This document shows, piece by piece, positions 1 to 37,268 of a stretch of 37,268 nucleotides of DNA. Origin of the DNA: an uncultured Clostridia bacterium (GTDB taxonomy: Bacteria; Bacillota; Clostridia; Oscillospirales; Acutalibacteraceae); assembly GCA_947169745.1 (NCBI GenBank), contig CAMVQZ010000011.1:1-37268 (forward strand), in the 5' to 3' direction. A program made the translations under genes and the position numbers. How positions within the stretch are numbered: position 1 is the stretch's first letter; each line of letters begins with the position of its first letter. The notes beneath the pieces are model-generated. The model had not been told where the DNA came from, made no database searches, and saw only the letters and a program-made list of their open reading frames with translations.

Positions 1-51
1 CAAGCCAGCCACAAACAAACCGCCCCCATAACAATACCTCATTATCTATCG

Positions 52-150
52 CCGCACCACGAGAGCATAGGAACGCACGACAGAGCGAATGGAAGGAGCG
101 ATGACGCGAACATGGGTGCAGCGTCGATGCTGCCGCACTGCTGGTTGTAA
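52..150 (-). repeat. Dispersed repeat family, copy A (partial, reverse orientation)
   Basis: Read on the minus strand, bases 133 to 72 contain GCAGCATCGACGCTGCACC, then TTCGCGTCATCGCTC, CATTCGCTCTGTCGTGCGT. These words recur at about 11578-11640, 16559-16620, 19095-19200 and 28840-28900/29050-29110. The outer limits are uncertain because the window starts here. The short palindrome GCAGC...GCTGC is the most recognisable part. No coding potential is convincing inside it. Confidence 0.75.
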
Positions 151-255
151 TTATTGAGAGAATGTGATATTATGGGCACTGTAGGCTCATATTTGTATTG
201 TTGGATGCATATATATTATTTGTGGGGTCTAAGAAAAATTTCCGGGAGTGATATA

Positions 256-1170
256 ATGAATATTTGTCGTATTGAAAAAAAGGTAAGATCCTCCGACCGT
301 GTGCATATGCTGAATGGACTGATATTTGTTCCTCAGGGAAGGATAAAGGGATATTTCCATATAATACACGGAATGACGGAATATATCGGCAGATATGAGG
401 ATTTTATGAAAGAAATGGCAGGAGAGGGCTACATTGTTTTTGGATATGATAACCTGGGACACGGCTTTACAGTAAACGATGAAAGCGAACGCGGCTTTTT
501 TGCCAGTGAAAACGGATGGAAATATCTTGTTGAAGATGTGGGGATATTTGCAAGAGAAATGAAAAAGCATTTCGGACTGACATTGCCCTATTACCTGATG
601 GGACATAGTATGGGTTCCTTTATCGCAAGACTTGCGGCGGAAAAATTCAATATGCAGAAAAAACTGATTCTTACAGGTACAGGCGGCCCGGAAAATCTTA
701 CAGGCTCTGCAATAGCTGTGCTGAGAAGAGTAAAAAAGGATAAGGGAGAAAAATATGTTTCTGAAAGACTGAGAGATATGATCTTCGGTACATATAATAA
801 AAAATTCGGGGACGATGACCCCTATAACTGGCTCAGCAGTCTGGAAACCGCCAGAAATGAATATTCCTCCGACCCGGTCTGTACATTTTCATTTACGGTC
901 TCTGCAATGGAGGATCTGGTAACCCTCAGCAGGGAAGCTAATTCAAGGCGCTGGTTTTCGTCAAGAGTGTGCAGAAAGCCTGTTCTGATTCTGTCAGGAC
1001 TTGACGACCCGGTGGGAGAATATGGCCACGGAGTAAAAAAAGTACACGATAAGCTTGCGGAAAATGGATGTAATGTCAGATTGATCCTCTACAGGGGCTG
1101 CCGCCATGAGGTGCTTAATGAGAGGTGCAGAAAAAAGGCAATACATGAGATAAAAAGATTCTGCCTCTGA
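256..1170 (+). CDS. Alpha/beta hydrolase, monoacylglycerol lipase-like (Hydrolase_4 / serine aminopeptidase S33 type)
   Basis: A 304-residue cytoplasmic serine hydrolase of the lysophospholipase/monoacylglycerol lipase group, which cleaves acyl esters. The visible motifs are HG near the oxyanion site (IIHGM), a YDNLGHG loop, the nucleophile elbow GHSMGS with Ser118, the acid in LSGLDDP (Asp250 or 251) and the catalytic His284 in GCRHEV. Order and spacing fit the family. I chose ATG 256 because GGGAG lies seven bases upstream; an in-frame ATG at 154 would add 34 residues overlapping the edge of repeat A, with no homology look. There is no signal peptide. It stands alone, between repeat A and the promoter of the next cluster. 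The true substrate cannot be read from sequence. Confidence 0.85.
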   Translation: MNICRIEKKVRSSDRVHMLNGLIFVPQGRIKGYFHIIHGMTEYIGRYEDFMKEMAGEGYIVFGYDNLGHGFTVNDESERGFFASENGWKYLVEDVGIFAREMKKHFGLTLPYYLMGHSMGSFIARLAAEKFNMQKKLILTGTGGPENLTGSAIAVLRRVKKDKGEKYVSERLRDMIFGTYNKKFGDDDPYNWLSSLETARNEYSSDPVCTFSFTVSAMEDLVTLSREANSRRWFSSRVCRKPVLILSGLDDPVGEYGHGVKKVHDKLAENGCNVRLILYRGCRHEVLNERCRKKAIHEIKRFCL

Positions 1171-1309
1171 TCAATAAAGTGTACACTCATATACAATTTT
1201 TTTCATATTAAAATGAATAGACGGAAATTTCATCATAATATACACACTTTTTCTTTTTTTTATATGGTATATTTGGCAATTTTTTACATCTGTCGGAATG
1301 GGAAGAATA
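1171..1309. other. AT-rich intergenic spacer
   Basis: No gene is seen. A 10-bp perfect palindrome AGTGTACACT lies at 1179-1188 just after the hydrolase stop codon. The rest is T-rich and A-rich tracts. No clear factor-independent terminator is visible. Confidence 0.6.
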
Positions 1310-1338
1310 TTGACATTTTCTTACTTATATGATATAAT
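1310..1338 (+). promoter_or_regulatory. Consensus sigma-A promoter of the SipW/TasA-like cluster
   Basis: A perfect -35 TTGACA (1310-1315) and perfect -10 TATAAT (1333-1338) are separated by exactly 17 bases. Transcription would start near 1345, leaving an AT-rich leader of about 120 nt before the first signal peptidase. Both hexamers match consensus, which suggests strong basal transcription or control by a repressor; the leader shows no operator I can name. Confidence 0.85.
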
Positions 1339-1464
1339 TAACACAATAGTAGTAGAAATGGTTAAAAATAGTACGATTGTTTCAATTATACATTTTTTTA
1401 AGAGTTATTAATTCATTTTTGTGTATATATGATTATTAAATATGTTTAAGGAAGTGAATTACTG

Positions 1465-2169
1465 ATGGCGAACAGAAAGGAAGAAAGGTCTTCCGCTGCT
1501 CATAAGATTCTGACGATAACAGGAGCTGTTCTCTGCCTGATACTTATACCGATACTGATCATAAATATTACATTGATTATAAAGAGTTATACAAATAAAG
1601 ACGAGGTCCCCAAGATCGGCGGGATTTGTCCGCTGATAGTCCTGACGGGATCAATGGAGCCGGAGATATCCTCAGGAGATCTGATAATCGTAAATCAGGC
1701 TGACCCGAAGGATATAAAGGAGGGCGACATAATCGCATTTTTTGATCCGGACGGTAACGGAAGCAGCGTTCTGACCCATAGGGTCACTGAGATAATAAAC
1801 GACAACGGAAAGCTTTCCTTCAAAACAAAGGGTGATGCCAATAATGCCGAGGATCGCCTTGCAGTAACAGAGGATAAGCTGGTTGGAATTTACAGATCCA
1901 GGATACCCGGGGCAGGAAATGTTGCAATGTTTATGCAGACAACTCTCGGACTTATCATCTGCGTTGTAATACCGCTGATACTTCTTATCGGCTATGATAT
2001 ACTTCGCCGCAGACGTTATGAGAGGCTGAATAAACAGGATACAGACGCTCTTCTTGCGGAGCTGAATGAACTCAAGGCTCAGAAGGCTTCTCAGGAAAAA
2101 ACGGAGAGCAAGGCTTCCGGAGAGGAAAAACCCTCTGTAAAGGAAGAGGAAAAGCCCTCTGATAAATAA
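1465..2169 (+). CDS. sipW: SipW-like (ER-type) signal peptidase I, first of two
   Basis: A 234-residue membrane serine protease that removes signal peptides, here probably those of the TasA-like proteins downstream. It has an N-terminal transmembrane helix (about 15-40), the catalytic box TGSMEPEISSGD with Ser63, and LTHR with His105 where ordinary bacterial signal peptidases have Lys. A KGDAN box (122-126) follows, then a second helix (about 156-178) and a charged Lys/Glu-rich cytoplasmic tail (about 195-234). The Ser-His pair and two-helix topology are those of SipW and archaeal/ER enzymes. AAGGAAG at 1448-1454 supports ATG 1465. It is the first gene after the promoter at 1310 and is followed by a 185-nt leader and the major substrate candidate. 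Confidence 0.9.
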   Translation: MANRKEERSSAAHKILTITGAVLCLILIPILIINITLIIKSYTNKDEVPKIGGICPLIVLTGSMEPEISSGDLIIVNQADPKDIKEGDIIAFFDPDGNGSSVLTHRVTEIINDNGKLSFKTKGDANNAEDRLAVTEDKLVGIYRSRIPGAGNVAMFMQTTLGLIICVVIPLILLIGYDILRRRRYERLNKQDTDALLAELNELKAQKASQEKTESKASGEEKPSVKEEEKPSDK

Positions 2170-2354
2170 GATATTCTTTTTCCGATTGCCACATCGGGGA
2201 ATGGATATATATCCGGGCACCGGAAAAGACGATGCCGGACATTTCTCTTGGCGAATTTTATAAAAAAGTGGTCTGCAAAGGAGTCAGACTGCAAAACAAT
2301 TTTACTGTTGGCTGTGGGGAAACTCATGGACACTGGAGAAAGGGGTTAATAAAA
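2170..2354 (+). other. Structured leader between signal peptidase and TasA-like gene
   Basis: This 185-nt gap holds several short stem candidates: CCGAT/ATCGG (2182-2197), the palindrome GGATATATATCC (2203-2214), TCCGG-gca-CCGGA (2212-2224) and GTCTG/CAGAC (2271-2289). I recognise no riboswitch class and no good promoter. It may be a processing or translation-control leader for the next gene. The ribosome site for that gene is AGGGG at 2341-2345. Confidence 0.35.
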
Positions 2355-3389
2355 ATGAAGAAAAACGTAACGATGAGAGCTGCCGGATTTCTTCTGGTAG
2401 GCGTAATGCTAACAGCAAGCATTGTCAGCGGCACTTATGCGAAGTATGTTACACAGGACAGCGCCCAGGATACTGCAAGAGTTGCAAAATTCGGAGTAGT
2501 GGCAGCAGTGTCAGGCGACCTCTTTGGTAAGTCATATTCAGCTGCAAGTGGTAATTCAATTCAGGCGTGGTCTGTAAACGGTCCCACCGTTTCAGCATCA
2601 GGAGCTACTGAGGCTGCAGCAGATAAGGTTGTAGCACCCGGCACAAAGAATGGTACAGGTATGACTATTTCTGTAACAGGTACACCTGAGGTTTCAACAT
2701 CACTTGCACTTGTTGATGCAGTAGATGCTTCCGGTAATACTTATGTGAATACCGATATCGAGCTCAAGACCGGCGATTACGGTGTTATGGTTGCATACAA
2801 CGGCACAGTTACAACTGATAATGTTACAAGTTATTATAAGCTTGATAACGGCACTTATATAGCTGCAACAGCTGCTGATCTTGGAACGAATCCTGCTACT
2901 AAGCTCTATCAGTTCAAGGACGCTGCAAGCGTAGCAGCTTCCTATAAGCCTGTTACCTGGAAGGTAGGCGACACAAGCTGCGCAGATGTTGCAGCAGTTA
3001 AGACAGCGCTTGCATTCACCACAACTACAGCTGCTCCCAATACTGATCTCGCAACCGCTTATGGTTCAAAGACCATAACATGGGAGTGGCCCTTCAGCAC
3101 AGGAAATGCCAATGCTGTTACAGGTAATACACCCAATGACGGTCTTGACACTATCCTTGGTGATATGATAGCTGATTCAGGCGACGCTAACTATACTGTT
3201 GTAAAGGCAAACGGTACCGGCTATGATACAGTAAATTACGCTGATGTTAATGCTGCTGCTAATTCTGCAAACACAGTAAAGGTAGCTTACACAGGAGCAA
3301 CAGCACCTACTGTAATGACAGATGCTTCTGTATGTGCAGTACTTACTGTATCCTTCGGCGCAAAGCTGACAGTAACCCAGGTTGACTGA
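2355..3389 (+). CDS. TasA/camelysin-like secreted protein, probable major SipW substrate
   Basis: A 344-residue secreted protein. The N-terminus (KK, hydrophobic 8-24, then SGTYAKYVTQ and ARVAKFGV) has the layout of signal peptides cleaved by SipW-type peptidases, with cutting likely near GTYA/KY. VAPGTKN and ITWEWPF (241-247) followed by LDTILGD are shared with the wall-anchored protein at 3592. The mature part is rich in Ala, Thr, Val and Asn, nearly lacks Cys, and uses preferred codons (GCA, GCT, ACA, GGT) more uniformly than its neighbours, which suggests high expression. By analogy with TasA I infer a fibre or matrix subunit. ATG 2355 is chosen for AGGGG at 2341 and the classic signal peptide; an upstream in-frame ATG at 2232 lies in the leader. 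Confidence 0.75.
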   Translation: MKKNVTMRAAGFLLVGVMLTASIVSGTYAKYVTQDSAQDTARVAKFGVVAAVSGDLFGKSYSAASGNSIQAWSVNGPTVSASGATEAAADKVVAPGTKNGTGMTISVTGTPEVSTSLALVDAVDASGNTYVNTDIELKTGDYGVMVAYNGTVTTDNVTSYYKLDNGTYIAATAADLGTNPATKLYQFKDAASVAASYKPVTWKVGDTSCADVAAVKTALAFTTTTAAPNTDLATAYGSKTITWEWPFSTGNANAVTGNTPNDGLDTILGDMIADSGDANYTVVKANGTGYDTVNYADVNAAANSANTVKVAYTGATAPTVMTDASVCAVLTVSFGAKLTVTQVD

Positions 3390-3591
3390 TGACCTGTCCT
3401 GATCGATAGCGGATCAGACTAATGCTTTTTGAATCTTAATTATATACCGAAGCCGGCCGGCCATATGTGGCGGTGACCGCGCCGGTTCTCGGTGTTTTCG
3501 GCAGTCTGACCCAGAGTTTTTTTGTGGTCCGGCTGCCGAAAGTACCGAAAAAGGAAAATTGAGTATGATAAGAATGAAGGAGGGACAGATA
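3390..3591 (+). other. GC-rich intergenic stem-loops, possible partial terminator or processing site
   Basis: A long stem pairs 3490-3504 with 3533-3547 (13 of 15 positions pair, core TTTCGGCAG/CTGCCGAAA). It encloses a loop with a run of seven T. Upstream lie GGCCGGCC and GCGG-tga-CCGC. No promoter consensus is evident. Such a structure could reduce read-through or protect the upstream mRNA 3' end, making the TasA-like protein more abundant than the products that follow. The ribosome site AAGGAGGG (3577-3584) ends the gap. Confidence 0.45.
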
Positions 3592-4488
3592 ATGGAAAAA
3601 GAAAAAAGAAAGAAAAACCATCTGCCCTCGCTGCTGATAGCCTTTCTTTTGTTTATCCTCGGTCTTATTACCACAGTGGTTCTTTTCAGCAGGATACTTT
3701 ATTTTTCCGGAAGAGAAGTAAAGAATGTTATTCCCCTTGTCGGTACCTCAGGTTCACTTGATAAGAATACCGGCGAGTATCACGAGACCTCCGGTTCTCT
3801 TGAACTGGGGTACAATACGAAAACAGATGAAAACGGAGATAAGGTGTGGGAAAACACCGCACGCGCTGATATTTTCAGATGCTTTTATGACAACGAGCAG
3901 GGGAAAATAACCGTAATAGCAGACGGGGAAGGTGAGGATCGGGTCATAGCCCCCGGCACCTCGAATGACTATAAATTCACGATACAGAATACTACCGCCT
4001 TTCCTCTTGATTATGATATGTATGTTGAGGCTGAGGTGATAGGAACAGAACATGAGATCCCACTCAGGGTATCACTCAGAGCCGATAACAGCGGATATAT
4101 CGCAGGCTCGGAGAACAGCGGAGGTATCAAGGATCTGGACGGCGTCCGTGACAGCTCTGTTCTGGGGGGCGGAAGATGTAATTACTATACCCTGTCCTGG
4201 GATTGGCCGTTTGAGCAGGGAAAGGACGAATATGACACAATGCTGGGTGATCTTTCTGTAAAGGATACCATTACGGTTCGTGTCAGATTCAAGACAATTG
4301 CAAGACTGGATGCCGACCCGGAGGATCCCAGAAAACGGGACGCCGGCGATAAGCCTAAGACCGGGGACGATTCTCCGTATATGTTCCTTTGTGTAATGAT
4401 GTCTGCTGCCCTTGCAGTTGCAGTATTCTTCTTCCTTGTGGGAGGAAAGCGTACAAGGGATGATGAAGAAGATAAGGAGCGTTCCTGA
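3592..4488 (+). CDS. TasA-like protein with sortase-type wall-anchor signal (KPKTGD)
   Basis: A 298-residue exported protein. It has a basic N-terminus, a hydrophobic export segment (about 11-32), an ARADIFRCFYDN stretch, IAPGTSNDYKFTIQNT, SWDWPFEQGKDEYDTMLGD (about 202-220), and a C-terminal KPKTGD motif (254-259) followed by a hydrophobic helix and the tail KRTRDDEEDKERS. That ending is the layout of LPXTG-class anchors, with PKTG in place of LPXTG as is common in Clostridia. I infer it ties the matrix or fibre to peptidoglycan. The start at ATG 3592 is supported by AAGGAGGG seven bases upstream. Its stop overlaps the start of the next peptidase by one base, so the two are translationally linked. 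No sortase gene is in this window. Confidence 0.8.
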   Translation: MEKEKRKKNHLPSLLIAFLLFILGLITTVVLFSRILYFSGREVKNVIPLVGTSGSLDKNTGEYHETSGSLELGYNTKTDENGDKVWENTARADIFRCFYDNEQGKITVIADGEGEDRVIAPGTSNDYKFTIQNTTAFPLDYDMYVEAEVIGTEHEIPLRVSLRADNSGYIAGSENSGGIKDLDGVRDSSVLGGGRCNYYTLSWDWPFEQGKDEYDTMLGDLSVKDTITVRVRFKTIARLDADPEDPRKRDAGDKPKTGDDSPYMFLCVMMSAALAVAVFFFLVGGKRTRDDEEDKERS

Positions 4489-5078
4489 TGATAAAAAAAA
4501 TGACCGCAAAAAGCATTATCCGGATGGTCATGCTCCTTGCGATAAGTATTTTTGCCGGAGGCAGCATATATGCCTGGAATGCAGAGACTCTTGTGGGAAA
4601 TGCGATGCCGATGCCCTTCGGGGTAGGTTTGTCCGTGGTGATGTCCGGAAGTATGGAGCCGGAGCTGAGAGTCAATGATCTGGTGGTTGTCCGTTCCCAG
4701 GACAGCTACGAAAAGGGCGATATAGTAGTGTATCAGGACGGCGGAAGTCTTGTCATTCACCGGATAATCGAAATCAGGGATGACAAGGTCATCACAAAGG
4801 GAGACGCAAACGACGTTCCCGACAGACCGGTGCCTGTCCGGGATATCAAGGGCAGATACACAGGGCGGATACCTTTTGTAGGAGTTATACTTCTCTTTTT
4901 CAAATCACCCGCAGGATTTGTGTTAATGCTTTTGGCAGCAGTTGTGTTGTTTGAATATCCGTATATAAAAGAGAGAAAAAATGCCGCAAAGAGGCAGGAA
5001 GAAATAAAAGAACAGATAAGACAGTTACGAAATGAGGCTGAAGAAAAGCATCCGTCAGAAAGCGATGCTGAAAACTAA
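4488..5078 (+). CDS. sipW: SipW-like (ER-type) signal peptidase I, second copy
   Basis: A 196-residue membrane signal peptidase. It has an N-terminal helix (about 10-29), the box MSGSMEPEL with Ser55, VIHRI with His91 in place of the usual Lys, a KGDAN box (104-108), a second hydrophobic helix (about 128-155), and a charged, probably coiled, cytoplasmic tail (about 158-196). It differs clearly from the peptidase at 1465 outside the catalytic boxes, so the two are not a recent duplication. Its start codon overlaps the stop of the anchored TasA-like gene (TGATG), with AAGGAG at 4474-4479. Two peptidases in one cluster suggest different substrates or a redundant processing step. Confidence 0.88.
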   Translation: MIKKMTAKSIIRMVMLLAISIFAGGSIYAWNAETLVGNAMPMPFGVGLSVVMSGSMEPELRVNDLVVVRSQDSYEKGDIVVYQDGGSLVIHRIIEIRDDKVITKGDANDVPDRPVPVRDIKGRYTGRIPFVGVILLFFKSPAGFVLMLLAAVVLFEYPYIKERKNAAKRQEEIKEQIRQLRNEAEEKHPSESDAEN

Positions 5079-5106
5079 TTAATTTATTCAGAAAGGGTGT
5101 GGTTTT

Positions 5107-5730
5107 GTGAGACTGATTAATTCTGTTTTATCAAAGCTGCACCTTTCTGCAGGTGAGATAGTTTTTCGCATTTTCAGTGTAATGCTTTTACTTACAATGA
5201 TAAGCTTCTGGCTTGTCTGCGGAATGCTTGCCCGATTTACTTCCTCAGGCGATAAGCAGGGGGGCGCAAGAGTGGCTGCTGCGGGACAGGCAGATGTGTT
5301 TGAATACGAAGCATACTTTGATGATACCACTTATTCATATCATCTCCGTGAAGATACTGTAGTTTCTAAGAACACATATTCTGTAGTGGTTCCCGGAATG
5401 GAGATAGAGAAGGATCCTTTTATCCGGCTTTACGGTAATAATGAGGTATCCTATTATCTGTATTTAGAGGTAAAGGCTTCACATCCTGACAAGGTCAGAT
5501 ACGAGATGTCCTCTGTCTGGTCAGTGACAAACGATATCGCTGCCGCCCACGGGGGAACGGTCTATAAATTCCAGACGGTGATAAATCCGGGTGAGAAAAG
5601 AGACATCCACGAAATTCTCAAAGACGATATAGTCAGGATAAGAGACGATCTTAAGGATAAGACGCAGCCGACAGCCAATAGTGATCCTTTTACGCTGGAT
5701 TTTTATGCATATATGATACAGATGGATTGA
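5107..5730 (+). CDS. Minor SipW-type secreted/membrane-tethered protein
   Basis: A 207-residue protein with a hydrophobic segment (about 18-42) followed by LARFTSSGDKQGGARVAAAG. This resembles the AKY...ARVA junction of the TasA-like protein at 2355, so it is probably trimmed by one of the adjacent peptidases. A further shared element is VVVPGMEIEKDPFIRLYGNNEVSYYLYLEV in shortened form: a VxPG turn followed by a beta-rich stretch, as in TasA-like domains. The start is GTG 5107, preceded by GAAAGGGTG; a downstream ATG at 5180 would cut into the hydrophobic segment. It lies 28 bases after the second peptidase. The function is inferred as an accessory subunit or assembly factor. Confidence 0.65.
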   Translation: MRLINSVLSKLHLSAGEIVFRIFSVMLLLTMISFWLVCGMLARFTSSGDKQGGARVAAAGQADVFEYEAYFDDTTYSYHLREDTVVSKNTYSVVVPGMEIEKDPFIRLYGNNEVSYYLYLEVKASHPDKVRYEMSSVWSVTNDIAAAHGGTVYKFQTVINPGEKRDIHEILKDDIVRIRDDLKDKTQPTANSDPFTLDFYAYMIQMD

Positions 5731-5767
5731 TGCCAGGATCTGATAAAGAAGGAAGGAGGTCATCGTG

Positions 5768-6391
5768 ATGACAAAAGCAAAGCATTACAGAAAAAGCCGC
5801 ATTAGTTTACGTTTCAGGATAATTATTGCGATGGCCGTGCTTCTGATGATAGCAGCTTCATCCTCGATGCTCTTTGCAAAATATATACACAGCTCCGGTG
5901 AGGTAGAGAACCGTTTTACTCCATCTACCTATGACAGTCCTATCGTGACTGATAATATGACAAAGGATGTCACCGGATATTATTATAAGCACGATCTTTC
6001 CGTAACCCCTGCCGCCGGAACAGATTATCCTGTTTATGTCCGGATAGCGCTGATACCCACCTGGAAGGACAGCAGCGGAAATATTCTCGGTCAGCAGCCG
6101 GTAAGGGACAAGGACTATTCATTCACATATAACGGAACCGACTGGCTTTTATATACCGACGGCTATTATTACTGCAAAACTCCTGTGACAGGAGGAAACG
6201 CCACACCAGAGCTGATAACGCATTATCGTTTTCTGAAGCAGCTCAGGGACGCTCCGAAGAGCGGTTATGATCTTCACGTTGAAGTTGTTGCCGAGACCAT
6301 TCAGGCAGTAGGCGCAAAATACATAGATGTCCATAACAGAAAGGCGGCAGTCCTTGATGCATGGGGCGTCAATCCGTTAACATATAACTGA
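5768..6391 (+). CDS. Minor SipW-type secreted protein, TasA-like accessory subunit
   Basis: A 207-residue protein. The basic leader (MTKAKHYRKSRISLRFR) and hydrophobic core (about 18-36) are followed by LFAKYIHSSGEVENRF, matching the SipW-cognate junction. The C-terminal third contains VAETIQAVGAKYIDVHNRKAAVLDAWGV, here split: ETIQAVG, then AVLDAWGV, which is the usual ending of small camelysin/TasA-like subunits. ATG 5768 sits eight bases after AAGGAGG (5753-5759); the GTG just before it (5765) is a less likely start. It is co-directional with the genes on both sides (37 and 36 bases away). Its likely role is an accessory component of the same surface structure. Confidence 0.7.
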   Translation: MTKAKHYRKSRISLRFRIIIAMAVLLMIAASSSMLFAKYIHSSGEVENRFTPSTYDSPIVTDNMTKDVTGYYYKHDLSVTPAAGTDYPVYVRIALIPTWKDSSGNILGQQPVRDKDYSFTYNGTDWLLYTDGYYYCKTPVTGGNATPELITHYRFLKQLRDAPKSGYDLHVEVVAETIQAVGAKYIDVHNRKAAVLDAWGVNPLTYN

Positions 6392-6427
6392 TATTACTCA
6401 CAGATCTTTTGAAAGGAGGAAGCTGAT

Positions 6428-9400
6428 ATGACAAAAAAGAAAGACCGTTCAGGATATGTAAAAGCTGCATATATGTTCATAGCTGCTTTCCTGCTTTTGC
6501 TTGTCAGCGTTGTAAGTCTCAGGGTAAGCGCAGACAGAGATGTCACGACCATAACATTAAAGATAAATTATTATTACTATGATACAAATGCCCCGGGAAA
6601 TAAGGGATATTCCCCTTATCCGTCATTTATCGCAAATATGCCTGTTGGCTCAAACCCGGTAACTGAGAAGTGTCCTTCGATCCCCGGTTTTTCTGCAAGA
6701 GATGAGAGCGGAAACAACTGTGAATCTGTGACCCTTTACTTCGATAGTGCGGAGCTTGATGGTCACGAGGTCAATGTTTTTTATTATCCGTCAGATGTAT
6801 CCTATGCTATCCGTCTGATGAAGCAGAGACTTGGCTCAAATGATTATGACCTTGCAAATGTTATCCATAGCCAGGGAGCAACAGGCTCCGAGCCGGTGGA
6901 ATTCAATTCAAGCTACAGATTCCCGGATCATTATCAGATAGAGGCTCTCCGGGGACATTCTCTTGATGATGTCTATACCGGATTTACACTGATGTACCAT
7001 CAGCCGGAGGTCATAGCCGCCGATGGTTCCACAGTTTTCGAGTGCTACTATGACAGAGATTATTATCAGATATCCTTTGAGCTGGGCGAGGGAGGTTCAG
7101 GCGTCAGCCCCATCTATGCCCCATATGAATCTGATCTTGTATTCCACAATCCCACAAGAGCAGGCTTCCGTTTCAAGGGCTGGGCATATAAAAACGATGA
7201 TGAGTCTCATATCTATACCACAGATGAAGTTATTTCCGAAGAGAATCTTCCCAAAAAAATAACACAGGATGAGACCTTTGTTGCCGTGTGGGAGCAGCTT
7301 GAGCCTATCAATTACCATATTGTTTACAGAAAAGCTGATCTTTCCGACGGCAGCGGAGAGACCACCTATAGCTATTGGGGCAGCCGGTCTCTGACGATAC
7401 AGCCCGGCGATTCCCAGAATCTGTCCCTTGATGATATCATAGATACATACAAGGACGATTACCAGAATGTAGACGATCTCAATGAGAATACCGGTCTTTA
7501 CGAGCTGGAGGATTTCCCGTATTTCAGCTTTGATGAGGATGTCACCAGAAGCCTGAATTCCTCCTCAATAGAGGTCAACGGCGACGGCTCCACAGTCGTT
7601 ACGCTTTATTATGCAAGAAGAGAGTACGAGCTTAAATTTGTTTATGCAAGAGCCAGTGCGCCAACTCAGGAATATGTAAGCGAAACAACCATTGTACCGT
7701 ATAAAGAAGATTCTCCGGCTGACCCTTATAAGACTTACTATATCATTCTCAATAAGGGTACATCCGAAAAGGCTATGACTTCCGAGAATGATTCATATAA
7801 TAATGCACATGGCTTGAAGCTCTCAGCTCTGTCCGGAACTGATGTAAAATGGAAGTTTACAGCAGTGAAGGACGATCAGGGAAATTATAAGGATAACGTA
7901 TATTATGTTTCCTGTGAGGCAGATGGTTCCACAAAATATCTTCATATTGATTTTAAAACTGACGGTAATCCTCCGGCATTGGGAGATAATCAGAATACCT
8001 ATCTGAGTGATGACCCCCAGGAGATAAATGTTTATCTGAAAAATGGCGTATGGGTTTTCAAGAATAACGCCCACAACTGGTATCTGAATAATAAATCAAA
8101 TCAAGACAAAATCGCTTCCACATACTATGATGATAGTGTAACCTGGAAGCTTTACGAGAAAAAGGAAAAGCAGACTACCTACGGAAGCATTCAGATTACT
8201 AATTCCACAAGAAACGGAATTGACCCCGGTAAACCGAGCAATAACTGGTGGGGCGTAATTATAAATGAGCTTCCGGAGGTAACCATCCCCGACGATCCCA
8301 GAATTTCCCTTAAGACAGAAACAAAGGTATTCAGTAATGTGACCTACGTTTATTACTATATCAGTCTTAAAGCGGAATACGGTGCTGATATCGGGTCTGT
8401 ATGGCCGGTTTCGCCTGCAGGAGATGTTTACAGAATAGGTGATAATGCTGTTTATAAATTTGGTTCCTGGGGCACACAGAACGGAAGTCTCTATCGCCAG
8501 AACCACAGCGGAGACAACAGGTCAAATATAATCGGTCCATATCCTACAATGTCCAAGGAAATGACAATGATAGGACATGAGGATGAAGAAAATGGTATGA
8601 CCCTGTATGCATGGTGGGGCGATTACACAGCCAATATTACTCCCCACAGATATGATATTTACCTTGAGACTATTGAGGATGGACCCGGAGGAGTAACACA
8701 ATACGAGCTGTTTGATCCCGGTGACGACAGATATAATTTCCAGTGCGCTCATAATAATAATACCTATACCTATCCGTTTATGTTTAAGGGCTATGAGGTA
8801 TTGCCTGCGGATTCCGGAAATATTTTATCAAAGAAATACAAGGACAGTAACGGGAATTACTACACTCCCTTCCACTACAAACGCAAGCGCAGTACTCTTA
8901 CCTTCAGAAACTATAACACAGATATCAAGACTGTATCCTCTGTGAAATACGAAACACCTCTTTCAGGACATATCCCGGAGGGTACACCGCAGATTCCCGA
9001 CGGACTTGACCCGGAGCATTACACCTTTGAGGGCTGGTATACCTCTGATCTTTTCCATCCCTCTGAAAGGGTATATCCTGAGGATGTTACAGACGAGCAT
9101 GGTACAGTCATTCACAAGGCAACGACCATGCCGGACAGCAATCTGATTGTGTATGCATACTGGAAGCCAAAGACATATACCGTCAGATATTATAATGACG
9201 AAAGTGACTACCAGAATAATAACCAGTTTGTGGAGAAGTCCGATCACGACTACGGACAGTATATTCCCTCATCCGAGCATACGGAGGTAGGAAGTCTGCT
9301 TGATCCTCCGGAATATACACTTTCCGATGGTTCCCAGGCTCAGGCGACCCCGGTAGGATGGTATTATTATGATTCAGAAGGTGTTCTCCATGCCTTCAAT

Positions 9401-11272
9401 CCCGATACCATGGCTGTTTCAGGTAATATTGATCTCTTTATGAGATGGTCTACAACAGTTCCTGCAAATTTCCGGGTACACTATTATCTTGAGGGCACTT
9501 CTCAGAAGCTTGCCAGTGATACTACCGGATATTCCTTTGTAGGACTGACAAGAACCTTCAAGGCAAAGGTGGATAAGGAGCTGGATCCTGACTACCGATC
9601 AAATTACTTCCCGTTTTTCAGCAGTACATCCATTCTGATGAAGGGCAATGAAGCTGAAAATGAAAGGACCTTCTATTATGCACACCGGGATCGTGTTCCC
9701 TATGAAGTCCGTTATATCAAGCTGAATGATGACGGTACTCCCGGATCATCCCTCCATCCGCCAAAGCAGGTGCTTAATAATAATAAAACTATTGTCACGG
9801 AGAAATATCTTCCCATTGCGAATTATGTTCCGAATTCCTATTATATCTCTCGTATCGTCACAATATCTGATGATGATGTGGAGGATCAGATCGCAGAAAG
9901 AAATATAATCACCTTCTATTATACCTATGATGATAAAAATATACCCTATCACATCAAATATATGCTGGAGGATGAGGAAACAGGTTCTGAGGATCTGCAA
10001 ATAGGCGATACCACATATACCTTCAAGCAGGCAAACTATATTGACGGTATCGGCGACAGAAACACATCTATTACAGCCTCGGTCACTGAATACCCCGGCT
10101 ATGAGTATGTTGGCTACGGAGAGATAGACTACCACGGTGTCATCGGTGAGACAGAAGAGATGGCTCACACCGGCTTCAATGTGCACGATCCCTCTCAGCC
10201 GATTCCTGAAGCTATTTCTATCGGTCTTTTTGAAAACTACGGCGACACGCAGATAAGTAAGGAGATACACCTGCATTATATCAAGAAGAGTTATCCGGTG
10301 AAGGTGACATATTCTGTATTTACTGAGAATAACGATAAGATCAAGGAGTGGTATGATAATATCACAAGCCTGGGTCTTGGCCTTACTCCGGACACCTCAA
10401 CCGCAGTGACTATCGGCTCAGATACAGTGTATACCACACTTTATAAGATGCTGCCGGCAGAGAAATTCGGTTCAACTGTTGAGCAGACAGCTCCGGTTTT
10501 AACCGATTTCCGTTTTCTTGGCAATGAAAAACAGACGCTTGTCGTTACTGATGACACAAGTGATCTGACAAAGAATAAGATAAACTTTGTATATACCGAG
10601 CTTGAACAGGTAATGTTCTACTATGACGCGGTAATGCCTGAGAAAAACGGTCCGGATACCTATATTCCTCCCGGAGATGATCCCAAGCTCCTGAATCTTA
10701 ACCAGGAAAGCATAGCGGTAGGAGAGAGACCTACAAGACAGATCGTGGCAAAGACAAATCAGCCCGGATACCAGTTTATAGGATGGTTCACAGACAGAGC
10801 CTGCACTCAGCCTGTACCGGCAAGTTACCTGGTAAACGGGGAGTCAAATATCCTTCTGCCCCAGAACGGAGCAAATTCCGATCAGCATTTCTATGCGAGA
10901 TATGATTATCTGAGAGGCGACCTGACTCTGACAACCAGGGGCTGTCTCACAGACTCTGTCAATTCTGAGCAAAGCTTTATATATCTTATAAAGGGTAAGG
11001 ACGCCGGATATAACGACTGGATCAGTATGAAGGTAGTTGTCAGAGGAAACGACAGCCTCACAATAAAGGATCTGCCCATCGGAAACTATGATGTCAAAGA
11101 GACAGACTGGTCGTGGCGTTATGATAATGACAAGACAGACAGTAAGGAAGCAGTTGTTATCTCCGAGAATAACACTTCCACAGTGACCTTTACCCATAGT
11201 ATGAGGGAAACAGCATGGCTTGACGGAAACGGTTATAAGGATAATACCTATGCCGATCCCCCGGAGCCGTAA
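6428..11272 (+). CDS. Giant secreted surface protein with InlB B-repeat-like, MucBP-like and SpaA-like modules
   Basis: A 1614-residue exported protein, the last gene of the cluster. Signal peptide 1-35 (basic start, hydrophobic 14-31, cleavage near VSA/DRD). InlB/Listeria-Bacteroides-type repeats at about 212-290 (NPTRAGFRFKGWAY...FVAVWE), 820-917 (YTFEGWYTS...VYAYWKP) and 1394-1490 (PGYQFIGWFTDRAC). MucBP-like stretches occupy about 1015-1300 (VHYYLEGT, YEVRYIKL, YHIKYMLED). The region 435-577 (YYIILNKGTS, VKWKFTAV, KYLHID, VTWKLYE) resembles a beta-trefoil lectin domain. The end (about 1496-1600: FIYLIKG, LPIGNYDVKETDWSWRY, VTFTH, WLDGNGY) is a SpaA/Cna-B-like fold. There is no LPXTG motif or membrane tail, so retention must come from partners. 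AAAGGAGG precedes ATG 6428. It is probably an adhesin or matrix component. Confidence 0.8.
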   Translation: MTKKKDRSGYVKAAYMFIAAFLLLLVSVVSLRVSADRDVTTITLKINYYYYDTNAPGNKGYSPYPSFIANMPVGSNPVTEKCPSIPGFSARDESGNNCESVTLYFDSAELDGHEVNVFYYPSDVSYAIRLMKQRLGSNDYDLANVIHSQGATGSEPVEFNSSYRFPDHYQIEALRGHSLDDVYTGFTLMYHQPEVIAADGSTVFECYYDRDYYQISFELGEGGSGVSPIYAPYESDLVFHNPTRAGFRFKGWAYKNDDESHIYTTDEVISEENLPKKITQDETFVAVWEQLEPINYHIVYRKADLSDGSGETTYSYWGSRSLTIQPGDSQNLSLDDIIDTYKDDYQNVDDLNENTGLYELEDFPYFSFDEDVTRSLNSSSIEVNGDGSTVVTLYYARREYELKFVYARASAPTQEYVSETTIVPYKEDSPADPYKTYYIILNKGTSEKAMTSENDSYNNAHGLKLSALSGTDVKWKFTAVKDDQGNYKDNVYYVSCEADGSTKYLHIDFKTDGNPPALGDNQNTYLSDDPQEINVYLKNGVWVFKNNAHNWYLNNKSNQDKIASTYYDDSVTWKLYEKKEKQTTYGSIQITNSTRNGIDPGKPSNNWWGVIINELPEVTIPDDPRISLKTETKVFSNVTYVYYYISLKAEYGADIGSVWPVSPAGDVYRIGDNAVYKFGSWGTQNGSLYRQNHSGDNRSNIIGPYPTMSKEMTMIGHEDEENGMTLYAWWGDYTANITPHRYDIYLETIEDGPGGVTQYELFDPGDDRYNFQCAHNNNTYTYPFMFKGYEVLPADSGNILSKKYKDSNGNYYTPFHYKRKRSTLTFRNYNTDIKTVSSVKYETPLSGHIPEGTPQIPDGLDPEHYTFEGWYTSDLFHPSERVYPEDVTDEHGTVIHKATTMPDSNLIVYAYWKPKTYTVRYYNDESDYQNNNQFVEKSDHDYGQYIPSSEHTEVGSLLDPPEYTLSDGSQAQATPVGWYYYDSEGVLHAFNPDTMAVSGNIDLFMRWSTTVPANFRVHYYLEGTSQKLASDTTGYSFVGLTRTFKAKVDKELDPDYRSNYFPFFSSTSILMKGNEAENERTFYYAHRDRVPYEVRYIKLNDDGTPGSSLHPPKQVLNNNKTIVTEKYLPIANYVPNSYYISRIVTISDDDVEDQIAERNIITFYYTYDDKNIPYHIKYMLEDEETGSEDLQIGDTTYTFKQANYIDGIGDRNTSITASVTEYPGYEYVGYGEIDYHGVIGETEEMAHTGFNVHDPSQPIPEAISIGLFENYGDTQISKEIHLHYIKKSYPVKVTYSVFTENNDKIKEWYDNITSLGLGLTPDTSTAVTIGSDTVYTTLYKMLPAEKFGSTVEQTAPVLTDFRFLGNEKQTLVVTDDTSDLTKNKINFVYTELEQVMFYYDAVMPEKNGPDTYIPPGDDPKLLNLNQESIAVGERPTRQIVAKTNQPGYQFIGWFTDRACTQPVPASYLVNGESNILLPQNGANSDQHFYARYDYLRGDLTLTTRGCLTDSVNSEQSFIYLIKGKDAGYNDWISMKVVVRGNDSLTIKDLPIGNYDVKETDWSWRYDNDKTDSKEAVVISENNTSTVTFTHSMRETAWLDGNGYKDNTYADPPEP

Positions 11273-11331
11273 GTGATATTGTTTAAAGACTGAATACAGA
11301 TAAATAACAGACATCTGTTATATAGCAAACG

Positions 11332-11359
11332 GAGGTCAGGGATAAGGTCCCCTGACCTC
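11332..11359 (+). terminator. Hairpin at the end of the SipW/TasA-like cluster
   Basis: The 10-bp perfect stem GAGGTCAGGG (11332-11341) / CCCTGACCTC (11350-11359) has an 8-base loop. The following sequence is T-rich but not a clean run (TTCTGATATTCTG), so termination efficiency is uncertain. Confidence 0.6.
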
Positions 11360-11438
11360 TTCTGATATTCTGTAAAGCTCCAGGCTATGTATAAACCTCT
11401 GCTTCGGTGAATGGAAAATAAAGAATGAATAATGAATA

Positions 11439-11782
11439 CTGGTTGTCGCTGCGCTCCTTTTTAGTAAGCTTGTGCGTGTTGCAGCTTCTCATAAAGCCAG
11501 GTGTTCATAATCAGAGGAGTGAAAAGCCGTAAGTCAAAGCAAACCAGCCGCAAAAAGCAGCCCGAAAGGGGTGCGGCGGGCAGCGTGACACTGCACCCGA
11601 TCCGCGCTGTTCGCTCATTCCATTCGTTCCGCCGTGCGTGTGGATACTTTTGTTCCGCGGCGGAAAGAAGATCTGTATCCGACCAGTAAAATATTGTCAG
11701 ACGCGTCACAAGAGTAAAGGTACGCATAACCGAGCGAGTTAAGGCGAGGGATTACGCGAATTGTTCAGTGCGAGCACGCTGG
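11439..11782 (-). repeat. Dispersed repeat family, copy B (long, reverse orientation)
   Basis: Read on the minus strand it begins GCGTGCTCGCACTGA, continues with the TTCGCG...CTCGCT type words, carries an internal inverted unit (plus-strand GCAGCGTGACACTGCACCC at 11579 onward). It then shows GCCGCACCCCTTTCGGGC, TGCTTTTTGCGGCTGG, GGCTTTTCACTC and ends AAGCTTACTAAAAAGGAGCG. The same order is seen at 16550-16820 and 28826-29172. Its left end abuts the remnant of an asparagine synthetase gene. Open frames inside it are by-products of the repeat. Confidence 0.8.
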
Positions 11783-11794
11783 TTTTCTTTTGTA

Positions 11795-12238
11795 TCCTTT
11801 AGTGATAGAAAGGACAGAATGTCAATGTACAGCGGTCTTGAGGTGAGAGTACCCTTCTGCGATCCCAGGATCATTGACCTTGCTTTCAATATGCCCTGGA
11901 GAATCAAGACTGTAGGGGGAAGGGAAAAGGGTATCCTGAGAGCCGCCTTCCGGGGACTTCTTCCGGAGAGTATAACGGACAGAAAGAAAAGCCCCTATCC
12001 CAAAACCTATGATCCGGTTTATTTCAGGCTCTGCGCATCAGGAGTTCTCCGGCTTCTTGAGGATAATACCTCAGTTATCAGCGCCTTGTTTGATAAAGAT
12101 GCAGTTCTGGATATTATTGAATCGCCGGATAAAATATCGTCTCCCTGGTACGGTCAGCTTATGCGCGCGCCTCAGATACTTGCCTATATGATACAGGCAG
12201 ACCACTGGTTCAGAACCTTTGATATAAAAATTGTATAA
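11795..12238 (+). pseudogene. asnB: Asparagine synthetase B remnant (C-terminal fragment only)
   Basis: From FSDRKDRMSMYSGLEV to the stop, the frame matches the last quarter of glutamine-dependent asparagine synthetases. Visible family signatures are DRKDRMSM, LEVRVPFCDPRI, GREKGILR, RKKSPYPKTYDP and SPWYGQLMRAPQ. The N-terminal glutaminase half with Cys2 and the ATP-binding SGGxDS loop are missing. Upstream in the same frame is only repeat-B sequence (an ATG at 11768 would fuse about 9 repeat-encoded residues). About 150 residues remain of an expected 500-620. The surviving part has no internal stop or frameshift, so the loss may be recent. It cannot make asparagine. Whether the fragment is expressed from the repeat is unknown. 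Confidence 0.85.
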
Positions 12239-12241
12239 AAG

Positions 12242-12296
12242 CAACACCGCACAAAGAGTACCTGGCGTCCTGGCGCCACATCTTTGTACGGTGTTG
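12242..12296. terminator. Long hairpin between convergent genes, likely bidirectional terminator (member of a small repeat family)
   Basis: CAACACCGCACAAAGA (12242-12257) pairs with TCTTTGTACGGTGTTG (12281-12296) with one mismatch. An inner TGGCG...CGCCA stem follows. The hairpin is flanked by T-rich sequence on the right and A-rich sequence on the left, fitting termination from both sides. A related but decayed copy lies at 17818-17861. Confidence 0.75.
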
Positions 12297-12302
12297 TCTT
12301 TA

Positions 12303-12830
12303 TTATGAGCCCATTTTTATTCCTGCAAAGATCAGCGCTCCGGCGCCAACAATACAGACGACAGATGCCATAAGCATTGGTATGGAAATAGGCGCTGACT
12401 TCTCGCCTTCAATATAAAACTCCGTGGGCTTGTTCGGGTTGTAAAATATATTGATGGAAGAGCCGACCTCATAATTGGAGGGCTTTCTGGAATTCATTTT
12501 CAGAAAATAATCCTTTTCTCCCACCGAGAAGTCCACACATTTGCTCACGCCCTTTTTACTTCTGTTGTTAGCAACATAAGCCCGTGTTTTTTCAGTACAT
12601 CTTTTCCGCATTGCCTCGTCACTGCCTTTTCTGGATAAATTGATGAAAAACAATACACATCCCACAATAATAAGAAAGAAGGCTGCAGCAAACACACCTT
12701 GCTGAGGGGTGAGGTTAAGAGTTGACCCGTGTCTGCTACGATGACTGCGGAATCTGCGCCGGACCCTGAGATTCTCAATAAACGATGCAACAGAGCCGGA
12801 ATAAACGCCAAGTATACTAAGACCAAACAT
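12303..12830 (-). CDS. DUF3592-like membrane protein
   Basis: A 175-residue protein. A basic N-terminal stretch with RRRFRSHRSRH (about 24-33) is followed by a membrane helix (about 47-65). An outer beta-rich domain (about 75-140) reads CTEKTRAYV, VDFSVGEKDYFLKM, YEVGSSINIFYNPNKPTEFYIEG, and a second helix (about 147-170) closes the protein. The YNPxxPxEFY element between two helices is the layout of the DUF3592 family, whose function is unknown. AAAGGAA lies a few bases before ATG 12830. It is the last gene of the minus-strand run from 16537, 21 bases after the CLC gene, and ends at the hairpin terminator. Confidence 0.7.
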   Translation of the reverse strand: MFGLSILGVYSGSVASFIENLRVRRRFRSHRSRHGSTLNLTPQQGVFAAAFFLIIVGCVLFFINLSRKGSDEAMRKRCTEKTRAYVANNRSKKGVSKCVDFSVGEKDYFLKMNSRKPSNYEVGSSINIFYNPNKPTEFYIEGEKSAPISIPMLMASVVCIVGAGALIFAGIKMGS

Positions 12831-12851
12831 TTTAACACATTCCTTTCATTT

Positions 12852-14132
12852 TTACTGTTTTGCTCTTCTGTTGAGAAATTTTGCTTTATATTTAGAGTAG
12901 ACAATGCGCTGATCCTTATATAATCCGTAATATCCGGACATAAAGTAGCTGACAGCCACCGCTAAAAGAAAGAAGGGGATACCGCCTGCCCCGAACAGCT
13001 CAAAGCTGAGAAGCATAGAGGTAATAGGACAGTTTGTCACGCCGCAGAATACAGCGATCAGTCCCACAGCCGCACATACAGATGGGGAGAACCCGATAAT
13101 GTATCCGAAGGTGCAACCGAGAGTTGCGCCGATAAAGAAGGAGGGGACAATTTCACCGCCCCGGAAACCGGCTTCAATAGTTATCACCGTAAACAGAATC
13201 TTCATAAGAAATGCATACGGCACAGCCTCTCCGTTTACTGCTCTTGCGATCACATTCATACCCGCGCCGTTGTAATCCCTTGTGCCGGATACAAGCGTCA
13301 GAATAACGATAGCAGCTGCGGCTATGATTATCCTGATATAGGGATTCCTGAGATATTTCCTGAAAAGGTCTCCCGTAGTATGCATCAGCACAATAAACAG
13401 TATACTGACCACAGCGCAGATCGTTGCAAGCCCCACCGTTTCCAGAGCATTCAGTATTGAAAGCTCCGGGAAATCCACAACTGCCAGTTCTATCTCTCTG
13501 ATACCCACAAACCGTGCAAAATATGTGGCTATAATAGAGGAGAACACACAGGGAACAAGGGCCGCATAATACATTACCCCGACGCTGACTACCTCCAGTG
13601 AGAAAATAGCAGCAGCCATAGGCGTTCCGAAAAGCGCCGAAAACGCAGCGCTCATTCCGCAAAGAACAACAATTCTTTTGTCCGCGTCATTAAGCTTCAG
13701 AGTACGTCCTATCTGGTTTCCGATACTTCCGCCAAGCTGCAGGGCAGCTCCTTCACGTCCGGCAGAGCCGCCGAAGATGTGAGTGATTATTGTTGTGATA
13801 AAGATCAGGGGAGCCATTCTCAGAGGCAGCTCATTCTGTGCGTGGATAGTTGACAGAACCAGATTAGTTCCCTTGTCATTTTTGAAACCAAAGGCGCTGT
13901 ACAGAAAAATTGTAATAATACCGCCCAGAGGGAGAAAAAGAATGATAATATCATTTTGTTCCCTGTAATCCGTCATAATATTCATTATGAATGCAAACAG
14001 GGTAGAAAAGCTGCCCACAATGATACCTGTAGCAACAGAGATGCAGGACCATTTAAAAAACAGCAGCAAGTGATGCCTTATCTTATTGAAATACGCGTGG
14101 AAAAATTTTTTGAAAAATTCGGGTTTAGACAT
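12852..14132 (-). CDS. CLC-family channel/antiporter, probably fluoride-exporting (CLC-F type)
   Basis: A 426-residue polytopic membrane protein of the CLC family. The visible signatures are GREGAALQLGG with the gating glutamate Glu127, GMSAAFSALFGTP, and GFRGGEIVPSFFIGATLG. The canonical chloride-selectivity motif GSGIP is absent; at that place stands KGTNLVLSTI (about 87-96), which resembles the GNNLI-type motif of fluoride/proton CLC-F antiporters. GREGxxxQ and RGGE(I/V)xP also favour that clade. I therefore infer fluoride export, with ordinary chloride transport as the alternative. It starts two bases after the ligA stop codon, so the two are co-transcribed. No fluoride riboswitch is seen near it. 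The only length anomaly is the lack of a C-terminal CBS pair, normal for bacterial members. Confidence 0.8.
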   Translation of the reverse strand: MSKPEFFKKFFHAYFNKIRHHLLLFFKWSCISVATGIIVGSFSTLFAFIMNIMTDYREQNDIIILFLPLGGIITIFLYSAFGFKNDKGTNLVLSTIHAQNELPLRMAPLIFITTIITHIFGGSAGREGAALQLGGSIGNQIGRTLKLNDADKRIVVLCGMSAAFSALFGTPMAAAIFSLEVVSVGVMYYAALVPCVFSSIIATYFARFVGIREIELAVVDFPELSILNALETVGLATICAVVSILFIVLMHTTGDLFRKYLRNPYIRIIIAAAAIVILTLVSGTRDYNGAGMNVIARAVNGEAVPYAFLMKILFTVITIEAGFRGGEIVPSFFIGATLGCTFGYIIGFSPSVCAAVGLIAVFCGVTNCPITSMLLSFELFGAGGIPFFLLAVAVSYFMSGYYGLYKDQRIVYSKYKAKFLNRRAKQ

Positions 14133-14134
14133 TA

Positions 14135-16147
<2,013 letters not shown>

Positions 16148-16537
16148 CTATTCTTCATAAATACTAAATCCGGAAAGCCTGAGCTTTTTCCCGAAATCAT
16201 AAAAGTCCTCATAGAACCTTTCTCTCCATCTTGTACGGAAATAATCCAGAAAGGTAGGCCGTATATACAACTCAAACCTGACAGCTTCATCTGTTCCATC
16301 CGAAAACTCATAATAAGGCGGATCAGCACAGACGCTGCACCTGGCGACATAATTATATCTGTCATTTTCAGTGTCTGCGTCTCCCAGAATATCTGTTGCA
16401 TTTCCATCTCTTATAAGTCCGGACTGATATTGTCTGCAGGCTTCAAGATCTATCTCGCATCCTTCTCCGTTATTGTCTCTGTAATTCAGAGTATTTCCAG
16501 TTATTCCGATTATATCATAAAAATCAACTTTTTTCAT
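16148..16537 (-). CDS. Small hypothetical protein upstream of ligA
   Basis: A 129-residue soluble, acidic and aromatic-rich protein that I do not recognise. Visible features are the opening MKKVDFYDIIGITGNTLNYRD, a Cys pair CSVC (a possible lone metal site), and an aromatic/basic stretch YFRTRWRERFYEDFYDFGKKLRL. There is no signal peptide or membrane helix. The start is uncertain: ATG 16537 is preferred with GAGAG nine bases upstream, while ATG 16546 and GTG 16555 lie at or inside the edge of repeat C. It precedes ligA by 12 bases and is probably the first gene of that operon. The gene may have lost its original 5' end to the repeat, as asnB did, but nothing proves it. Confidence 0.6.
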   Translation of the reverse strand: MKKVDFYDIIGITGNTLNYRDNNGEGCEIDLEACRQYQSGLIRDGNATDILGDADTENDRYNYVARCSVCADPPYYEFSDGTDEAVRFELYIRPTFLDYFRTRWRERFYEDFYDFGKKLRLSGFSIYEE

Positions 16538-16549
16538 CTTTTCCATCTC

Positions 16550-16820
16550 TCGCACTGAGCAGCGTGACGCTGCACCTGTGTTCGCGTTATCGCTCGTTTA
16601 CACTCGCTCTGTTGTGCGTACTTTTACTTTCGTTGCGCGGCATCCGGCGTGCACCGCCCCGGACAATGCTCCCACCACTTGCCGCCGTACCCCTTACGGG
16701 CTGCTTTTTGCGGCTGTTTCATTCCGACTTCCGTTTTTTCACTCTCTCGGCACTGAGCGCCTGTTTTTATAGTCAGTATCCGTTACACATAAGCTTACTA
16801 TAAATAGGAGCGACACCACA
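16550..16820 (+). repeat. Dispersed repeat family, copy C (most complete single copy)
   Basis: A full-length copy of about 270 bases in forward orientation. It contains CGCACTGA, GCAGCGTGACGCTGCACC, TTCGCGTTATCGCTCG, TCGCTCTGTTGTGCGTAC, GCGCGGCATCCGGCG, CCGTACCCCTTACGGGC, TGCTTTTTGCGGCTG, TTTTTTCACTC, GCGCCTGTTTT and the end TAAGCTTACTATAAATAGGAGCGACA. The order matches copies B (reverse) and E. It carries two overlapping frames that translate to Arg/Leu/Ser-rich sequence; these follow from the repeat and are not credible genes. Confidence 0.82.
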
Positions 16821-16853
16821 ATTATTTACTATTTAATTTTTTTATTATTATTT

Positions 16854-17783
16854 TCAGCATCCTACTGTCTGGGCAAAGCCTACAATCAGAGGCATAGTAA
16901 TAACAGATATAAGGGTTGATAATGTCACAAGATTGACAGAAAGCCTGGCGTCATTATCGAATTTAGCTGCAAACATTGTGGTTGCTGCAGCGGCAGGAGC
17001 AGATGAAGCGATAACGCAGGTTATCAGTACAGTGTCTCTGATACCGCAAAGCATCATACCGCCGAAAGCGAGCAGGGGGATAACGATAAGTCTGAAAAGC
17101 ACACATATAAAGCCCTTTCCGTCCTTGAGGGAATCCCGGATCCTTGTCTGGGAAAGATAAAATCCTACTATCATCATAGGCAGGGGAGTATTAAGGTCAG
17201 ACATAAAACCTATTGGTTTTTCTATGACCTCGTGTATGGGGCATGAGGTAAGGAAGATAATAAAGCCCACAGCCATACCTATAATGCAGGGATTAAGAAC
17301 TATTTTTTTTACTGAAAGAGAGTCTTTTTTACCGTCAGACAGCCATACGCCGAAGGTCCACATTACTATATTGAATACAACGATATATACCGCTCCGAAA
17401 AACACACCGTCTGAGCCAAGGATAGCCTGCTGCATTGGCAGAGACATATATCCGCAGTTTGAAAAGATCAGGGCGAAACGATAGACCCTGTTTTTTTCAG
17501 GGATTTTATCGTGAAAGACCAGCATAGCCACAGCGATTGAAATGATATGTATACACATAGCAGCAGCTCCTGCTACGAGTAATCCGCTGAGCATACCGGG
17601 ATCAAACGGGCGGATAAAATTCTTCACGATAACACACGGACAAACTATATACAAGACAATATCCGTAATAGATTTGACTGATTTTTCATTAAGTATTTTT
17701 GTTTTGCCGCAGAGATAACCCAGGCCGATCAGAATAAAAAGCTCCAGTACCTGAGTTGCAACAGTAATAAAATTTCCTATCAT
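16854..17783 (-). CDS. AEC (auxin efflux carrier) family transporter
   Basis: A 309-residue inner-membrane carrier with about ten hydrophobic helices in two halves. Family signatures are IGLGYLCGKTKIL (18-30), IVLYIVCPCVIVKNF, FSNCGYMSLPMQQAILG (about 109-125) and VFNIVMWTFGVWLS in the first half, and NTPLPMMIVGFYLS and IASSAPAAAATTMFA in the second. Characterised relatives carry malate or other organic acids, but the substrate cannot be read here. GGAAAAAGAGAAAG lies before ATG 17783. It is a single gene between repeat C and a small decayed hairpin element, with no partner enzyme next to it. Confidence 0.88.
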   Translation of the reverse strand: MIGNFITVATQVLELFILIGLGYLCGKTKILNEKSVKSITDIVLYIVCPCVIVKNFIRPFDPGMLSGLLVAGAAAMCIHIISIAVAMLVFHDKIPEKNRVYRFALIFSNCGYMSLPMQQAILGSDGVFFGAVYIVVFNIVMWTFGVWLSDGKKDSLSVKKIVLNPCIIGMAVGFIIFLTSCPIHEVIEKPIGFMSDLNTPLPMMIVGFYLSQTRIRDSLKDGKGFICVLFRLIVIPLLAFGGMMLCGIRDTVLITCVIASSAPAAAATTMFAAKFDNDARLSVNLVTLSTLISVITMPLIVGFAQTVGC

Positions 17784-17817
17784 AATCTTTCTCTTTTTCC
17801 TTGTTTATTTGCATTAA

Positions 17818-17861
17818 GGCAATACCGCACAAAGACCGCCTTACGGCTTAGCGCCACATCT
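17818..17861. repeat. Decayed copy of the 12242-12296 hairpin element
   Basis: GGCAATACCGCACAAAGA and GCGCCACATCT occur in the same order and spacing as in the element at 12242. The right arm (expected TCTTTGTGCGGTATTG) is lost, so this copy no longer folds into a long stem. It lies between nspC and the AEC transporter. Confidence 0.6.
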
Positions 17862-17899
17862 GCTTGATCTTTTTCCGTCATTTTACACCAAAATCTGTC

Positions 17900-19039
17900 T
17901 TAAAGCCTTGATTTGAAATCCTCATATGAGAACTTCCTGATAAGCTCTCCTTTTCCGTCTGCCTTAAGAATATAGATCGAGGGCAGCGGCATTCCGTTGA
18001 AGGTATTGTTTTTTACCATAGTGTACATAGCCATATCTGTAAAGATAAGCTTATCTCCCACACTGAGTTTATCTTTAAAGGAATAATCCCCGATAACATC
18101 TCCTGCGAGACAAGTAGGGCCTCCGAGCCTGTATGTATGGGGAAAATCTCCGGCTTTACCTGAACCGATTATATAGGGTCGGTAAGGCATTTCCAGGACA
18201 TCCGGCATATGACAGGCAGCAGATGTATCAACTATAGCAAGCTCCATATTATTTCTGGTAATATCAAGAACGGTCGTAACAAGAAATCCGGCATCCACAG
18301 CCACAGCCTCTCCCGGCTCAACATAGATTTCCAGATCATATTTTTCTTTCAGTCCTCTTATAAGAGAAATGAGAAGAGGTACGTTATAATCAGGCTTTGT
18401 GATATGGTGACCGCCGCCGAGGTTAAGCCATTTCATTTTATAGAGGTATTTCCCGAATTTATCTTCAACAACCCGGAGGGTTCTCTCCAGTGTTTCTGCG
18501 CCCTGCTCGCACATTGTGTGAAAATGCAGTCCGCTTATACCCTCCAGCTCATCCTTCTCAAAGTTTTCAAGGGTTATTCCAAGCCTTGACCCGGTAAAGC
18601 AGGGGTTGTAAATATCTGTTTCTATCTCGCTGTATTCTGGGTTTATTCTGAGTCCGAAATCAGCCCTGCACCCCTCCGGGATCATTTTCCGGAATCTTTT
18701 CCACTGAGAAAAGGAATTAAACACGATATGGTCGCATATTTCAAAAAGCTCCGGCATATCCTCATCCTTATAAGCGGGAGAGAAAACGTGTATCTGTCTG
18801 TTTTTCATTTCCTCAGACGCAAGCTTTGCTTCAAATAATCCACTGGCAGTAGTTCCGCTGATATAATCAGCAATCAGAGGATAAACACAGTATGAAGAAA
18901 AAGCCTTTTGTGCAAGCAGGATATGACATCCCGATTCTTCTTCAACATACTTTAGTATTTCCAGATTTTTTATAAGCGCTTCTTCATCTATTACATAGCA
19001 AGGTGTAGGAAATTCCCTGAGGATTTTTGTTTTGTCCAT
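17900..19039 (-). CDS. nspC: Carboxynorspermidine (carboxyspermidine) decarboxylase
   Basis: A 379-residue PLP enzyme that decarboxylates carboxyspermidine or carboxynorspermidine, the last step of the aspartate-semialdehyde route to spermidine common in gut bacteria. The signatures are PTPCYVID, LLAQKAFS with the PLP lysine Lys45, GTTASGLFEA, NPEYSEIETDIYNPC, GLHFHTMCEQ, LGGGHH, YVEPGEAVAVDAG, CHMPDVLEMPYRP and GPTCLAGDV with the catalytic Cys. Length is normal. ATG 19039 has GGAGAGTG upstream. The partner carboxyspermidine dehydrogenase is not in this window, so the pathway genes are scattered. It is transcribed away from queA, with repeat D between the two promoters. Confidence 0.93.
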   Translation of the reverse strand: MDKTKILREFPTPCYVIDEEALIKNLEILKYVEEESGCHILLAQKAFSSYCVYPLIADYISGTTASGLFEAKLASEEMKNRQIHVFSPAYKDEDMPELFEICDHIVFNSFSQWKRFRKMIPEGCRADFGLRINPEYSEIETDIYNPCFTGSRLGITLENFEKDELEGISGLHFHTMCEQGAETLERTLRVVEDKFGKYLYKMKWLNLGGGHHITKPDYNVPLLISLIRGLKEKYDLEIYVEPGEAVAVDAGFLVTTVLDITRNNMELAIVDTSAACHMPDVLEMPYRPYIIGSGKAGDFPHTYRLGGPTCLAGDVIGDYSFKDKLSVGDKLIFTDMAMYTMVKNNTFNGMPLPSIYILKADGKGELIRKFSYEDFKSRL

Positions 19040-19059
19040 ATCATCACTCTCCGGTAACC

Positions 19060-19068
19060 ATTATACCA
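19060..19068 (-). promoter_or_regulatory. Extended -10 promoter of nspC
   Basis: On the minus strand, TGGTATAAT is an extended -10 element (TGn plus consensus TATAAT at 19065-19060). The region 17 bases upstream reads TTTCTT, a weak -35. It lies about 20 bases from the nspC start, so the leader would be short. Confidence 0.5.
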
Positions 19069-19089
19069 TCATTTATCAGAAAAAGAAAC

Positions 19090-19255
19090 CCCCACAGGCA
19101 GCGTCGACGCTACACCCATGTTCGCGTTATCGCTCATTCCATTCGCTATGCCGCGCGACGGTAGTTTATATACACACGACAGAGCGAGTGTAAACGAGCG
19201 ATAACGCGAAATAGAGAGCACAGGCACTGTGCACGCACGTCGACGCTGGGTGGGG
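19090..19255. repeat. Dispersed repeat family, copy D (inverted pair)
   Basis: Two arms face each other. The forward arm 19095-19150 has GGCAGCGTCGACGCTACACC and TTCGCGTTATCGCTCATTCC. The reverse arm 19175-19250 has ACACGACAGAGCGAGTG, AACGAGCGATAACGCGAA and CGTCGACGC. In RNA the arms could form a long imperfect hairpin. The copy fills the gap between divergent nspC and queA and stops exactly where the queA -35 begins. Confidence 0.78.
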
Positions 19256-19284
19256 TTGAAAAATGGTGTGAAAGAAAGTATAAT
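19256..19284 (+). promoter_or_regulatory. Promoter of queA, adjoining repeat D
   Basis: TTGAAA (19256-19261) and TATAAT (19279-19284) are separated by exactly 17 bases. The start would be near 19291, about 60 bases before the queA start codon. The -35 begins at the last bases of repeat D. Confidence 0.75.
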
Positions 19285-19350
19285 AAAATGGCACTGAAAG
19301 AATAGTGTATGAATACAGAAGAAAAAGAAATAATGATAAGAGGTAGAGGA

Positions 19351-20376
19351 ATGAAAACTTCGGATTTTTATTATGACCTGCCAGAGGAGCTTATTGCCCA
19401 GACTCCGGTGGAGCCAAGAGACAGCTCCCGGATGCTGGTAATGAACAGAGAGACAGGAGCCCTGGAGCACAGACATTTTTATGATATTATAGACTATCTC
19501 AACGAGGGAGACTGCCTTATCGTGAATGATTCCAGGGTACTCCCTGCGAGGATCTTCGGAATCAAGGAAGGAACAGGAGCCTGCGTGGAATTTCTGCTGC
19601 TGAGACACCTGGGAAACAAGCGCTGGGAGGCTCTTTCAAAGCCCGGTAAAAAAGCAAAGCCCGGAACGAGCTTTGTATTTGGTGACGGCCTGATGTCGTG
19701 TAAGGTGACAGAAGTGACGGAAGATGGAAACCGTATCATAGACTTTGAATGTGAGGGCAGCTTCTATGAGGTGCTGGATAAGCTTGGCCAGATGCCGCTG
19801 CCGCCGTATATCCATGAAAAGCTCAGGGATAAGGAGCGTTACCAGACTGTATACAGCCGTGAGCTGGGATCAGCGGCGGCTCCCACAGCAGGCCTTCACT
19901 TCACAGAAGAGCTTCTCCAGAGGATCAGAGATAAGGGCGTCAGAATAGGAAACGTCACTCTCCATGTCGGGCTTGGAACCTTCCGTCCTGTAAAGGTTGA
20001 TGATGTTACAAAGCATCATATGCACTCAGAGCATTATCAGATATCCCAGGAGACCGCAGACCTGATAAACGAAACAAAAAAGAACGGCGGCAGGGTAATC
20101 TCAGTGGGAACAACAAGCTGCCGTACTCTTGAAACAGTGGCAGCAAAAGAGGGAAAGATCTGCGCCTGCGAGGGCTTTACGGATATTTTCATCTATCCCG
20201 GCTTTGAATTCAAAGTACTGGACGGACTGATCACTAATTTCCATCTTCCGGAGAGTACGCTGATAATGCTGGTTTCTGCTTTTGCCGGATTCGATAATGT
20301 AATGAACGCATATAAGACTGCTGTAGATATGAAATACAGATTTTTCAGCTTCGGGGACGCAATGTGCATACTATGA
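19351..20376 (+). CDS. queA: S-adenosylmethionine:tRNA ribosyltransferase-isomerase QueA
   Basis: A 341-residue enzyme that transfers and rearranges the ribose of S-adenosylmethionine onto 7-aminomethyl-deazaguanine in tRNA, giving epoxyqueuosine. The signatures are [12 protein letters not shown] near the N-terminus, [43 protein letters not shown] in parts ([12 protein letters not shown]), [28 protein letters not shown] and [19 protein letters not shown]. Length is normal. ATG 19351 is chosen because the family begins at [11 protein letters not shown]; an in-frame ATG at 19309 would add 14 atypical residues. AGAGGT lies just upstream. No other queuosine genes are nearby. Confidence 0.96.
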
Positions 20377-20442
20377 TGTGTTATTCCAGTATAGATTTTC
20401 TGTATTGTAAATCCAAAGAAGCGTTATCCTGGAGGTCATAAG

Positions 20443-21339
20443 ATGAAGAACAAAATAATGTCCCGCAAGAACCGGGCAGTGCTTCTGATAATATGCTCCG
20501 CATTCTTTTTTGCACTGATGAATCTGTTTGTCAGACTGTCAGGAGATATCCCGCCGATGCAGAAAAGCTTTTTCAGGAATTTTGTTGCGCTGTTTTTTGC
20601 TCTCGGGATGATAATAAAAACAAAAACCGGGCTGAGATGGAAGAAAGGCAATCTGAAATACCTTCTCATCCGTTCAGCCGCGGGGACGATTGGAATACTA
20701 TGCAATTTTTATGCCATCGACCATATTCCCCTTGCAAATGCATCTATGCTCAATAAGATGTCGCCCTTCTTTGTGATCCTGTTTTCGATAATCATTCTGA
20801 AGGAAAAGCTTACTGTCTTTCAGGGGCTTACAGTAACAGCAGCTTTTATCGGCACTTTGTTTATAATAAAGCCTTCGTTTTCAAATATGGAATTTATGCC
20901 CTCTGCAATAGCGCTTGCAGGAGGAATATTTGCAGGCTTTGCATATACTATAGTCAGAAAGCTTGGCAGCGCAGGGGAAAAAGGACCGCTGATTGTTTTT
21001 TTCTTTTCCGGTTTTTCCTGCCTGACAACAGCTCCGTACCTGATAGTAGATTTTCATCCGATGACTGCCGGGCAGCTGATAATGCTGCTTCTTGCCGGAT
21101 TTGCTGCAGCAGGAGGTCAGTTTACGATTACCGCAGCCTATTCATACGCTCCGGCAAGAGAGATCTCTGTATATGATTATTCCCAGATACTCTTTGCAAC
21201 GAGTATGGGAGCCTTGATTCTCAGTGAGCTGCCGGATGTATACAGCTTTGTGGGTTATGCAATAATAATCACAGCAGCAGTCCTGATGTTTCTTTATAAC
21301 AACAATATTATTTTCAAAGGTCTCCGCCGCCCGGACTGA
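20443..21339 (+). CDS. EamA/DMT-family transporter
   Basis: A 298-residue membrane protein with ten predicted helices in two EamA repeats. The first half has AFFFALMNLFVRLSG and RNFVALFFALG; the loop KNxxNFYAIDHIPLANASMLNKMSPFF corresponds to the family's helix 3-4 signature and is followed by ILKEKLT. The second half contains GGIFAGFAYTIVRKL, AAAGGQFTITAAYSYAPA and ISVYDYSQILFATSMGALILSE. Family members export metabolites or nucleotide sugars, but the substrate is not readable. GGAGG at 20431-20435 supports ATG 20443. It lies 66 bases after queA and may be co-transcribed. It converges on the ArsR gene with only two bases between the stops. Confidence 0.85.
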   Translation: MKNKIMSRKNRAVLLIICSAFFFALMNLFVRLSGDIPPMQKSFFRNFVALFFALGMIIKTKTGLRWKKGNLKYLLIRSAAGTIGILCNFYAIDHIPLANASMLNKMSPFFVILFSIIILKEKLTVFQGLTVTAAFIGTLFIIKPSFSNMEFMPSAIALAGGIFAGFAYTIVRKLGSAGEKGPLIVFFFSGFSCLTTAPYLIVDFHPMTAGQLIMLLLAGFAAAGGQFTITAAYSYAPAREISVYDYSQILFATSMGALILSELPDVYSFVGYAIIITAAVLMFLYNNNIIFKGLRRPD

Positions 21340-21341
21340 GA

Positions 21342-21707
21342 TCATCTGGGGCAGGAGATCCTTGCGATTTCCTCAATCGTCAGATGAAGCTTCAGCACAA
21401 TATCAGTGTCTGCAGCTTTATAATACATTTCCTTGCCGTTTCTTGATGAAACGATAAGACCTGCATCCTTGAGCAGCTTAAGATGATGGGATACCGCCGG
21501 ACTGGACATACCTGTTGCGGCGGCAATATTTATTACACATTCCTCACAATGGCATAAAAGCCAGAATATTCTCAGTCTGCTGGGGTCACCCAGCTGTTTC
21601 ATAGCATCTGCAACTGTCTTTATCGTTTCTGTAGAAGGAATCTTTTCCACTACCTGACAGTTTTCTGAATGATGATCGTGGGGCAGCTGTATTTTTTTAT
21701 GTTCCAA
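21342..21707 (-). CDS. ArsR/SmtB-family metal-responsive repressor
   Basis: A 121-residue winged-helix repressor. The recognition region MSSPAVSHHLKLLKDAGLIV (about 66-85) and beta-wing SSRNGKEMYYKA are clear. Metal ligands are probably the N-terminal HDHHSENC (10-17) together with CHCEECVIN in helix 3, the CadC/CmtR-like arrangement that favours Cd, Pb or Zn. The start is TTG 21707, nine bases after AAGGAGG; there is no ATG in frame that keeps the N-terminal Cys/His cluster. It is divergent from the HMA gene and its ATPase, whose control region holds matching palindromes, so it is the likely regulator of both. Confidence 0.87.
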   Translation of the reverse strand: MEHKKIQLPHDHHSENCQVVEKIPSTETIKTVADAMKQLGDPSRLRIFWLLCHCEECVINIAAATGMSSPAVSHHLKLLKDAGLIVSSRNGKEMYYKAADTDIVLKLHLTIEEIARISCPR

Positions 21708-21865
21708 AATGCATATCCTCCTTGTAACCGCAAGCCGGCAGCCTGCCTGTGCTTGTCTGAAGCAGAGATCTGAACAGCGGCTTCTTGTTATAATATTTTA
21801 ATTGATTTTTCCTGCAAAATCAATAATATCCGTAGAATTATGCACGCACAGAAAGAATAATTACG

Positions 21866-21894
21866 TTGACATTTTCCTTCAATAGTGGTATAGT
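21866..21894 (+). promoter_or_regulatory. Promoter of the metal-efflux operon
   Basis: TTGACA (21866-21871) and TATAGT (21889-21894) are 17 bases apart. The operator at 21903-21924 covers the predicted start site, the usual position for ArsR-type repression. Confidence 0.8.
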
Positions 21895-21902
21895 ATATAT
21901 AA

Positions 21903-21924
21903 CGATTAAACATTTGTTTAATCG
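21903..21924. promoter_or_regulatory. ArsR-type operator 1 (perfect palindrome)
   Basis: CGATTAAACA-TT-TGTTTAATCG is a perfect 10-2-10 inverted repeat, similar in shape to SmtB/CzrA/CadC operators. It overlaps the start of transcription of the small HMA gene. Confidence 0.85.
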
Positions 21925-21946
21925 GAAGATTTAATGAGGTGATTTT

Positions 21947-22168
21947 ATGAAAAAGAAATACAAGATAGAGGTGGACTGCGCCAATTGTGCAGCAAAAATG
22001 GAAACAGCCGCTAAAAAGACAGAGGGAGTAAAGGATGCCACAGTAAGCTTTATGACCCTGAAAATGACTGTGGAATTTGATGAAGGCGCAGATCCTGAAA
22101 AAACAATGGATAAGGTTTTTGCAGCCTGCAGAAAAATCGAGCCCGATTGCGAGATATATTATAAATGA
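21947..22168 (+). CDS. Free-standing HMA metal-binding protein
   Basis: A 73-residue ferredoxin-like heavy-metal-associated domain. The metal site is VDCANCAAKME with Cys11 and Cys14. The rest (AAKKTEGVKDATVSFMT, MTVEFDEGADPEKTM) is the usual beta-alpha-beta pattern. The CANC loop, preceded by Asp rather than GMT, is the form seen in the N-terminal domains of Zn/Cd/Pb ATPases rather than in the copper chaperone CopZ. The ATPase downstream lacks exactly this domain, so this protein probably serves as its separate metal-delivery or sensing domain. It has its own promoter and operator. GAGGTG precedes ATG 21947. Confidence 0.88.
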   Translation: MKKKYKIEVDCANCAAKMETAAKKTEGVKDATVSFMTLKMTVEFDEGADPEKTMDKVFAACRKIEPDCEIYYK

Positions 22169-22174
22169 GCTGTG

Positions 22175-22225
22175 ACCGGACATAGTCCTGACCGATGACA
22201 TACATCAGTCAGTTGACTGTCCGGT
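22175..22225 (+). other. Intergenic stem-loop between HMA gene and ATPase gene
   Basis: The outer stem ACCGGACA/TGTCCGGT (22175-22182 with 22218-22225) encloses an inner stem CTGAC-c-GATG / CATC-a-GTCAG (22188-22212). No T-run follows, so it is not a standard terminator. It could be an mRNA processing or stabilising element that sets the ratio of the small protein to the ATPase. Confidence 0.6.
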
Positions 22226-22239
22226 AATATTCCCGCAAA

Positions 22240-22261
22240 CGATTAAACAAATGCTTAATTG
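22240..22261. promoter_or_regulatory. ArsR-type operator 2 (imperfect palindrome)
   Basis: CGATTAAACA-AA-TGCTTAATTG matches operator 1 in its left arm and in 8 of 10 positions of its right arm. It lies directly before the ATPase ribosome site. No promoter with good spacing is seen upstream of it, so it may act as a roadblock, bind the regulator cooperatively, or be a relic. Confidence 0.65.
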
Positions 22262-22275
22262 AAAAAGGTGATCCT

Positions 22276-24120
22276 ATGACAAAGAAACAAAAAAAGACTC
22301 TTGTGCGTATATTACTGTCAGCTGCTCTTACAGGCGTGTTGTATTTTATACCTGCAGAAGGAATACTGAAATTAATTCTGTATCTGATACCATATTTCAT
22401 AATCGGATATGATATCCTATATAAGGCTTTAAGAGGTATCATAAACCTGCAGCCCTTTGACGAGTGCTTTCTTATGGCATTGGCAACAGTCGGAGCCCTT
22501 GTTATTGGCGTGATAAACGGCGGCGATTACCTTGAGGCTATAGCGGTAATGCTGTTTTATCAGGTGGGTGAGTGGTTCCAGAGCTATGCTGTGGGAAAAA
22601 GCCGGAAAAGTATTTCTGAGTTAATGGATATCCGCCCGGATCATGCAAATATCGAGACAGAGGATGGAATTGAAGAGGTAGACCCGGACGAAGTCGAGCC
22701 GGGGACTGTTATCCTTGTGAGACCCGGTGAGAGAATACCAATAGACGGCATTATCACAGACGGAGCTTCTGCGCTGGATTCTTCTGCGCTTACCGGAGAA
22801 AGCAAGCCGGTTGATGTCGGAGAGGGTGACGAGGTTATGAGCGGCTGTATTAACCTGAGCAGTGTTATAAAGCTTCGCACCACAAAGGATTTTGACGATT
22901 CCACTGCATCGAAGATTATGGAACTGGTAGAGAATGCCAGCTCGCGGAAATCTGTTTCGGAAAACTTCATCACTAAATTTGCCCGTTACTATACTCCGGC
23001 AGTAGTTTTTTCTGCTCTTGTGCTTGCTCTTGTGCCGCCGTTTTTTACTTCCTTTAACTGGATGACATGGATATACAGAGCGCTTACCTTTCTTGTAATA
23101 AGCTGTCCCTGTGCGCTTGTGATAAGTATACCCCTGAGCTTTTTTGCAGGAATAGGGGGAGCCGGAAGAGAAGGAATACTTGTCAAGGGGTCAAATTTTC
23201 TTGAACAGCTTTCCAGGATAAAAACAGTTGTTTTTGATAAGACCGGAACTCTCACAAAGGGCGTTTTCCAGGTTACCGGTATCTATCCTGAGGGCAATAT
23301 CCCTGAATCTGAGCTGATCGGTCTTGCAGCAGCTGTCGAGAGATATTCCACACATCCCATAGCCCTTTCCATATGCCGGGCTTCTCAGGATGACAGAAGA
23401 GCGCAGGATGTAAATGAGCTTGCTGGTCACGGCATAAAGGGAAAAGTCGGGAATGATATTATCGTTGCGGGAAACCGGAAAATGATGATGGAAGCAGGCT
23501 ATGATCCGGGTCTGTCCGAAGAAGCAGGAACAATGATCTATGTGCTTAGAAACGATGAATATATCGGCAGGATAGTTATCTCAGACGTTATAAAGGATAG
23601 CTCTGCTGCGGCTGTCAGGGAGCTTGCGGGCTGCGGCGTGAAGAAAACGGTAATGCTGACAGGAGACAGTGAACCTGTGGCAAGTGATACTGCTGAAAAG
23701 ACAGGTATAAAAGAATATTACAGCGGACTTCTTCCGGCTGAGAAGGTGGAAAGGGTTGAGCTGATGATAGGAGAAGGCTCCGGAGTACTCGCCTTTTGCG
23801 GTGACGGAATCAATGACGCACCTGTCCTTACAAGAGCGGATATCGGTATTGCTATGGGAGGAGTGGGGTCAGATGCTGCTATCGAGGCGGCAGATGTGGT
23901 TATTATGGATGACGATCCCCTGAAAATCCCCCTTGCAGTCAGGATATCAAAAAAGTGTATGAGGATAGTCCGTGAGAACATTCGGTTTACTATCGGTGTA
24001 AAGCTGGCTTGCCTTATACTTGGGGCACTTGGCTTTGCTAATATGTGGGTGGCAGTTTTTGCAGATGTGGGAGTAATGGTTCTTGCTGTCCTTAATTCCA
24101 TAAGAGCATTGAAAGTCTGA
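22276..24120 (+). CDS. P1B-type heavy-metal efflux ATPase (Zn/Cd/Pb group), lacking N-terminal HMA domain
   Basis: A 614-residue membrane pump that hydrolyses ATP to export soft metal ions. The signatures are two N-terminal helix pairs, the actuator motif TGES (173-176), the ion-site motif SCPCALV with Cys277 and Cys279, the phosphorylated Asp321 in DKTGTLTKG, HP in STHPIA, and GDGINDAPVL. The last helices contain VKLACLILG and VAVFADVGVMVL, whose Lys and Asp-Gly pattern is typical of the Zn/Cd/Pb subgroup. The usual N-terminal metal-binding domain is absent and is encoded instead by the 73-residue gene upstream. Both genes carry the same operator type. AAAGGTG precedes ATG 22276. Copper transport is unlikely because the copper-type helix 7 and 8 motifs are missing. 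Confidence 0.93.
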   Translation: MTKKQKKTLVRILLSAALTGVLYFIPAEGILKLILYLIPYFIIGYDILYKALRGIINLQPFDECFLMALATVGALVIGVINGGDYLEAIAVMLFYQVGEWFQSYAVGKSRKSISELMDIRPDHANIETEDGIEEVDPDEVEPGTVILVRPGERIPIDGIITDGASALDSSALTGESKPVDVGEGDEVMSGCINLSSVIKLRTTKDFDDSTASKIMELVENASSRKSVSENFITKFARYYTPAVVFSALVLALVPPFFTSFNWMTWIYRALTFLVISCPCALVISIPLSFFAGIGGAGREGILVKGSNFLEQLSRIKTVVFDKTGTLTKGVFQVTGIYPEGNIPESELIGLAAAVERYSTHPIALSICRASQDDRRAQDVNELAGHGIKGKVGNDIIVAGNRKMMMEAGYDPGLSEEAGTMIYVLRNDEYIGRIVISDVIKDSSAAAVRELAGCGVKKTVMLTGDSEPVASDTAEKTGIKEYYSGLLPAEKVERVELMIGEGSGVLAFCGDGINDAPVLTRADIGIAMGGVGSDAAIEAADVVIMDDDPLKIPLAVRISKKCMRIVRENIRFTIGVKLACLILGALGFANMWVAVFADVGVMVLAVLNSIRALKV

Positions 24121-24260
24121 AAGAAAAGTGACTCCGGTACAGATATGTCATTTTACAACAAAAAAGCCTGTTAATTTCGATATAATTCTAATATAGAACT
24201 ATTATTTCGAGCTCTGAACATATAATATATAACGAATTTATATGTGTGGAGTGATAATGA

Positions 24261-25538
24261 TTGAATTTATGGGTAATGACGGCCTTTATTCTGATACTTG
24301 TTGCGATGTCATCCTTCTTTTCCTCGACAGAGACAGCATATTCCTCTGTCAGTAAGGTAAGAATGAAGAATCTTGCCGACAACGGCAATAAAAAGGCAGC
24401 AAAGGCACTGTATGTATCCGAGAGATATGACAAGGCTCTATCCACCATACTTGTAGGAAATAACATTGTGAATATTGCCTGCTCCGCCCTGGCGACTCTT
24501 CTGTTTGTATCATATTTCGGAGACGCTGTTGGAACGATCGTCAGCACTGTTGTTATTACAATAGTTGTTCTGATCTGCGGTGAGGTCTTGCCGAAGAATT
24601 TTGCTATTGAAAACAGCGAAAGTATCTGTATGTCCACTGCATCCATACTGATTTTTCTGATGGCGTTTTTTACTCCTGTGACATTTCTTCTTCTGCAGAT
24701 AAAAAATCTTTTCACAAAGGTTGTCAGCAAGGAAAAAGAGAAGTCCCCCAGTGTGACGGAGGACGAGCTGAAATATATAGTTGAAAGCATCGAGGAAGAG
24801 GGAGTGCTTGAGGAACAGGAAAGCGAGCTGGTACAGTCTGCTCTTGAATTTGACGAAAAGACCGCATACGATATCCTGACTCCGAGAGTTGATATGGCTT
24901 CTGTGGATGTGGAGGACAGTCCCGAAGAGATAAAAGAGCTTATTCTTAAAGAGAGGTATTCCAGGATTCCTGTTTTTGAGGGGAATATAGATAATGTCAT
25001 AGGGATACTTCATACAAGGGATTATCTGGAAGCACTTCTTGAAAACAGCGAGCCGGATCTCAGAGCCCTGATACAGCCGGCATACTTCATATACAGAAGC
25101 AAAAAGCTGTCTGCACTTCTTGCAGATTTCAGATACAAGCGTCTCCATATTGCTGTTGTAACAGATGATTACGGCGGCACTCTGGGAATAGTCACAATGG
25201 AGGATCTTCTGGAACAGCTTGTGGGAGACATCTGGGATGAGGACGAAGAGATCGAGCACAAATTCAAGAAGCTTTCGGAAAACCGCTATGAGATCAGCGG
25301 AGATATGAATATAGACGATATGCTGGAGCTTATCGACAAGGACGAAAAATACATAAAAACCGATAGCAAGTCTGTTGGCGGATGGGTTATCGAGCAGATA
25401 GGAGACATCCCGGAAAAAGGCTCATCCTTTGTATTCGGAGAGCTTGATATCCGTGTTCTTGACGTAGAGGATCAGCGTGTCAATAAGGTGCTTCTTGTCT
25501 ATAACCCTGAACAGGATGAAAACGACAATGAAAAATAA
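24261..25538 (+). CDS. HlyC/CorC (CNNM-like) family membrane protein with CBS domains
   Basis: A 425-residue protein of the DUF21-CBS-CorC_HlyC architecture, often annotated as hemolysin but more likely a Mg2+/Co2+ efflux or homeostasis protein. The DUF21 part (1-190) starts with FFSSTETAYSSVSKVRMK and contains VGNNIVNIACSALAT and GEVLPKNFAIEN. Two CBS domains follow (about 205-330: DILTPRVDMASVD, RYSRIPVFEGNIDNVIGI, VVTDDYGGTLGIVTMEDLLEQLVGDIWDE in parts). The C-terminal CorC_HlyC domain (about 345-420) carries YEISGDMNIDDM. The start is TTG 24261 with GGAG nine bases upstream; ATG 24276 is the alternative. It overlaps the next gene by 11 bases. Confidence 0.9.
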   Translation: MNLWVMTAFILILVAMSSFFSSTETAYSSVSKVRMKNLADNGNKKAAKALYVSERYDKALSTILVGNNIVNIACSALATLLFVSYFGDAVGTIVSTVVITIVVLICGEVLPKNFAIENSESICMSTASILIFLMAFFTPVTFLLLQIKNLFTKVVSKEKEKSPSVTEDELKYIVESIEEEGVLEEQESELVQSALEFDEKTAYDILTPRVDMASVDVEDSPEEIKELILKERYSRIPVFEGNIDNVIGILHTRDYLEALLENSEPDLRALIQPAYFIYRSKKLSALLADFRYKRLHIAVVTDDYGGTLGIVTMEDLLEQLVGDIWDEDEEIEHKFKKLSENRYEISGDMNIDDMLELIDKDEKYIKTDSKSVGGWVIEQIGDIPEKGSSFVFGELDIRVLDVEDQRVNKVLLVYNPEQDENDNEK

Positions 25539-26496
25539 ACTGACAATAAGAGAAAAAAGACAAAGAGCTGCACGCAAGCTTAAACTGAAGTTTGCGGCGG
25601 CTGTCTTTTTATTGCTGCTTGTCATACAGTCCTTTGTCATCAGCCTTACAGGAAGCGAAGGTTATGTTTTCCGGAAGCTGTCCGGAGCCTTCGGGATCAG
25701 GGATTTTCCCCTGAATGCCTGTGACTATGATCTGAGCATAAGCTTTGTTGATGTGGGGAAGGCGGATTGTATTCTTATCAGGTCTGAAAATTCAAATATA
25801 ATGATAGACTGCGGGGAGTATTCTCTGGACGGCAAAGCCCTTGAGTATCTGAAAAAGACCGGAACAGAGCATATAGATATTTTTATTGCTTCTCATACAG
25901 ACAGTGACCATATAGGAGATTTTGCTTCTGTTTCAGATAATATAAGCATCGGTGATGTCTGGCTCAGCAGCAGTCATAAGGATGTTCCGGCAAAGACCGA
26001 GGATGAACGGATACTATTTGACAGAATAAAGGAACACGGCATTGATATTTTTTACCCGGAGGAAAAGACTTATAAGATAGGGGATATATCCATGGAGGTT
26101 TTGTCCTCCGGCGGTCAGAAGACAGAAAACAATAATTCCCTTGTCATTAGAATGAAATATAAGGAGATTTCCTGTCTGTTTACAGGAGATGCGGAGAAGC
26201 AGGTAGAAAAAAAGCTCCTCAGCTCCGGTAAAGAGCTGAAGGCTGATGTATATAAGATCGCCCACCACGGGAGCAATACTTCTACCACAGAGGCTTTTCT
26301 TAAAGCGGTATCCCCGGAATGTGCCGTGATAACCTCTGATTCAAAAAATAAATATCTTCCCTCACGACCTGTTACCGACAGGCTGCGTGAATACGGCTGC
26401 CGGGTACTGAGAACAGATAAATGCGGAACCATAATACTTGGAACCGACGGGAAAAAGATAAACATCCTCACTGAAAAAGCTGAAAGCAAAAAATAA
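25528..26496 (+). CDS. ComEC/Rec2-like secreted metallo-beta-lactamase-fold hydrolase
   Basis: A 322-residue exported hydrolase. A basic start (KNKLTIREKRQRAARKLKLK) and a membrane anchor (about 21-38) lead into the catalytic fold: SISFVDVGKADCILI, IMIDCG, ASHTDSDHIGD (metal-binding HxDxDH at 123-128), FTGDAE, and IAHHGSNTS. This is the free-standing version of the beta-lactamase-like domain of competence protein ComEC, thought to degrade DNA or nucleotides outside the membrane. The channel domain of ComEC is absent. ATG 25528 is preferred (AGGA upstream); in-frame ATGs at 25516 and 25477 lie further inside the preceding gene. It overlaps the HlyC-like gene and ends at a strong terminator. 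Confidence 0.85.
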   Translation: MKNKLTIREKRQRAARKLKLKFAAAVFLLLLVIQSFVISLTGSEGYVFRKLSGAFGIRDFPLNACDYDLSISFVDVGKADCILIRSENSNIMIDCGEYSLDGKALEYLKKTGTEHIDIFIASHTDSDHIGDFASVSDNISIGDVWLSSSHKDVPAKTEDERILFDRIKEHGIDIFYPEEKTYKIGDISMEVLSSGGQKTENNNSLVIRMKYKEISCLFTGDAEKQVEKKLLSSGKELKADVYKIAHHGSNTSTTEAFLKAVSPECAVITSDSKNKYLPSRPVTDRLREYGCRVLRTDKCGTIILGTDGKKINILTEKAESKK

Positions 26497-26530
26497 AACC
26501 GGCAAGTCCACTGTGGACAGCCGGTTTTTT
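26497..26530. terminator. Bidirectional factor-independent terminator
   Basis: AACCGGC and GCCGGTT form the outer stem, GTCCA-ctg-TGGAC the inner stem, followed by a run of T on the plus strand and by TTTTATTTTTT on the minus strand. It separates the convergent hydrolase and zinc-ribbon genes. Confidence 0.9.
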
Positions 26531-26539
26531 GTATACCTG

Positions 26540-28705
26540 TCAATAGTCAGAATACAGGGTCGCAAAGGAGGTAAAAACATTCAGTTTGTTCATATTAAGC
26601 TTTACATCGGGATCATCCTGGGAATAGATTTTCCCGTTCCGGTCATATCTCAGTGTGCTGACCTTATCAGACAGGCTGCTGAGATTGCAATAACTCAGGG
26701 CATAATAAACATAGCATTTCCTTGCCGCTGCTTCTCTTTGAGATTTTGATGCGTCCGGTGCCGGAAGATTTATATCGGAGGAAAAGTTCTTTGAATTTAT
26801 CGTTCCAGCCCTGACTCCCGAATAATAGACCTTGCAGGCATTTTCGATGGACTTTGCCTCAGAGACGGTCGCATATGAGACATCTGTGTCAGTGTCAGAG
26901 ACCGTATCAGTTACAGCATCAGCATCAGGATATTCTGTACCACTATATGCTTCATCTGTCTGACCGGGAAGCTTTGGCACAAGCTCTGAGCCCTTTTCCG
27001 AAAGCTCCTTTGAGAGCTTATCGTATTCTTCCTTGGTAATTCCGAAGAAATCCTTGCTTTCCTTGAAGCTTTTGTGCACAGGCTTTGAGGATAATTCGAG
27101 GGTAAGATTCAGCTTAGTGTCATCAGAAGTTATCAGATCCTCAAACCGGAATTTAGCTTTTTCGCTTCCTATATCGGCAGTACCCTTCAGGGAGAAGAAT
27201 GCATTTCCGTAGGGGTCCTTCATTTCCGCAGAGAATGCCTTTGTGGATTTATTATAATTGACGGAAGCGCTGTATTTCTGAGAGAACACGCCCATATTGA
27301 GGCCGGCCTCCATCTTATAGGAGATATTATCGCCGCTGACTTCTTTTTTGAAGCTGCTTGTGAATGCTATTTCAAATCCCTGTGTTGAGAAAGTAAGAGT
27401 AGCGTTGATGTTGATGTGAGGGTTTTTGCTGAATTCTAAATCAAGCTTCAGGGAACCGGGAAGGAGCTCACCTGCGTCAAGAGTGACCTCAGCCTTTACG
27501 ATTTCCTTGCTGCCCTGATCCAGATAATTTTTTATTACCAGAGAAATATTTTTGTATTTGTCCGAGGAAATGTCCTCCTGAATGTTATCCAGGGAATCTC
27601 CCACACTTTTTTTATTGCCCCCAGGATCGGGAACAGTCACCTTGTTTTCATCGACGTATCTGAGATATTCTTTTTTCAGGTCTGCTGCAAGATTTTCGAT
27701 AGCCTTCTGATCCAGGGTATAGGTAACGGTATAGGTATTAACATTTTTGCCGTTTACAGTTGTTTTTTCCTCGCCTACAGAGACATTGGCATTGTTTTCT
27801 ATGGTTTTAAGGATATTGTCGATCTTTTCCTCTTTTTTATCAGATTTTAAAAGAGTATCCTTCATTTCCTTGTATGATTTCTCAAAGGCGTCTACAGTGC
27901 TGTTGAATTCATCACTGGTCATCCCCAGGACATTTTCCTTTTCAGGAGAGAAAATGGAATCAGTTATGCTCTTTCTGAAATTTGCTGCGTCGATATAATA
28001 GCAGCCCTTTGTTCCGGAGAGATCATAATTGAAGTACAGCTTGTCAAGATCGGTGTACACTTCTGCCTTAGTGTCCTTGTTCTTCTGACCATCAGAGAGT
28101 CCCGGAAGATTTCCGCTGTTGACAGCCATATAATATTTATTATTTGTCTTATCGATACTGAAAGCGGCATCTCCTGAAACATTTTCAGACCCGGACTTGC
28201 CGTCCACACTGACCTTCACATATCCGGCATCCTTTGAGCTTTTCAGAAGCTTGAAGAGATCACTGTCTCCCTCACAGCTTTCCAGGTATGTCTGATATCC
28301 GTTTATAACACTTTTGGTAGGATTTTCAGAAATAAACTTTTTTTCGATTGCCTTTTTTATCATGAAGAATCCAAAAACTCCTGCAGCGACAACAGTCAGT
28401 GAAATCGCAGCAATAAGCACAGGCTTCAGAGGAAATCGTTTCTTCGGCTTTTCAACGGACATATCCATTCCGGGAGCGTTGTGCTCCAGATACAAAGGCA
28501 TTGTATCCGCCGGATGTTCAGACAGCGGCTGATCCTTGATAAGAGGGTCGTCGCCGGGGATATTGCCGCTGAATTCCTGTCCCGGTATCAGCTTCTCCGG
28601 ATCCATGGGAGAGGGGATAGAGTTGTTTTTTGCAAAAGAAAACCCGCATCTGGAACAGATGATATTGCCTTCCTCGCATTTGCTTCCGCATTCAGGACAA
28701 AACAT
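26540..28705 (-). CDS. Zinc-ribbon, single-pass membrane protein with large outer beta-rich domain
   Basis: A 721-residue protein whose function I do not recognise. The N-terminus MFCPECGSK...IICSRCG (Cys 3, 6, 17, 20) is a cytoplasmic zinc ribbon. A Pro/Asp-rich linker leads to one membrane helix (about 95-116). The outside part has a helical start (NPTKSVINGYQTYLESC), many Lys/Ser/Asp-rich beta stretches such as YTVTYTLDQKAIENLAADL, EVTLDAGELLPGSLKLDLEF and EMKDPYGNAFFSLKG, then an acidic Asp/Thr/Ser linker (about 605-645) and a C-terminal domain with NACKVYYSGVRAGTI and CYVYYALSYCNLS. The zinc ribbon plus helix plus repeat-like outer domain is common in Clostridia surface proteins. AAAGGAGTGG precedes ATG 28705; upstream in-frame ATGs precede this ribosome site. 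Confidence 0.75.
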   Translation of the reverse strand: MFCPECGSKCEEGNIICSRCGFSFAKNNSIPSPMDPEKLIPGQEFSGNIPGDDPLIKDQPLSEHPADTMPLYLEHNAPGMDMSVEKPKKRFPLKPVLIAAISLTVVAAGVFGFFMIKKAIEKKFISENPTKSVINGYQTYLESCEGDSDLFKLLKSSKDAGYVKVSVDGKSGSENVSGDAAFSIDKTNNKYYMAVNSGNLPGLSDGQKNKDTKAEVYTDLDKLYFNYDLSGTKGCYYIDAANFRKSITDSIFSPEKENVLGMTSDEFNSTVDAFEKSYKEMKDTLLKSDKKEEKIDNILKTIENNANVSVGEEKTTVNGKNVNTYTVTYTLDQKAIENLAADLKKEYLRYVDENKVTVPDPGGNKKSVGDSLDNIQEDISSDKYKNISLVIKNYLDQGSKEIVKAEVTLDAGELLPGSLKLDLEFSKNPHININATLTFSTQGFEIAFTSSFKKEVSGDNISYKMEAGLNMGVFSQKYSASVNYNKSTKAFSAEMKDPYGNAFFSLKGTADIGSEKAKFRFEDLITSDDTKLNLTLELSSKPVHKSFKESKDFFGITKEEYDKLSKELSEKGSELVPKLPGQTDEAYSGTEYPDADAVTDTVSDTDTDVSYATVSEAKSIENACKVYYSGVRAGTINSKNFSSDINLPAPDASKSQREAAARKCYVYYALSYCNLSSLSDKVSTLRYDRNGKIYSQDDPDVKLNMNKLNVFTSFATLYSDY

Positions 28706-28775
28706 ATTTACCACTCCTTTTCTATAGATTTTTAAGATCGATTTGACTGTTTTCCGATCACATCTTCTTACCATA

Positions 28776-28803
28776 ATTATAACATATTTCCCCATTTTTT
28801 CAA
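28776..28803 (-). promoter_or_regulatory. Promoter of the zinc-ribbon protein gene
   Basis: On the minus strand, TTGAAA (28803-28798) and TATAAT (28781-28776) are 16 bases apart, giving a leader of about 65 nt. The promoter lies just outside repeat E. Confidence 0.7.
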
Positions 28804-28825
28804 GGATATTTTAATGAGGCATCGG

Positions 28826-29172
28826 TGCGTGTTCGCACTGAGCGATTCGCGTTATTGCTCGCTTACTCTCGCTCTGTCGTGCGTACATATACTTTCGTCG
28901 CGCGGCATCCGGCGCATACTACCCCAGAAAATACTCTTACCCTTCGCCGCCGCACCCCTTACGGGCTGCTTCTTGCGGCTGGTTTACTATAGCTTCAGGC
29001 TTTTCAATCTTTTGACAGCGAGCGCCTGTTTCTTCCAGAATTATTTTGCAGCGTGACGCTGCACCCGTGTTCGCGTTATCGCTCGCTTACTCTCGCTCTG
29101 TCGTGCGTATATAAACTACCGTGCCGCGGCATCTGTCACGCAATAGTTTACTATAAAAAGGTGATAACCCAA
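28826..29172 (+). repeat. Dispersed repeat family, copy E (composite, two units)
   Basis: Unit 1 (about 28826-29045) has GCGTGTTCGCACTGAGCGA, TTCGCGTTATTGCTCGC, TCGCTCTGTCGTGCGTAC, GCGCGGCATCCGGCG, GCCGCACCCCTTACGGGC, TGCTTCTTGCGGCTGG and GCGCCTGTTTC. Unit 2 (29050-29172) starts again with GCAGCGTGACGCTGCACCC, TTCGCGTTATCGCTCGC and TCGTGCGTATAT, then jumps to the end motif TTTACTATAAAAAGGTGATAAC. So the family's left part is repeated while its middle is present once. Three plus-strand frames in it give similar Arg/Ser/Leu-rich peptides and are rejected as genes. Confidence 0.8.
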
Positions 29173-29435
29173 ATTACCCATTTGGTTCTGATACGCCTTT
29201 CCGGTTCTGAGTGGGGAGGGTGTTTTTTTAAGCTGAATTTACACTTAAAGCATTGATTACTGTCATAAAGATGTGATTGTGAAAACAAGACCGTATCCCG
29301 CATATAATGCCCAAAAAAATAGTATATCAGCCGCTGTTATAATTCTTTATTGTAAATAAAAAAATATGATTTCGTATTAAAATGTAAGTGAATGGAGTTA
29401 TTATCAACAAATTTTCAAGAAAGAGGGTAAATAAT
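29173..29435 (+). other. Intergenic leader of the pullulanase gene
   Basis: An AT-rich stretch with a CCAAAT/ATTTGG short stem near 29172-29190 and a perfect TATAAT at 29303-29308. The best -35 (TTGTGA at 29277) would be 20 bases away, so the promoter is doubtful. No operator recognised. The ribosome site is GAGGG at 29423-29427. Confidence 0.4.
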
Positions 29436-32400
29436 ATGGCTAAAATGAGAAAACGACTAAAGCGATCTCTTTGTTTTCTGATGTCGGCACTTATGTGCAG
29501 CTCAGTATTTGCTGTTGCGGCGAGCGTACCTGCGGCTGCAGTGAGCTACAGCGAGATGTCAGCTCTGGATCAGTATGCCTACAGCGGAAATGACCTTGGT
29601 GCTACATATTCAAAGAATTCCACCACCTTCAAGGTCTGGGCTCCTACCGCCTCCAGGGTACAGCTCAAGCGCTATTATACCGGAAGCGATTCAGAAGCCG
29701 GTGCAGGAGTAATAGAGATCAAGGATATGACCAGCGGCAACCAGGGCGTATGGTCAGCAACTGTTTCCGGCGATATTGCAGGAACATATTATACATATCT
29801 TGTAACAGTCAGCGGCACCACAAGGGAAACTGTTGATATCTATGCCCGTTCCACCGGTGTCAACGGCAAAAGGGGAATGGTTCTGGATCTTGATTCCACT
29901 GACCCCAGCGGCTGGGAAAACGATAAGCGTGTGAAATGCGAGAACCAGACAGATTCCGTCATCTGGGAGGCTCATGTCAGAGACTTTTCCATATCCTCAG
30001 ATTCCGGAATGACAAATAAGGGTAAATACCTGGCATTCACAGAGACCGGGACAACAGTAAATAATGACGGAGTGCATCCCACAGGTATTGACTATCTTGC
30101 AGATCTTGGCGTTACCCATGTTCATCTTCTTCCTGTGTATGACTATGCAAGCGTGGATGAGACAAAGCTTTCCACTGACCAGTTCAACTGGGGCTATGAT
30201 CCCATGAACTATAATACTCCGGAGGGCTCCTATTCCACTGATCCCTATAACGGCAGCGTCCGTGTAAACGAATTCAAGAGAATGGTACAGTCGTTGCATA
30301 ACAAGGGCATAGGCGTTGTTATGGACGTTGTATACAACCACACCTATTCCGGCGGTTCAGGCTATAATGACTGGTTCGATTATACCGTTCCCGGATATTA
30401 TTACCGTCAGGATTCCGAAGGCAATTATTCCAATGGCTCCGGCTGCGGCAACGAGACCGCCAGCGACAGGGCGATGTATAAGAAGTTTATGATCGATTCT
30501 CTTACCTACTGGGCAACAGAGTATCATCTGGACGGCTTCCGCTTCGACCTTATGGGTATTCACGATACGGACACAATGAATGATATCCGGGCTGCCCTTG
30601 ATAGGATAGACCCTGATATACTGATATACGGCGAGCCGTGGACAGCAGATGCCACTCCCTGTCCCAAGCCTACAGCTGTTCAGGGTAATATGGGGCTTGT
30701 ATCCTCAGAGATAGCAGCATTCAATGATAAGGTAAGAGACGCCATAAAGGGAAGCTGCTTCAATGCGGCAGACTGGGGCTTTATCCAGGGCGGCGGCTTT
30801 GAAGAGGATCTCAAGACAGGTATCCAGGCAAACACCTCAGTCGCCAGCTATAATAAATGGTCAAAGCAGCCCTCGCAGACAGTGACCTATACCTCTGCGC
30901 ACGATAACTTTACTCTGTATGACAAGCTTGTCTATTCCGTAAAGGGTGAAAATGCAGATTATGATACGAGATACGAAGATCTTGTGGCAATGAATAAGCT
31001 TGCCGCCGGAATCATTCTGACCTCCCAGGGTATGTCCTTCTTCCAGGCAGGCGAGGAATTTGCCAGAACAAAACACGGCGATCACAACAGCTATAGTTCT
31101 CCCACATCTGTAAATCAGCTGAGATGGAACGACAGCGTCAGATATTCCGATCTGGTGAGCTATTATAAGGGTCTTATAGAGATAAGGAAGGCATATGAGC
31201 CCTTCCGGGATCCTACAAACGATAGTAACTCCACAATATACTTTGCATGGGAAAATATACCTGATAAGGTAGTAGCCTATACAATGTACAATAAGAACTA
31301 TACCGGCAAGGAATGGAATTTTGCAGCAGTGCTCCACAATGCAAATTCCTATGCCACAAACGTCAATATCAGAACATTTGATACAAAGACACTTCCCACC
31401 CAGTGGGTAAAGGTCGCAGACGGCACCAGAGCCGGAACAGAGTCTCTGGGAACAGTAACAGGCTCAACTGTTTCCGTGCCTGCTCGTTCCACAGTTATAC
31501 TCATCGACAAGACCAGCTTTGATAATACTGATCTGACAAAGAAATGCACAGTCAAGGTGGATCATGTCATCAGCTCTACCGGAAAGCTCTATAAGTCAGA
31601 GACCCTTACCGGAGAGGCAGGGCAGACCTATACCACCTCGCCCCTGAGCAGTCTTATTTCCGACGGCTATAAAGTCACATCTACCTCCGGAAATACAACA
31701 GGTACCTTCAGCGAAGCCGGCGCACAGGTCACCTATTACTACGACCTGGATACAACGAAATACGGATCTGTAACAGTCAGATATCTGGATACGGACGGAG
31801 CCTCCATTGCGGATGATGAAATATATACCGGTCTTATCGGTTCATCCTATAGCTTTACCGCAAAGAGCATCCGGGGCTATCTTACTCCCGATGAGGTCAA
31901 GACAGGCACATATACCGCCGCGCCTCAGACTGTTTCATTTGAATATGCAGTTGATGAAAGCTCAGGCCTCAAGGTTCATTACTATAACAGCAACAGCTGG
32001 TCGAAGGTAGGAATGTATGTCTATACAAAATCCGGAAATACGGCTACCGAATATACCGGTAACTGGCCCGGAACACTAATGACGGCTGACGGCTCCGGCT
32101 GGTACAGCGGCGATATCCCGGATGTTAACAGCGCATTGTTTATCGCAAATAACTTTGTCACGACATACGGCGAGCAGGATCCCACAGGATATAACACTTC
32201 CGGATACAGTGTTTCCGGTGAGGTCTGGATCAAAAACGGCGTGGTCTATCCCACAGGAAAGGTAGTAGTGACCTACAAGACCACAAGCGGTACAGTCCTT
32301 TCAAAGGAGACTTTGAAGGGTATGGCAGACGGAACAAATGCCTACAGCACCAGTGCAAAGAGCTTTTCTGGATATACTCTGAAAACAACGCCTTCAAACG

Positions 32401-33872
32401 CTTCCGGTGTCTATACCTCGGCAACGATAAATGTTGATTATATTTACGAAAGCAAATTGACAGAGCTTGTGAATACATCATATGTGGACAGCAGCAGCGT
32501 TATACAGGGATATAATATCTATATCAACGGCTCAGGCTCAGGCGGAAAAACTCCGTATCAGTACAGCTATATGTATAAGCACAGCGCTGATACTGACTGG
32601 ACTAATATCGTTGATGGATATACTACCACGGCAACTGTCAGCTTCAAGGCCGCAAAAGCAGGATCTTATACAGTCCGCGTGACAGTAAAGGACAGCGCAA
32701 ATCAGACCGCAAGCAAGGATATGACGGTCACAGTAACTGCGAACCAGACCCTGAATAACACCTCGACAGTTTCTACCCAGACGATAGTCAAGAACAGCCC
32801 TGTGACTATAAACGGATCCGCCACAGGAGGTACAGCTCCCTATACATATACATACTGTTATAAGAGGAGCGCAAATGCAAACTGGCTGACTATCGGATCA
32901 GCAAATACAACATCCACCTCCGCATCCTTTACACCTTCTGCAGCAGTAGCCTTTGATGTCAAAGTCACTGTAACTGACAGCGCAGGCACTTCCAAGGATG
33001 TTTCCTTCAAGCTTGAACCTGCAGCAGCAGCTCTTACAAATAATTCAACGATAAGCAAGTCAACTGTAGCTGTAAATGAGGCTGTTACCATTAACGGTAT
33101 AGCTGCCGGCGGAACAACACCCTACACATATGCTTATTTCTACAAAAAGACATCAAGGAGCTCATGGATAAAGCTGACAGACGGCTATGTTTCCAGTAAT
33201 ACCTGTAAGCTTACCCTGGCAGCAGCAGATACATATGATATCCTTGTGAGAGTTATGGATAATACCTCCACAGTAGCTCAGAAGCAGCTTTCTCTCACTG
33301 TAACAGCAAACCAGGAGCTTGTGAATAATTCCACAGTTCCCGCAACCGCTCAGGCAGGTCTGAAAATAGCCCTCAGAGGCGCAGCCTCCGGCGGTACAGC
33401 ACCCTATACCTACGCTTACTTCTATAAGTCGGTTTCCAGAAATAAGTGGATAAGGGTTACCAATGGCTTTGTAACGGATACAGCGGTCTCCATCAGACCG
33501 TCGGCAGAGGGCGAATATGACGCAAGGATCGATGTCAAGGACGCCACCGGTACATCAGTGAAGAAGGAATTCAAGTTCACTGTAACAGCAGCAAGTCTTA
33601 TCAATAATTCAAGGATGAGCACTCAGTCCATAGCAAAGGGCGGGACCGTCAAGCTCTACGGAGCAGCCTCCGGCGGAAAGGCTCCCTATGAATACGCTTA
33701 CTTCTACCGCAAGGCAGGCCGCAGCTCCTGGAACCAGATATCCTCCGGCTTCGTATCTGATACTACCAGCAGACTGACCATTTCAACAGCCGGCAGCTAT
33801 GAGGTGAGGATCTCAGTCCGTGACCAGAGCGGAGTGATAATCTCTTCAGAATTTGAACTTACAGTCACATGA
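29436..33872 (+). CDS. Secreted type I pullulanase (GH13) with CBM26-like, MucBP-like and five Ig/Y_Y_Y-like repeats
   Basis: A 1478-residue exported starch/pullulan debranching enzyme hydrolysing alpha-1,6 links. Signal peptide 1-36 (KRLKRSLCFLM, cleavage after PAAA). CBM48-like domain (about 50-140, STTFKVWAPTAS). GH13 catalytic domain: FNWGYDP (250-256, the pullulanase signature), DVVYNHT, GFRFDLMG with nucleophile Asp371, YGEPW with acid Glu400, SAHDNF with Asp490. Then two MucBP-like modules (about 700-840), a CBM26-type starch-binding module (about 844-942: VHYYNSNSW, MYVYT, GNWPGTLM, GWYSGDIP), one more MucBP-like module, and five tandem units of about 94 residues (1010-1478) with GG(T/K)APYxYxYFYK. 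There is no dockerin or LPXTG motif. ATG 29436 is chosen by GAGGG and the signal peptide; GTG 29388 is upstream in frame. Confidence 0.93.
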   Translation: MAKMRKRLKRSLCFLMSALMCSSVFAVAASVPAAAVSYSEMSALDQYAYSGNDLGATYSKNSTTFKVWAPTASRVQLKRYYTGSDSEAGAGVIEIKDMTSGNQGVWSATVSGDIAGTYYTYLVTVSGTTRETVDIYARSTGVNGKRGMVLDLDSTDPSGWENDKRVKCENQTDSVIWEAHVRDFSISSDSGMTNKGKYLAFTETGTTVNNDGVHPTGIDYLADLGVTHVHLLPVYDYASVDETKLSTDQFNWGYDPMNYNTPEGSYSTDPYNGSVRVNEFKRMVQSLHNKGIGVVMDVVYNHTYSGGSGYNDWFDYTVPGYYYRQDSEGNYSNGSGCGNETASDRAMYKKFMIDSLTYWATEYHLDGFRFDLMGIHDTDTMNDIRAALDRIDPDILIYGEPWTADATPCPKPTAVQGNMGLVSSEIAAFNDKVRDAIKGSCFNAADWGFIQGGGFEEDLKTGIQANTSVASYNKWSKQPSQTVTYTSAHDNFTLYDKLVYSVKGENADYDTRYEDLVAMNKLAAGIILTSQGMSFFQAGEEFARTKHGDHNSYSSPTSVNQLRWNDSVRYSDLVSYYKGLIEIRKAYEPFRDPTNDSNSTIYFAWENIPDKVVAYTMYNKNYTGKEWNFAAVLHNANSYATNVNIRTFDTKTLPTQWVKVADGTRAGTESLGTVTGSTVSVPARSTVILIDKTSFDNTDLTKKCTVKVDHVISSTGKLYKSETLTGEAGQTYTTSPLSSLISDGYKVTSTSGNTTGTFSEAGAQVTYYYDLDTTKYGSVTVRYLDTDGASIADDEIYTGLIGSSYSFTAKSIRGYLTPDEVKTGTYTAAPQTVSFEYAVDESSGLKVHYYNSNSWSKVGMYVYTKSGNTATEYTGNWPGTLMTADGSGWYSGDIPDVNSALFIANNFVTTYGEQDPTGYNTSGYSVSGEVWIKNGVVYPTGKVVVTYKTTSGTVLSKETLKGMADGTNAYSTSAKSFSGYTLKTTPSNASGVYTSATINVDYIYESKLTELVNTSYVDSSSVIQGYNIYINGSGSGGKTPYQYSYMYKHSADTDWTNIVDGYTTTATVSFKAAKAGSYTVRVTVKDSANQTASKDMTVTVTANQTLNNTSTVSTQTIVKNSPVTINGSATGGTAPYTYTYCYKRSANANWLTIGSANTTSTSASFTPSAAVAFDVKVTVTDSAGTSKDVSFKLEPAAAALTNNSTISKSTVAVNEAVTINGIAAGGTTPYTYAYFYKKTSRSSWIKLTDGYVSSNTCKLTLAAADTYDILVRVMDNTSTVAQKQLSLTVTANQELVNNSTVPATAQAGLKIALRGAASGGTAPYTYAYFYKSVSRNKWIRVTNGFVTDTAVSIRPSAEGEYDARIDVKDATGTSVKKEFKFTVTAASLINNSRMSTQSIAKGGTVKLYGAASGGKAPYEYAYFYRKAGRSSWNQISSGFVSDTTSRLTISTAGSYEVRISVRDQSGVIISSEFELTVT

Positions 33873-33891
33873 TAAAAACAGTATAAGCAAT

Positions 33892-33929
33892 ATTACCGCC
33901 GGGAACGTTGATCCGTTTCCGGCGGTAAT
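33892..33929 (+). terminator. Hairpin after the pullulanase gene
   Basis: ATTACCGCCGG (33892-33902) pairs with CCGGCGGTAAT (33919-33929). The loop has additional GAA/TTT pairing. The following T-run is short (TTATG), so it may be a weak terminator. Confidence 0.7.
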
Positions 33930-33983
33930 TTATGTTCTGATGTCATAAATTAAAAATAAATTAAATAAAATACGTTATATCAC

Positions 33984-34012
33984 TTGATTTTTTTATAAAA
34001 AAGGTATAGAAT
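33984..34012 (+). promoter_or_regulatory. Promoter of groESL
   Basis: TTGATT (33984-33989) and TAGAAT (34007-34012) are 17 bases apart. The CIRCE element starts four bases after the -10. Confidence 0.7.
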
Positions 34013-34016
34013 ACAT

Positions 34017-34043
34017 TTAGCACTCGATACAGGAGAGTGCTAA
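34017..34043. promoter_or_regulatory. CIRCE operator (HrcA binding site)
   Basis: TTAGCACTC, nine bases, GAGTGCTAA: a perfect match to the CIRCE consensus. It covers the predicted transcription start of groESL, so HrcA should repress the operon in the absence of heat stress. hrcA itself is not in this window. Confidence 0.97.
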
Positions 34044-34088
34044 TAAATTTAAATTTATTATATTTGTGCTTTAAGGAGGCAATTAGTT

Positions 34089-34373
34089 ATGACAATTAAA
34101 CCGTTACTTGACAGAGTGGTTGTAAAGGCTGAGGAAGCAGAAGAGACAACAAAAAGCGGTATTGTTCTTACCGCAGCTTCTCAGGAAAAGCCGCAGTTTG
34201 CTACAGTTGTAGCAGTCGGCCCCGGTGGAATGGTCGATGGTAAGGAAGTTACAATGTATGTAAAGGTCGGCGACAAGGTCATCACAAGCAAATATTCCGG
34301 AACAGAGGTAAAGCTCGAGGGTGAGGAATATAATATTGTCCGTCAGTCGGATATACTTGCGATTGTAGAATAA
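34089..34373 (+). CDS. groES: Co-chaperonin GroES (Cpn10)
   Basis: A 94-residue cytoplasmic co-chaperonin that caps GroEL. The N-terminus IKPLLDRVVVKAEEAEETTKSGIVLT in parts (LLDRVVVK, TKSGIVLT), the mobile loop around SGIVLTAASQEKPQ and the VGDKVITSKYSGTEVK strand are all family features. The C-terminal NIVRQSDILAIVE is normal. AAGGAGG at 34073-34079 precedes ATG 34089. It is the first gene of the operon, 20 bases before groEL, and is under CIRCE/HrcA control. Confidence 0.98.
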   Translation: MTIKPLLDRVVVKAEEAEETTKSGIVLTAASQEKPQFATVVAVGPGGMVDGKEVTMYVKVGDKVITSKYSGTEVKLEGEEYNIVRQSDILAIVE

Positions 34374-34387
34374 TTTTTCGGAGGTAA

Positions 34388-36022
<1,635 letters not shown>

Positions 36023-36042
36023 TCCCTGCAAAACAAAAGCTT

Positions 36043-36077
36043 AACGCTTCGCCACTTACCGGCGGAGCGTTTTTTTG
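36043..36077 (+). terminator. Factor-independent terminator of groESL
   Basis: AACGCTTCGCC (36043-36053) pairs with GGCGGAGCGTT (36061-36071) over a 7-base loop, followed by a run of T. Confidence 0.92.
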
Positions 36078-36149
36078 GGCGCTTTTCTTTGAATCAATAC
36101 AAGCGATGCATTAAATGTAATAAACTATCCCGAAATCACAAAAAATATG

Positions 36150-36178
36150 TTTACTTTATAAGTGAAAGTAATTATAAT
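36150..36178 (+). promoter_or_regulatory. Promoter of the Ig-like surface protein gene
   Basis: TTTACT (36150-36155) and TATAAT (36173-36178) are separated by 17 bases, with the start codon about 33 bases after the -10. Confidence 0.65.
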
Positions 36179-36210
36179 AAAAGTAACGACAACTATAAGG
36201 AGTGTTTCAG

Positions 36211-37268
36211 ATGAAATTCCATAGAAAAGCAACGGCGTTATTTTCTGCACTTGCTATTCTTGGCGGTGTGGCTGTGTGTGATCTGCCTGTGACAGCGGAT
36301 AATACCGTATATGCCGCAGAAACTCAGCTCACGATAAGCAAAGGTGTTCTGTCACTGGGTAAGGGTGAAAGCTTTAAGCTGACGGCAAATAAAAGTGTGA
36401 AATGGAGAACCTCTGCGCCGAAGCTCGTCACTGTTGATCAGAGCGGAAATGTTAAAGCTGTTGGTATCGGTACTGCATGGGTGACAGGAAAAGCCACTGA
36501 TGGAACGGAAAAATCCTGCAAAATAACGGTCAGGAATGCACCCTCTAAAATCACACTTTCAAAGGGCGTTGTAACTATCGGAGTGGGAGAAAAATTCTCG
36601 GTGACTTCCACTATACAAAATGAAACAGCCTGTGCAAAGAGGACATACCGCACAAGCAACAGCAGTATCGTCAAAATGACACGGACAGACTGGCAGGGAG
36701 ATTTTGTAGGAGTAAAGCCGGGAGTTGCATATGTGACAGTGCGCTCATATAACGGCAAAGAATCTACTTGTAAGGTCACTGTCAGAAAAGCCCCCACATG
36801 GGTAAGTATTTCAAAGAAAAATCTGACAATGACTGTTGGTCAGAGTGCTACCCTCAGCGCAGGTATTGCCTCAGACGCAGGGTGTGCAAGCAGAACTTTC
36901 CGAACAAGCAACAGCAGTATTGTCAAGATGACAAAGACAAACTGGACAGGCAGCTTTACTGCTGTAAAACCCGGAACAGCGTGGGTGACAGTGCGTACTT
37001 ATAATGGAAAAGAATCGTCTTGTAAGGTTACTGTAAAAGCAAAAGAACAGCCTAAGCCTTCTACAATAAAAGTAACTTCTATAACTCTTAACAAAACAAG
37101 TGTTACTTTGGAAGAAGGAAAGACAACTACACTTACAGCTACAGTAAATCCCTCAAATGCTAATAATAAGACTATAACTTGGTCAAGTAACAATACAGGA
37201 GTTGCCACAGTAAATAATGGCACAGTTACTGCTAAAAAAGCTGGTACTGCTAATATTACTGCAAAGAG
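36211..37268 (+). CDS. Secreted protein with bacterial Ig-like (Big_2) domains, incomplete at the window end
   Basis: At least 352 residues are open to the last base, so the 3' end lies outside. AAGGAG (36197-36202) supports ATG 36211. The signal peptide is MKFHRKATALFSALAILGG followed by a cut near VYAAE (about residue 36). Four Ig-like units follow: about 39-108 (LTISKGVLSLGKGESF), 109-200 (ITLSKGVVTIGVGEKF), 201-290 (VSISKKNLTMTVGQSA) and 297-352 (ITLNKTSVTLEEGKTT). Units 2 and 3 are close relatives, both with RTSNSSIVKMT, a WxGxF insert and VTVRxYNGKES. Unit 4 is the standard Big_2 type and is richer in A/T and in Asn/Thr codons. Such domains build cell-surface or secreted proteins; any catalytic or binding part would be downstream. 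Confidence 0.85.
   Translation, partial: MKFHRKATALFSALAILGGVAVCDLPVTADNTVYAAETQLTISKGVLSLGKGESFKLTANKSVKWRTSAPKLVTVDQSGNVKAVGIGTAWVTGKATDGTEKSCKITVRNAPSKITLSKGVVTIGVGEKFSVTSTIQNETACAKRTYRTSNSSIVKMTRTDWQGDFVGVKPGVAYVTVRSYNGKESTCKVTVRKAPTWVSISKKNLTMTVGQSATLSAGIASDAGCASRTFRTSNSSIVKMTKTNWTGSFTAVKPGTAWVTVRTYNGKESSCKVTVKAKEQPKPSTIKVTSITLNKTSVTLEEGKTTTLTATVNPSNANNKTITWSSNNTGVATVNNGTVTAKKAGTANITAK

Follow-up and report, generated by a model that had tools for sequence, protein, structure and literature searches.

The window, the whole 37,268-nucleotide stretch of DNA that was analysed, carries seven co-directional genes (A to G) coding for two ER-type signal peptidases (A and D), four small subunits (B, C, E and F) and a secreted protein of 1614 residues (G), a block that runs up to the right end of an element lodged in the asparagine synthase gene asnB. 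The features concerned are:

1310–1338, plus strand: extended sigma-70-type promoter, TTGACA-17-TATAAT with TG
1465–2169, plus strand: A, ER/archaeal-type signal peptidase (SipW-like)
2355–3389, plus strand: B, probable major fibre subunit of 344 residues, with AKY cleavage site, ARVAKFG segment and W-x-W..DTILG motif
3445–3549, plus strand: two-hairpin RNA with GUGGC loop, between B and C
3592–4488, plus strand: C, B-related subunit with a sortase-type C-terminal signal
4488–5078, plus strand: D, second ER/archaeal-type signal peptidase
5107–5730, plus strand: E, minor SipW-type substrate
5768–6391, plus strand: F, minor SipW-type substrate, distantly BsaA-like
6428–11272, plus strand: G, secreted modular protein with InlB-type repeats and linked relatives, probable tip adhesin
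11332–11359, no strand assigned: hairpin after G, possible transcript end
11781–11805, no strand assigned: right end of the asnB-interrupting element, inverted repeat with GA core
11804–12238, plus strand: 3' part of asnB, from residue 472

Examination of the upstream region confirmed the predicted arrangement of seven genes behind one consensus promoter, a housekeeping-type site that was the only one to match at 12/12 positions among the 38 promoter sites found in positions 1–12,500 (24.9 expected). A phase-variable promoter was considered and rejected, there being no inverted repeats in positions 1100–1500 and no match near the promoter to the repeat found in relatives. The hairpin beyond G was called on the minus strand only, and its T-run is weak on the operon strand. 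Both peptidases were borne out by the curated model TIGR02228 (A 108.7 and D 89.5 bits, cut-off 51.85), while scores of 112.3 and 80.0 bits against the cut-off of 190 for the Bacillus equivalog NF046067 indicated that neither is SipW proper. The description of the cluster as self-contained had to be qualified: the block has no sortase gene, none of the genome's 13 sortase matches lies on the window's contig, three further ER-type peptidases above cut-off are encoded outside the block, and the genome contains at least one other cluster of this kind, so that the block is neither strictly self-contained nor unique. The sortases of the window's genome are encoded on other contigs, and sortases were present in all ten genomes tested.

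Comparison of gene order across relatives, the check originally proposed, found the genes linked rather than scattered: A-B-C-D followed by E/F/G was retained in 15 of the 19 relative loci with sufficient upstream sequence, and on this sequence comparison the block is a conserved gene unit of many uncultured gut bacteria. Among the observations that count against the fibre interpretation developed below, three come from relatives: locus L092 encodes a G-like protein but lacks the block, locus L069 has E-F-G with A-D absent from the 10 kb upstream, and in genome G007 the B frame is interrupted by one in-frame stop.

The original prediction of four SipW-type substrates held for B, E and F, each of which has a cleavage site, mostly of the form A-K/R-aromatic and of the kind reported for TasA, but failed for C, which lacks one. 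The motifs of B are conserved in a 20-row alignment (its start is probably at 2355 rather than 2232), as are residues A42 and Y44 of E in 23 rows. An N-terminal segment common to B and E, and missing from C and F, occupies the published position of the TasA donor strand. Profile comparison (hhalign) chained the four subunits through B-C (1.6e-18), B-E (1.5e-15) and E-F (1.3e-9), and the predicted structures of B and F are rich in beta-strands; neither scattered genes nor unrelated folds, the two outcomes named beforehand as refuting, thus came about, though comparing C with E, C with F and B with F directly gave weak results.

The predicted sorting signal on C was present as PKTGDD followed by a hydrophobic stretch and a charged tail. 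Across 21 rows the P, T and G of the P-x-T-G are invariant while much of the surroundings varies, and a stricter script pattern was found in 18 of the 21; with the LPXTG model TIGR01167 the window's C scored 14.9 bits against a cut-off of 15.9, and eight of the 21 rows matched at E ≤ 0.1. This score just short of the cut-off, like the lack of a sortase gene in the block, counts against the fibre interpretation. C also retains an N-terminal hydrophobic segment. Sorting-signal strings were found elsewhere in one of 20 B rows (a chance string), 0 of 23 E rows and 0 of 26 F rows.

Family assignments were less accommodating. No TasA/CalY model in Pfam or NCBIfam matched the window's B, C, E or F, nor did any match the 20 rows of B, 23 of E and 21 of C (NCBIfam) or the 23 E rows (Pfam, in which B, C and F were covered by the window's own sequences), and the notion that B, C or E is an ordinary TasA homologue was thus rejected. 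With the BsaA family TIGR04090, the window's F reached 17.4 bits, below the cut-off of 60; at E ≤ 0.1 the model matched 17 of 26 F rows (best 6.5e-10), two of 23 E rows and no B or C row. Sequence searches for solved homologues returned none for B and five for F, all at chance level. The fact that no family model recognises B, the body of C, or E as TasA/BsaA, and that structure searches with single-chain models gave no decisive TasA match that stood out, counts against the fibre interpretation. The expectation that G would be InlB/MucBP/SpaA-like was upheld for its InlB-type (Listeria-Bacteroides) repeats (PF09479, 40.7 bits, cut-off 27), but not for SpaA (19.5 of the 23.1 bits needed) or MucBP (no match listed at E ≤ 1), and no sorting signal or anchor was found in G.

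The two-hairpin GUGGC RNA was recorded in all 21 giant-bearing loci for which both B and C are available. Among eight sequences, 17 of 29 pairs were changed on both sides, and the RNA model matched the window at E 1.8e-15, a value to be read in the knowledge that the window's RNA is a training member. Whole-fold z values were −6.0 for the window, −7.3 for L063 and −10.1 for L064, while hairpin I alone was equalled by shuffles in 69, 57 and 111 of 300 cases respectively (L071, 25/300); for the window, L063 and L064 it is therefore the fold as a whole, together with comparison, that carries the case. The pairing permutation leans towards structure because the hairpin arms were chosen for best pairing, and a second alignment (A9), too poor for pair counts, was set aside. 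When the model was applied with filters off to 12 held-out loci, the B-C gap ranked first on the operon strand in seven (L071, L079, L084, L086, L087, L088 and L090) and third in L082; in L091 the best match lay on the gap's other strand and the right strand came second, in L075 only the other strand was listed, in L089 (reverse reading) the other strand came first and a partial right-strand match third, and in L093 the gap was not listed. A thirteenth held-out locus, L081, matched at E 2.6e-5 with default filters, its genome G054 being missed under stricter ones.

No Rfam family exceeded its gathering threshold for the RNA in the window, the only matches being far below it (four microRNA models in positions 3390–3600; one sRNA and one microRNA model in L068 and L077). 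An intrinsic terminator after B was likewise rejected: a script found hairpins with at least five T in the eight bases that follow in five of 20 gaps (L064, L071, L079, L087 and L090), in no case the GTGGC hairpin, and in the window A-rich sequence follows the second hairpin. As the hairpin is not terminator-like, processing or protection of the upstream message is preferred.

Beyond the block, the 3' part of asnB (PF00733, 108.1 bits, profile positions 224–353 of 354) belongs to a gene split at the identical codon in relatives. In a sister genome the asnB halves flank both the block and a large serine recombinase, and such a recombinase lies beside the 3' part in genomes G003, G012, G013, G019, G028 and G033; in the window's genome it is on contig C101, its placement relative to the element being unproven. 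The insertion lies at one site of asnB, retains both halves of the gene and has symmetric repeats at its ends, as do gene-intervening elements of the gin/skin type, and excision, if it occurs, would restore asnB; low dN/dS of the interrupted halves in two pairs bears on this indirectly, the ratio being unusable for most pairs because dS was saturated. The published account of gin in gerE of Bacillus cereus (PMC5595907) describes a comparable non-phage element with a serine recombinase and a symmetric repeat around a central dinucleotide, which interrupts a gene at a sporulation-linked site and leaves both halves of it in place. Here, however, the target is asnB, the cargo is a surface operon, the recombinase of the window's genome is on another contig and excision is presumed.

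Taken together, the linkage, the ER-type peptidases, the cleavage sites, the homology chain, the B-E segment, the invariant P-x-T-G of C, the sortases in every genome tested and the RNA lead us on balance to favour a TasA/BsaA-like fibre that starts from a wall-anchored base and has G as its adhesin; the block would thus probably build a wall-attached protein fibre with a very large protein at its tip. A and D may process B, E and F, removing their signal peptides at sites of a kind on which ordinary signal peptidases act poorly. In B and E this would release the N-terminal segment, which, in the manner of TasA, would fill the open beta-sandwich of the subunit that follows and allow B to polymerise. 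C, with the body of B and a sorting signal but neither segment nor SipW-type site, could serve as an acceptor-only base fixed to the wall by a sortase encoded elsewhere; E and F would be minor adaptors, G a probable giant adhesin placed at the tip, and the RNA may, through processing or protection of the upstream message, determine how much B is made relative to the other subunits.

Gram-positive sortase-assembled pili, with their wall-anchored base, minor subunits and tip adhesin, share the plan proposed here. In such pili the polymerising subunit bears the signal and the cluster includes a pilin sortase; here only C bears a signal and the block has no such sortase, making a sortase-made polymer unlikely. 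The sipW-bsaABCRSD locus of Clostridium perfringens (PMC7395162) also places an ER-type peptidase first, then a polymer-forming secreted protein and further secreted proteins, with a transcript broken after the major subunit gene, and F is distantly BsaA-like; it differs in having one peptidase rather than two, a terminator where a conserved two-hairpin RNA lies here, no giant protein, and a BsaA without LPXTG for which the neighbouring sortase is unneeded, as against a B-related subunit with a sorting signal. The TasA fibre of Bacillus subtilis, with TapA and SipW (PMC9674648), shares dedicated SipW-type processing, beta-sandwich subunits and a conserved segment at the donor-strand place, but there is no sequence-family match, the sorting-signal subunit and giant protein are additional here, and strand exchange is here presumed. 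The TasA/CalY/CapP filaments of B. cereus (PMC13082335) similarly combine several related subunits with a helper governing assembly, but are described as sortase-independent, in an abstract that names no giant protein.

A loose matrix fibre as in C. perfringens, with B a released polymer and C an assembly factor kept at the membrane, its TGD tail serving as a membrane anchor rather than a sortase substrate, is a rather unlikely alternative: the polymer of that best-studied anaerobe system is released without need of a sortase, the block has no sortase gene and C keeps its N-terminal hydrophobic segment, but the invariance of the P-x-T-G amid variable surroundings argues against it. Improbable too is an arrangement that forms no fibre, with C, E and F as a wall-held complex displaying G on the cell surface and B as a plentiful coat protein. 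Of all the products G is the largest, L069 has E, F and G without B in the 10 kb upstream, and polymerisation of B is something that we infer; set against these are the segment shared by B and E at the donor-strand place, and the separate RNA after B, which suggests that B is needed in a different amount from the rest.

The location of the block in an asnB element beside the sporulation gene yqfD, which is two genes upstream of asnB in genomes G000 and G019, raised the further notion of a sporulation-stage surface structure. This is very improbable, given that in G007 the block is away from a whole asnB, that in G033 element and block are on different contigs, and that a housekeeping-type promoter leads the block.

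In its fullest form, the fibre interpretation would define a new appendage: a strand-exchange fibre on a sortase-fixed acceptor-only base, with a giant tip adhesin and a subunit ratio set by a new structured RNA, carried in some rumen bacteria on an element that interrupts a sporulation-linked asnB gene and is capable of precise excision, which would make the fibre genes and asparagine synthase alternatives to each other. This complete scheme is offered tentatively and is as a whole doubtful. If true, it would join SipW-type processing with self-assembly and sortase anchoring, strategies usually treated apart, in uncultured gut bacteria, about whose attachment little is known. The B-C RNA provides a testable handle on subunit ratios in such operons, and the asnB site makes the interruption of genes by cargo elements testable beyond the classic spore formers.

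The consensus promoter that the original prediction had placed at the head of seven co-directional surface-fibre genes was observed upstream of the block:

1310–1338, perfect extended promoter, upstream of the seven same-strand genes A–G

Both A and D score above the cut-off of the ER/archaeal-type signal peptidase model, which bears out the two ER-type peptidases claimed for the block. E and F are the small subunits, and no sorting signal was found in the 1614 residues of G, the probable tip adhesin. The genome concerned comprises 2.53 Mb in 177 contigs, the window being one complete contig (C11), and a further very long reading frame (1494 residues) occupies window 29388–33872.

With C, the subunit carrying a sorting signal, as the query, matches were recorded in 14 of 60 relative genomes, including 13 of the genus's 37; a profile of C matched 13 of the 297 genomes of the order, and 10 of its 145 genera. 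All seven genes, ordered as in the window and 35–84% identical, were present at L015–L018 (B of L016, in genome G007, containing one in-frame stop), and at L019 the last five genes were present as far as the contig end. A scan of species genomes with a G profile yielded 41 loci, of which 31 (L063–L093) were tallied and the ten with weak G matches (L094–L103) excluded; many loci are truncated by contig ends, and every close relative is a genome bin. Comparison of gene order across relatives, the check proposed with the original prediction, gave A-B-C-D followed by E/F/G in line in 15 of the 19 tallied loci whose sequence extends 5.2 kb or more beyond G on the upstream side. The four exceptions were L069 (E-F-G only), L092 (G alone), and L076 and L085, which contain A, several E/F-like genes, G, F and a C-like gene. 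By pattern count F lies upstream of G in 14 and downstream in 15 of the 31 loci, occupying both positions in L076 and L085. Since linkage is kept in the 15 loci despite best-segment identities of only 24–70% for G, comparative sequence provides strong evidence that the block constitutes a functional unit. The record titles of all 31 loci denote MAGs or uncultured organisms (Ruminococcus, Oscillospiraceae, Clostridia and others), and the source, where given, is mostly ruminant gut, RUG names denoting rumen bins.

A search for a terminator after B, the probable major subunit, revealed stems in the B–C gap that vary between species around a constant loop. All 21 giant-bearing loci for which both B and C are available (the window, 19 loci and L089) have GTGGC there; among clusters lacking G, L024–L026 carry CGTGGA and the GTGGC-type loop is absent from L020–L023. 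Each of the 17 gap stretches folded, out of 21, exceeded all 200 of its shuffles in stability (z −4.1 to −10.1). Alignment of eight copies showed both-sided changes in 17 of 29 pairs (shuffled mean 8.5); none of 500 shuffles reached any of five covariation measures, and the signal was lost when the partner was shifted by one to three columns. An RNA model built from those copies found the gap of L081, a locus of another family (E 2.6e-5 in 838 kb), and with filters off its top-ranked match was the gap on the right strand in 7 of another 12 held-out loci; with strict filters it matched 5 of 60 relative genomes, every match being at the B–C gap. In the excerpts of PMC7395162, the C. perfringens transcript is broken after bsaA by a predicted terminator, whereas here a T-run after B is not the rule, for which reason the RNA would serve to process the B message or protect its 3' end. 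ACCGAA occurs both 5' of hairpin I and 3' of hairpin II, with TTCGGT between them; either copy could pair with the latter, so two competing folds may exist.

Downstream of G the window contains the final quarter of a gene for asparagine synthase (asnB). At L015 (G019) asnB is split at the same position, its 5' part being followed by the seven genes, a large serine recombinase and the 3' part. The element family was located as follows:

window 11781–12238; L048 1–1512; L049 3714–5210; L015, L032 and L050–L057: asnB element family

Such serine-recombinase elements interrupt asnB at one codon in eight of the genus's 37 genomes and leave its halves intact. Relatives of the L015 recombinase at 50% identity or more were recorded in eight of the 37, all eight possessing at least one asnB half ending at that codon and six possessing both; in the remaining 29 the frame is open over at least 612 residues in 22 (two counted with one TAG inside), and short, cut or not found in seven. 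Inverted repeats flanking GA form the element ends and, by eye, co-vary within an element. Within the window's genome the end repeat is matched exactly at only two places, window 11783–11800 and C41:92–109, the latter adjoining the asnB 5' part; a further four matches contain a single mismatch. In this genome contig C101 carries the recombinase, adjoining a YkuD gene; a YkuD gene is also next to the recombinase in G028, and genes next to it in G012 and G033 have a C-terminus similar to that of the YkuD gene. We infer a position for C101 between C41 and the window. The cargo of asnB elements differs, comprising the fibre block, an ABC transporter, a YkuD protein and others. Window 11480–11780 is a repeat copy with 65 matches in the genome; because many of these sit at contig ends, the repeat probably explains the broken contigs. 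By eye, similar sequence occurs at the starts of the window and of C101.

Where dS was measurable, interrupted asnB gave dN/dS of 0.046/1.057 (G006–G013, 5' part) and 0.079/1.487 (G028–G012, 3' part), and the intact pair G001–G020 gave 0.030/0.806 and 0.028/1.186; the two interrupted pairs show strong constraint, like the intact one. With its halves constrained and yqfD, a stage IV sporulation gene, at a distance of two genes, the element resembles gin-type intervening elements as portrayed in excerpts of PMC5595907. The block is not tied to this site, since G007 has it at another place and its asnB is whole. A condensation-domain gene and an AMP-binding-enzyme-like neighbour adjoin the block there (L016 2–2684), and a similar pair immediately follows the asnB 5' part in G013 (L054 1012–4217).

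Three relatives, two of them clusters without G (L024, L025), carry a tyrosine recombinase gene and 20–21-bp inverted repeats (ACATAATNNNNATTATGT) around a TTGACA...TATAAT promoter, directed away from the cluster in all three; in L027 the repeats are present and such a promoter is absent:

L024 14765–15063; L025 14018–14307; L076 4687–4991: probable invertible promoter regions, tyrosine recombinase with ACATAATNNNNATTATGT-type repeats
L027 7036–7375: tyrosine recombinase with ACATAATNNNNATTATGT-type repeats, without a TTGACA...TATAAT promoter

Some species probably switch such SipW-type clusters; no sign of promoter switching was seen in the window. Similar repeats occur in L134, L137, L139 and L142, and tyrosine recombinases with such repeats, probable invertible promoters, stand beside SipW-type clusters and other genes alike. 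A second SipW-type cluster of the window's genome (L130 1501–11501, contig C40) encodes a long protein truncated by the limits of L130, along with three SipW-type substrates, a pair of ER-type peptidases, a 772-residue protein and one protein ending in a QTGE sorting-like tail.

The P-x-T-G of C is invariant across 21 C rows, and sortase matches were detected in all ten genomes tested, the 13 in the window's genome lying on contigs other than the window's. As excerpts of PMC7395162 describe it, C. perfringens BsaA lacks LPXTG, its polymer is mostly extracellular and the neighbouring sortase is dispensable; the main difference here is thus that a B-related subunit bears a conserved sorting signal. 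A protein combining a SipW-like start with a LysM domain occurs in smaller SipW-type clusters (L024 10259–11050; L026 3485–3865), perhaps another means of attaching fibres to the wall. Searches of open-licence papers for SipW with rumen, and for SipW-dependent with Ruminococcus, found no paper, and among those listed for SipW/TasA with LPXTG, sortase or Ruminococcus the block is undescribed. Although, compared with TasA/BsaA fibres, both sequence-family tests were negative, the block is assigned to the SipW-type matrix fibre systems and probably works as TasA/BsaA fibres do.
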